DNA from: Chiua virens
Taxonomy: Eukaryota; Basidiomycota; Agaricomycetes; Boletales; Boletaceae
Assembly: GCA_019787685.1 (NCBI GenBank)
Contig: JAHNUO010000052.1
Span: 41,001 to 105,000, forward strand
Direction of reading: 5' to 3'
DNA length: 64,000 bases
Shown here: positions 1 to 64,000 of the stretch, piece after piece
Numbering within the stretch: position 1 is the stretch's first letter
Layout: the number at the start of each line of letters is the position of its first letter
Made by a program: the position numbers and the translations under genes
The notes under the pieces: generated by a model
Told to the model about the DNA's origin: nothing
The model's input: only the letters and a program-made list of their open reading frames with translations
The model's database searches: none

Positions 1-2
1 GA

Positions 3-1259
3 CACCCCGGTTACGACAAAACTTTAGAACTTCTCTCACGAACTTACATTTGGCCTCGAATGAACGAAGAAGTCAAAAATTATGTCTCACATTGTGAAAG
101 ATGCGCTCAATTCAAGGGTTCTAATCAGAAAACAGCAGGACTCCTGCAACCCTTAGAGACACCGTCATTACCATGGGAAGATATCTCAGCAGATTTTATC
201 ACAGATCTCCCACTTTCACACTCCTTTGATTCCATTCTCATGGTTGTGGATTGCTTCTCTAAAGAAGTTGAATTCATCCCATGCCACAAAACATGTTCAT
301 CTATGGATCTCGCTAAACTATATCTCTCACACATATGGAAACATCATGGCCTCCCTAAAACCATCATATCAGATAGAGGCCCACAATTCACTTCTCAACT
401 TATGAAAGATATATGCTCAGGGTTGAAAATAACACCCAAACTAAGCACCGCACATCATCCACAAACAGACGGACAATCAGAACGAATGAATCGAGAAGTG
501 CAACAGTATCTTCGCATGTTCTGTGCCGAGAAAGATAATACATGGACCGATTGGCTCCCTCTCACACAATTCTCATACAACAGCAAGAAACACACTGCCA
601 CTAAATTCTCACCATTCAAAATCACACGCTCTTACGTCCCTAGGATGGGAATTATGCCACAAAATATGAAAAACCCGGCTGCTCAGAACTACATCACGGA
701 CTTTTCCGAAGTTCTAGAACAAACCAAATCTAATATAGATAAAGCCGCGGAACATATGAAAAACATTGCAGATAAATCAAGATCAGAACCTCCCTCATAT
801 TCTATTGGAGACAAGGTCTGGCTCTCTACCACAAACCTAAAAATAAAGCAATACCCCAAATTCACTGATAAGTGGATTGGACCCTATGACATAATATCCA
901 TGCACGGTCTGAATGCTTTAAAGCTTCAACTCCCACGCACTATGCGAATACACCTAGTTGTAAATATTTCTCAGGTCAAACCTTATAAGGAACACCTCCC
1001 AGAACAGCTGGTTTATAAACCACGACCTGTTGTAATTGGAGATGACCGAGAAGAAGAATATATTGTTGACTCACGAATGAAGGGTCGTCGCTTAGAATAT
1101 CTCATACACTGGAAAGGTTATGATGATGACAAAAGAACTTGGGAACCACTAAAGAATCTAAAGAATGCACCAGATCTCATATCTGACTTCCACGAAGCAC
1201 ATCCAGATGCCCCGAGAAAACTAAAAGTCACACAAACTGAATTTAACTCTATGTTTTGA
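3..1259 (+). CDS. Ty3 chromovirus pol, 3' part: integrase with chromodomain
   Basis: The frame is open from base 3, so the 5' part of pol lies outside the window. It begins inside the HHCC zinc-binding domain (HPGYDK, then CERC). The integrase core has the D,D-35-E triad: counting from the Met codon at 60, D45 in SADFITDLP, D105 in SDRGPQFTS and E141 in TDGQSERMNREV. A chromodomain lies near residues 330-375 (EYIVDS, YLIHWKGY, TWEP), which in this family directs integration to particular chromatin. The stop is followed by a purine tract and an LTR, as expected for the 3' end of an element. There are no stops or frameshifts in the visible part, so this is one of the better preserved pol fragments in the window. 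Whether the whole element is intact cannot be seen. Confidence 0.93.
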   Translation, partial: HPGYDKTLELLSRTYIWPRMNEEVKNYVSHCERCAQFKGSNQKTAGLLQPLETPSLPWEDISADFITDLPLSHSFDSILMVVDCFSKEVEFIPCHKTCSSMDLAKLYLSHIWKHHGLPKTIISDRGPQFTSQLMKDICSGLKITPKLSTAHHPQTDGQSERMNREVQQYLRMFCAEKDNTWTDWLPLTQFSYNSKKHTATKFSPFKITRSYVPRMGIMPQNMKNPAAQNYITDFSEVLEQTKSNIDKAAEHMKNIADKSRSEPPSYSIGDKVWLSTTNLKIKQYPKFTDKWIGPYDIISMHGLNALKLQLPRTMRIHLVVNISQVKPYKEHLPEQLVYKPRPVVIGDDREEEYIVDSRMKGRRLEYLIHWKGYDDDKRTWEPLKNLKNAPDLISDFHEAHPDAPRKLKVTQTEFNSMF

Positions 1260-1344
1260 ACATATGACGATAAAACAGAAAATGAACATGAGGATGGTCT
1301 CCATCATCTCAATTATGAAATAGATCATTCGGAGCTTGATCAAC

Positions 1345-1357
1345 AGAAGGGGGATAG
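1345..1357 (+). promoter_or_regulatory. polypurine tract of the first chromovirus
   Basis: The sequence AGAAGGGGGATAG lies directly before the LTR start TGTTACGATA at 1358. This is the expected plus-strand priming site of an LTR retrotransposon. Confidence 0.75.
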
Positions 1358-1794
1358 TGTTACGATACCAACTTTTCCTTCCTTAACAACTCAAACATTC
1401 GACCTATTCTAAAAATACATGCCTCATGTCAAGGCTGTCCAAAGGATCATATCCGATTGGCTGCCACAATAACACAGCATTCATCACCTCATGTCCTTAT
1501 CTATTCATTTCCCTTATCACTGACTCATTACTGGCAGTACAAGGCTATGCTCTTATCTATGACTCATATCTATTCACACCTTATCATCCAATAGGATACA
1601 TTATGCTTATCTACGTAGTTCATACTCAGATTAGAACTCCGACATCCATGTAGTATATAAACCCCATGAATTTCAGCCAGAGAGCTCTAACAAAGTTCTC
1701 TTGGAGTTTTCGCCTCTTCACTGGACTGAACCCCCTCTTCACTCAACCAACTACACTTAACAGTCTAGTCTTGTTCTAGGTTGTTTCAGTGACA
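1358..1794 (+). repeat. 3' LTR of the first chromovirus (LTR-F)
   Basis: Starts TGTTAC after the purine tract and contains TATATAA at 1654-1660. It ends near GTTGTTTCA (1788) or GTGACA (1794); the end is uncertain because no duplication partner is in the window. It resembles the solo LTR at 50777-51389: similar start, TATATAA box, and an end with TTCTAGGTTGTT. Confidence 0.8.
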
Positions 1795-2084
1795 ACTAAC
1801 CTGCAAGAAAATTCACCAAGTCCCCACTGGATTGTGACAAGAATAGTTGACATAGGGGTCACCTGGAATTGCTAGGTGGTGTGGATGATGTTGGTACGTT
1901 TGCTTTGCGCTTGTCTTCGTTCCATTTGAACTGATATTGCTGCACCTAGCTAGCAGTCGCGTTCCAATTTGTTTCAAACTGTAGTGTGTGCTGCTTGTTG
2001 CACTCCCTCATCGCCCTCGTCGCCTTCGCCTTGTGTCTCTCTTGCCCCATCAACATCAACATCCATAACCCTTCACCTCTCCCT
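1795..2084. other. non-coding stretch, nothing recognised
   Basis: Sequence between LTR-F and the CT-rich repeats. I see no gene, RNA or repeat in it. Confidence 0.5.
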
Positions 2085-2720
2085 GTCATGACGCAATGGA
2101 CGACAGACATGACATGCCATGATGACAACACCCTCAGGCCTCATCCCTGTCCTCTCCCCTTTCCTGTCCTCTCCCTCTCTTTGCCACCCCACCATGGACA
2201 GTGGGACAGGTGCCATGATGTGATGTGCCATGAAGATGACAACACCCCCTCATCCCTTTCCCCTCCATCCCCATCCCTCCCCTCTCCTCTCCCTCTGTCA
2301 TCACACCATGGACGATGCAACGGACGACAGGACATGACATGCCACAACAACGATGTTGATGGATTGACACCCTCCTTTTCACCCTCCCTTCTCCTTCCCT
2401 CCTACCACCAATTCGTTGTGGCGACACGACGACAAGGAGGTGACATAGACATGACGTGACAACAATGCAACACATTGTTGTGTTGTCGTCACGTCACATC
2501 CATCTCCTCCCCCTCTTCTTTCTTTCCCCTCTCCTTTTCCCTCTCCCTCCTCCCTATTGTCTGCAACACCAAGGCGTCAACAACATGACGTGATGATGAT
2601 GTAACACATTGTCGCGTTATCCATGTGTTATCTTTGTCACCTCCCCCCTTCCTACACCTCCCCACCCTTCGTGCCACCTGGACACGATGACAACAATAAA
2701 TGAGATATCAACATGACACA
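2085..2720. repeat. degenerate CT-rich minisatellite
   Basis: Irregular units of roughly 100-160 bp that combine a CT-rich stretch (CCTCTCCCTC-like) with a recurring purine-poor core such as GACATGACATGCCAT followed by ACAACACCCTC. Cores recur near 2105, 2225, 2330, 2450 and 2585. The open frames on both strands here are by-products of the biased composition. Confidence 0.6.
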
Positions 2721-3125
2721 TGGACAATGTGACACATTGTTGCATCGTCCACATGTTGTGTTTGAACTTTGCTTGTTCCCTTCTCTTTCTCCCCTGCCAA
2801 CACCCACCTGGGGCTACCTACCACATACCATGCACCTCATTGCATGCGCACTCGCCATGTGTCCCCACTTGTGATGAGTGACAACGGCAATGAGACAGCA
2901 AGCACATGTACACATGCACACAACAAGCCTGCGTGTGCATGTGTGCTCACTCATCTGGCCGTGCAATGTATTTGTTAAGCCACAGCCCAGGCCTAAGCCA
3001 TGGCTTTCAGGCTAGGCCAGGCCATGGCATCACTCCCATTGGTCCTGGTCCTTCAGTGAACCCCTTCACAGCATTACCAAGTACCAGTCCATCTCTCTCG
3101 TATGGCCAGCAATATCCTTTCCCGC

Positions 3126-3829
3126 TGTAGGAGTTAGATACTCCCTATGGTTGTAGGATACCTTTTCCTCGCTCTTCATCATGTCCTATCACCTCCCATC
3201 TCATCCGCCATCGACTTTGTGCCAGCCCGGTTTCATTCCTAGCATTTACAGATCATCCGAATCCAATCCGAGTCCAATCCGAGTCAACGTGATCCAATCC
3301 GGTTCTTTCGTACGTATTCTGCTTCATCCAATTTGACTTGTTCTACTCGATTTGGCCTTATTAAGGTCATTACTATCCTAACACCTTTTCTTTCTTTGTC
3401 ATCTACAAGGTTTGACACCCCTTCTTAGCATACTCACCCTACGTCAATCCTGTACACTTACTTAGGGTCGGATTACTTTAACAGTCCTGGGTTATGCCCA
3501 GGACTATAAAACCATGTTTCTAACACAAAAATATTGTCTTTCTGTGTTCAGGAGATCTCCTGTTTACTCTCCCGTGTGTGAGTGAGCTGGATAGTTTTTC
3601 TTTTACCTTGTCCTATCGTTCCTCTGTGTCTCATCTACTTGAAACAATACTCTCATCACCTCGACTCCACCCAGATACTTTTACATCAACCGCTTTTCAT
3701 TCTGGATCGTTCAGCAGCCTCTAGGACTCTTAGACAAACCCAAACCCTTCATTCCTTCAAATATAACCCCCCTTGGGATGAACCTATCGCCCCACCTTTC
3801 TTCATATCACCTATTATTTGTTTTCTACA
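3126..3829 (+). repeat. solo LTR-A
   Basis: 704 bp, TGTAGGAGTTAG to TTTTCTACA. The 4-bp flanks CCGC (3122-3125) and CTGC (3830-3833) fit a target duplication with one transition. The promoter region has a perfect inverted repeat at 3483-3505 (AGTCCTGGG, 5 bases, CCCAGGACT) whose last T is the first base of TATAAA, and downstream a palindrome CAGGAGATCTCCTG. The same LTR flanks elements A1 and A2 on the other strand. The long open frame across 3582-4178 is LTR sequence, not a gene. Confidence 0.9.
3483..3505 (+). promoter_or_regulatory. TATA-proximal palindrome of LTR-A
   Basis: Perfect 9-bp arms AGTCCTGGG and CCCAGGACT with a 5-base loop, overlapping TATAAA at 3505-3510. The same palindrome is kept in all five LTR-A copies: also 37530-37552, 43067-43089, 50049-50071 and 56275-56297. 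Likely a protein-binding operator or an RNA hairpin near the transcript start; function is inferred. Confidence 0.6.
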
Positions 3830-3889
3830 CTGCTCAAGCCAGTATTGCCTCCTCCCAACCTCTGCATCCTACATCACTCCCCTCCCTAT

Positions 3890-4519
3890 TGTTACAACTT
3901 TTCTCTTTTGCCTTGTCGACTCCATTTCCCAATGGACTCTTACCTTAGCTCCTCTGCTCTATGACCCACTCCCCATACTTGCGGAGATCATATCGCTCCA
4001 TAGCATGGTAGCTTCTTTGTTTCTTGATCGGTCGTCGTTGCACGACTCCCTCTTCTCACGAAGTATCTCCACTTCACCTTTGTTCCCTTACTTAGTTCTT
4101 CCCTTCGTTGGAACACCCTTTATATCAAACGTATATAACTCACAGCGATATTCCCTCTGTACCACCGTACTTCTGTAGTACCCGCAATCTAGCTGAGTAT
4201 CCCTGCTCCACTCAGATCCTTCCTTGTGACCACTCGACCAGGGACTTCTCTTGTCGTCCCTTGACATCCTTGACACCACACCAGGGTTCATCATAACCCT
4301 CGACCCTTGACCGTCCCTCGGGTATAGATTCCCAACCGGACAATTCTCAGCAACGCCTGAGTCTTCACTCGTCTCTCTGGTAGCCACCCGCTGACCAGAA
4401 CTCCTTGTTCAACTCTTCAGCGCACCACGTATCAAGTGGTGGTTGTTTGAGTTATTGCAGCCACTTGGTACTTGGCACTTTTGCAGCTACGCTAGGTCCT
4501 ACCCGGAACTATCGTAACA
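3890..4519 (+). repeat. solo LTR-B
   Basis: Starts TGTTACAACT and ends CTATCGTAACA, 630 bp. It is flanked by a perfect 5-bp duplication CCTAT at 3885-3889 and 4520-4524. Same family as the LTRs of chromovirus B1. Confidence 0.93.
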
Positions 4520-4706
4520 CCTATCCTATTTACCTTTGCCATCTTCAGCCTCTTCTGCATCACCCCTGATGCCCCCGGGTATCGAGGACCACACCACCAG
4601 GATCGTGTCTGTGTCGTCATTGCCTAGTCTCACCAAAGCTGAGGCCGTTCCCATCATCCACTTAAAAACCAAGATGTTCGCTTTCACATCACCAGCCACT
4701 TGGTAA

Positions 4707-5193
4707 ATCCATATTGTCAAATTCCATTGCAACTTTCCCATCTAGTACATACTTTTGTAATAGTTAGTATTTTACATGCTTTTCATGCTTATCATACTTT
4801 TCACATTTTAACTTTGTTATGCGACAATGCTGAAATCAAGTGCTTTCATTGCTTTTGTGCTTTTTGTACTTTTGGCAATGTTTAGGTAATGGAAAAGTGC
4901 ACAAAAGCAGAAAAAGTAATGTGCGAATTTGCTGATGGACATGGGACTATGAAGATTCATGCCAATGTGCCTTAAGATACTTATAATTCATTCCAGTTGT
5001 TGCTCACCCATTGTATCCATGGACTCAGAACAAACCCTAGCTCAAATTTCTACATGAAAATGATATTACCATGATACCAGTACTTTGAGAATTGGTACTA
5101 CTTTAAATGAGTCCAAATACTGCTACATTTGAATTTGTTCAAGTGACTTCCAACAAGACTTGAAGAGGCAGTCATTACCATGGAAATTGGGGT
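4707..5193. other. AT-richer non-coding stretch
   Basis: Between a short reading frame and a solo LTR. GT...AG pairs occur but no exon I can trust. Nothing recognised. Confidence 0.4.
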
Positions 5194-5930
5194 TGTTACG
5201 ATAGTTCCGGGTAGGACCTAGCGTAGCTGCAAAAGCGCCAAGTACCAAGTGGCTGCGATAACTCAAACAACCACCACTTGATACGTGGTGCGCTGAAGAG
5301 TTGAACAAGGAGTTCTGGTCAGCGGGTGGCTACCAGAGAGACGAGTGAAGACTCAGGTGTTGCTGAGAATTGTCCAGTTGGGAATCTATACCCGAGGGAC
5401 GGTCAAGGGTCGAGGGTTATGATGAACCCTGGTGTGGTATCAAGGATGTCAAGGGACGACAAGAGAAGTCCCTGGTTGAGTGGTCACAAGGAAGGATCTG
5501 AGTGGAGCAGGGATACTCAGCTAGATTGCGGAGATCAAGACTAGTGTACAAGAGTATCGCTGCGAGGTATTTATACTATGAGAACTGCACATGGACCAAG
5601 TAACTAAAAGGGGAAGGCCAGAAGAGCGGAAGGGCCAAAGGGCCAAAAGGAGTGTGCAGTAATTGAAAAAGGGAATCATACGATGCGAAGGCAACAGACG
5701 ATGACGAAGATGAAATGACAAATGTGAAGCCATCGGATGATGACGAGAATTGAATGAGTAAGTGCGATGCCATCGGATGATGACGAGAAAAGAAGAACGT
5801 AAGCACACGGGTGATGCCGGTGCGGAGTTACAAGAGTGGAAGTGAATGAGTACGGATGAACGTACGAGGATACCTAGGTATCGAGTAAAGAGAAGAAGTA
5901 CAAGTGAGACGAAAGAAAGAAATTGTAACA
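5194..5930 (-). repeat. solo LTR-B, inverted
   Basis: Minus-oriented copy, 737 bp, TGTTACAATTTC at the high-coordinate end and CGTAACA at the low end. It has a perfect 5-bp duplication GGGGT at 5189-5193 and 5931-5935. It keeps the AGTCTTGATCT sequence downstream of its TATA box. Confidence 0.93.
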
Positions 5931-5935
5931 GGGGT

Positions 5936-6310
5936 CATACTTGGAACAATGGCAGAAATGTCTACAGCAGAGGCGGTCAGTGGTGGAGTCAGCAGCAGGA
6001 ATGAAAGTACCTGATGCAGTAGTGGTAGTGGAGATGACTGAATTGCTAGTCAGAGTAGTGGAGCCTGCAGAGGTGGAGTCAGTCATGTTGGAGGCTAGGA
6101 GAGCTGAGGTAGATGAACCATAAGACTCTTGCTAGTGATCAGCATAGTGGAGCCTGCAGAGGTGGAGAAGTTAGTTGTGCTGGTGGTGGTGGGGACTGAG
6201 GTAGACGAACCACAAGACTCTTGTTAGTAGAAGTAGTGGAGCCTGCAGAGGTGGACGAGTCAGTTGTGCTGGTGATGAGGGCTGCTCCAGAGGTAGATGA
6301 ATCACAAGAT
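5936..6310. repeat. short tandem repeat, possibly from a Ser/Thr-rich protein
   Basis: About three units of 85-90 bp containing GTGGAGCCTGCAGAGGTGGA near 6058, 6148 and 6236. Read on the minus strand they give a Ser/Thr-rich frame (STSAGSTT repeated) interrupted by stops. It may be a remnant of a Ser/Thr-rich cell-wall-type protein or just a minisatellite. Confidence 0.5.
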
Positions 6311-6734
6311 CCGAGTCATGGTGCTAGACTCATAATCGAGAGTGCTGATGGCACATCAATGTCAATGAGCTAGGGAGGAGTAGAAAGAAGGTTTCAAGTC
6401 AGATTCAATTTAGTTTATTACAATGGATGACAACTCATAAATTTAAAATTTCCAGACAACACCTTAGGCTGTGGGAGAGTTTCTGTTAAGAGCGACAATG
6501 ATGAGAGTGTTGACAAGCAGATACCAAAGCACTGACAGTTCAGAGACTTGAAACTATGTTGAACATGGACTATGTGAGTTTAGATGGTGCTGAGTCATTG
6601 TCAATGGAGAAAAGAAAGAGAAAGAGAGTTGTAAGCGACAAGGCTGCTTAAAAAGTCTTGATTAATGGCAGAATTTGCATGTTAATAAATATTTATCATT
6701 ATCATTATCACTATTATTATCATTATTTTGTGCC
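6311..6734. other. non-coding stretch
   Basis: AT-rich end with a TTATCATTATCA microsatellite near 6695-6728. No gene seen. Confidence 0.4.
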
Positions 6735-9482
6735 ATGATTTGCAAACAATTGGCTGAACTTGGCTTTGATTTCTCCCAAAACCCATTCAAAGGCTCCCAA
6801 TTCAGATAGTACTGCTCCAGCACACATCATGTTGCCATCATGGCATGTACATACATGTGGAAGGTGAGCGACGCGTTCACTTGCACCTCCTTGTTGATTG
6901 GGTCATCCCCAGACACTGCAACAAGTCGATTGGCAAGTTGATGAACAGTGTCAATGATGTAGAGGGTTCAAGGTTACTGGGCTTCTGCTGATCAATGTGG
7001 AAGATCTGAGTGGCATTTTGAATAATACACTGGAGATTGACAGGGAGGTAATGGGGTGTAAGGCCGTCTGCACAAGGAAAAATGAACTTGCGTAATACAT
7101 GACAATCTTCTATGAGGCGGCCATATTCTTCGTCCAATTTTTCTGTCATCAATGCCAATCTGCAGAACACCTGGCAAAAACCATCCTTCTTTATCTGTTA
7201 TGTCTACTCGGTAGTTGTGTTTGAATTCCCTGTCCAACATTCTGAATGTCTCGATCTTTTGCTGCTCAATGAATGTGCCATCCATCCCATCTTCACTGTA
7301 AATGAACTGAATGAGGTCTCCCAGTGAGTTTCGCACAGTATTGTCATAGTATACCATTACGTCCTCCAACACCTTGACAAGCCGTCGCTGGATGTAACCA
7401 GTCTCAGCTGTTTTGATGGCTGTGTTGATCAAACCTTCTCGACTGGCCATAGCATGGAAGAAGAATTCCTGAGAAGTTAGCCCTCTCAGGTATGAATTCT
7501 CCATGAACCCCCAAGCTTCTGGGCTGAAATCATCTTTTGTGAAGTGCGGGAGAGTTCAATGGTGAAATCCAAATGGTATACAATGTCCTTCAACACTTTG
7601 CTGCCCTATACAGACTGACATCTGTGAGATATTGATGTAAGAACCCTTTGACCCAGCTGTGACCACCTGCTTGACATTGTTGTCCTTCTTCAAGTTCTTT
7701 TGAGTGTACTGTCCAGAGTCGTCACAAGCATGGTTCAGCTCCCGTTTGACCTTGCTCTCAAAGGACTTATGAATGGTCATCCCCAGCATAGGCTTGAGTT
7801 GGTCATGGTAAGTGTTATCAATGATTTCAGCTACCTGCTGCTCCTTCTTCCCAATACATTGGGTGATATAACTCATCACCTTGGGTCCAGTGATCGTGTC
7901 ACCAATACTGATGCTGAAACTGTTGTGAAACAGCCAGAAGTTGATGACCACCTGAATCCTGGTGAACACCATTCATGTAGCCTCTGGACCCTTCTTGTGG
8001 AAGACTATGTGAATCAGACTGCCTTGCATCACCCCAACGGTCTTTTTATCCACAATTTCAAACAGGATTTCACCATTATCAACCATCATGCCATCATCGA
8101 AGACAGGATTAGAGGATTTGGGGTTGGGAGTGCGGTGGATGTTTATACCCTGAGAGACAACCATGTTAAGGATCTGTTTCCCTGTCTGAAGAGGTTTTGG
8201 TTTGATGATTGCTGGAGTCGGGACATTGCCACCCCATTCAGGGAGCCAGAGAAGGATATTTTGGACATGATTCCAGTCCAAGGACATGTCTTGCAGTGTG
8301 AACTTGCGAATGCCACACAATGTGTCCTGCACAATACCCATAACAGGTTTGTTTGCCTGGGGTGATGGATTACCAACCTGGTGTGGAACCCGTGCAATCT
8401 GGCTTAACTTGGCACAGGTTTCTTTAGATTGGGGTATGCTGGAGCATCCGGTAGGTGATGATGATTAAATCAAGTTTAGTGGATGTACCGCATACTATTC
8501 ATTTCATCTCCATTGAAGTTGGCATTACAGAGAGATTTAAACGGAATACTGTGAGTCAAAACATGAGTTACACAGCAACTTATGCTGATTCCTGAAAGGA
8601 AAGAAAACACACTAGAATATGGCATCAACTTCATGTGATGGCTCATCATACTCATCTTGTGCAAACTCGGCTGTCTGTTGAACAGGACAACACTAGAGGT
8701 ATTTCAATATATCAAGAAATCCAAACTGGCTCAACACAAGATGACTCACTCTCTGTCTTTGAGATGCCTTTCGCTGAGTCATCCATACTGAAAAAAAGCA
8801 TCTGCTCGCTTATTATATTGTGAGTCTATGCGTTCACCTGTATCCCTGGCTGGATGATGTATCATGCACCAGGATATGTCAAAGGCCCATTCCAGACAAG
8901 CTCTTGAAGGTAAGCAATATTGTATGGCATCACTACACCCCAAGTATGTCAGGACGCTTAACAAGCATCAGGCTTCACATACCTTGCTTAGGGTACGTCA
9001 AGTTCACAGCAATACTTCTTGGTACACCAACCTCATCCAACTGCAAATTTGGATCACCAGTGATGACCATTCTCACAGAGAAATTCACACACTTCCTCAT
9101 CAAGTTACCACAGAGACAACCTTCCCTCCCTTTAAATGAGCACATCAGTGGAACAGCCTTCACACTGTTGAAATTCTGGGCTTGCCACAGGAGCAAATCA
9201 ATGTCTAGGCTCACAAAAACTATCTCAATTGGCTCCATTTGATGGAAATTTTACCTTGTGAAATTTTGAGAGGAAGTTTAGAGGCAGGATTTTTTTTCGA
9301 AAATCTGTCCAGTTCTAGCCAGTTGGGAACCTTTCTGTCGGAAACTGTCCAGAGCTGTCCAGCATTGTCCAGGTAAAGGTTGGTTTGCTGATGCATGGAT
9401 GGCTTTCACTGGATGGCCACTTTTCTGCAATGCTTGTGGGATGCCAATGGCCTGCACGATTTGAATAGCAACTTTGGTCTTG
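6735..9482 (-). pseudogene. RPB1: RPB1 (RNA polymerase II largest subunit) pseudogene, internal fragment
   Basis: Reading the minus strand from 9482 down gives successive blocks of RPB1: [86 protein letters not shown], the bridge-helix region [14 protein letters not shown], and FEWVLGEIKAKF near 6760. That is roughly the middle 750 residues of a protein of more than 1,700; both ends are missing. Introns remain (for example GTATGT to GTGTAG near 8913-8963), so this is a genomic, not processed, copy. It is dead: the metal-binding NADFDGD is NANFNGD, there are in-frame TGA codons where the family has Arg (near 7973 and 7555) and frameshifts. A MITE sits inside it at 9143-9393. The functional RPB1 must lie elsewhere. 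Confidence 0.93.
9143..9393 (+). mobile_element. MITE-like element, copy 1
   Basis: 251 bp bounded by CATCAG and CTGATG, with a 2-bp duplication CA at 9141-9142 and 9394-9395. It lies in RPB1 coding sequence. It contains several CTGTCCAG-type repeats and no coding capacity. Two further copies are at 21436-21685 and 28109-28359. Confidence 0.85.
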
Positions 9483-9748
9483 CATAAATTTTGATGCCAA
9501 GATCAACGAGGACAGGAACACATGACTGGGACAGAGAAGTGAAGAAGGAAGCAGGAGGAGGGGAGGAAAAGTGTGGTGCACCAACAAGATTTGGGTTTGT
9601 CAAAAGTAGAAGATCAAGTTCATGGTTGATGTGGCATGTCAATGTCAAGAATTGAATTGCCGACAAGGTTAGTGATGAGATTGACTCTTGATCTGTCAGA
9701 ATCCAATTCAAAGTCATTGTGTGAACAAATCCATTCATTGACTGTAAA
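9483..9748. other. between RPB1 fragment and DUF6698-like gene
   Basis: May hold a degraded upstream RPB1 intron or exon; I recognise nothing certain. Confidence 0.35.
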
Positions 9749-11295
9749 CTAGACTGAGATAGAAATCAAGTTGTTGGCATTCTGAATCAGAGTACCAGCA
9801 GATACATATCTATTATACATAGTTTCACCTGGTACATTCATGAACGACACAAGATCCAGAACACAAGACACGGTGGTCAGCACTTCCACAGGTGGTTCAG
9901 CCTGAGCATTGTCCAAGTCGTTGAGGAAGTCGTCTTCCCAGGTATGGCTGGGGGCGGACAGTACTGTCGGCTCAGTAGACAGATTGTTATTTTTCTTACT
10001 ACCAAAGATCCCTGTGTTGAAGAAGTTGACAGTTTCAATGGCCCAGTTGGAATGTTTAAGGAGGTGCTCGAGGTAGAAGTCATAATCTGCTTCGTAAGAA
10101 ATCTTGGTTTCACTACCCACAGCTTGGAGTTCGGGGTCTGGTGTGAGCAAGTAATGAGCCTCAAGTAGGGGCTTGGTTAGTTTTGTGCGCTCATACATAT
10201 TAGAATCTACTTACAAATATCGCTGCTGCCGCTATAAGACCTTCCGTTGCACTCTGGACATTGTGAAGTTGTCCCCTTGCTTTTGGTCCTTCATGAGCCT
10301 TCGCCTTGGTAAGTGAAGCCTTGCCAAAAAGGAGGAGACGAAGAATCTGGAAAACAAGCATCGACATCAAGCCTTGCACAGTCAAAGAGAGAGAGACTAC
10401 TAGGCTTACATTGACGAGGACTGGGCTCCTGAGAAATCCATCAGGTGTCATCTGATTGGGATCTGTGAATAAAATGGGAGCAAGGTGATGGTATGTGTCG
10501 TCTTTCATTGACAATCGCTTCATCTCAGGATCATCTCGCTTATGGTCAAGAGAGGTGAAAATTGTTGCATCTGAGATCTTCAGTGGAGTGAAGACCAGCG
10601 TTGATGCTTCCTTGATGGCCTGGAGTATATTGGATCTCTCCTGGTTCAGGGCGCTGGAGAACTGTCAATAATTCAATGTTGTTAGTAGGAGAGAGTGATT
10701 TAAATAATTCAGACCACATACCACAGAACCTAAAGCCTTGTATGTAATCATTTCTTTGTGCAGAGCCTGGGGCGCAATCATGAATATTTCAGTGATGACT
10801 GTGTCACATTTGGCTTCAGGTGAAGCCCAGCAGCCCACACTGAAGAGGTCAACATTGGGGATACTTGTGATGGGGAAAAGGCCCTCAACGACCCAGAGAC
10901 GGTATAGTAAGGTAAACTTCTTGGCAACTCGGCCAATAGACTTGTTCAATACAGCCTTGCACTTCTTTGGTGGTAAGGCTACCTTGAAGGCTTGGAGCTC
11001 CTTTGTGGTACTTCCTAGCTTAGCATGCATCGCAGTCAAGGTCCTCTGACACAATGCGAGTGCCTGTGTCGATTCGGAATGTGAGAGTGTGTGAATGGTA
11101 GTATTAATGGTGCTAACTTACCTTTTGCAGTTTGGCCATCTCTGCGTCAGGTCCTGGTACCCGCAAAGTGCTCAGAACTTGCTCTAAGTCACTATCCTCG
11201 TCTTCCTGAATCTCCCAATCAGAACCATTGGAACCCAAGTCAGATCCATCCAGGTCAAACTCTTCCTCTTGTTGCTGGGGGGTAGGGCAACACAT
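9749..11295 (-). CDS. DUF6698-like protein, multi-exon, Plavaka neighbour
   Basis: Minus strand. An acidic first exon (ATG at 11295; EEEFDLDGSD) splices at GTAAGT to an exon beginning ALALCQRTLTAMHAKLG. Recognisable blocks: GRVAKKFTLLYRLWV, PNVDLFSVGCWASPEAK, MIAPQALHKEM, YHHLAPILFTDPNQMTPDGF, LLLFGKASLT, LTPDPEL, SYEADYDFYLEHLLKHSNWAI and NFFN. From memory these match a basidiomycete family of unknown function, DUF6698; no catalytic activity is known. Introns of about 50-60 nt with GT/AG ends separate the blocks. I found no clear stop within the proposed exons, unlike its neighbours, so it may be intact. It lies 0.75 kb downstream of the Plavaka transposase on the same strand and could be an accessory gene of that transposon; this is inference. 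Confidence 0.7.
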
Positions 11296-12039
11296 GAATC
11301 ACAATGAGAATGGCTGAGAGCCTGAGACACGTCCAAAGTGATGAGGGTGAGAGGCAGCTAGCTGCGAGATAAGAAGCTACCGGTCAACAACTTGCTGGCT
11401 CGTATAAAAATGTTTCTGATTGCAGCGATGTCAGGGTCTAGACAGTAATTGTGAATCGGATCATGTTCGTTAGCAGAATATCCGCAATAAATGACCAGAT
11501 CAGGACATACTTGAGAATAATGAGACACATGTTGGCGTCATGTCCTTTCAATTGTCAGCTTTTTTAGACTGGATTCAGGCATATAATTGTGCAGCAATTG
11601 ATACATACATTGACACCAGCATCAATGCCACCGCATCATTCTCTTACTCTGAGTAAGGTGGTCTGAATAATACGGGAGTTGTCGGTCCAGGTCGACATGT
11701 CGGTTGGCATTAGCATATGTAAAAGAGAATGCTGAAGTGCTGATATTTGTCATGTGCAGCCTCCCAAGACAAGACAAGATTAAAGACAATGAGAGCCATT
11801 GATGCCACCTCGTGATTCAGCTATCAGTGACACATGGAATATTACTACTATGCTAAAATATCACTGGCAGGCTTGGCTCATTCAAGACAATACTAGTATG
11901 CCTGTCATCAACAACATCCGACAATAATAACATGCTCTCGCTGTGTGCTATTAATATCCGCTCCAAACTAAACTTAGGAATCAGCATATGATCAAGGACC
12001 TTCAAATTCAATCTGTATAGTCTAAGACTTACACAGAAA
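11296..12039. other. intergenic between transposase and DUF6698-like gene
   Basis: Presumably 3' region of the transposase and promoter of the next gene. No further features recognised. Confidence 0.4.
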
Positions 12040-15000
12040 TTAGGCATCGTTTTGCAAGTTAAAGTTTGCCGTATCCTTGAGACGTAGGAACATGTCACCA
12101 TTGAGATAACTGAAAACAAAGTAGTTGTCTCTGTTTTGAGTGTCGGGAGCCAGGACAGCCCCATGAATGATGGAGGCTGTGGGAATGAAGATAGAAGAGG
12201 ATACAGGGGCAGCCTTGACGCGAATGAGGCCAAGATCACGGTCTAATCGGCGAGAAACACCGGTCCTCATTGAGTATGGTTGTACAAGTGTGAAGTCAAA
12301 TGATCCATTCAGCTCTGGAACATGGCAGGAAAATACAAGGAGAAGATGAACTAATGCAACTTTTGTTGATGTGAGTTGGATAAGCACACAGTTATAGCAT
12401 GATTTTCCGTGGAATGATGGGTTGCATCGAAGGTAATCTGTGGTTTCTTGCCAGTCAACAGTTGATCCATCATTCACCTTGAGGTATTGGTGCTCGGTGA
12501 TCTACTCAGAATGTTGATTTCTTGTGCTATAAACCAAGAGGTATTTTGATGTAGCTGGTATTTTCATATCCCCAAGCACAAACTGATGAGTTAAGGAACT
12601 CAGCAAACTTTTTACGGATTCCAGTAAATGCACTGTTAGTTGCATTGCGAACCTCAAATGTTTGCATGGGTGTGGGATCACATGAAGTGCCAAGCCCCGA
12701 TTTTGTCATTGATGTCACCAGTATCTGAATCTGTCATGCAAGATTCTAATTCGTCATTACAGAGAAGGTTTTGAGAATCTATATGCTGCCTGAGCAGCTT
12801 TGCAGTGAGCATTTGATGATTGACTCTAAGAATCTAGATCGTGCATTCAGCCAAAAAAACCACATGTGTCAGCAATCTTATTTAGGCACCTGATGGGCAA
12901 CATCTCAACCATTGGAGCGATGATTGTATGCCTCCCGCAATCCACCATGCATGCTTTCGTTAGGATGCATGCTGAAATTCAGAACAATAGTTGAAATCAA
13001 CTACTGAATCACTTGAAATACTCACCTTGAGAGCATTGTTGAATCGGAGAAGTGCACACTCAATCATCAACAATGTGCGCTCTGTGTGAATGTCCAAACT
13101 GATAAGAGCATCGAGTTCGAGGTAATTCTGGAGCATCTGGAGCAACGCGTAACCTTTGGGTGTAGTGTTCTTTGTGAAGACATTGAGCAAGCTATAAAAC
13201 ACTTGCTATTGCAGTATATTATAATTAGTGATAACATCAGTGAGATTCAAATGCCATTAGTACCTTCGCAAGATCACGCATCTTGCTCTGTTACGATTCA
13301 TCTTTTTCTTTGTTTCTTTTGCTACTTTCACTATGCTCGGTACTACAGGTACCTCCTACGTTCAATCTGCAAGGCTTACCCTTGCCTTGGATTACTCAGC
13401 AAGGGCTTAACCCTTTGCCCGTTTACCTTTTCCTTCTTTGATCCGATTACGCAACTCTGGCCCAACCCGTTGTTCCATCGTCGCTTCCTTTCTTCCACTT
13501 CCTGATCTGGTAGGGATCACTTTCACTTCCACTGTCATTTGGACAGCTTCCGTGTTTTACCTTTTACACTTTCATCCGTCCAGTGCTTCTGCCCTGCATG
13601 ACTCCTTTTGGCCCTTTGACTGTTCCGCTCTTCCTGGCCACCCTTTTGGACTGTTGGTCCATGCACTACTTTCGTAGTATAAATACCGTGCAGTGACACT
13701 CCTGTACCTCAGTCTTGATCTACGCAATCTAGCTAGTATCACTGCTCCTCTTCAGGCTTAACCTAAGCCAACCTCGTCGCTGTGACCAACATCCAGCATC
13801 TCAGTCCACCCTGATCACAAGGGGCAGTCTCAGTCCTTCGGGTATAGATTCCCAACAGGACACTCTTAGGCAACGTCCTAAGTTCTAACTTGTCTCACTG
13901 GTAGCAATCCGCTGACCAGTAACCCTCCTTGAACTCTACAGTGCGCCACATATCAAGTGGTGGTTGTTTGAGTTATCACAGCTGCTTGGTACTTAGCGCT
14001 TTTGCGTCTATGCTAGGCCCTACCCGGGACTACCGTAACATGTTCCCATCATTAAACATGATGTTGATGATGGTAGTGAAGTGACTGAGTTTCTGCCACA
14101 ATGGAAAGTTGGCAACACTTCATGGCTGATATCAGGTCTTGTAGAAGTATAGATAAACAAGAAACTTACTAGTTTTCAACCGCAGTCTCAGCATCCCGAC
14201 CAAGAAAGTCAAGGATTAGTTTGAGTTGCTCCAAGATGTGCTTGCCCCATACATATACCCAAGTGGAGCGAATGTAATATGTCGAAACTAAGTGCTAGAT
14301 GGGGGTCAGAGTATAAAATAAGCCAGAATACATTCTGCGATTACATCTCATTTGTAAATAAAGCCATGAGTGACTCAGATGTTGCTACACACCTCAACCG
14401 GCCGAAGTCCTAGCTGTTTCAGAAGATCCTCTCCCTTCACACAACTTTCTTTCCAGGCCTTGAATGCAGATTGTGCTTGTTCTTGAAACTGGGCTGTATA
14501 TGACTTTGTAAGATCATGAAGCTTGTTGAGTGGGACCAAGCAAACTGGGCAGGGACATTTACCCAGGCGGCCACAGATGAGTGACATCATACATCTGCAT
14601 GAATTTGTGACACTAAGCTCACCAAAGAATAATATGACTGGGACTTACTGCTCCTCATAGTCTGCAGAAAGAATCAGGATCAGAGGAAATAACCAACACT
14701 CAATCTTGTCATAGCACATATGCACATAACCTGTTCTTGAATACTGAATAATTTCCTGGAGCATTTGTAGAAATGATTGGTGCCAGACTACACATTTGAG
14801 TGTTGTGTAGCCAAGTTTCCCTTCCTCATTGGCACACTCAGGAACCTATCAATAGACATACAGTTTCAGCCGCATGACACAGCGTGATGATTCGAAGACT
14901 TACGATCGGTAACCAACTGACAACTGTACTTCCCCCAATATCATTGCCATTCTGTATATGTACAGGGAGATTTGTGCAACGCACAACTATGGGGTATCCT

Positions 15001-16396
15001 GTGACCGTTCCAAATGACAATAGCTTTGACTTATCAGCATAGAGGATTAATGCAAGCAGAACAGCATTCTCGGCAGAGGGCGGTAAACTCGACTAGAATC
15101 CATGGTAGAGCATATCGACACTATTATAAATGACACTCAAAATTGGGTATGTACTACGACTCACTTGAATGTCCCACCATCTATCCGCCATCCAAGGCTC
15201 GTCATAAAATTGCTCAAACTCAACACCATTGTGCTTGTAAAGACATTCTGCATCCCAAACAAAATGGGGTGCAAGAAGAGGGTTGTTCAGGAGGTCGAGC
15301 ACCCAGTGCCACATGGATCTCACATGGACCTCATAGGTACGCTCCTCTCTCTTGTACAGTGCGGTGACATCATACTTCACAAACTGTAGGGAATATATCT
15401 CATCAGATGTTGGATATTGTGTACAACTAGACAATGTACCTACGGGGGTAAGTTCTTCTGTGGCTGCATCACACACTTTGTGCAGCTCAGCCTCATTCTT
15501 GAAGGTAACTTGAGTCTCGCCCTTAGTGACGCGAGAGAAGAGCTTGAGAAGAGTATCAACCTGCGCTTTATTTAGTGACACATCAAGCGCCACTTCAGCG
15601 AATTCAAAATCGCCTTCACATCGGAATGGGTGCCAAGGAGTGGGGTTGGAAGGGGGCTTGAATGACTTGTATGTGCGGAATTCATCAGCTGTTTGGAACA
15701 GCATTGGACGTTTGCTACGAGGGTTGTATTCAGTCTTGAAATCAGAAGCATGTTCATCAGGCATAGGTTGCCGCTGGTCATCAGCGGAATTGGTGATAGA
15801 CATTGCTGTACTGGAATGGAGAGACATTGCTTTTGAGGGTAAGTTTAACAGAGACAAAGTAAATCGTTCATGGTACTTACTTGGGCTGTGAGGGGGTTCA
15901 TAAGACAGCCCGAAAACGCCTATTTTGCCAATTCCGAGTGTCAATGCAGCACCATTGTGATCAAAATGAGCAGAGATATACCTTCGTCATCTTCATGAGA
16001 ACGAGAATTGTCTAACAGAGTCCCAACATCATTGGGCAGCTCTGCTGCAGGTGGCAATGTTGACAAGCCAGCCACAGTCGGCCTAGGATCCACTCCTGAG
16101 GTTGGAATCTGATTGCGTCTAGGCCGCCGCAGTTGGTCTCAAAGTGCAGAGAAAACATGTTATAGGTCTGTAAGAGTGTTACAACACTCACCTTTCAGCG
16201 CTTGCTCATAGCTATTCCCCGCGTGTGCAGCGTCTTGCTCCTCTTCGTACCGAGCTTTGCATTTTGCCTCATGGTTCTTGAAACCTTGTTGTTTGAACTT
16301 TTTGCCACAGGTGGGGCAAGATATAGGCTGGTCCTGGGTTTTCGGGGTTGATACAGTGTTGTTGGACTGTGTACGGGACTTTCGATGGGCTGGCAT
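12040..16396 (-). pseudogene. Plavaka-type transposase, many introns, disrupted
   Basis: Minus strand. Exon 1 (16396-16192) encodes a C2H2-like finger, CPTCGKKFKQQGFKNHEAKC. Later exons carry blocks of Plavaka (CMC-like) transposases: YNPRSKRPMLF, PWHPFRCEGDFEFAEVAL, NNPLLAPHFVWDAE, FYDEPWMADRWW, LILYADKSKLLSFG, GYPIVVRCTNLPVHI, GKLGYTTLKCVVWH, GKCPCPVCLVP, WGKHILEQLK, and a C-terminal part with VDWQETTDYLRCNPSFHG and LVQPY. Short introns include 15439-15384 and 15164-15093. A solo LTR-B (13289-14040) sits in an exon and the 12520-13000 part has stops and frameshifts, so it is not functional as it stands. Role: cut-and-paste transposition of a DNA element whose terminal repeats I could not find. 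Confidence 0.87.
13289..14040 (+). repeat. solo LTR-B (second subfamily) in the transposase
   Basis: 752 bp, TGTTACGATTCATC to CTACCGTAACA. Flanks TGCTC (13284-13288) and TGTTC (14041-14045) are a 5-bp duplication with one C-to-T change. Closest to the copy at 57083-57833. Confidence 0.9.
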
Positions 16397-16693
16397 GATG
16401 GTCAAACGATAGAGAAATAGCAAAGGGCACTTGTACATAACTTACCATGTCTGATAATCATTCATGTGATGTTATCACAATCCATCGTTGATGGTCAAAC
16501 ACGCCATGATCATTATAATTGCCGGCCCAATAGGCACCCATCATGCGTATTATGTAATTGACATTAACATCTCATTATAATCTACCTTTTCATGGCTCAA
16601 CCCGGAATGGTAAGCCGGCGGCATTACAATGTGTGTGAGAAATTTGCGACATAAGGTTTACTGACATTCATACCATCAGATTACCTACCTGCT
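16397..16693. other. intergenic, transposase upstream region and copia leader
   Basis: Holds the upstream region of the minus-strand transposase and the start of the copia element. I find no 5' copia LTR and no TGGTATCAGAGC-like primer site here. Confidence 0.45.
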
Positions 16694-17969
16694 ATGTCTT
16701 CCAACATGCTCAACAACATTTCTAAGCTCAACAGATCTAACTACTGTTGCTGGGCTGATGACATGAAGAATTATCTTCAGTCAGTCAGTGTCTGGAATGC
16801 CTGTATGAAATGGACATGCCCCACGGATGATGATTTGGACAAGCAGAATAATTGGGATGACAATGATGACAAAGCCATGGGTTCCATGAAGCTTTGGATT
16901 GAGCATCACTTGCTCAGTCATCATGCTGACTGTGGCACAGCTCTTTCCCTCTGGAATTCACTGAAGCAACAGTATGATGGCCATACCATATCTTCCACCT
17001 ATTCCGAATTCAAGTCCATGTCCCTTTTCTTCTCAAAAAATCAGCATCCTGCCCAGACTTTTGCCAAATTCAATACCCATTTTGCCCAGCTTGAGTCTTT
17101 TGAATACAAGGTTGACGACAAGATCAAGCTGATGATCATCCTGTCCTGGCTACCCAAATATGCCAACTTCTACATTACTCAATACCGCTGCAAATGAGAA
17201 ACCCTCTGCCGATACCAAAATTCCCACTATGGCAGATGTAGAACAGGTCATCACAGCTACTTGGCAACAACATGTTGCTCACTGTCAAACTCAGACCAGA
17301 TCTCAGGCTAAGCCTGAACAGCAAGTGAACAAGGTTTCTACTGTTAAGCGGAAAGGGGAGGAACTGAAGTTTGGTGCCCAGCAGAAGCAACAAGCCAATT
17401 CTGGTTCCAGTGGTTCTGGTCTAGAAGGCTTTGGAAGGAAAAAGAGACGTGGCAAACACTCTGACTATAGCAAGAACCCCCAGCAACATTGCCACAAAGC
17501 TAATATTGTAGCTGAGAAGGTCCCCTCATTTGCTTTTGTCAATTTTGATCAAGAACCCATTATCATTGATCCTGCCTCATCTGCTTTCACCTCTCTGACC
17601 ATCAACCCACGCATTCTCTCACACAAACCAGCTTCAACTCAATATAGTCCTCCTGCATTCCCTCATGTTCAGAATGCAATATCCCTTCTCCACCGTATTG
17701 GGGAAACTCCTTCTATTCAATCTGTCCACAATGTGGACATGATAGCCAACAAGCACTCGGATTGGTCGGAAGAAATTCCCACTTCATCCAAGCGTCTTTT
17801 GGAACATGTTGAACAAGACACTTCCATGGCTGTTATTGAGGATGAAGATGCTGTCTCCCTTGGTGATGATGAAGACAACTGGCTTGGACGTTACTATGAT
17901 TGTGGATCCACTCCTGAGTACATCTTGTCAAGTCTAAGTAAGGGCAGGATATGCCCACTACATGAATGA
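16694..17969 (+). pseudogene. copia gag region
   Basis: First frame 16694-17197 starts MSSNMLNN and has gag_pre/UBN2-like blocks (LNRSNYCCWADDMKNYL, LWNSLKQQYDG, FSKNQHPAQTFAKFNTHF, IILSWLPKYANFY). The next frame, 17160-17969, continues the polyprotein after a one-base shift with a basic stretch (GRKKRRGKHSDY) and acidic tail. No CCHC knuckle is clear. It is a degraded structural gene of the copia element that ends at 31262. Confidence 0.8.
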
Positions 17970-18334
17970 GTAAGGTAGTAACAATGCAATGATTAGAGAC
18001 TCACCTCAGCCACTGCCCAAGGGGTAGCAAATGACTGAGGAGTGAAAAAGATGAAGGTTTGAATAAATACCTATGGGTAGAGCTATGCTCAAATAAGATA
18101 GAGAACTCTAAACCTAAAATAAGCGAGTCCGAAAGGAGAAGAACTAAAGGAATAGAAAGTCCAGGTGTGCGCGTCAACTCTGAGTGTCTCTGGAGATCTC
18201 CGGAGATAGACTTGTGCAAGTAGGGGACACTTACTCCTCGGAGTTGCTTAGGAGTGACCAGAGCAAACTGGAGTTCTCAGTTTTGACATGTCTCTTATTC
18301 CAGACAATCCTACTTTGACACTAATGCGCACCTT
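17970..18334. other. non-coding insert within copia
   Basis: About 360 bp without coding capacity between gag and protease. Its edges (TGAGTAAGGTAG and CCTACTTTGACA) are weakly inverted, which hints at a small insertion, but I see no target duplication. Confidence 0.35.
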
Positions 18335-19838
18335 GTGTTGCAGCGAAGTCATTTACTAGTGTCTAATGTAGTAGATAGTCTGAGAATATCATCTGCTACC
18401 CAGCCTCTCACAATGTGTGACAACTGTAACAAGTACACAGGCAAAGGAAAGCAAAGAGAGATCACTCATGAAGAGGATATCCCTGACATGTGGTTACTTG
18501 ACTCCAGAGCATCATCACATTTTACTTCAAATATTGATGACTTCGTAGAGTATAAGCCATACACCACACCACACTATATGCAAACTGCAAATGGAAAAGC
18601 TCCTGTATTAGGTTCAGGAACTGTCATCATTGAGTATGAGAGCAGACCTGTGTGTCTATTGCCAGTCATTTATATGCCTGCTTGTAAAATCAAGCTAATA
18701 TCTATGGGCACTCTCCTCAAAGACCATACACTATTTGTGCACACACATCCTGGACACATAGACTTTCACCATTCACAGCAGAAGTGCACTGTGTTGTCAT
18801 TTCATTCACATGGTACAGACACAATGTACTGGTTGTGTGCTAAGAGCATCAAACCTGCTCCAATCACCTCAGATCACTTCCAAAACACCTCCAAGTTGCT
18901 CCCAAACACTTCCGATTGCTTCCGAGACTGTTCCGAAGCAGTTCTGAGCAGTTTTACACCTACCTTGGTCACTACCAACACTTCCAACCTGGAAGTGCTT
19001 GGAAGCACTTTTTCGATCAAAGTCATTGTAGGAAACTTCATTCCAGTTTGGAACACTCGGAACCATTCGGAACCACTTATACACACTTAAAATCAACTTG
19101 GAAGGCCAGTTCCAGTCCGGAACGACACCTGGAACACTTGGAACAACTTAAAAGAAGTGAAACATGCCCAGAAACACTAAAAAGTGTTAAAACTCATTCA
19201 ATGTCACTCAATACTATTTATTTTGAGTTGATACATCATAGTCTTGGCCATCCTTCACATGATGTGCTTAAAGCTGCACGCAAACATACCAACAACTTTC
19301 CGGAAGTAGACATTCCATTGAAAGCACCCATCTGTCCTGGATGTGAACTTGGAAAACAACCAAACTAATCATTCCCTCATACTGAGAAGAGAGCCTCTGC
19401 TCCCTTTGAGTTAATACACTCAGATCTCAAGTATTTTGAGGTTGAATCATATCATAAGCATAAATATGTGATCATATTTTATGATGACTATACATCTATG
19501 TCATGGGTTGTATGTCTCAAATCCAAGGATCAAGCCTTAAAGGCTACAAAGCAATTCTTTACCTATGTCTGCAACCAATATAATGCTCAAATTAAAGGTT
19601 GGCATTCCAATGCTGGAGGTGAATTCACTTCTAAAGCCTTTACTGAGTATATGTGAGACCAAGGTATACACATACTCCAATCAGCCCCATATGCTCATCA
19701 GCAAAATGGATGTGCAGAATGGTTAATCCGTACTCTTATGGATAAGGCACAGGCAATGCGACTTTAAGCTTGTCTCCCTAATTCTTACTGGGAATTTGCA
19801 TGTTTACATGCTTCCCATGTGTATAACCGCACTCCATT
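18335..19838 (+). pseudogene. copia protease and N-terminal integrase
   Basis: Protease active site LLDSRASSHF (family LDSGASSH, Gly changed to Arg) near 18490. Then a low-complexity spacer, then the integrase zinc finger (LIHHSLGHPSH, CPGCELGKQ) and core (LIHSDLKYF; HSNAGGEFTS where the family has SDNGGEF; HQQNGCAEWLIRT). Stops occur at 19366, 19654 and 19765. The frame is cut at 19838 by chromovirus B1 and resumes at 28466 in frame (RTP then LARLNWKTPYE), which shows B1 inserted into a continuous copia integrase. Confidence 0.9.
18870..19150. repeat. TTCC/GGAA-rich spacer in copia pol
   Basis: Dense imperfect TTCCRA and TTGGAA motifs between the protease and integrase parts. Similar TTCCGAGGTTCC motifs fill the copia LTR (30965-31030). 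Confidence 0.5.
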
Positions 19839-20571
19839 TGTTGCAATTTCTTTCTTTTGCTTCACTTGTACTACTTCACTCCACTCGATACCTAGGTATC
19901 CTTGTATGTTCATCCGTACTTGTTCTTCTTTCACCTTTGTAACTCCACACCGGCTTTACCCAAGTGCTTACTCATTTCTTTCCTGTCATCATCCGATGGC
20001 ATCACTCTTACTCATTTCATTCTCATCATCATCCAATGGCTTTGCATTTGTCATTTCATCTTCGTCATTGTCCACTGCCTTCACATCATACGATTTACCC
20101 TTTTGGATATTGTGCACTCCCCTTTTGGCCTTTTACCCTTCCGCTCTTCTGGCCTCCCTCTTTTAGTTACTTGGTCTGTGCATGATTCTCGTAGTATAAA
20201 TACCTTGCAGCAATACTCATGTACACCAGTCTTGATCTCCGCAATCTAGCTGAGTATCACTGCTCCACTTGGATACTTCCTTGTGACCACTCGACCAGGG
20301 ACTTCTCTCATTGTCCCTTGACCACACTCGGACTCAACGTAGTCAACACCCTTAACCCTCGACTGTCCCTCAGGTATAGATTCCCAACCAGACAACTCTC
20401 AGCAACGCCTGAGTTTTCACTCATCTCTCTGGTAGCAATCCGCTGACCAGAAACCCTCGTTCGACTCTTTAGCACACCACGTATCAAGTGGTGGTTGTTT
20501 GAGTTATCGCAGCCACTTGGTACTTGGCGCTTTTGCAGCTACACTAGGTCCTACCCGGAACTATCGTAACA
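19839..20571 (+). repeat. 5' LTR of B1
   Basis: 733 bp, TGTTGCAATTTC to CTATCGTAACA. TATAAA at 20195-20200; transcription should start about 30 bases on, at or near AGTCTTGATCT (20228-20238). U5 holds an inverted pair, ATCAAGTGG and CCACTTGGT. Confidence 0.93.
20228..20238 (+). promoter_or_regulatory. predicted transcript 5' end, self-primer of B1
   Basis: AGTCTTGATCT lies 28-33 bases after TATAAA, where the transcript should begin, and is the exact reverse complement of 20574-20584 just inside the 5' LTR. It is also present in other LTR-B copies, for example near 13712 and in the inverted copy near 5540. Confidence 0.75.
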
Positions 20572-20573
20572 TA

Positions 20574-20584
20574 AGATCAAGACT
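20574..20584 (+). promoter_or_regulatory. primer-binding site of B1, self-priming type
   Basis: AGATCAAGACT starts 2 bases after the LTR end and pairs perfectly over 11 bases with 20228-20238. No tRNA-type TGG start is present. This is the arrangement known from Tf1/sushi chromoviruses, where the RNA 5' end primes reverse transcription. Confidence 0.75.
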
Positions 20585-20652
20585 GCCCTTACAGCCTGCC
20601 CTCACACAGTCAGCTGCCCACCATTTCTGGACGATCACCCACTTGTCCTCTC

Positions 20653-22140
20653 TTGAACCCCAGTTGGAGTCTTCGGACATCTAACACCCCTGCATCTGAT
20701 TTCTCAGACAATAACCCTGAACCCTTGACACCATCTTCTGAAATCCATGAGAACGACCTTGATATAAACATCAACCACTCTGACCAGGAAGACGACACCC
20801 AGCAACTAGCTGAACGTCTTACCGCATCACTTGACCTCCCTACCCTTGCCACTTTTGCGTTCCCTATGACCCCACGAAGGCTGAACCCCGGACAATCATC
20901 TATCCGGAACCCAAACCCCTCCATCATCTTACCTTCGGTACAACCACCAAACCCACAACCCACAACCTCGTCTAGCAGCATGACTAGCAAGGCCGTCGAG
21001 CTTCGTCTCGGAAAACCCTCCACCTTTGACGGGTCCTATGACCGCGCCATTCCCTGGCTCAATGACGTTGCCACCTACTACCTCTTCATCAACAACCCCA
21101 TCTATGACACTGACAACAAGCGAGTAGTGTTTGCGCTCTCGTTCATGACCAAAGGATCTGCCAAAGTATGGGCTGACACCTTCCACTCTAAGTCCATTCC
21201 CCTCCATTCCTTTGGAACCTGGAGTGATTGGCAAACGGAGTTCTGAATGGACTTTGAACACCACAACACTAAGGGTGATGCCATCGCCTGGTTATTCACC
21301 ACCCGCATCACCAAAAACGACAACGTCCCCTCATATATCTCCTCCTTCCGCAACAAGGTTGCCACCTCAGGGCTTACTGGCTCTGACTCCGTCCTCATCA
21401 ACTTCTTCGCAGCCGGCCTACCACCCTCACTCATGCATCAGCAAACCAACCTTTACCTGGACAATGCTGGACAGCTCTGGACAGTTTCCGACAGAAAGGT
21501 TCCCAACTGGCTAGAACTGGACAGATTTTCGAAAAAAAATCCTGCCTCTAAACTTCCTCTCAAAATTTCACAAGGTAAAATTTCCATCAAATGGAGCCAA
21601 TTGAGATAGTTTTGTGAGCCTAGACATTGATTTGCTCCTGTGGCAAGCCCAGAATTTCAACAGTGTGAAGGCTGTTCCACTGATGTGCGGCACATCCAAG
21701 GGATGGACACGGTCCCTACCACGATCGATAAGTGGTATACCCAAGCCATCCACTTCAAAACTCAGTGGGAACGCGCCGATGAGATAGCCTGCCAAAACAA
21801 GAAACCCACCACTGCCGTCGTCTTCCATGACAACCCCCCTCACAAGAAGGAGCGAGATCCTGATGCTATGGATGTAGACGCCATCTATGTTCCTAAGCTT
21901 ACCGAAGCTGAGCGAAAGCGATGCTTTGAACAAAAACTCTGTTTCCGCTGTTGCAAACCAGGACACCAAACGTCCACCTGCACAGCGTTCTCAACCAAAA
22001 CCCCTGCCGTATCCTCTTTGAAGAAGGTCAGAAAGACTGCTCCCAAACCTGACCCAATCCCCACCTTAGTAGAAGTTGAGGAGGATGACGAGGATGCCAC
22101 GAGCGTCAACAAGGTGACCACTCCGGTCACGGGTTTTTAA
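20653..22140 (+). pseudogene. B1 gag
   Basis: Frame with gag blocks (LRLGKPSTFDGSYDRAIPWL, FALSFMTKGSAKVW, LINFFAAGLPPSLM) and a CCHC knuckle, CFRCCKPGHQTSTC, near 21950. An in-frame TGA lies at 21244-21246 and MITE copy 2 splits it at 21436-21685. The MITE plus its duplication is 252 bp, so the frame is kept, but the MITE brings its own stop at 21607. Start codon uncertain; the first ATG in the frame is at 20869. Confidence 0.87.
21436..21685 (-). mobile_element. MITE-like element, copy 2
   Basis: 250 bp, inverted relative to the other two copies, with TG duplication at 21434-21435 and 21686-21687. Inserted in B1 gag, between PPSLM and CGTSKG. Confidence 0.87.
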
Positions 22141-22154
22141 GGAGGAAGACTGAT

Positions 22155-25100
22155 TTGACACTGGTATCTTCCCATTCTTGTACCCATGTACTTGTAGCTG
22201 AGCTTTCGTCTCAATCTATGCAAATCCCTGTTAGGTTGAATGTTACCACTACCTCTCAAGATGTCGACACCCGTGCTCTTATTGACTCTGGAGCCGGGAT
22301 CAACTGCATCAACTGGCACTTCATCCAGAAACACAAGTTCCCAAAGGATCGCCTTCTGAAACATATCCTGGTGAGGAACATTGATGCTACAGCAAACAAA
22401 AATGATGATATCAAATTCACCACCACCCTCCAGATTGCTCTTGGCGGAGTACTCCAACGAATCAAGTTCCACATCATCCATTGTGGTTCTGAAAATGTAA
22501 TCCTCGGACTTCCCTGGCTTAAAGCAACCAATCCGATTATCAATTGGGTCGCCAAAACCATCACCATGTCCGCTCCAGAACCTGACCTTCCTCCCATCAC
22601 CACCGACAATCCCAAACACTCCGCCAAACTTGCCCATCCACCTCCAATCCAACCCATCTGCCATCTCGATGTCGATCCCATCTGGGACGGCAAACTATAT
22701 GACTACCTCGGCACCGAAACTGGGCATCGTTTCACTACCCAATCTGTGCAACACTCTGTCAACTGCGTTATGTGTGCAGGGCAACGCTTCGTTTAGACTA
22801 CTCAACCTGAGAAGCTCACCAATGCTACCGCCCTTGCGGCTGCAGCAAAGAAACCCAAGATCACCCTCCCTTTGGAATATTCGGAATTCGAATCCGTATT
22901 CGTGAAGGAACCCTTCAATCAGATGCCTCCCTCTAGGTCTTGCGACCATGAAATCCATCTGAAAGACACCTTTCAACTGAAGGTCAGAAAGGTCTACCCC
23001 TTATCCCCAATGAGCGCAAGGCCACTGACAACTTCATCGACGAACACCTTGCCAACGGCAAGATCCGCCCCTCGAACTCTCCACAAGCTTCCCCCTTCTT
23101 CTTTGTCAAAAAGAAGGATGGCAAACTTCGTCCTTGTCAAGATTATCGCTACGTCAATGAACATACCGTTCGTGACACCTACCCCCTTCCTCATATCTCC
23201 AACCTCATTGACAAACTACAGGACACCAAACTGTTCACCAAGTTTGATGTCCGATGGGGCTACAACAATGTTCGTATCAAGGACAGACACCAATGGAAAG
23301 CCGCTTTCATCACTCATCACAGCCTCTTTGAACCCACAGTCATGTTCTTTGGACTGACCAACTCACCCATGACGTTCCAATGCTTCATGAATGACTCCTT
23401 CCGTGATATGATCGCTGAAGGATGGCTTGTCATCTACATGGACAATCTCCTCATCTTCTCAGAAGACAAGGCCACCCACACTGAACGCACCACACGCGTC
23501 CTTGCTTGCATGAAGGAACTAGACCTTCACTTGAAACTTGAAAAATGCCACTTCGCTACCACCAAAGTAGAATACCTCAGCATGATCGCCCGACCAGGCG
23601 AACTCGCCATGGACCCTGTCAAAGTAGCCGGTATTGCAGACTGGCCTACTCCTACCAAGTTCAAGGATGTCTGATCATTCATGGGCTTCGCAAACTTCTA
23701 CCGTCGGTTTATCCCCGACTACTCGACCATCGCCCGACCTCTCATCAATCTGACAAAGAATGACACCCCTTGGACTTGGGGAACCCCCCAGATCACCGCC
23801 TTCGAACGCCTTAAGAAGGCCTTTACCTCCAACCTGGTACTCCGCTTCCCAGATACCTCTCGTCCCTTTGCCATCGCCATGGATGCCTCAAAATATGCAA
23901 CCGGCGGTGTACTCCTCCAGACCGATGAAAACAGTGACTGGAAACCCTGCTCCTACCTCTTGCAGTCCTCCAACACTGCAGAATGAAACTATGATATCTA
24001 TGACCGTGAACTCCTTGCCGTCATTAGATCCCTCAAAGCTTGGCGCCACCACCTCCGTGGAAGTGCACACCCAGTCACAGTCTTCTCGGACCACAAGAAC
24101 TTGACGTACTTTCGTCAACCCCAAAACTTGAACTGCCGACAAGCTCCTTGGCTCCTTGGCCTCGCTGACTTCGACCTTATGTTCTCCCATGTCCCCGGGA
24201 AACTCCTTGATGGTCCTGATGTGCTCTCCTGGCACCCTGACCACATCACCTCTGACTCGGACAATGAGAACGTCACACTCCTCCCTGATGACGTCTTTGT
24301 CAACCTCGTGACTTTGGACCTACAGTCTTTACTCACCAAATCCTCAGTCAACGACCCTTTGGTCTTAGACACCCTCAATGCCCTGGACGGCGGCCTCCTG
24401 TTGTTGTTCCACGCTTGCCTCTCTGACTGGAAATACGATGCTGGTGTCCTGACTTACCAGGGCTGCGTTTACATTCTGCCCAACTGGGAGCTTCGACAGC
24501 AGATTGTCGCTCATCACCATGATTCCCACTCTGCCAGTCACCCCGGTTTCTTGAAAACTTGTCAACTTGTGGCTGCCAAATTTTGGTGGCCTGGGCTTGC
24601 ATCCTTCGTCTGTTCCTACGTCACCAGTTGTGCCTCGTGTCAGCAACACAAGGTCAACACTCACCCGACCACTCCTCCGCTCTCTCCGATCCCCTCTGCT
24701 CTCTCTGATCCCCTCCACTCTCTCTGATCCCCTCTGCATGTTCCAGACCTTTCCAAAACGTTTCTGTGGATCTTATCATGGATCTTCCTGTCTCCACGGA
24801 GGGCTATGACTCTCTTATGGTCGTGGTCGACCATGGCCTTACAAAGGGGGTAATTCTTTGCCCCACTGTGAAAACCACCAACTCGGCAGGCATAGCCTGT
24901 CTCTTTTTCCACAAAGTTTACACCTGATTCGGCCTCTACGACAAAATCATCTCTGACTGTGGCCCGCAGTTCACTTCTGCATTTGCAAAAGAGCTCTCCC
25001 GGCTTATCAGATACCACCTTTCCCTCTCTACCGCCTATCATCCTCAATCTGACGGTGAGACAGAACGAGTCAACCAAGAAGTTGAGACCTATCTCCGCAT

Positions 25101-27477
25101 GTACTGCCAGAACAACCCGGAGAAATGGGCCGACTTACTCCCTATGGCCAAATTCGTGCATAACCACTGCCCCCACTCCATCACCGGCAAGTCGCCATTC
25201 TTCCTGATGATGGGATACGAACCCCGTCCTCTACCTGCTATCATCGCGGATACCAAACTCCCCGCCGTTGAGGAGCACCTCAAAACCCTCTCCGCCACTC
25301 ACGACGAAGCCCTTGCCGCTCACGAACTCACCCGCCAAGCTATGAAAGCTCGTTCCTTCTGAAAATTCAAACCCTTCTTGAAAGGAGATCAGGTTTGGTT
25401 GGAAGCCCGCAACTTGAAAAGGGAACTCATTTTCCCAAAACTCGCATCTTGCCAAGAAGGACCCTTCACCATCACAGAGGTCCTTTCTCCACTCACCTAC
25501 CAACTCCGCCTTCCCAAGACCTGGAAGATCCACCCAGTCTTCCATGCTTCCTTGTTATCGCCCTATTGCGAAACAGAAACCTACAGCCTGAACCTTCCGA
25601 AACTGCCACCTGACCTTATTGCTGGAGAAGAGGAATACAAAATAGAGCGGATCTTATGCCACACACGGAACCCACATAACCACAAGTTCCTGATCCGATG
25701 GAAAGGGTACTCCGCCTCTGATGACTCATGGGAACCCGAGTCCAACTTGGGAAACGCCAAGGACACAGTCGATGCTTATAAGCAGACCCATCCAAAGGAT
25801 TTCCCCTCCATCCGCTCCCTTTCCACCCAACCACCACCACAACCACCTCGCTTGCCGCTCAGACCCCCTCCACCCGTCTCTGTCAAAGCAATAATGACCT
25901 ACCGCTCTTGCTCGACCCCAGACTTTGAAAACGAAATCATCCACTCTGCCCCCATCTTCACCCCTACTGCATCCATCCCTCATCTCCCGCTTTCACCACC
26001 GGCGACCCCTGTCTCCAATGTCTCCACCCTCTCCACCAAGTCCTCCCTCACAGAGTCCACCTGACCCCCTTCTCCTGCTGTTTCAGCAGTTGCCTCCGCA
26101 GGATGGGGAGCTCCTTCTCAATGGCCTGTTCCTTCTGAGCGCCCTAGTCGCGTTCATTCTGTTGGAATATGTATAAACTGTTCTGACCATTCCAGGTAGT
26201 TCCCGTGTTTCTGAGGCTTTCGCTTCCGGAAGTTCCGAGGTTCCCATGCTCTGGAAGTACTGGAACGACTATAGACTTATTGTAGTACCTTAGCACTACA
26301 ATACAATTAGTTACAATCATCAATGCAGTACCATTACTCCTCACTACAGGTACAGCATAGCATTACAGTAGATATATAAACATGTTCTACTGTACATACA
26401 GAATAACAATCTTCTCTCTCTCCATCCTCCACAATATCGTCTTGAGCTTCACTATCAGGTAAGTTACCAGAGCAGTGACTCTGCCCTCGGGACAACTGGG
26501 TCCTATGGATCCAGTCTGTTCTAACACATTCTCCTCTCCAGGCGGTAGACCTCCCCTACCATTCCCACACCATCCGTTCTTCCTCTTCGACCCCAGAGTA
26601 CTTTCACCACATGTGCGAACTCATCCTAGACCCCGCGATGGCCTTTCCCATCGAGCATCACCTAGACCTGAACTCCCCCTTGAACGCCCTCTACTTGGCA
26701 TATCTCCAATGCAAACACCTTACCTTCGTCCAATCCGACCTACTTGGTCGTGATCGTCACTCCCACCTCCTCTCCACGGTTACCGGACAAATCCACAACT
26801 GCATCTGTGCTTACATTGAACACGTTCTCCATCAGATGCAGATAGGTGAATTTCTAGAGGATCTCCACCACTACCAAGTGGACCTATCCCACCGTATGAC
26901 TCCTCCCACACACCCGTCCTCGACCCCATCCACCTCCTCTGCTCCCTTTACTAAGGAAGAGATGATCGCTTGTAACCACACCAAGGCCGAACTGATGTTT
27001 TGGACCAGTCAGGTATCCCTCCCCGACGATCACCCCAGATGGCATGAAGCCTGCTTCAAATGCCGAAAACTTGGCCACATCCGTACCAAATGCAGTATGT
27101 ACCAATGCCCCATCTGTCTCACCTGGGCCCCCAGCCACATCCAATCCTGCTGCCCTGGACAACCTCCTAGGATACACACTCACATTCCCCTTGCCAACCG
27201 GCTTACTCCCATGGCCACTGGGGCTACTTGGAGAAGGCGATCCCCTCGCCCTGCCATCTCGTCCACATCGTCCTCTTTGACGAACTCATCTGCATCGTCT
27301 TGCCGCAACGGCCACTCCGCACTCCCTGTACTCCCACCTCAACAAGCCCGCCGCCATGTGCAACAATGTTCCGCGTCTCCTGATCAATGCTTGGCATCCC
27401 CATGTGATGACCCTATCGACAGTGAGGGCTACACCAATATCACCGGCAGTCCTGTCTGTGATGCGTTTGATTTCTAG
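22155..27477 (+). pseudogene. B1 pol: protease, RT, RNase H, integrase, chromodomain, zinc-knuckle tail
   Basis: Domains in order: protease (LIDSGAGINCIN, ILGLPWL); RT (KKKDGKLRPCQDYRYVN, FDVRWGYNNVRI, YMDNLLIF where the catalytic box is normally YMDD); RNase H (IAMDASKYATGGVL, YDRELLAVI); integrase HHCC and core (ISDCGPQFTS, DGETERVNQEV); chromodomain (EYKIERIL, FLIRWKGYSASDDSWEPESN, 25630-25770). After a TGA at 26062 the same frame continues, across the solo copia LTR, into an extension ending at 27477 with a second CCHC knuckle (CFKCRKLGHIRTKC) and a following CPIC...CC cluster. Stops: 22794, 23672, 23984, 24725, about 24925, 25360 and 26062; one frameshift near 23000. Confidence 0.9.
26160..26526 (+). 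repeat. solo copia LTR (LTR-G) inside B1
   Basis: 367 bp, TGTTGGAATATG to TCTGTTCTAACA, with a perfect 5-bp duplication CATTC (26155-26159 and 26527-26531). Near-identical to the copia 3' LTR at 30924-31262. It shows that copia was active after B1 inserted. Confidence 0.95.
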
Positions 27478-27519
27478 TGATGATCTTCACTTGGTGCTTT
27501 GATCGTACTTCAGGGGTAA

Positions 27520-28465
27520 TGTTATGATTTCTTTCTTTTGCTTCACTTGTACTACTTCACTCCACTCAATACCTAGGTATCCTTGTACGTTCATCCATAC
27601 TTGTTCTTCTTTCACCTTTGTAACTCCGCACCAGCTTTACCCAAGTGCTTACTCATTTCTTTCCCATCATCATCCGATGGCTTTGCATTTGTCATTTCAT
27701 CTTTGTCATTGTCCGCTGCCTTCGCATCATACGATTTACCCTTTTGGATATTGTGCACTCCCCTTTTGGCCTTTCACCCTTCCGCTCTTCTGGCCTCCCT
27801 CTTTTAGTTACTTGGTCCATGCACGATTCTCGTAGTATAAATACCTTGCAGTGATACTCATGTACACCAGTCTTGATCTCCGCAATCTAGCTGAGTATCA
27901 CTGCTCCACTTGGATACTTCCTTGTGACCACTTGACCAGGGACTTCTCTCATTGTCCCTTGACCACACTCAGACTCAACATAGTCAACACCCTCAACCCT
28001 CGACCGTCCCTTGGGCATAGATTCCCAACTGGACAACTGTCAGCAACGCCTGAGTTTTCACTCATCTCTCTGGTAGCAATCCACTGACCAGAAACCCTCG
28101 TTCGACTCCATCAGTGGAACAGCCTTCACACTGTTGAAAGTTTGGGCTTGCCACATGAGCAAATCAATGTCTAGGCTCACAAAAACTATCTCAATTGGCT
28201 TCATTTGATGGAAATTTTACCTTGTGAAATTTTGAGAAGAAGTTTAGAGGCAGGATTTTTTTTCAAAAATCTGTCCAGTTCTAGACAGTTGGGAACCTTT
28301 CTGTCGAAAACTGTCCAGAGTTGTCCAGCACTGTCCAGATAATGGTTGGTTTGCTGATGTCTTCAGTGCACCATGTATCAAGTGGTGGTTGTTTGAGTTA
28401 TCGCAGCCACTTGGTACTTGGCACTTTTGCGGCTATGCTAGGTCCTACCCAGAACTATTGTAACA
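27520..28465 (+). repeat. 3' LTR of B1, carrying a MITE
   Basis: 946 bp, of which 253 bp are MITE copy 3 and its duplication, leaving 693 bp against 733 bp for the 5' LTR. Starts TGTTATGATTTC, ends CTATTGTAACA. Confidence 0.93.
28109..28359 (+). mobile_element. MITE-like element, copy 3
   Basis: 251 bp, CATCAG to CTGATG, with TC duplication at 28107-28108 and 28360-28361. The other LTR-B copies, for example near 20460, show the uninserted sequence. Confidence 0.9.
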
Positions 28466-30862
28466 CCATTGGCCCGATTAAATTGGAAAACCCCTTATGA
28501 ATTGCTCACTGGACAGAAACCCTCAATCTCACACTTACGTGTTTTTGCATGTGGTGCCTATGTGCATCTTCCCAATGAGATTAGAATGGGCAAACTACAG
28601 CCCAAATCACAGTTGATGATCTACCTTGGTGTATTAGCAGGAAGTGAATCCAATTGGATTTTCATGCGTCCTAGCAATGCAATATTCACTTCTGCTCATA
28701 CCATTTTTAATGAGAACCTGTTTCCTCATTGTCCAGGGGCTCAGCCTCACAGGCCGGTAAGCAGCGCACCATGCAACCCACCTCCTCATCATGACCATCA
28801 CTCTGAACCAGAGAATTTCTCCTCTGATGAGTCTGATGCACCTCAATGTGCTCCTCATCATCCTGTCATACAAGCAAAAATACCAATGCAACCAGAATGA
28901 CCGGAAACACCAGAAGCACCGGAAGCACCGGAACACTTGCAAGAAACACCACCACCCCCAGTGACCCCTCCTCGTGCTCCTAGACTGCCTCCAGCAGCCC
29001 CTCCAGCTTTACCATGTCGCAATGAAAGGATTAAAAACCCTCCTAGATGACCTGGGAATGTGTATGGAGAACAGAGACACCCTTTGAAACAATTCAAAGC
29101 AATTGAGAGAGAATCATGCTGGAAGGAGATAATTGGTAAATCATCAAGTACTCCACATGAACCTGTAACACCAGACATCCCTGGTGGCCTCCCACCCTCA
29201 CCAACTCCATCAGAAGATGATGTAGAACGCCTGACCAGGGAAGGGGGAGATGCTTTATTGCATTATCTATGTGCTCATGCAGTTCCACTTGGAAACTCTG
29301 GAATGACCAAAGTCAACTATAGAGACTGGTCATACCATGACATACTTAAGCTCCCTCACCAAGAGCAAAAGCTCTGGCATAAAGCTTGTGAGGAAGAGCT
29401 ACAAATTATGGAAGATTGCAAAGTCTTTGAAGTCACAGACCATCCACCCAACCAAAAGGTTATAAAAAATAGATGGGTGTTTGATGTCAAATCAGATGGT
29501 TGCAAGAAAGCCTGCCTAGTTGCCAAAGGCTTCTCACAGGTGGAAGGGCTTGACTTTGATGAAATCTTCAGCCCAGTTGTATGCTTTGAGACAGTGTGAT
29601 GCATGCTCGCTCTATCTGCTCTCAATGATTGGCACATATCAGGACTTGATGTTTGATCTGCCTACCTATATGGAATACTAGAAGAGGAACTCTACATGGA
29701 GTGTCCTGAAGGGTTTGTGCCTCCCAACTCAAAAGGCAAAGTCCTCTGACTACTCCGAGCCATCTATGGCTTAAAACAGGCAGGTTTAGCCTGGTGGAGA
29801 TCTTTAGATCAGTCGATACAGGCACTAGGCTTCAAGTGACTTAGAACAGATGCTGGCCTCTTTATCTATCGCAATGGAAAAGATATTGTCCTAGTGATTA
29901 TCTACATAGATGACACCCTCTTCTGCAGACCCAGTAAAGCTTTAGTAGATAAGCTAAAGGCCACATTCATGAAGAAGTGGGAATGCCGTGATCTGGGTGA
30001 AACACATGAATTCCTCAGAATGAATATACATCGAGAAGGACATAGGATCCTCATAGACCAAGTCTCATACCTCAACAAAGTGCTTGAGCGCTTGAGCATG
30101 ACAAATGCCAAGCCTGCTCATACTCCTTTACCGCAGGGATATTATCCAGCAAAGAATGATGCCTCTGTCAATCTAGAGTTGCAGACGCGCTTCCAGACAG
30201 TGATAGGCTCATTAATATATCTTATGATTGGCACACGACCGGATATTGCCTATGCTGTAATGCAATTGGCTAGACAATCTGCAAATCCCTCACAGGAGCA
30301 CCTTGATAAGGCCTTGTATATATGCCGTTACTTAGCTGGCACTTGTGATTATTCACTTGTGTTTGATGGATCTTCTGGCAAAGGGATTATTGCCTTCACT
30401 GATTCTGACTGGGGTCAAGATAAGATTACCGGTCACTCCCAGACTGGCTTTTACATGAAGCTAGCAAATGGTGTTTTCCTCTGGAATTCACACCTGCAGA
30501 AAACCATAGCCCTCTCTTCTACAGAAGCTGAGTACATGGCTTTGAGTGATTGTTCTCGCCAGGCTGTATGGATTTTTCAAATGATAGAAGAACTCGGATA
30601 TGATCTAAAACCAATCCCGATCTGTGGTGACAATCAGGGATCACTATTTATAGCTCAGAACCCAGTCACTAAAAAGCATTCCAAACACATCCACATCTGC
30701 TACCATTTTGTACGAGATGCTGTGATGGTTTACAAACAAGTAGAGCTACTTTATGTCCCTGGAGATGACAATCCAGCAGATATGTTCACTAAAAACCTTG
30801 GACATGTCAAGTTCGAGAAGTTTTGCTCCTTACTTGGTTTGGAATTTTACGCGCCAGCCTAA
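28466..30862 (+). pseudogene. copia pol, 3' part: integrase C-terminus, RT, RNase H
   Basis: Resumes the copia frame after B1: TPYELLTGQKPSISHLRVFG-like block (here HLRVFACGAYVHLP), a Pro/Glu-rich linker near 28890-29020, then RT (WHKACEEELQIMEDCKVFEV, KNRWVFDVKSDG, LVAKGFSQVEGLDF, AIYGLKQAG, IIYIDDTLF with intact YIDD) and RNase H (AFTDSDWGQD, SSTEAEYMAL, GDNQGSLFIAQNP, PADMFTK). Stops, mostly TGA, fall at 28898, 29046, 29597 and several times in 29600-29850. The last 322 codons (29894-30862) are open. Confidence 0.93.
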
Positions 30863-30923
30863 CAGCTTGTGTGAAAGTCCTTTCTTATGCCTGAAGTGTC
30901 TGTGTACACAAGGCAAGGGGGAG

Positions 30924-31262
30924 TGTTGGAATATGTATAATCTGTTCTGACCATTCCGGGTAGTTCCCACACTTCCGAGGCTTCTGCTTCCAGAAGTTCC
31001 GAGGTTCCTGTGCTCCAGAAGTACTGGAACAACTATAGACTTATTGTAGTACATTAGGCACTACAATACAATTAGTTACAATCATTAATACAGTACCATT
31101 ACAGTAGATATATAAACATGTTCTACTGTATATACAGAATAACAATCTTCTCTCTCTCCATCCTCCACAATATCGTCTTGAGCTTCACCATCAGGTAAGT
31201 CACCAGAGTAGTGACTCTGCCCTTGGGACAACTGGGTCCTACGGATCTGGTCTGTTCTAACA
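30924..31262 (+). repeat. copia 3' LTR (LTR-G)
   Basis: 339 bp, TGTTGGAATATG to TGTTCTAACA, preceded by the purine tract AAGGCAAGGGGGAG. TATATAA lies near 31108. No matching 5' LTR or duplication partner (next bases GCAAG) was found at the other end. Confidence 0.93.
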
Positions 31263-31290
31263 GCAAGGTCTTTCCGATGGTGCAGAGTGA

Positions 31291-31987
31291 TGTAGGAGTC
31301 AATGACCCCTTGAGGTGATAAACCCATATTCCCGGTTTGTTTACAGGATGCCCAGACTGCTCATATTGATTATTCTATCCATCTGTTGCAGTCCCGTGTC
31401 CATCCGAGTGGATCTAACCCATATTCATATGTTTTGTTTTTTGTTCCTACATGTTTTCATGCAAGGTGACCGAATTGGGTTGCTCGATTGGGATCGCACA
31501 ATGCACACTAATCAACTCTCTTTTGTCCAATTTCCATTTTATTTTGTACCTTCTTAGATCATGGATCAAACATTATCCCACCTTGACAGAACATTGTTTT
31601 CCTTTTCATGGGTCGATCTCCATGAGAGACAGCTGTGTATATGTATGCTTTCCTTATTTATTTGATACTTTATCCGCTGTAAAAGTCCTGGGAATACCTG
31701 AACTATAAAATTTGTGTTTGTAAATAAAAATTTCATCTTTCAATCCCCGTTTCTCTTGCATTCTAAGTCGCCTTGTCCATTTAACTATCTTTTCTATCCG
31801 CTCTTACTCATACTCGATCACTGTTGTGCTCGAGTCTCTGCCTTGTCACTGAACTATCTGACTGTCCGCGTTTTGGCCAGTTTTGTCGATTCTCGTACGG
31901 CTTCACCTGGGAATGCATGTGGATTGCTTTCAAAGCTCTTGTCAATGCCTTGACACTTCATCTCCAACCTCAGAACCCCTTGGGATG
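31291..31987 (+). repeat. LTR-C, plus strand, 3'-truncated
   Basis: Starts TGTAGGAGTCAATG. It lacks an internal stretch of about 105 bp (near 31558) that other copies have, and its last part of about 80 bp. It abuts an inverted LTR-C, forming a large hairpin-capable structure. Confidence 0.87.
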
Positions 31988-32612
31988 AGAGTACGAGTAA
32001 GAGTGGATAGAAAAGATAGTTAAACGGATGAGGTGACTTAGAATGCAAGAGAAACAGGGATTGAAAGATGAAATTTTTATTTATGAACACAAATTTTATA
32101 GTCTCAGGTATTCCCAGGACTTTTACAGCGGATAAAGTATCAAATAAATAAGGAAAGCATACATATACACAGCCGTCTCTCATGGAGATCGACCCGTGAA
32201 AAGGAAAACAATGTTCTGTCAAGGTGGGATAATGTTTGATCCATGAGTCAATGGACTACCTTTAAAATGTTGTACGACCTGACTATCCATACCTTATAAC
32301 CAATTGGATATGTGTCGATAACACGGAACCGTCTGAAAAGAATCTAAGAAGGTACAAAATAAAATGGAAATTGGACAAAAGAGAGTTGATTAGTGTGCAT
32401 TGTGCGATCCCAATCGAGCAACCCAATTCGGTCACCTTGCATGAAAACATGTAGGAACAAAAAACAAAACATATGAATATGGGTTAGATCCACTCGGATG
32501 GACACGGGACTGCAACAGATGGATAGAACAATCAATATGAGCAGTCTGGGCATCCTGTAAACAAACCGGGAATATGGGTTTATCACCTCAAGGGGTCATT
32601 GACTCCTACACC
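31988..32612 (-). repeat. LTR-C, minus strand, probable 3' LTR of element D
   Basis: Inverted copy ending CTCCTACA at 32612, so its U3 start faces the D body, as a 3' LTR of a minus-strand element should. It lacks the R/U5 end of about 240 bp. It keeps the stretch deleted in the neighbouring plus copy. Confidence 0.8.
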
Positions 32613-32633
32613 CAACAAGGACTTGAATACTGA

Positions 32634-32655
32634 CTGTCCTCAGTCAGTCACGTGA
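32634..32655 (+). promoter_or_regulatory. conserved CACGTG block upstream of the antisense gene in D
   Basis: Contains CTCAGTCAGTCACGTGA; the E-box CACGTG is at 32649-32654, 118 bases before the ATG. The same block occurs in A1 (37934-37955) and A2 (50463-50484, one change). It is the best conserved stretch of these leaders and a candidate promoter element for the antisense genes. Confidence 0.6.
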
Positions 32656-32771
32656 CACCTTCAAACACTGACCTTGAACCGGTGACTGGGATCAGCCATG
32701 CATTAAAGCCTTGCATTGGCTGTCCGCTCTTTCGACAAGTTTCCTCTCCTCCTGATTTGCTACTCATCACC

Positions 32772-34025
32772 ATGTCTCTTACGTCCCTCGACTCCATCCT
32801 TGCATTTGCAGACTCTCCCGTCAATGAGGTGACTGTCAAGGTTGAGAAGGACCTCGCACAAGGAAAGGATCGGATTGTGGCTGTGGCACTGGCAGTGCCG
32901 GATGATAAGGAGGAGCTGCCAGAAGAACAGGAGGGATGGTGCCAGGAGTGGCAATGGGCTTTGGTACTTCGCGAATTTCTTAGGGTTGATCAGGTATTAA
33001 CTGAATTTGTAGGAGCATCTGAATACCGCCCTTAGCCAGGCTAAATCGCACAGTGTTTCCTGCTGCCTCAACGACGAGACGGTGAAGACGATGTGCAAAG
33101 CAACCACGTTTTTTCATAGATGGCAGGGGGAAGTAGCTCAACACACGGACGCTCAGAGACAACAAGCCGTCTCAGGCAAGGCAATGGGGTCCAGGTCATT
33201 CGGATCCGCTTTGCTTCAAGGTGATTTGGTCATGGGGACAGGCAAGACCGTCGAGGTCAAGGCTGGCAGGAAGCACAAGGTGAGACCGCTGTTACCTCAG
33301 ATATTTCGCTCTGTTAACAGTTCTTTCCAGCGGTCCGCTCGTAAGGCTGCTATGGACGAGAGCCCGTATGACGAGGAGGAGGAGGTGGTAGTCGAGGGTC
33401 TGCTTAAAATTCCAGATTGTATGGTTCACAACCCAGCATGCGAGATGTGCGCTCGGACTAGTAAGTTGTGCATGGGGATTCTGGGTCGCACTTGTGATCC
33501 TTGCTTCAAAGCCAAGGCCCAGTGCAACAAGTCAAGTGGTCGGGGTGCTAAGAGTGGGCCGTCAGTTGAGAAGTGGAAACCAGTGGATCCGAAGGCCAAG
33601 GCTGCAGGTAGGACCTCTCTCCTCGGATCACATCAACTCGGCTAATCTTTTTCATAGTGTTACCTGTTATCACGGTTACCATCCTGGCTTGCAAGGCTGT
33701 GGTCAATCCTTCACCTGCGTCTCCTCCAACACCGGATGCGCCCAAGCCGCTCTTTTACGAGTCCAAGCCCATGTCTCCACTCCCTTTTCAAGATGTGGGG
33801 GAAGAAGTAGAGTCGCCCAAGAAGAAGTCTAAGACTGGCTCGCCGTCTGAGCCTTACGATGGGGTGGACAATATCCAACGTGCTATTCTCTCTCTGGAGG
33901 CGAAGTTCCTGTTGACCAGGTCCTGCTTCAAGGAGCTCCAGGCCCATGCTTCGGCCATGGAATCGTATGTCACTTTGCAGCAGGGAGAACTGGATAGGGT
34001 AAAGCTGGTGTTTGGAATGTCTTGA
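32772..34025 (+). CDS. zinc-cluster/coiled-coil protein gene, antisense in element D, four exons
   Basis: Proposed exons 32772-32993, 33040-33279, 33331-33607 and 33658-34025 join to an uninterrupted 368-aa frame; the introns (46, 51 and 50 nt) have GT/AG ends. Exon 1 has an acidic, Trp-containing block (PDDKEELPEEQEGW) shared with the A1/A2 genes. Cysteines C191, C194, C201, C209, C212 and C219 (spacing 2-6-7-2-6) match the fungal Zn2Cys6 DNA-binding cluster, followed by a basic tract. A possible nuclear signal (SPKKKSKTGS) and a heptad-like C-terminal helix (about 315-368) follow. Likely a nuclear DNA-binding or regulatory protein; target unknown. It runs opposite to D pol, which ends about 625 bp away and converges on it. 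No stop or frameshift, unlike D pol. Intron 2 is also open in frame, so retention is possible. Confidence 0.75.
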
Positions 34026-34649
34026 GTCATTTCCAGCCCATCCCTACTTGTATGATAGCGTATAGTCGATATCTGTATCCATATCTGTGTCTGTGTCCAT
34101 GTCCAAGTGAGATCCCTAAGTATGAAAACAAGGATTAGAAGGGTAACGAAAGAATACGAATGAAAAGAGATCTGAATGAATGACACCTGAGTGTGGGGTT
34201 CTGCCTGTCTTGTTTTCTTCAGTCATCTATTGCGTCTTTGCCTACTTTTGTAGCCTTTATCATCTATATCGGTCGAAAGCAGATTGGTAAAACTATCACC
34301 GGGTCAAAACATGTGTGTGCCCCATCACGCATTTGAAGATGAAAATCTAGGTATTAGTTTGTTGGGGCAGGAGGGGAAATGGATAGATGTCTGTTTTCTG
34401 TTTTTCTGGTTTTTCTTTGTTTACTTTTTTTTTTTTGATCTTTTTGGTCTGACTGAGTGAGAAAGCGGAGGATGTGAGTGAGTGCAGTTCTATGGGGTAT
34501 TGTAAGACTTTTTATTTGCTTGGATATCATTTTTCTTTGAAATCAAGTACACCGGACGAAACCCGGGGTGAAATAGAGAGCACTGGACTAAACTCAGGAT
34601 AGAATAAATATGTATCGGGCGGTATAAGGGAGGCAGTAACAACAGAAGG
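34026..34649. other. convergent 3' ends of the antisense gene and D pol
   Basis: Holds the presumed 3' untranslated regions of both. A T-run at 34427-34437 is present. No gene recognised. Confidence 0.45.
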
Positions 34650-37205
34650 CTAGTCGTGTGAGACATCGCCCTCATCTTCATCTTTGTACTCGACATCCTC
34701 AGCATCAGAGTGGTCGTATTCCTCATCACCTATTCCGGTCAGTTCAGTAACCGGAATAGTGATTTTTGTCCGTGGAAAGTAAGGTAGCAAGTGAAACGCC
34801 ACATACCTCAGTTTTGAAATGGCGCCGTCCAACTCGGCTAGCAGATACGATCCTCCAGTAGTCCTGCGAAGGACCACCATTGGACCAAGGTAGTGTGGCT
34901 TCATTTTCCAGTTCAGCTCCTTCTCAATCCATGTATTTCAAACCAAGACAAGGTCACCTGGACTAAACTCTTTCGTCCATATCTGGTTCTTGAATTGCGC
35001 CTCAAAATCTTTAAGGGACACAAACCGTGATGCCAAGACGCATTCTCAGATAGAATCGATATCTGTTTGACACTTTTGGAGCTGACGAGCTCTCCAAACT
35101 ATCAAGCTTTCACTAGAAACCGGGTCAGCATTAGGAACGGGAATGAGAAATGTTGCCTCTGATAAATCGAACGGAAAAAGTGGCTCAACACCATGTACCA
35201 TAAAGTACAGCGAAAGACTGGTTGCTTTGATTACAGTGATGCGTTTGGCCCAGAAAATGGAGTGAGTGATCGTCGGCCAGCGAACTTCCCCTCCCAGGGT
35301 ACTTTTGACAATGGCCTCCCAGACATCGAGATGACACCGTTCGATGATGCCATTCACCTGAGAGTTGTAAGGGGAAATCTGGATATGGTGGATACCGTAT
35401 CGGGTAGCCAAGTTGTCGAGTGCCTGTACAAATGCTGGACTGTTGTCCGTAATGAGCTCAGAGATGGCTCCCCAACAGCATAGGATATCTTCAAAAATAA
35501 AAGATGCAATGGAGGACACATTCTCGGATCGCAACATGTGCTATTCAGGATATGCAGTAAGAGTGCATTGGGCCTGAACTATATACCGGTATCCGCCTGA
35601 TCAAGGCATTACCATCGTGTCAATGTGGACTGTGTGAAATAGCCCGCCCATAACTGGTATGGTAGGAGGGATATGAAACTTCTGCATCTGTCGAATTTGA
35701 CACTCATGGCAGGTACAGGTATACCATTTGACGTCATCAATGAGCAGGGGCCACCAGAAATGTAGCAGTAACTGTGTCCGAACCGAGAAGACGCCTTTGT
35801 GTCCAAGGTCATCATGCATCTCCTTAATGAGTCCGTAACGGCGTTCTCTTGGCATGACTAACTGGTGTCGGCCGTGCGGTTCTCGACAACAGAGAGATCT
35901 GTTTAGAAGGAAGAACCGGGTTGTGGAATTAACGAAGGAGGTGAAGTTGTGATCTGTCAAATCTGGAGGATGGACCCAGTCATCGAGGAATAGGCGAATC
36001 TGATCAATGCGTGCTTCTTTTGCCAGAGCTTTGGGGGAACGGGGGATAACCGGTTCTGGTTCTGCCGGTTCTGCCGTAGGAGAAACGAATATGGATATGG
36101 ACTGGAAGGAATGTGTGATGGAATGTCTGTTAATGTGAGCAAACTGACCCACTGGTGACAACCGGTCGTTTAACAATGCCATAGAGAAGGAATATGCTTG
36201 GTCCAACCAATCCTCGAAATCATCCTGTTTGGGAGGGTCATTCTCAGATGGTGGACGACAAGAGAGTCTATGTTGGGTAGCAGGGACGTGAACAAGGCAA
36301 AAATTGAATAACAAAATGCCCGCGATCCACCTATTAATGGTTGTGTTGGGCTGGAGGTCTGGGTTATTGATCATACCCTTAACGTATTTCGCGTCAACTT
36401 CCACTGTGAAATTGGCAACACCGAACATGAATATCTGGACTGCTCGCAAAGCGCAGAACAATCCGTATAGCTCCAGTTTGGTCTGAGAGTAGCGGCTCTC
36501 GACCTCTGTGAGACTAATTGAACCGAAGCAGTTCAGGTACCTCTTGCTGTCATCTCCTTCCTGCGATAAGATATAGCCAACTGCGATGTACGACGTATCC
36601 ACTGCAAGGATAACCTCATTCCCGGATTTGTAATCCAGGCGACGAAGAGCAGGGGAGTGACAGATCACATCCTTGAGTCACAGCATAGCAATTTGTTGGG
36701 GTTCTCCCCATTCAAATGAGACGCTCTTTTGGGTCAAGTTGACCAATGGTCAAGCAATCGTAGCAAAACTTTTGATGAAAATTCGAAGAACACTGCACAC
36801 GCCTAAGAATCCACGTACTTGCGTAAGGTTCTGACACTCAGGCCAGTTGCTCTTTTCATGAGGGATATGGCCATCAGCCATACACTTGTGTCCAACTATG
36901 GTCGCGTCTGGTGCTGCAAGTATGAATTTCTTAGCAGATACCGTTACTCCGACATTTGTAGTCATTGTAGGATGCAATGGACTACAAGGAGGTGCTCCCA
37001 GATAAAGCAACAAATACCCGGGTTTTCTGCAATGGTTTCGTAAGAGCCATCCAGATTTTGGTAGCAGGTCGAGACTGTTTTGACCAGCAGATCATCTATG
37101 AATGGATAGGTATAACGAGGTATCTCGTCCTGCAAAATAAACGACATGTCGGCCTGATAGATTTGTACTGCATTTGTGTACCCCATGGGTACCATAGTGA
37201 GCTGG
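34650..37205 (-). pseudogene. D pol, C-terminal part: RT end, RNase H, integrase
   Basis: From 37205 down: RT (LTMVPMGYTNAVQIYQADM, YPFIDDLLVK with the DD pair), RNase H (ILAVDTSYIAVGYILSQE, TEVESRYSQTKLELYGL, VEVDAKYVKGMI), the integrase zinc finger (MHDDLGHKG, CTCHECQIRQ), core (LITDNSPAFV, NSQVNGIIERCHLD) and the C-terminal module KPHYLGPMVVLRRT, which is typical of a non-chromodomain basidiomycete Ty3 group. Stops near 35600 and 35540 and other changes break it. It joins in frame to the RT part above 43445, across element A1. Confidence 0.92.
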
Positions 37206-37910
37206 TGTAGAAAAGAAGTAATAGGTGATAAGAAGAAAGGTGGGGCAATAGGTTCGTCCCAAGGGGGGTTATATTTGAAAGAATGATGGATTCAGGTTTG
37301 TCTATGAGTCCTAGAGGCTGCTGGACGATCCGGAATGAAAAGTGGTCGATGTAAAAGTGTCTGCGTGGAGGCGAGGCAATGAGAGTATTGATTCGAGTAG
37401 ATGAGATGCAGAGGAATGATAGGATAAGGTAAAAGAGAAACTATCCAGCTCACTCACACATGGGAGAGTAAACAGGAGATCTCCTGAATGCAGAAAGACA
37501 ATATTTTTGTATTAGAGACATGGTTTTATAGTCCTGGGCATAACCCAGGACTGTTAAAGGTAATCTGACCCTAAGTAAGTGTACAGGATCGATGTAGGGT
37601 GAGTATGCTAAGAAGGAGTGTCAAACCTTGTAGATGACAAAGAAAGAAAAGGTGTTAGGATAGTAATGACCTGAATAAGGCCAAATCGAGTAGAACAAGT
37701 CAAATCGGATGGAGCGGAATACGTATGAAGGAATCAGATTGGATCATGTTGACTCAGATTGGACTTGGATTGGACTCGGATGATCTGTAAATGCTAGGAA
37801 TGAAACCGGGCTGGCACGAAGTCGATGGCGGATGAGACGGGAGGTGATATGACATGATGAAGAGCAAGGAAAATGTATCCTACAACCATAGGGAGTATCT
37901 AACTGCTACA
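37206..37910 (-). repeat. 3' LTR of A1 (LTR-A)
   Basis: 705 bp; promoter palindrome at 37530-37552 directly before the minus-strand TATAAA. Confidence 0.93.
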
Positions 37911-37933
37911 CCCGAGGGGAACTTGGACGCCAA

Positions 37934-37955
37934 CTGTCCTCAGTCAGTCACGTGA
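37934..37955 (+). promoter_or_regulatory. conserved CACGTG block in A1
   Basis: Same block as in D; CACGTG at 37949-37954, 110 bases before the antisense ATG at 38064. Confidence 0.6.
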
Positions 37956-38063
37956 TGTACACGCGAGCTGGGTTTGAAAACTGAACAATGCGCCACCGGA
38001 CATTACTTGAACACATCGCATCCACACTGCTCTTCCATTCTCTGTATCTTTTATACTTCCACT

Positions 38064-39966
38064 ATGTTGTATGCTGAGTCAATCCTCAAATATGTGGACA
38101 CACAGAAAGCGGTCGATCCATACGAACCACACGTCTTCGCCAAGACAGAGCTGAAGCATGCAAACAGACGCACCAGGGACTTTACGAAGACGATCCCGGA
38201 CGATAGGGAGGACCTGGCCGAGGAGCAGACGATGTGGCGAGAGGAATGGGATGAGATCCTAGTACGTAGTTAACCAATCACGTCTCGTCATGTACTAACC
38301 GCGAACTATTCGTTTTTTACAGAAACATCTCAGCAATTGCCTTCAACAGGCTCGGGATGCCGGCGTCGAGGCTTGGGTTGACAACGTGGTCACCCTCGCG
38401 ATTCAAGAGTCGCAGAAGGCGATGGAACGGTGGGACATGGCCAAGAAGCTACGAAAGGCAGCTGATGACGCAGTGAAGGCGACGGCGGCAGTGCACGAGA
38501 GTGAGGAATGAGAGGACGCAGGAGATGAGAAGACGTGAAGGAGGCACAAGGAGAAGGGGAAAGCACCAGAGGGGAGAGAGAAACGGAAGGTGCATGTCCG
38601 GATACATATCCAGTATGCATGATGCTAACTAGGTTATACACACAGTGTCCTATCGTGATGGAGAACAAGTTGGAGGGCGAGGATGAGCCGATCATCATCA
38701 AAAGCAGCATGGCCAAGAGCACGCTGCCGACCCATACCGATTCGCTGCGGGAGGAAGGTGACATTGACCATGAGGTGCCGTGCGAGCGGTGCGAGGGCGC
38801 AGGGTACCCCTGCTTTGGGGTTCCTAGTCGTGTATGCAGATGCTGCAGAAAGGACCGCCAGAGCTGCACGTATTAGCAGATGTGGCGGCAAGAGGGCGAA
38901 GACGGATGGGAAGGCAGAAGTGACGAGGGTCCCAGGTGAGTAATAATGCGTTGCTCATCAGTCTGCATGTATTAATACACGGTTTAGCTTCGCAAAAACC
39001 AGTGGTATTCGTACCACCGCACCGACTGTTCGCAGAACCATCCAATCCGGTGTAGGGAATAGGTATTCCCTGTGCTCGCATAGCACGTTTCCGCACCCTG
39101 TCGTCACCCGATCCCAATCCTGATCTGTCTGCATGTGCGAACTCATCCGGATTGCTGTATCCGTGCCCGTTTTGCCTCGGACTCTTTTATTTTATTTTTG
39201 ATGCTCCTTATTCATACTTAGCATTGGCTAGACCATGTCACGCAGCCCTTGCAGGGACGTTCGGGTGCCTCTTGAACTTTATACCGTATGAAAACCTTCT
39301 TTTGATTATTATCCTTACTTAGGACGAGTCTGAGGGTATTCCTGAGGACTATAAATTCACTGTATTGACAAAATACAGTAGCTTTTGCCCGTGTGCATCT
39401 GTCTCACATCATTTTCGGTCAACGTTCGTTTTCTCTCACTCTCCTCGTATTTTCTCGATCCAGATTGGACTGCTGTGTCCACTTTTCTATCCGTTTTAAT
39501 CTGGATTCGCCCTGGATTCATCTCGGACTACTCAAAAACCATTATTTGTCGTTCACCAACTCAGTGTTGTCCCTGGGTTGAACGGAATCACATTCCTTCA
39601 CCCTCTTTCTATTTCTTTCAATCCCCCTGAGTATTGCACTACAGCTGGGATATATTACCTTCACCGGTTCCGGATACGTGCAAGGCAAGGCCGAAGCTGC
39701 GTCCTAAGGCTAAGGCATCCATCGTGGACAACAAGGAGGCAGAGGATATGGGCCCCAAGAAGAAGCAGAAGATGTCAGGTCAAGACGGATCCACGTGCTC
39801 TCAGGTCGACGCGGCCAAACGGGCCGTGCTTGCTATGGATGCAGAGCTGCTTGCCTCCAAAACCGAGTACAAGACGCTCAAGATGCAGTTGGCGGATAAA
39901 GGGGCGGCAATCGCGTCGAAGGAGGCTGAGTTGGAGAAGGTGAAGGCCATACTATGGCTTCTGTAG
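38064..39966 (+). pseudogene. zinc-cluster/coiled-coil gene, antisense in A1
   Basis: Homologue of the gene at 32772. Exon 1 38064-38261 (MLYAESILKY; acidic block PDDREDLAEEQ), intron 38262-38322 with branch-like TACTAAC, exon 2 from 38323, exon 3 38646-38935 with the six-cysteine cluster (CERC, YPCF, RVCRCC, QSC), intron 38936-38987, exon 4 38988-39966 ending in a coiled coil (AELLASKTEYKTL, KEAELEKVKA). Broken: TGA at 38509, a one-base deletion just after the last cysteine that brings a TAG, and an LTR-E (39051-39663) in exon 4. It lies between gag and the 3' LTR on the opposite strand, starting 154 bp from the LTR edge (160 bp in D). Confidence 0.82.
39051..39663 (+). repeat. solo LTR-E in exon 4 of the A1 antisense gene
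   Basis: 613 bp, TGTAGGGAATAGG to TTACCTTCA, with a 4-bp duplication CCGG (39047-39050 and 39664-39667). A2 has the empty site at about 52812 (AATCCGGTTC), which confirms the boundaries. Confidence 0.95.
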
Positions 39967-40493
39967 ATAGAGTCGTCGTTCCCACTGTGTCGTAGTATAG
40001 CAATTGATCCGTGTCCTCTGTCCAATCTGGTTGCGATCCCTAATTCAGCAACGAATGGAAAGTGATTAATAAAACGAAATGTGAGTGAAAAGAAACAAGA
40101 ATAATTAATATGGGGTGCAGTTGTCCATCCAGCTTGTCTTCTTTGGTCATCTTTCGAGTCTATACCTGCACGAATCACTTCGCCGAGCGGCCGGATTGCA
40201 TATGACAGTATTTGGTTTTGGATGAGAGAAAAGAAGTAGTAGCGAAAGTGAATATCTAAGTAACCACGGTTATGATCGAAGGCAAAGGAACTGGCAGTAT
40301 ACGAATGGTTTCGTTGTTTTATTTTTCTGTCTTGTTGTATTGAAGGAAAGAGTGTATCATATGAATTGTCTGTGTGTTTAGCGGCAGTTTTTGTTGTTGT
40401 AGAGGCACCGGATCGAACCCTGGGGTGAGATAGAGAGTGCCGGTTGAATCCCGGGATAGATACACATACGTATCATATGGCTGACTGTATGTT

Positions 40494-40910
40494 TTATGCT
40501 TTGAGACGATGCTTGGACCATTGCCAAGTAGTCGTAACGTCGACTAACAACGGTGGATCATCAGGTTGAACTATAAAATCAATGAACCGATTAGTAATGC
40601 GCAGAAGCAGATCTGTATACAAGCAGATGGCATCGAAAGTACGCAAGGGAAGTGTTATATGTACTCGCAGATTAAGCAGTGACAGATGAGGAATAGGCGG
40701 ATTAAGTTTTGAAGGCTCCGCAGTGAAACCGGCTGCCAAGGTGGATGGTGAGAACGAAGGCAAAGCGGCCGTAACGGAAGACCGGATGTGAACGAGGGGA
40801 ACTTGAATGGTAAACAACAGGAACATGGATGAATGAATGCAAGAAGGAGGTGGATTAAAATGGGGTAAGGACTCGTGTGTAGGTAGAATGAGTAGTTGAA
40901 AGGTGCCCAA
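40494..40910 (-). CDS. unknown minus-strand reading frame in A1
   Basis: 138-codon frame downstream of gag ending in DVTTTWQWSKHRLKA. A homologous frame exists in A2 (53649-54239, with the same end) but is interrupted there. I do not recognise it. It occupies the place where pol would be and could be a real small protein or residual non-coding sequence kept open by chance. Confidence 0.3.
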   Translation of the reverse strand: MGTFQLLILPTHESLPHFNPPPSCIHSSMFLLFTIQVPLVHIRSSVTAALPSFSPSTLAAGFTAEPSKLNPPIPHLSLLNLRVHITLPLRTFDAICLYTDLLLRITNRFIDFIVQPDDPPLLVDVTTTWQWSKHRLKA

Positions 40911-41223
40911 ACGAACATTCAGATGTTTCGTGGGCCTTGGGAGTATGCAAACGGCAGCAATCCGGATACGACCGGTTAGGACTGTCTCAGCCAGCAGATC
41001 ATGATGATCCCTTACAAACTGGCTGACACTCGTTCATCCTAAAATGTTAGTCTTGCTCAGGTATGAAACAAAAATAGATAAAAATGAATGCTTGGGACGA
41101 TCAGGGTACAGCCGAGGCGGCTCATGTATGCTGCGGATCGAAACGATATTACCGGCCAGTAATGCCTGACTCGGTAATAGCGGTCCGCGGATGAAGCAGC
41201 TTTAGTAGGAAAAGGGAAAATGA

Positions 41224-42435
41224 TCAGCACGAATGGGGGATGGGTCGATAGGGAGCATTTGAGAGTGATTTTGGGGGAATGGGACGAGAGGCCGGATTGG
41301 ATGTGAGACCAAGTGCAGACACGACAATGGGGGTATTTCGTAGCGGGGAAATGGCAGGGCTGATTATGGGTTCGACCGATCCGTCATTTGGATCGTCCGA
41401 ATCACGATCGGTTTTGATTGGACGTGGTGCTGTGTCGTGTACTACCGGCCGAGTTGTTACCGAATATGACAGAGTGTCTGGTTCGGTGTCAAGTAGGTCA
41501 CAAGGACAGGCTGACTGCGTGTCCATGATGTTGAGAGGTGTCGTGATGATGGTTGTGCGAGGTGCAATCGGGATTGAGAGTGGTGAGACCTGTTCAGTTA
41601 ACACAGTTGAATCGATAATAAAATCCGTCAGTTCTTCCGTAACTGACGGTCGTGATGACAGAGCAACACATGGGTTGATGTCCGTAACCGGTGCAATAAC
41701 CGCAGAACTATATGAGTTAGTAGGCGGTCTTTGGGTTGATGGTGAAATAAAAACGGATGAAGACATGGGTCGGTTATACAGGAGCAGATTGTAAGTGTCA
41801 GGTAGTGAAAGTGAAGGTGATCGAAGGCAAAGCGAAGGTGTAAGTGTAAAATAAGAATGTGATCCTGATAAAAGAAACTCAGCTGCATCACGAACGTCAT
41901 TGAGCGCATACGAGGCATCCGGGTGGATATCCGGTCGCAGGATCACTAACCGTCGACGAATCTCGTACTGTAAATCGACTGGGAAACCACTAAGAAAAAG
42001 AAAGTCTCGATCAAGAGTTGCTATTCATTGTCGGGTGAGAAGGAATGATGATACTTTTGTAAATTCCCGAATATACTTCCCTAGCTCGTCAAGGGAGCGC
42101 ATTGACTTGGATCGATAGTGATTGACGAGATTTTGGAGATCCTCGAAATGGTACCGGTTATCGAGTTCCAGGTAGAGTGTCTTGACGGCTATAATGAATG
42201 CCTGCCAATCCAGCAGATTGGCCACCGCTTCAGGTAGGGTCTCCCAAAGGTCGTGTATACTGGGATCGACGTAATGCAATGCATACTGTACTTTCTTCGA
42301 TTGGGGCAGTCCAACACATGTGCAAAGAAAGTCGATGTCGTCTAGATATGGTTGGAGATGGGAAGCTTTTCTGCTGAAGGTTGGTGCATCCGGGGTGCCT
42401 CGATACAGCATCTGGATTATGCTAGCCGCGATCAT
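41224..42435 (-). pseudogene. gag of A1
   Basis: Minus strand. MIAASIIQMLYRGTPDAP, then LYLELDNRYHFEDLQN, SLDELGKYIREFTKVSSFL and, after an in-frame TGA near 42023, ATLDRDFLFLSGFP and a Ser/Thr/Pro-rich tail. It matches D gag in order and motif (RGTPNAPKF; DELGKYTQAFHKVSS; LYLNGFPPE), so A and D share a gag lineage. No zinc knuckle was seen. The same TGA is present in A2. Confidence 0.8.
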
Positions 42436-42720
42436 GATGGACGGAAATGGTGTCAGTTGATTGTCTGATGCGCTCGTGACCTTCGTAGCTAAGGGCAGAT
42501 GTATCGTGAGACACGGAGGAAGGGTTAGTAATGGTACAGGGGTGCGAGCAGGGTGAACGGGACCTAAAAGTCAGAAGGTATCATAACCGGATCCGAAAAA
42601 AAATAAGGTTTGTGAAACCAGATAAGGCACAAGTCGGGGACGGGTGTAGGTGAGGTGCACGGCAAAATGAAGGAACAGAAGTAGGAGAGCAAGATGTCCA
42701 AATCCGAACCTTCTGAAACC

Positions 42721-42740
42721 ACCCCTCGCGGTGGGCTCCA
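42721..42740 (-). promoter_or_regulatory. primer-binding site of A1
   Basis: On the minus strand, two bases after the 5' LTR end (TTTTCTACA), the sequence TGGAGCCCACCGCGAGGGG begins. A TGG start fits a tRNA 3' CCA end; the tRNA is not identified. A2 has the matching TGGAGCCCACCACAAGGGG. Confidence 0.65.
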
Positions 42741-42742
42741 GT

Positions 42743-43444
42743 TGTAGAAAAGAAATAATAGGTGATAAGAAGAAAGGTGGGGCAATAGGTTTGTCCCAAT
42801 GGGGGTTATATTTGAAGGAATGATGGATTCAGGTTTGTCTAAGAGTCCTAGAGGCTGCTGGACGATCTGGAATGAAAAGTGGTCGATGTAAAAGTGTCTG
42901 CGTGGAGGTGAGGCAATGAGAGTATTGATTCGAGTAGATGAGATGCAGAGGAATGATAGGACGAGGTAAAAGAGAAACTATCCAGCTCACTCACACATGG
43001 GAGAGTAAACAGGAGATCTCCTGAATGCAGAAAGACAATATTGTTGTGTTAGAAAAATGGTTTTATAGTCCTGGGCATAACCCAGGACTGTTAAAGGTAA
43101 TCTGACCCTAAGTAAGTGTACAGGATCGACGTAGGGTGAGTATGCTAAGGAGTGTCAAACCTTGTAGATGACAAAGAAAGAAAAGGTGTTAGGATAGTAA
43201 TGACCTTAATAAGGCCAAATTGAGTAGAACAAGTCAAATCGGATGGAGCGGAATATGTACGAAGGAACTGGATTGGATCGCATTGACTCAGATTGGACTC
43301 AGATTGGACTCGGATGATCTGCAAATGCTAGGAATGAAACCGGGCTGGCATGAAGTCGATGGCGGATGAGACGGGAGGTGATATGACATGATGAAGAGTG
43401 AGGAAAAGGTATCCTACAACCGTAGGGAGTATCTAACTCCTACA
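42743..43444 (-). repeat. 5' LTR of A1 (LTR-A)
   Basis: 702 bp, with promoter palindrome at 43067-43089. Confidence 0.93.
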
Positions 43445-45057
43445 CCGGTGCAGACCCATTGGACTGTTGAAAGTGGTGAGGTCGCGTGAATCCGGGTGTA
43501 ATGGATGTTGGTCATATTTGGCAAAATATTCCACAAAGTGTGTAACGAGGGGTGGGGTAGAAGAGTTGCAGATTGTGACTGTGTTCAGCAACTGCAAGTC
43601 GTGGACGAGTCATAGCAATTTACTGTCCTGTTTTAGGACGCAAAACCACCACGATCGATAGGCAGATGTCGAGGGTTTATACACGCCGGACGCAACTTGG
43701 TCCTTGATAATCTGGATTGTGACTGTGTTCAGCAACTGCAAGTCGTGGACGAGTCATAGCAATTTACTGTCCTGTTTTAGGACGCAAAACCACCACGATC
43801 GATAGGCAGATGTCGAGGGTTTATACATGCTGGATGCAACTTGGTCCTTGATAATCTGAATCGTGTCAGCCCACATTGCAGGGGGGACTGGGATGTTTCA
43901 CAGTATCCAAGGCATATGAGGTATGGTAGGAATTTTGACAGGGGGGAAATATTGTTCGAGGAGACGGCCCCGCTCGGTCAGTATCCAAGCAAAGGCAGTT
44001 TCATGTTCACGGACGATCCATCGGATTAATTTGACTTCTTCTGGCCATAGCCAGTTAGCCGGGTCAAGATCTAAAGCATCAGCGCATTCCTGTGTGAAAT
44101 GTTGTCCAGGGATAAAGTTGGGTGGATGAGTAGGTAAAGGTTTCAGTCCGGCAATAGGATCATCTGGCAGAGATCACATGATACGAAACTCCTCACCGGT
44201 AGGAACAACTACTGACTGAACTTTACGTGCTACCAGTTTATAAACCAGCGTGTGCAAAGTGGTATTATATGAATAAACGGAAGTGATAGCGGAAAGAACG
44301 TCCAGATTAGGGTCTGTACACGTGGATGATAAAAATGAGTAATCAGTCGAAGGCAGGACTGGTCCAATTGAAAGAGGCGGAAGCCATGTGTAAGAAGTTG
44401 GGAAATAGAGAGATGAAACGAATGATGGTTTTAAAAAAAACGAAACCAGATGTGATGCGGATAGAAGATTGAAATTTCCCTGATTGGTATATGGATCATC
44501 GATAGCTAAAAACCCAAGTCCATTTCGACGACAGTCCAATGGCTGTTACACTGTTTCTTTTCTCAGCAACGGGGGCATCCTTCCGTCCACACCCGAGTAG
44601 ACAAAGAGAATTGCTTCCCTGTGTTAGGGTCGTGCAGCGTAATCATCTGTGCTCCATCCGGGTAATCGTCAGTAGTCGCACTCATGAGGCAATGAAACAG
44701 TCGTCCGAGCAATAGGTCAAAGTTTGCCCTGGCCAGAATCTGGACCTGAAGCATCACTTTGCCTGTACCAAAGTCTACGGATAGGTTCTCCAGTACCCCC
44801 ACTGTTTTGTCAATGCTTGTGGTGGCAGGTGACATATTCATCATGTGATCGGACCGAATTGGGATACCGAGTGTCTCCCAGATACGTTTGGGCATTGTGA
44901 CAATCTTGGACCCAGAGTCCAAGACGCATCGGATGGGTCATCCAGATTCTCCTATCTTGGCCTCGATTGACCGAAGGGGAAGACTGTGATGTGCCACTAT
45001 GAGTCCATTGTCATTTCTGTTTATCTGGTCACCATATTCACGTTCAATTGCAAACGG
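43445..45057 (-). pseudogene. D pol, N-terminal part: protease and start of RT
   Basis: From 45057 down: HSLPLRSIEAKIGESG, a TGA, then the aspartic protease active site VLDSGSKIVTMP and FDLLLGRLF; then KVQSVVVPTGEE and the RT start (PLPTHPPNFIPGQHFT, WPEEVKLIRWIVREHETAFAW, YRSWWFCVLKQD). A 144-bp stretch is duplicated in tandem (43571-43714 and 43715-43858). The frame is cut at 43445 by A1. Confidence 0.88.
43571..43858. repeat. 144-bp tandem duplication in D RT
   Basis: Units 43571-43714 and 43715-43858 differ at only a few positions, all transitions. 144 bp is 48 codons, so the frame is kept, but part of RT motif 1/2 is repeated and the duplicated part contains a stop. Confidence 0.9.
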
Positions 45058-45673
45058 TGAAGGTAATAAATCCCAGCTGTAGTGCAATACTCAGGGGGAT
45101 TGAAAGAAATAGAAAGAGGGTGAAGGAATGCGATTCCGTTCAACCCAGGGACAACACTGAGTTGGTGAACGACAAATAATGGTTTTTGAGTAGTCCGAGA
45201 TGAATCCAGGGCAAATCTGGATTAAAATGGATAGAAAAGCAGACACAGCAGTCCGAACTGGATTGAGAAAATACGAGGAGAGCGAGAGAAAACAAACGTC
45301 GACCGAAAACGATGTGAGACAGATGCACACAGGCAAAAGCTACTGTATTTTTGTCAATACAGTGAATTTATAGTCCTCAGGAATACCCTCAGACTTGTCC
45401 TAAGTAAGGATAATGATAAAAGAAGAAGGTTTTCGTACGGTATAAAATTCAAGAGGCACCTGAATGTCCCTGCAAGGGCTGCATGACATGGTCTAGCCAA
45501 TGCTAAGTACGAATAGGGAGCATCAAACATAAAATACAAGAGTCCGAGGCAAAACGGGTGTGGATACAGCAATCCGGATGAGTTCGCACAAGCAGACAGA
45601 TCAGGATCAGGATCGGGTGACGACAGGGTGCGGAAACGTGCTATGCAAGCACAGGGAATACCTATTCCCTACA
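45058..45673 (-). repeat. solo LTR-E in D
   Basis: 616 bp on the minus strand with flanks ACGG (45054-45057) and ACAG (45674-45677), a 4-bp duplication with one transition. It separates D gag from the protease. Confidence 0.9.
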
Positions 45674-46078
45674 ACAGGTCAAGACCCGTGAGCTCGTTTA
45701 CCTGCACAGCATGAGTGGATAGGTTAGTCATGACTTGTTTAGTGGTAGTAAGGTCCCGAAATTGTTTTTGGAACTCTGGTGTGACCGCAAATAAATCTTT
45801 AACGGGCACGGGTATACTTGTATCCAGGACTCGGTCCAACACTCATTGTGGAGCTGAGTCATCCTCGAGCAGAAACAAGTACCTATATTGCGTTGTAGGG
45901 TTAAACGAGGGGTTAGTTTGTGCTGCACGGAAAGGAGGATTACTTTTGTCATTGGCATGACTAGAAGAGGAAGAACCGGACGGTCCAGCTATTGTGGATG
46001 CGGGTGCGGGTGATGAGGCCAGTGGGGAGTGTGATGGCATAGATGATGATGATGATTGGGGGTTAGCTTCTTTGGCAG
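45674..46078 (-). pseudogene. D gag, C-terminal part
   Basis: From 46078 down: AKEANPQSSSSS and a Ser/Pro/Ala-rich linker, then VLDRVLDTSIPVPVKDLF and TPEFQKQFRDL, a region that precedes the protease in related Ty3 elements. One in-frame TGA near 45845. Confidence 0.75.
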
Positions 46079-46925
46079 TGTAGGAGTCAATGACCCCTTG
46101 AGGTGATAAACCCGTGTTCCCACTTTGTTTACAGGAGGCCTGGATTGCCCATATCGATTGTCCTATCCGTCCATCGTGGTCCCATGTCCATCCGAGTGAA
46201 TCCAACCCATATTCGTATGTTTTGTTCTTCGTTCCTACACGTTTTCGCGCGAGGTGACCGAATAGGGTTGCTCGATCGGGATCGCATGACGTACACTAAT
46301 CAACTCTCTTTTTGTCCAAGTTCTATTTTATTTCGTTTTTAGACAGTTCCGTGTTATCGACACGTATCCGATTGGTTATAAGGAATGGATAGTCGGGTCG
46401 TATGACGTTTTAAAGGTAGTCCATTGATTCACGGATCAAACCTTATCCCATCTTGACAGAACATTGTTTTCCTTTTCACGGGTCGATCTCCATGAGAGTC
46501 GGCTCCGTATACGTACGCTTTCCTTATTTATTGGATACTTTATCCGCTGTAAAAGTCCCGGGGAATACCTGAGACTATAAAATTTGTGTTCGTAAATAAA
46601 AATTTCATCTTTCAATCCCCATTTTCTCTCGCGTTCTAAGTCGCCTCGCCCGTTTATCTATCTTTTCTATCTGCCCTTACTCGTACTCGATCACCGTTGT
46701 GCTCGAGTCTCTGCCTTGTCACTGAACTATCCGACTGTCCGCGTTTCGGCCGGTTTTGTCGACCTTCATACGGTTTCACCCGGGAACGTGTCCGGATTGC
46801 TTTCAAAGCTCCTGTCAACGCCTTGACACTTCATCTCCAACCGCAGAACCCCTTGGGACGAGTCATACTCACGCCCATCCCTTTTCTTTCTATCTGACAG
46901 TTCTACTAACCCTGTTCCTGTCACA
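46079..46925 (+). repeat. solo LTR-C in D gag
   Basis: 847 bp, TGTAGGAGTCAATG to CCTGTCACA, opposite to D. Flanks GCAG (46075-46078) and CCAG (46926-46929) match 3 of 4. Removing it and one flank rejoins gag in frame (EEIKNRL then AKEANP). ACTATAAAA marks its promoter near 46573. Confidence 0.9.
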
Positions 46926-48517
46926 CCAGCCTGTTCTTTATTTCTTCAGCGGTCTGTAACTCTGGCAAGATGATCTCCTCAGACACCGTGGCCGACCAAT
47001 TGTTTAGTTTCCGAGGTGGCATATATACACCGTCAAACCAAACACATTTACCCTTGTCCTTGGTCACCTTATCTGCCTGGAACATAGCCCAAGCCTGTGC
47101 AATGTACAGCTGGAAATCCGGGTTGGCTACTATGGATAGAGGTTTGCTTTCCTCATCCGTTTCCGTGAGTGCAAAGGTGGCCGGTTCAATGTCTAGGACC
47201 GCTGGTGTTCCTGGATGCGCGGATGATAGAATGCCTGCCATGATATGTTGGGGTAAGTCCCTGGTAGTACTGCTGGATGACATGGATGCGACAGGGGGGT
47301 GAACCAGTTGGTTATTGGCCCATGCGTAGTCGACACTGTCCTTGAAACATTGTCCACCCGGCACTTGAGGGATGTTAGAGCCGTCTGGCATGTAGAGCTT
47401 GTTATCTGACCCTCTGACCACCTTCACCGTATTGAGGTATTCAATGCAGATGGGGCAAGAATACATATAATGGCCGGGTCCACTGCAGAACGTGCAAGTG
47501 GACAAGGTACATGAGGTTTGGTTTGTCTCTACCTTCATTGTAGGAGCCGGTGAGTATGAAGGAATAGGTGCAGTTGGTCAATACGTTGATGCGGGTGGTG
47601 CAGGTATTTGAGTCGGTTGATGTGGCAGTTGATATGTAGAGGTGAACAGGGGGGGACTGAGTGTGGGGGTGAATGTCAGGCAGAATGTAGAACCTGTTAG
47701 GAGGAAAGTGGCCGCCTTCGTGGAATCATCCATGGAATATGGGTCATTAGGGTGGTGATCTGGTAGTATGATGTGTAACCGGTCACAGATCTCCCACTGT
47801 CGCTCAGGTGGGAACCCGTTTAGGTATAGGCCATTATGGTCAATGTCTGAGATTTTTTGGTTAGCAATTAGTACGGAAGAGACCTTATGAAATGCTTGAG
47901 TATATTTCCCGAGCTCATCCTGGTTATGCATCTGCCTGCCATGACACTTCTGAGCCAAGTACTCGAGGTCTGTGTGACCATATCGGTTTGTACCCTCACA
48001 TCTGGGGTATAGTTTTTTAACCGCTGTGCGTCCCAATCCATCGGGTTGGCTGTTGTTTCCGGCAGGGTTTGCCAGACCTCAGCTTCATCTAGGGCTGCAT
48101 AGCATAATGCAGCTTTTACCTTGTTCGTCAGGGTGAGACCAGCCGCATCGCCAAGAAATTCTATGTCCTCCAGGTAACACAGTAACTTGGACAGCATTTT
48201 TCTGTCAAATTTAGGGGCATTGGGTGTGCCTCGTAAAGGCATTTGGAAGGGTTGTTGCGCCATCTGGTTCTGTGGAGGTGGGGTAGGACAAGACAGTTGT
48301 GAAGGGGACAATATGGTTTGAGAAGGGGATGTAGGGGACAGATTAAGTAGAGAAGATAAAGAAACGGATGAAGAGGATTTAGAAGATGGTTTAGCAGGGG
48401 TAGAGGAATGTGAGGACGGTAACGAAGGAAGAGTTGTTAGAGGAGATAGATCAGGGTTGGGTGAACGGTATTGAGTAAAAGAGGCTTCCGGTTCAGAAGG
48501 AAAATTAGTAAAACCGC
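46926..48517 (-). pseudogene. D gag, N-terminal and central part with zinc knuckle
   Basis: From 48517 down: Ser/Pro-rich start, MAQQPFQMPLRGTPNAPKF, LLCYLEDIEFLGDAAGL, AEVWQTLPETT, a one-base frameshift near 48025, DELGKYTQAFHKVSS, LYLNGFPPERQ, a TGA near 47578, then a CCHC knuckle CTFCSGPGHYMYSC near 47490 and a conserved tail (CVWFDGVYMPPRK). Truncated at 48518 by an LTR-C. Confidence 0.85.
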
Positions 48518-49376
48518 TGTAGAAGTCAATGACCCCTTGAGGTGATAAACCCGTATTCCTGGTTTGTTTACAGGATGCCCAGACTGCTCATATTGATTGT
48601 CCTATCTGTCCGTCGCAGTCCTGTGTCCATCTGAGTGGATCCAACCCATATTCATATGTTTTGTTTTTTGTTCCTACATGTTTTCGTGCAAGGTGACCGA
48701 ATTGGGTTGCTCGATTGGGATCGCACAATGCACACTAATCAACTCTCTTTTGTCCAATTTCCATTTTATTTTGTACCTTCTTAGATTCTTTTCAGATGGT
48801 TCTGTGTTATTGACACGTATCCGATTGGTTATAAGGTACGGATAGTCGGGTCATACAACATTTTAAAGGTAGTCCATTGATTCATGGATCAAACTTTATC
48901 CCACCTTGACAGAACATTGTTTTCCTTTTCACAGGTCAATCTCCATGAGAGACGGCTCTGTATACGTATGCTTTCCTTATTTATTTGATACTTTATCTGC
49001 TGTAAAAGTCCCAGGAATACCTGAGATTATAAAATTTGTGTTCATAAATAAAAATTTCATCTTTTGATCCCCGTTTCTCTTGCATTCTAAGTCACCTCGT
49101 CTGTTTAACTATCTTTTCTATCTGCTCTTACTTGTATTCAATCACCATTGTGCTCAAGTCTCTGCCTTGTCGCTGAACTATCTGACTGTCTGCATCTCAG
49201 CCGGTTTTGTCGATTCTCGTACGGTTTCACCCAGGAACACGTCCAGATTGCTTTCAAAGCTCTTGTCAACGCCTTGACACTTCATCTCCAACCTCAGAAC
49301 CCCTTGGGACGAGTCATACTCGCACCCATCCCTGTTCTTTCTATCTGACTGTTCCACTAATCCTGGTCCTGTCACA
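48518..49376 (+). repeat. LTR-C between D gag and the unknown gene
   Basis: 859 bp, TGTAGAAGTCAATG to CCTGTCACA. Flanks CCGC and CCAG do not form a good duplication, and D's own 5' LTR (which would be on the minus strand) is absent. This suggests a recombination junction rather than a simple insertion. Confidence 0.85.
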
Positions 49377-49725
49377 CCAGCCCATTTTTGTTTTCTTCAG
49401 CAACATATATTCCTTTGGTAGTATCATGCTCCAGGTGAGTTTCAATGCTTCCCTAGTTGAACAAGCGAGGCTGACGTACTGTCTCCACACGATGCTTGTC
49501 TTCTTGATATACAGACCTTGACCAGAAAAATACTGTATCATTACCTTGTGGACGGCACTGTCATCCTCAACATATCCCAAGGAGAATATCCAAGGCAGCC
49601 CAAGAGCAGTGTCATGATGGACACCCAGTGGGAGTTCATGATCTGGTGTTGGTTGTTTGAGCTAATAGATCATCTGCCAGATGTGGACATTTTGATGTTT
49701 GTGCACAAACAGCTGATCAATGTGG

Positions 49726-50439
49726 TGTAGAAAACTAATAATAGGTGATATGAAGAAAGGTGGGGTGATAGGTTTGTCCCAAGGGGGGTTATATTTGAAG
49801 GAATGAAGGGTTCGGGTTTGTCTAAGAGTCCTAGAGGCTGCTGAACAATCCAGAATGAAAAGCAGTCAATGCAAAAGTATCCAGGTGGAGGCGAGGTAAT
49901 GAGAGTATTGATTCGAGTAGACGAGATGCAGAGGAACGATAGGACGAGGTAAAAGAGAAACTATCCAGCTCACTCACGCACGGGAGAGTAAACAGGAGAT
50001 CTCCTGAATGCAGAAGATACTATTTTTGTGTTAGAGACATGGTTTTATAGTCCTGGGCATAACCCAGGACTGTTAAAGGTAATCTGACCCTAAGTAAGTG
50101 TACAGGATTGACATAGGGTGAGTATGCTAAGAAGGAGTGTCAAACCTTGTAGATGACAAAGAAAGGAAAGGTGTTAGGATAGTAATGACCTTAATAAGGC
50201 CAAATCGAGCAGAACAAGTCAAATCGGATGAAGCGGAATACATACGATGGAACTGGATTGGATTGCATTGACTCGGATTGGACTCGGATTGGATTCAGAT
50301 GGATTCAGATGATCTGTAAACGCTAGGAATGAAACCAGGCTGGCACAAAGTCGATGGCGGATGAGATGGGAGGTGATAGGACATGATGAAGAGCGAGGAA
50401 AAGGTATCCTACAACCATAGGGAGTATCTAACTCCTACA
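49726..50439 (-). repeat. 3' LTR of A2 (LTR-A)
   Basis: 714 bp; promoter palindrome at 50049-50071. Confidence 0.93.
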
Positions 50440-50462
50440 CCCGAGGGGAACTTGGATTCCAA

Positions 50463-50484
50463 CTGTCCTCAGTCGGTCACGTGA
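50463..50484 (+). promoter_or_regulatory. conserved CACGTG block in A2
   Basis: CACGTG at 50478-50483, 110 bases before the position of the (lost) antisense start codon. Confidence 0.55.
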
Positions 50485-50776
50485 TGCACGCGCAAGCTGG
50501 GTTTGAAAACTGAACAATGCACCACCGGACATTACTTGAACACGTCGCGTCCACACTGCTCTTCCATTCTTTTTATCTTTTAAACTTCCACTCTGTCGTA
50601 CACCGAGTTGATCCTCAAATATGTGGACACACAGAAAGCGGTTGATCCATATGAACCACGCATCTTCACCAAGACAAAGCTGAAGCATGCGAATGGACAT
50701 GCCAGGGACTTTGCAAAGACAATCCCAGACGATAGGGAGGACCTGGCTGAGGAGCAGATGATGTGGCGAGAGGAAT

Positions 50777-51389
50777 TGTTATAATCACGTTTCACTCATT
50801 ATCTTTTCGCCTTCCTACTCAATCTCTACTCCATCATACAAGATACACAATATCTATTACAGCATACTTTGCCTCATGTGAAAGCTATACTCAGGACCAT
50901 ATCCTATTGGCTCCCACATCATGATATTTATATCATCATCATTAGACATGTGTACTCACACAATGTCATAACCCATGCACAATACACGTGTATTCACACG
51001 TTATCTCTTATCCATGATTCCATATGACTCATAACTATTATTAAAGCAGTGCTTATCTCATAACATGCTTATACTGCATTGTTACAGCATTGTTCCCTCA
51101 TGTTCTTATCTATGACTCACATACATGCTGATACTTCATGTTATCACACCTTATCTACCAATCAGGACACTATTACTTATCTCATGTATTCATACTCTGA
51201 TTACAACTCCAATGTACTTTTAGTATATAAGCAAAGTTGACCTTTGGATATTCCCCATTGTCTCTCATAGATGGATCTCCTCTGTAGTTCTCACCTCACT
51301 CATCAGACTCACTTGCATTCATTCCTTACACTGACCACTACAACCACTTGCAAGTAACTCATAGTCTATGTTTGTTCTAGGTTGTTACA
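50777..51389 (+). repeat. solo LTR-F in A2
   Basis: 613 bp, TGTTATAATCACG to AGGTTGTTACA, with a perfect 5-bp duplication GGAAT (50772-50776 and 51390-51394). A1 has the empty site (GAGAGGAATGGGATG at about 38240). TATATAA at 51224-51230. Related to the LTR of the chromovirus at 1-1794. Confidence 0.96.
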
Positions 51390-52098
51390 GGAATGGGATG
51401 AGATCCTGGTATGTAGTTAACCGATCACATCTCGTCGTGTACTAACCATGAACAATTCATTTTTTACAGAAACATCTCAGCGATTGCCTTCAACAGGCTC
51501 AGGATGCCAGCGTCAAGGCTCGGGTTGACAACGCGGTCACCCTCGCGATTCAAGAGTCGCAGAAGGCGATGGAATGGTGGGACATGGCCAAGAAGCTATG
51601 AAAGGCAGCTGATGACACAGCGAAGGTGACGGCGGCAGTGCATGAGGGTGAGGAAAGAGAGGACGCGGGAGACAAGAAGGCACAAGGAAGGCGCGTGGAG
51701 AAGGGGAAAGCGCCAGATGGGAGAGAGAAATGGAAGGTGTGTGTCCAGATACATATCTGGTATGCGCGATACTAACTAGGTTATACACACAGTGTCCCAT
51801 CGTGATGGAGAACAAGTCGGAGGACGAGAATGAGCCGATTATCGTCGAAAGCAGCATGGTCAAGAGTACGCCGCCAACCCATACTGATTCGCTGCGGGAG
51901 GAAGGCAACATCAACCACAAGGTGCCGTGCGAGTGGTGTGAAGGCACAGGGTACCCCTGCTTTGGGGTCCCCAGTCATGTATGCAGACGCTGTGGAAAGG
52001 ACTGCCAGAGCTGCACATATTCAAGCGGACGTGGCAGCAAGAGGGCGAAGACGGATGGGAAGGCAGAAGCGACGAGGGTCCCAGGTGAGTAATAACAC

Positions 52099-52717
52099 TG
52101 TAGGCAATAGGTATTCCCTGTGCTCGCATAGCATGTTTCCGCACCCTGTCGTTACCCAATCCCAATCCCAATCCCAATCTGTCTGCTTCTGCAAACTCAT
52201 CCGGATTGCTGTATCCATGCCCATTTTGTCTCGGACTCTTTTATTTTATTTTTGATGCTCCTTATTCATACTTAGCATTGGCTAGACCATGTCACGTGGC
52301 CCTTGCAGGGACGTTTGGGTGCCTCTTGAACTTTATACCATATGAAAACCTTCTTTTTATTATTATCCTTACTTAGGACGAGTCTGAGGGTATTCCCGAG
52401 GACTATAAATTCACTGTATTGACAAAATACAGTAGCTTTTGCCTGTGTGCATCTGTCTCACATCGTTTTCGGTCAATGTTCATTTTCTCTCGCTCTCCTC
52501 ATATTTTCTCAATCCGGATCGGACTGCCGTGTCCGCTTTTCTATTCATTTTAATCTGGATTTGCCCTGGATTCATCTCAGACTACTCAAAAACCATTTCT
52601 CATCATTCACCAACTCAGTGTTGTCCCTGGGTCGAACGGAATCGCATTCCTTCACCCTCTTTTCTATTCTTTCAATCCCCCTGAGTATTGCACTACAGCT
52701 GGGATTTATTACCTTCA
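52099..52717 (+). repeat. solo LTR-E in the third intron of the A2 antisense gene
   Basis: 619 bp with a perfect 4-bp duplication ACAC (52095-52098 and 52718-52721). A1 shows the empty site near 38946. Confidence 0.95.
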
Positions 52718-53648
52718 ACACGTTGCTCATCAGTCTGCGTGTATTAATACATGGTTTAGCTTTGCAAAAACCGGTGGTATTCGTACCACTGTGCTGACTC
52801 TTCGTGGAACTGTCCAATCCGGTTCTGGATACGCGCAAGGCAAGGCCGAAGCCACGTCCTAAAGCTAAGGTATTCATCGTGGACAATGAGGAGGAAGAGG
52901 ATACGGGCCCCAAGAAGAAGCAGAAGACATCGGGTCAAGACAGACCCACACGCTCTCAGGTTGACGTGGCCAAACGGGCCGTGCTCACTATGGATGCAGA
53001 GCTGCTCGCCTCCAAAACCAAGTACAAGATGCTTGAGATGCAGTTGGCAGATAAAGGGATGGCAATCACATCGAAGGAGGCTGAGTTGGAGAAGGTGAAG
53101 GCCGTACTATGGCTTCTGTAGATAGAGTCGTCGCTCCTGCTGTATCATAGTATAGCAATTGATCCGTGTCCTCTGTCCAATCCGGTCATGATCCCTAAGT
53201 AAGCAACGAATGGAAAGTGATTAATAAAACGAAATGTGAGTGAAAAGAAACAAGAATAATTAATATGGGGTGCGGTTGTCCATCTGGGTTGTCTTCTTCG
53301 GGCATCTTTCAAGTCTATACCTGCATGAATCGCTTTGCCGAGCAGCCGGATTGCATATGACAGTATGTGGTTTCGGATGAGACAAAAGAAGTAGTAGTGA
53401 AAGTGAATATCTAAATAGCAACGGTTATGATTGAAGGCAAAGGAACTGGCAGTATACAGATGGTTTTGTTGTTTTATTTTTCTGTCTTGTTGTATCAAAG
53501 GAAAGAGTGTACCATATGAATTGTCTGTGTGTTTAGTGGCAGTTTTCGTTGTTTTAGAGGCACCAGATTGAATCCCGGGGTGAGATAGAGAGCGCTAGTC
53601 AAATCCCGGGATAGAGACGCATACGTATCATATGGCTGACTGTATGTT

Positions 53649-54239
53649 TTATGCTTTGAGACGATGCTTGGACCATTGCCAAGTAGTCGCGACGTCGACT
53701 AACAACGGCGGATCATCAAGTTGAACTATAAAATTAATGAACTGGTTAGTAATGCACAGAAGCAGATCCGTATACAAGCGGATGGCATCGAAAGTGCATG
53801 TTATGTGACTAAAAATGTGAACAACTGAGCTTGGTATTAGGTACCAACCAAGCTCACACCGAGGGGAACGTGAAATGATGACCTCCCAGGCATCGAAAGT
53901 ATGCAAGGGAAGCGTTATATGTACTCATGGATTAAGCAGTGACAGATGAGGAATAGGCAGATTAAGTTTTGAAGGCTCTGCGGTGAAACCAGCTACCAAG
54001 GCGGATGGTGAGAATGAAGGCAAAGCGGCCGTAACGGAAGACCGGATGTGAACGAGGGGAACTTGAATGGTAAACGACAGGAACACGTATGAATGAATGC
54101 AAGAAGGAAGTGGATTAAAATGGGGTAAGGATGTGTGTGTAGGTAAAATGAGTAGTTGAAAGGTGTCCGCACGAACGTTCAGATGTTTTGTGGGCTTTGG
54201 GGGTACGCAAACAGCAGCAATAAACTGGCTGACACTCAT
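53649..54239 (-). pseudogene. unknown minus-strand frame in A2, broken
   Basis: Counterpart of 40494-40910 with the same C-terminal WQWSKHRLKA. Interrupted by a foreign fragment near 53794-53890. Confidence 0.3.
53804..53890. other. foreign fragment in A2 flanked by an 11-bp repeat
   Basis: Absent from A1. Both edges have GCATCGAAAGT (about 53787 and 53891). It contains an inverted repeat, TGAGCTTGGT and ACCAAGCTCA, and ACCGAGGGGAAC, which resembles the sequence at the A/D body-LTR junction. It could be a piece of another LTR element end. Confidence 0.45.
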
Positions 54240-54429
54240 TCGTCCTAAAATGTTAGTCTTGCGTGGGTATGAAACAAAAATAGATAAAAATGAATGCCTG
54301 GGACAGTTAGGGTACAGCTGAGGCGGCTTGTGTACGCTGCGGATTGAAATGATATTACTGGCCGGTAATGCCTGACTCAGTATAATAGCAGTCCGCGGAT
54401 GAAGGAGCTTTAGTAGGAAAAGGGAAAAT

Positions 54430-55640
54430 GATTGATGCGAATGGGGAATGGGTCAATAGGGAGCATTTGAGAGTGATTTTGGGGGAATGGGACGAGAGGC
54501 CAGATCGGATGTGAGACTGAGTGCGGACATGACAGCGGGGGTATTTCGTAGCAGAGAAATGGCAGGGCTGATTATGGGTTCGACCGATCCATCATATGGA
54601 TCATCTGAATCACAATCAGTTTTGATTGGACGTGGTGCTGTGTCATGTACTACTGGCCGAGTTGTTACCGAATATGACAGAGTGTCCGGTTCAATGTCAA
54701 GTAGGTTGCAAGGACAGGCTGACTGCACATCCATGATGCTGAGAGGTGGCGTGATGACGGTCATCCAAGGTGCAATTGGGAATGAGAGTGGTGAGACCGG
54801 TTCAGTTAACACAGTTGGGTCGATAGTGAAATCCATCGGTCGTTCCGTAACCGACAGTTGCGATGACAGAGCAACACACGGGTTGATGTCCGTAACTGGT
54901 GCAATAACCACAGAACTATACGAGTTAGTAGGCGGTCCTTGGATTGATGGTGAAATAAAAACAGATGAAGAGATGGGTCAGTTATACGGAAGCAGATTGT
55001 AAGTGTCAGGTAGCGAAAGTGAAGGTGATCGAAGGCAAAGCGAAGGTGTAGGTGTAAAATAAGAATGTGATCCTGATAAAAGAAACTCAGCTGCATCACA
55101 AATGTCATTGAGTGCATACGAGGCATCCGGGTGGATATCTGGTCGCAGGATCGCTAACCATCAACAAATCTGGTACTGTAAATTGACTGGGAAACCACTA
55201 AGAAAAAGAAAGTCTGAATCAAGAGTTGCTATTCATTGTCGGGTGAGAAGGAATGATGATATTTTTGTAAATTCCCGAATATACTTCCCCAGCTTGTCAA
55301 GGGAGCACATTGACTTGGATCGATAGTGATTGACGAGATTTTGGAGATCCTCGAAATGGTACCGGTTATCGAGTTCCAGGTAGAGTGTCTTGACGGCTAT
55401 AACGAACGCCTGCCAATCCAGCGGATTGGCCACCGCTTCAGGTAGGGTCTCCCAAAGGTTGCGTATACTGGGATCGACGTAATGCAATGCATACCGTACT
55501 TTCTTCAATTGGGGCAGTCCAATGCATGTGCAAAGAAAGTCGTTGTTGTCTAGATATTGTTGGAGATGGGAAGCTTTTCCGCTGAAGGTTGGTGCATCCA
55601 GGGTGCCTCAATACAGCATCCGGATTATGCTAGCCGCGAT
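54430..55640 (-). pseudogene. gag of A2
   Basis: Same blocks as A1 gag (MIAASIIRMLY, LYLELDNRYHFEDLQN, ATLDSDFLFLSGFP). It shares the in-frame TGA after FLLTRQ (near 55233) with A1 and has additional stops, for example within the first 15 codons and after LQYQIC. Confidence 0.78.
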
Positions 55641-55951
55641 CATGATGGATGAAAATGGTGTCAGTTGATTGTCTGATGGGCTCATGACCTTTGTAGCTAA
55701 GGGCGGATGTATCGTGAGACACGGGGGAAGGGTTAGTAGTGGCACAGGGGTGCAAGCAGGGTAAATGGTGACTAAAAGCCAGAAGGTATTGTAACTGGAT
55801 CCAAAAAAAAAATAAGGTTTGTGAAACCGGATAAGGCACAAGTCGGGGACGGGTGTAGGTGAGGTGTGCAGCAAATGAAGGAAAAGCAGTAGGAGAGCAA
55901 AGACATCCAAATCCAAACCTTCTGAAACCACCCCTTGTGGTGGGCTCCAGT

Positions 55952-56665
55952 TGTAGGCAACTCATAATAGGTGATATGAAGAAAGGTGGGGCGATAGGTT
56001 TGTCCCAAGGGGGGTTATATTGGAAGGAATGAAGGGTCCGGGTTTGTCTAAGAGTCCTAGAGGCTGCTGAACAATCCAGAATGAAAAGCGGTCAATGTAA
56101 AAGTATCCAGGTGGAGGCGAGGCAATGAGAGTATTGATTTGAGTAGATGAGATGCAGAGGAACGATAGGACGAGGTAAAAGAGAAACTATCCAGCTCACT
56201 CACGCACGGGAGAGTAAACAGGAGATCTCCTGAATGCAGAAGATACTATTTTTGTGTTAGAGACATGGTTTTATAGTCCTGGGCATAACCCAGGACTGTT
56301 AAAGGTAATCCGACCCTAAGTAAGTGTACAGGATTGACATAGGGTGAGTATGCTAAGAAGGAGTGTCAAACCTTGTAGATGACAAAGAAAGGAAAGGTGT
56401 TAGGATAGTAATGACCTTAATAAGGCCAAATCGAGCAGAACAAGTCAAATCGGATGAAGCGGAATACATACGATGGAACTGGATTGGATTGCATTGACTC
56501 GGATTGGACTCGGATTGGATTCAGATGGATTCAGATGATCTGTAAACGCTAGGAATGAAACCGGGCTGGCACAAAGTTGATGGCGGATGAGATGGGAGGT
56601 GATAGAACATGATGAAGAGCGAGGAAAAGGTATCCTACAACCGTAGGGAGTATCTAACTCATACA
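55952..56665 (-). repeat. 5' LTR of A2 (LTR-A)
   Basis: 714 bp; promoter palindrome at 56275-56297. Followed on the minus strand by the TGGAGCCC primer site. Confidence 0.93.
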
Positions 56666-56918
56666 GTGGTGGCCCATTGTGAGTCACTGTCATGGGGATG
56701 GCGTAAAACCAGGAGGCCAGATGAGGTGGTGTTGGCAGAGTTGTTTGATGTGATGGCATTAAATGAGTCATGAACATTGTTGTTATGCTTGATGCGGTTG
56801 TTGAATTATTTGGGTACATATATTTGGGCACTGTGGTGACCTAAAACATACATGGCATAGTCTATCCTAATTGACATCCATTTTTCACTGCCAGTGGGAA
56901 CTTCAGGCCTCACCCGAT

Positions 56919-58936
56919 ATGCCACCTGCTCACCTTCCCTTGGCTAAAAATGCTAAATTAGAACACAATCCCAGTGCCCTCAGTGCATACAACATTTGTC
57001 TCACACTTGAAGACAAGAGTACTACTGAGGAGAATCACATGCATGTGTGCATACTTGGCTACTTGATTCTCTATGCCCCCCCTGTTACGGTAGTCCCGGG
57101 CAGGGCCTAGTGTAGACGCAAAAGCGCTAAGTACCAAGCGGCTGCGATAACTCAAACAACCACCACTTGATATGTGGCGCGCTGTAGAGTTCAAGGAGGG
57201 TTACTGGTCAGCAGATTGCTACCAGTGAGATGAGTTAGAACTTAGGACGTTGCCTAAGAGCGTCCTGTTGGGAATCTATACCCGAAGGACCGAGACTTCC
57301 CCTTGTGATCGGGGTGGACCGAGATGCTGGACATTGGTCGCAGCGACGAGGTTGGCTTAGGTTAAGCCCAAAGAGGAACAGTGATACTAGCTAGATTGTG
57401 TAGATCAAGACTGAGGTACAGGAGTATCACTGCGTGGTGTTTATACTATGAAAGTAGTGCACGGACCAACAGTCCAAAAGGGTGGCCAGGAAGAGCGGAA
57501 CAGTCAAAGGGCCAAAGGAGTCGTGTGGGGCGGAAGCACTGGACGGATGAAAGTGTAAAAGGTAAAACGCGGAAGCTGTCCAAATGACAGCGGAAGTGAA
57601 AGTGATCCCTACCAGATCAGGAAGCAGAAGAAAGGAAGCGACGACGGAACAACAGGTTGGGCCAGAGTTGCATAATTGGATCAAAGAAGGAAAAGGTAAA
57701 CGGGCAAAGGGTTAAGCCCTTGCTGAGTAATCCAAGGCAAGGGTAAGCCTTGCAGATTGAACATAGGAGGTACCTGTAGTACCGAGCGTAGTGAAAGTAG
57801 CAAAAGAAACGAAGAAAAAGATGAATCGTAACACCCTCGGGTTCCACAACCGTGCTGGCCAAGATCGTTAGAGCAATTCACTCCTGCTCTCAAGATGATC
57901 AGAACCTGCTCAATCTTGGAAAGTGCTTTCGTCTATGGTTCATTCTTCCATGTAGGTTCCATGTCAGCCTTGCTGGGCGAGGGAGTTTGTTTTGACCTCT
58001 TACTCAGTCAAGAAGGCCAAAGGGCGGACACCAGCCCAATCAGATCACCCCAGTCGTCCATCTTTTGACAGGTTGAAGGAGAATCTGAAGGCAACAATTA
58101 CAGAGGCACCAATGGATCATAGACAAGCAAAAGCCCAGGTTGATTGTGTATCAGTAGCATGTATCAACTAAACTGTGCTTCAAATCACGGGCTCTTATTC
58201 GAGATCATTATCAGTGTGTGGCAACCGGACAATATGACCTGATAGCACACAAGGAATCAATTGTTGATGTCAAAATGATCATGGCTGCAGGCACTCCAGT
58301 GCACATGGAGTTGGCCCACATTTTACTGGAGTCTACTTACTTCAGCATATCTAACACATGCAGGAGCTCCCTGGAAAAGGTAACTCTTTGCATTTTGGCA
58401 CTGTTGGGATGTTCATCTGCCCTAGGACTACTCTGCCTTAGTTTTGGCCATCATGCAGTATTTCAGCTACAATGTAGAAAAGGTGAATGGAGCAAAAGTG
58501 CACTCCCTCTACAATGTCATGACAATGAAGAAGAATGTTCACAATTGGTTTGATCATCTGGAAATGTGGTTTGAGAGCACAGTACATAGCAGGTGGTCAT
58601 GGTCAATATTATGTAGTCCCTAACATCTCTGAATACCAGGATGTCATGAATCACTATCATATATGAACTCTCTGGCCAGAGTTCAAGGCACCAAGAGCAG
58701 AAGTGACATTTACATCACCAAATTCTGTTGTCTACCCTGTCCCTTCTCCTCAGCTCCTCGCCTTGCATGCCACTTGTGCAAAGGTTGCCCATCTTTCAGG
58801 TGCGGGCGAATATATCGATAAATTTGATCACAACACAGATAATCTGAGTGTATTGGCAACTGATGGCAGTTCGTGGGCCATCTTGACACATGCTCTCTGG
58901 AAGTCAACAACATCCCCCATCGGTACTGAAGCATGA
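56919..58936 (+). pseudogene. fungal HNH-endonuclease-like gene, disrupted
   Basis: From ATG 56919: LSAYNICLTLEDKS and CILGYLILYAP, then a solo LTR-B (57083-57833), then VLAKIVRAIHSCSQDD, KKAKGRTPAQSDHPSRPSF, ALIRDHYQCVATGQYDL, the HNH-type block ELAHILLESTYF, DYSALVLAIMQYF after a short intron (about 58380-58426), VHSLYNVMTMKKNVHNWFDH LEMWFE, and a C-terminal part (PVPSPQLLALHATCAKVAHLSGAGEYI; VLATDGSSWAILTHAL). This order matches the HNH_2-type proteins common in agaricomycetes. Introns of about 50 nt are visible. Frameshift near 58600 and TGA near 58665 add to the LTR damage. Role of the family is unclear; a DNA nuclease is assumed from the HNH fold. Confidence 0.82.
57083..57833 (-). repeat. 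solo LTR-B (second subfamily) in the HNH gene
   Basis: 751 bp, inverted, with 5-bp flanks CCCCC (57078-57082) and CCCTC (57834-57838), one mismatch. Sister of 13289-14040. Confidence 0.92.
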
Positions 58937-59637
58937 AGTAATTGTGTCCCATTGCAGTCTTGATACATGTTTGTTACAGTAGTTGTCTTGTTAATTGTGG
59001 GTTTTTGAGTCATGCTCAGGCTGTCGACACCATGCAGTGGATTCATGTGTAACATCTGCATTCAGACTAGAAGATAAAAATGTTATATATACATATGTAC
59101 TTGAGCGACTCAGAGATTGATCTCACCAATACCCTGAACATCTTCCCAGTACGCTGTCAAACCAGACAAGGAACATACTGCATGCATCCACCGCATCATT
59201 CCCATGCTGGGTTCACTCTGCGTCGCTTCTCAGGTATCACATGGGAAGGGTGTGACACACCGCACATGCCCCACCAGGATCCAGCTATATCATCCCAGCT
59301 TGGCAGTGACATTACCCTTGATAACCTCAACGAACCTAACATGTGTCTCAACACTCTGCACAAACACTTCTGTCACTTATCTTGCCTACCTACTGTTAGC
59401 TATATTTCCATTTTGATTAGGTTATGAGTGCTCTTTGCTGGTACCCTAGGGTGCATTTAGAACCCCATCCTAGGGTTTAATAGATCCTAGAATAGGGTTT
59501 GGTAATAAATTTATGTTCTATAAAAGGCCTTGAGTATAGTGAACTGGGTAGTACTCAGACTGTATTGACTCTATCTGTGTATAGTGATGTGATTGTAAGT
59601 AAGAGTGCTGTGAAGAACAGTAGAAAAACAGTAAACA
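58937..59637. other. intergenic stretch
   Basis: Short open frames (59080-59427) without recognisable content. TCTATAAAAGG near 59517 looks like a TATA box, and CCTAGGGTT-type repeats lie at 59446-59500. It might be a degraded LTR. Confidence 0.35.
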
Positions 59638-60175
59638 TGACAATTGCCACAGACATGCAAGCTTACCATCTAGGACAGAGAACAGCACACAGCTTACATG
59701 GCATGTGAGAATTGCTACAGATACCAGCCCGCCATCCTGGAAGGAGAGCAGCACACATATCTGCATAGGACATGACATTGATCATGGACATGTACCACAA
59801 GCTCTCCTTCCTGGAAGGAGAGCAACACACATGGCTGCATAGGACATGACACTGATCATGGACATGTACCACAAGCTCTCCTTCCTGGAAGGAGAGCAGC
59901 ACACATGTCTGCATAGGACATGACAATGATCATGGACATGTAATGTGAGCTCTCCTTCCTGGACAGAGAGCACACATCTGTGGGGATTGTCACATGCCAT
60001 GCTTGATGTGTGTGCTGCCCTCCATCCAGGATAGCAGGTTGACATGTCCATGGGGATTGTCACATGCCATGCTTGATGTGTGTGCTGCCCTCTGTCCAGG
60101 ACGGTGGGCTGGCATGTCTGTGATGATTGTCACATGCCATGCTTGATATGTGCTGCTCTCTGTCAAGGGTGTAAG
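59638..60175. repeat. minisatellite with inverted halves
   Basis: About five direct units of 67-74 bp (starts near 59638, 59706, 59772, 59846 and 59920; TGACATTGATCATGGACATG, CTCCTTCCTGGAAGGAGAGC) followed by about three units in the opposite orientation (59978-60175; GGGGATTGTCACATGCCATG, CTTGATGTGTGTGCTGCCCT). The reverse complement of the second half matches the first. The frames in it are repeat artefacts. Confidence 0.8.
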
Positions 60176-60809
60176 GGAGAATGCAAGTCCAGAATGGCCA
60201 GAAAGTGACAAGTTGCACAATATATTACTTGGAACAATGCGAAAGATTTGTATTCCATGTAATAGCGTAATCTAACACAGAATACATTACAGTGTTGCCC
60301 ACATTGATTTGTCAATCACAACATGCTTGGCACCTGTAAAGGAGTGAACACAACTGTGCTTTCCCAGATCAAAAGTACAGTAAAGTAAAGTAAAGTTTAA
60401 GGGGAAGGGCTAGGGTTTGAGTGGTGCCAATAGGGAAATGCAAGTACAGTTGACTCTCACTTAAGGAATAGGGATTAAAAGTGATACTCTCTCATAGTGT
60501 ATACCTTTTGAGATTTCCTGGCTCAGAATGTGGGACTTCACTGCATAATGAATACCCTCTTAGAACACATCCAATAGGGATTTCTCAATGCCATAACTGA
60601 TACTACCTTCAGAATGATGCTAAATTAGGCTGTATTCTAGTACATTTTTACAAATAGATGGGGGTTTGACTATGGTTTGGGTAAGGAAATGAAGATATGT
60701 ATGGCGCACTTCAAGGTATATGTGATATGCACAGAATATAATAATAAATTGTTTGGACTGGACAGACAAGCCAACCTGCACACTTCAAGGGGTACATGAT
60801 TTGTGTGAA
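60176..60809. other. AT-rich non-coding stretch
   Basis: Includes an AGTAAAGTAAAGTAAAGT run near 60376. No gene seen. Confidence 0.4.
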
Positions 60810-61240
60810 CTAATGTGCAAAATCATGCAAAATGACCATCAAGTGATGCAAGGTTTTGCAGTAAATTACAATTATAACCCAGCATAATTGAAACACAATT
60901 TGACAAAAATCCAACCACCTAGCCATCCAGCCATCCAGCCATCTAGCCATACATATTCCAAGGATAATTTAGTGCAAAATCAATCAAAATTAGACAAAAT
61001 GAGGGTCAAGTGACGCAAGGTTTTGTGGTAAGTTTGACTATGACCCAGCGTAAACCAAATACAAATTGACCAATTTTTGAGCAAAATTCAACCACCCAGC
61101 CATACATCACCAAGCATAATTCAGTGCAAAATTAGACAAAATGAGGGACAATTTACACAAGGTTTTGCGGTAATTTATGACAGTGATATGACCAAGGGTA
61201 ATCCAATTGCAATTATTCAAGCATAATTTGTTGAAAACAA
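60810..61240. repeat. tandem AT-rich repeat, about 150-bp period
   Basis: Three units share GCAAAATCA or GCAAAATTAGACAAAATG, then CAAGGTTTTGYGGTAA (starts near 60818, 60976 and 61128). A CCATCCAGCCATCCAGCCAT run lies near 60925. Confidence 0.65.
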
Positions 61241-61439
61241 CATGGCAACTCAGACTAATATTTATAGGGTCATCCTGGAATTAAGATTCAAAATAAAAAT
61301 GTCAAAATGGTTGGAAAAGTATATGATAAATAAGAACCCATTGATGTGATCATTTTGAGCCCCTTATCAAGGAAAACAGCGGTCAGGTTGTGGAGATAAA
61401 AATGAAACAAGGGTATTTAAAGCATGGACGCAAGATTGA

Positions 61440-62340
61440 CATGAAGGGTATTTTTCTGAGACTTGTGAGTGTGACCAATGGATTCAGAGGGTTCGAAAAC
61501 CCCCTAGAAAAATGCTAGCATGGTTGTAGAATGCTTCTTTGGTGTGACATCTATAATTGTTGATAGAGGAAGGAGAAGACAGTGATGCTGTTCGCTTAGC
61601 TGCTTCTATTGGGCTTAGAAATTGTTACCATCGTGTTCAGAGGGTTCAATATAGGCAGGGACAGGTACATTCTTATTTTTAGCTAGCGTTCCTGAGGCTA
61701 GAAAAATCGAACTTTGTTGAGGGGATAGGAGACAAGGTAGTCTCATGGTGTGAAATACATTTGCAGAGACCTCAGGAGTGTTTCTAGGCGACTTCTACAG
61801 ATACATTAAACCTGGGGAAGATGCCAAACCTATTTTGTGAAGATGAAAAATCAAACAAGGCAATGTTATGGTATAGCAGCAAGATGAGTATCAAGACAAT
61901 TTCTCTGGGTCTTGTCCATGTGACCAGTGGAATCAGAGGGTTCAGAAGCTGCCAGAATAATGCTAGAATAATAGCTCAATGACCATCCTTTGGTATAATA
62001 TGCCAGAATGTCATATAGAAGTTAGGAGGAGGAAATTGTGTTCTTCACTAAGCTGATTTTATTGGGCTTAGAAAGCATTACCATTATATTCATAGGGCTT
62101 AATATGTGTAGGAACAGGTGCATTCCTATTTGTAGCTAGTGTTCTTGAGGCTAGACAAATCAATCTTTGCTTGGAGGGCAGAAGGCAAGGAAATTTTATA
62201 GTTTGAGATATTATACCAGGGACCTTGGGAGTGATTCTAAAGGACTTCTATGTGTGATATATGCCCAGGAGAATGCCAAATGTGTTCTAGAAAAAGTGCA
62301 AAACACAAAGATACAGATAAGTACAGCAAGGATAGCACTG
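61440..62340. repeat. tandem duplication with about 440-bp period
   Basis: Unit 1 from about 61460 and unit 2 from about 61900 share TGTGACCARTGGATTCAGAGGGTTC-like, TATTGGGCTTAGAAA and TTTTAGCTAGCGTTCCTGAGG-like blocks with many differences. Old, diverged, non-coding. Confidence 0.6.
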
Positions 62341-62345
62341 TTGGT

Positions 62346-62535
62346 ATGAAATGTAGTGAAAGTGTAGTAAAGTGTACCAAAAAAATGTAGTAAGTGTTGT
62401 GAAAAGTGTAGTGAAATGTACCAAAAAGTGTAGTAAAGTGTGTGAAAAAGTGTAGTAAAAGTGTAGTAAAGTGTAGTAAAAAGTGTAGTAAAAGTGTAGT
62501 AAAGTGTAGCGAAAAGTGTAGTAAAAGTGTAGTAA
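62346..62535. repeat. GTAGTAAAGT minisatellite
   Basis: About ten imperfect copies of AGTGTAGTAAA or AGTGTAGTGAAA. It explains the Phe/Thr/Tyr-rich open frame on the minus strand. Confidence 0.85.
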
Positions 62536-62542
62536 AGTCTTA

Positions 62543-62914
62543 GTGATGAACGTCCACTATGTAGAAACATATATATGTACTGTATATAATAAGAGTAAGA
62601 AGCTCAGAGTTTCAGAAAGAAAGTATACAATATTTTCTGCATCACATACAGTGACTCCCAAAACCGTTACAATGTTTAATCCTAATGCAGTGCATGAAGC
62701 ACGCTGCAAGCACCCATGGGAATATCACTTAGCTTTCGTGAGACAAATGATAGTACACACTCCTGGCTGCCTATTGGTACCTGGATCATGTGATTTGACC
62801 AAGTGGCTGTGGAGATATGGCCAATTTAACAGGAACTACATTGCAGGGCAAATGCGACCAAACAAATGGCTGGGCCCTATATGTGGGGGTGAACACAACA
62901 AACACATTTTGTAA
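62543..62914 (+). CDS. short open frame, unknown
   Basis: 123 codons, no recognised motif. Composition is less repetitive than its surroundings (PGSCDLTKWLWRYGQFNRNY). Possibly a remnant; low support. Confidence 0.2.
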   Translation: MMNVHYVETYICTVYNKSKKLRVSERKYTIFSASHTVTPKTVTMFNPNAVHEARCKHPWEYHLAFVRQMIVHTPGCLLVPGSCDLTKWLWRYGQFNRNYIAGQMRPNKWLGPICGGEHNKHIL

Positions 62915-62944
62915 TCAACCAAGCTTGTTTAACACTTTTTTAAA

Positions 62945-63890
62945 CCACAACCAATGAATGGTCTATGAAGCTAACTAATGAATCTAATCGATCATTAGGA
63001 TCATTGTTAGTCAGATCACTTTGCTTGCTGGTCAATTAGGGTTATCCTAGTCGAACTACATGTGGTGTAGGCTTTCACTTGTACCAATGGACGGTCTTCA
63101 GATGCTTTCTGATGGACTAGCTTGATCTGCTAGCTCATCGTTGGCTAGACCGCTTTGCTACAAGCTGATGGCCTACCTTGTCAGTCATTGGTAGATTTGC
63201 TAGTGTCGGCGTCGTGCTTCATCCTTCACACTGGGGTTTTTATCAAGCTGGTGAAGCGCTATTGTGAGCACAACCGATGAACGGTCCCCTGACGCTAATC
63301 GATGAGTTTGATCGATCATTAGGCTCGTCGTTAGTGAGATCGCTTCGCTTGTCGTTCCTTTAGGGTTTTTCTAGTCAAGCTACATGTGGTGTAGGCTTTC
63401 GGCTGTACAAATGAATGGTCTCCAGATGCTTTCTGATGCGCTAGCTTGATTTGCTAGTTTGTCGTTGGCTAGACTGCTTTGTTACATGTCGATGTCTACC
63501 TTGTCAGTCCTTGGTAAAAATTCCTCATCTCGGTTCACTTTGGATTTAATCAAGCTAGTTAAATGCTATTGCGAGCACAATCGATGAACGGTCCCCTGAC
63601 GCTAATCGATGGGTTTGATTGATCATTGGGATCATCGTTAGTGAGATCGCTTCGCTTGTCGTTCCTTTAGGGTTTTTCTAGTCAAGCTACATGTGGTGTA
63701 GGCTTTCGGCTGTACCAATGAATGGTCTCCAGATGCTTTCTGATGTGCTAGCTTGATCTGCTAGTGCATCGTTGGCTAGACCACTTTGCTACATGTCGGT
63801 GTCTACCTTGTTGGTCATTGGAAGTGCGAGTAGTAGAAGGGGGGGAGGGGGAGTTCATTCAAGGTTGAAAGCAATGGTGTCTGGAGGCAG
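62945..63890. repeat. tandem repeat, three units of about 315 bp
   Basis: Starts near 62951, 63268 and 63581, with shared blocks AACCGATGAACGGTC-like, CTAATCGATGAGTTTGATCG-like, ACATGTGGTGTAGGCTTTC (63059, 63382, 63692) and CCAGATGCTTTCTGATG. Units 2 and 3 are closer to each other than to unit 1. No coding content. Confidence 0.85.
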
Positions 63891-64000
63891 ACTAGTTTCA
63901 AGTCTTGCTCTTTGGTGCACCTTCTGTCAAGTATGCCTTGCTATGGCTAGCTTCATCTGAATCCTAGTCATGGACGTGCTTGCGTAGTCGAGATGAACTG

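Follow-up and report, generated by a model that had tools for sequence, protein, structure and literature searches.

A putative spliced antisense gene encoding a Zn2Cys6-like protein in a Ty3/Gypsy lineage of Chiua virens

Introduction

Antisense accessory genes of LTR retrotransposons are already known from plants and from the fungal element Boty, as far as the available parts of the literature describe them. Boty is a Ty3/Gypsy element of Botrytis cinerea, and its antisense gene, brtn, is credited to Zhao et al. 2011 in the accessible text of later papers (PMC7264820, PMC8365987, PMC4227169). A transcript similar to BRTN is mentioned for Monilinia in the available portion of another study (PMC5987419). 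The plant cases include gene23 of Grande, the antisense gene of RIRE2 and TRP28 of Retand, which are located between pol and the 3' LTR in most copies and whose products are suspected to be nuclear or DNA-binding; the Grande gene has its own promoter (PMC7264820, PMC11963269, accessible parts). In Retand, TRP28 antisense ORFs are found in 97% of clusters, with DNA binding suspected, and some Retand elements are non-autonomous (PMC11963269, 2025, accessible part). A parallel is the HBZ gene of HTLV-1, which has an antisense promoter in the 3' LTR and encodes a nuclear regulator (PMC7264820, PMC11963269, accessible parts). According to the available text of one of these papers, the functions of the antisense accessory genes of LTR elements are not known (PMC7264820).

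Here we describe a gene in the fungus Chiua virens that occupies the same place. The window, i.e. the whole stretch of DNA that was analysed, comprises 64,000 nucleotides of contig JAHNUO010000052.1. It contains a plus-strand gene located between pol and the 3' LTR of a Ty3/Gypsy element, hereafter element D, which runs on the minus strand. A preliminary description of this gene held that retrotransposons rarely carry an extra gene; this is too strong, as antisense genes at that place are known in plant elements and Boty (accessible literature).

The D gene resembles the plant genes in its position and orientation, in the suspected nature of the product, and, through two pol-less relatives (A1 and A2, see below), in the occurrence of non-autonomous elements. 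The plant proteins differ, being TRP28, SMC and others in the texts available, whereas that of D combines a six-cysteine (Cys6) cluster with a helix. The word intron is unmentioned in the main texts of PMC7264820 and PMC11963269, whereas the D gene has three. Brtn and the D gene were compared by description only, and the accessible descriptions of brtn mention no introns or Cys6 cluster. Furthermore, Boty-like gag-pol contains a chromodomain (PMC4227169, accessible part), whereas Pfam found none in the pol ORF of the D sibling L018.

A search of the literature, mostly open-access and available in part, found no spliced antisense gene of Zn2Cys6-like type in any fungal LTR element. HBZ is a bZIP protein of a human retrovirus; it serves as a parallel only, and no relation to the D gene is claimed. 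As far as the accessible descriptions of the known cases extend, the present gene differs from them in its three conserved introns, its Zn2Cys6-like cluster and helix, a common upstream block and its presence in pol-less copies. With a DNA-binding-like layout, conserved introns, a discrete 21-bp block and two families, one of them pol-less in the copies examined, the purpose of an antisense gene becomes testable, either in yeast or with a cultured fungus.

Results

Structure and coding signal of the antisense gene

The gene had been proposed to start at ATG 32772, to end with the TGA at 34025 and to read as a single frame across four joined exons, all of which was borne out. Its parts are as follows.

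32772-34025, plus strand, D antisense gene, 4 exons, 1104 nt, 367 aa, exon phases 0/0/1
32772..32963, plus strand, exon 1, with the ATG
32964..33012, plus strand, intron 1 as corrected (GTACTT...TTTGTAG), column identical to that of family A intron 1
33013..33279, plus strand, exon 2, 267 nt, equal in length to family A exon 2
33280..33330, plus strand, intron 2, 51 nt
33331..33607, plus strand, exon 3, with the Cys6 cluster
33608..33657, plus strand, intron 3
33658..34025, plus strand, exon 4, to the stop

Introns 2 and 3 stand as first placed. Intron 1 had been put at 32994-33039, which keeps the frame yet lies about 30 bases off the GT at 32964 and the AG at 33012. That placement was dropped, as only the 32964-33012 join fits family A. 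The corrected join (marked by a slash) reads EWQWAL/EHLNTALSQA in D and EWDEIL/KHLSDCLQQA in A; it also keeps the frame, and both the length of exon 2 and the alignment column agree with those of A. Because homology with family A favours this join, 32964-33012 appears to be the best choice for intron 1. Intron 2 has no stop and its length is divisible by three, so that it may also be retained and read through.

In 26 near-full-length D copies, the AG of each of the three introns is present throughout, and the GT is found in 25/26 for introns 1 and 2 and in 26/26 for intron 3, having been lost in L031 (intron 1) and L033 (intron 2). The frame is open over all four exons in 10 of these copies and broken in 16. 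All three introns are common to D and A, in equal phases (0,0,1) and with column offsets of 0, 2 and 3. By sequence, CTAAC-type branch sites are present in A introns 1 and 2 and absent from A intron 3 and D introns 1-2. As the introns are conserved, a passage of the gene through its own spliced RNA seems not to have occurred after the split of D and A.

BLASTP aligns the D protein with that of A over 379 columns at 26% identity (E 8e-26), whereas a blastn comparison of the D gene with A1 and A2 gave no match at E 1. Similarity of protein without similarity of nucleotides suggests that selection kept the protein and not the DNA, and at least 26 nucleotide copies together with the homologous protein of a second family amount to more than chance. 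Within D, codon position 3 is as variable as the introns (0.432 and 0.433, respectively) and positions 1 and 2 are less variable (0.299 and 0.321; Fisher p 8e-5), a signal that weakens once CpG-type sites are removed. The dN/dS ratio was rejected as proof of coding, being unspecific: values of 0.48-0.80 are obtained from control frames and from the opposite strand. From these comparisons the D antisense gene is, with little doubt, a spliced coding gene.

Element D and its copies in the genome

The copy of D in the window is broken by element A1 and by solo LTRs. The following parts surround the gene.

31989..32612, minus strand, part of the D 3' LTR (the full LTR is 884 bp in copy L016)
34650..37178, minus strand, 3' part of D pol, with frame breaks and stops, covering integrase, RNase H and the end of RT; Pfam domains taken from siblings L016 and L018
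43902..48517, minus strand, remainder of D (43902-45057, 45673-46074, 46950-48517), located past the insertion of A1 and interrupted by solo LTRs

In the siblings the order is gag (DUF4100), protease, RT, RNase H, integrase zinc domain and core, about 640 bp, the antisense gene and the 884-bp LTR. Pfam identified DUF4100, Asp_protease_2, RVT_1, RT_RNaseH_2, Integrase_H2C2 and rve in the ORFs of L016 and L018, RVT_1 (28.5 bits, cut-off 29.6) and rve (29.4, cut-off 32.6) being slightly below their cut-offs. By this domain content in L016 and L018, element D is assigned to the Ty3/Gypsy LTR retrotransposons. Between pol and the LTR, neither sibling contains a sense ORF of at least 120 aa. The two LTRs of L016 show 15 differences over 884 sites, which suggests that this copy is fairly recent.

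The assembly searched comprises 48.3 Mb in 136 contigs, and only the best candidates were scored, so that copy totals are lower bounds. A nucleotide search revealed at least 26 near-full-length copies of the D gene. The survey found other elements with the gene in the position claimed for the window copy: among the matches listed, D pol is located no more than 8 kb from 25 of the 26 D gene copies of at least 1 kb, invariably in antisense orientation and on the same side, with a median gap of 1578 bp, the exception being C5:1928843. Conversely, 27/30 D pol copies of at least 700 bp have a gene match within 8 kb (again among the matches listed). In 24/25 copies examined (exception L030), the D LTR precedes the ATG by about 160 bp. 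The gene is antisense to gag-pol between pol and the 3' LTR and present in most copies of its family, two of the features expected of an antisense accessory gene of LTR elements (aORF-3R).

Some rearrangements of D were also seen. At 46078-46948 and 48518-49399 the window contains D-type LTRs inverted relative to D, inside it or at its edge, and the former resembles an insertion of a solo LTR into D. Two opposed pieces of D LTR beside the gene (31291-31559 and 32342-32610) form a 269-bp inverted repeat, 100% complementary, probably the result of a recent rearrangement or conversion. In the joined copy made up of L016 and L034 (1-255 versus 8847-9101), element-internal sequence runs past the 3' LTR, which suggests tandem elements with a common LTR.

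Homologues in elements A1 and A2

Homologues had been reported in two further elements of the window, at the same place and in the same orientation. Matching pieces on the plus strand confirmed this for A1 (38076-38264, 39658-39951) and for A2 (50713-50775, 51805-52083, 52894-53106), and a pattern search located the cluster motif at 38781-38867 and 51928-52014, respectively.

37205..43450 (ends approximate), minus strand, element A1: LTR, antisense gene, gag, LTR; pol not found
38064..39966, plus strand, A1 homologue, exons 38064-38261, 38323-38589, 38646-38935 and 38988 on
49725..56660 (ends approximate), minus strand, element A2, layout as A1; pol not found
50593..53121, plus strand, A2 homologue, without its start codon and with internal stops and two long insertions

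The A1 homologue has internal stops, and its exon 4 is split by a solo LTR. All five A gene copies that were translated are damaged. A single stop is present in L038 and several in L039; A1 combines several stops with an insertion, and A2 and L037 contain stops and insertions and have lost the ATG. The stretches 39050-39657, 52100-52720 and 45052-45673 are copies of one other solo-LTR-like sequence, which is found at differing points of the antisense gene, namely within exon 4 of A1 and within intron 3 of A2.

The gag of A1 and A2 is 43-44% identical to that of D (E 2.7e-23 and 1.1e-19), and searches for RT, RNase H and integrase in the two elements gave no match beyond chance. An apparent match of 18-20 residues to RNase H/integrase in A1 and A2 falls at the start of the L018 frame; it was rejected as pol and read as the solo LTR that interrupts this frame. 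With gag present and pol undetected, these two copies, A1 and A2, are by their sequence classed as non-autonomous. A primer-binding-like stretch, CTCGC(A/G)GTGGGCTCCAGTT, was observed beside the 5' LTR in both D (L016) and A1, e.g. at 42720-42745, so that D and A1 may use one and the same tRNA primer.

Among the matches listed for the genome, 28 of 36 matches to the exon 3 region of the A gene (at least 320 bp) have A gag within 8 kb and 8/36 have none; all 28 pairs show the expected arrangement, with a median gap of 1768 bp. Nine of 38 A gag copies of at least 700 bp lack an exon 3 match nearby (among the matches listed), and two of these nine (C88 and C16:610544) have other pieces of the gene close by.

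Relatives outside families D and A

A solitary relative was found at C4:1688138-1688662. It is an open frame of 175 aa whose cluster is 48% identical over about 45 aa, and it is continuous at the place of D/A intron 3. Exons 1-2 were not detected in it, and the 5 kb examined gave no match to the D and A LTRs of the window. Its origin may lie in the host, or it may be a copy left stranded. For a sister Gypsy lineage, 14 matches were listed with RT 46-51% identical, and among these no match to the gene or to the upstream block was found within 10 kb.

Searches of a protein database, whose collection may hold few fungi, returned no relatives, neither with the D and A alignment at E 1 nor at E 1e-3 with intron 1 as first placed. 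A sequence search of the PDB gave one match only (E 1.3). The repeats 1782-2449 and 3370-4012 of L040 were considered as LTRs of a mini-element; they are 66% alike and were taken for duplicated host sequence. L040 also contains a reductase-like frame at 375-665, labelled by eye.

A common upstream block

Comparison of D and A revealed a short stretch of DNA just inside the LTR that is common to both.

32635..32655, plus strand, 21-bp block TGTCCTCAGTCAGTCACGTGA, candidate antisense promoter element, 116 bp before the ATG

When up to 2 mismatches are allowed, the corresponding pattern, TGTCCTCAGTCNGTCACGTGA, occurs at 68 sites in 48.3 Mb, whereas the reversed 21-bp control pattern has 0 sites in the same 48.3 Mb. 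The sites were compared with 67 gene starts from the matches listed (31 D and 36 A), two of the 36 A starts beginning at residues 9 and 14. On the coding strand, 66/68 sites precede a listed gene start of D or A by 79-151 bp: 30 precede D starts, at 116-118 bp, and 36 precede A starts, at 108-109 bp in 34 cases and at 79 and 151 bp in one case each. The remaining two are C13:625958, with an A fragment 0.7 kb off, and C14:641040, with D pol 1.1 kb off.

The block, which includes CACGTG, contains the palindrome TCACGTGA, a bHLH-type site. Many of its mismatches are changes of CACGTG to CATGTG or CACATG, as would be expected from decay of methylated CpG. In the window the block is 22 bp from the LTR, and a role in reverse transcription is therefore possible. 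Gal4-type CGG/CCG sites showed no enrichment in the LTRs.

Predicted features of the protein

33439..33525, plus strand, C-x2-C-x6-C-x7-C-x2-C-x6-C cluster, six of six Cys kept between the D and A copies compared
33816..33833, plus strand, basic stretch PKKKSK (PKKKQK in A1 and A2)
33858..34010, plus strand, predicted single 51-residue helix, coiled-coil candidate (AF2, residues 67-117 of the exon 4 model)

Zn2Cys6 proteins have the spacing C-x2-C-x6-C-x(5-12)-C-x2-C-x(6-8)-C. The cysteine motif claimed for the D gene is present at 33439-33525, a pattern search found Zn2Cys6 spacing in each of the window's elements D, A1 and A2, and the cysteines align between D and A. The Pfam profile Zn_clus (PF00172) gave 7.6 bits against a cut-off of 21 for the D protein and no match for the A member; in a search of the genome with this profile, none of the 27 matches listed above the cut-off falls at a D or A gene.

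An AF2 model of the cluster from a two-row alignment shows two short helices, one per C-x2-C, at a pLDDT of about 80 in the best model; the mean pLDDT is 60.4 for that model and 41-46 for the other four. Foldseek returned five matches only at E up to 10, to Pho7 (2), Gal4, Put3 and CBF3, none of them significant (best E 0.56). All five are or hold Zn2Cys6 proteins, and this agreement in kind is what gives them weight. The label Zn2Cys6-like, as given in the preliminary description, is supported in part: the spacing fits, and the AF2 helices and the kind of protein matched agree with it, but no Foldseek match is significant and, by its Pfam score, the protein is no Zn_clus member.

The protein is like the Gal4-type factors in its cysteine spacing, its potential dimer helix and the weak fold matches to Pho7, Gal4 and Put3. 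It differs from them in scoring below the Zn_clus cut-off, in the distribution of its basic residues, most of which, in D, are found in the latter half of the cluster, and in being encoded by a retrotransposon. The PKKKSK stretch is, in our reading, NLS-like. The helix was modelled from a three-row alignment, with block mean pLDDT of 90-95 over residues 71-120 and 61 over residues 61-70. Taken with the models, a Zn2Cys6-like DNA-binding protein is a reasonably probable identification.

Discussion

The overall best explanation, to which we assign a probability of about 0.5, is that this is a real accessory gene of a fungal Ty3/Gypsy lineage and regulates its own element. The gene would have been inherited with the element since before the D and A families split, and would be transcribed against the genomic RNA; for this it would have a promoter of its own, located around the CACGTG block just inside the 3' LTR. 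The introns would persist because splicing affects the antisense transcript only and spares the RNA that is reverse transcribed. The product would then enter the nucleus, dimerise via its C-terminal helix and bind DNA via its Zn2Cys6-like cluster, as Gal4-type factors do. It would most likely regulate its own element, either its LTR or its own antisense promoter, although we assign this role to the product only tentatively. Each family would have its own diverged version of the regulator, and this would explain the presence of the gene in the pol-less A1 and A2. Somewhat more speculative is the wider proposal that a retrotransposon lineage encodes, in an antisense gene with three introns and a promoter of its own, a private Zn2Cys6-type factor that has co-diverged with the LTRs of each family, the pol-less elements having kept a private controlling copy.

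The protein could instead be a nuclear accessory of retrotransposition, acting as a chaperone, in import of the pre-integration complex or in target choice, and no regulator of transcription. The conservation of the PKKKSK/PKKKQK stretch in D, A1 and A2 and the combination of gag and the gene, with pol undetected, in A1 and A2 are consistent with this, and nuclear import is discussed for plant antisense proteins (PMC7264820, accessible part). However, a factor working with pol could be supplied in trans, and A would need no diverged copy; moreover, the cluster model points weakly to a DNA-binding fold. We regard this alternative as unlikely.

A protein that acts on the host, countering silencing or altering host genes to the benefit of the element, seems somewhat less likely again. 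Many copies show CpG-type changes, and the continued marking or mutation of the elements by the host that these suggest speaks against it, whereas the Zn2Cys6-like layout, typical of fungal transcription factors, lends it weak support, as does the solitary relative on C4 with no D/A LTR match in its surroundings.

It may also be that the antisense RNA is what matters, pairing with the genomic RNA and damping the element by copy control or dsRNA silencing, with the frame as a by-product. A regulatory role of this kind is discussed for plant and Drosophila elements (PMC7264820, accessible part), and both the strongly kept DNA of the upstream block and the broken frames in 16/26 copies would agree with it. 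An RNA role has, however, no need of the frame, the cysteines and the intron phases that are kept, nor of a protein shared by D and A without blastn similarity, and we consider it improbable.

Recent capture of a host gene as a passenger is very improbable: the single-copy relative, with its 48% identical cluster, continuous over the place of intron 3 and with exons 1-2 undetected, would fit it, but two families at 26% identity share the gene, equal intron phases and the same upstream block, and the gene is present at 27/30 D pol copies among the matches listed.

Other features of the window

A second Gypsy element with RT, SH3_Tf2-1 and a chromodomain is located at 22952-26064 on the plus strand, and remains of a Copia-type RT (RVT_2) element at 29840-30862 on the same strand. 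A Plavaka transposase match was found at 15093-15986 on the minus strand; together with the DUF4100 matches and the 27 Zn_clus matches listed for the genome, it agrees with a fungal source, probably a basidiomycete. The stretches 62905-63821 and 59723-59972 are repeat arrays, of three 286-nt copies and of three 102-nt copies at 74-nt spacing, respectively.
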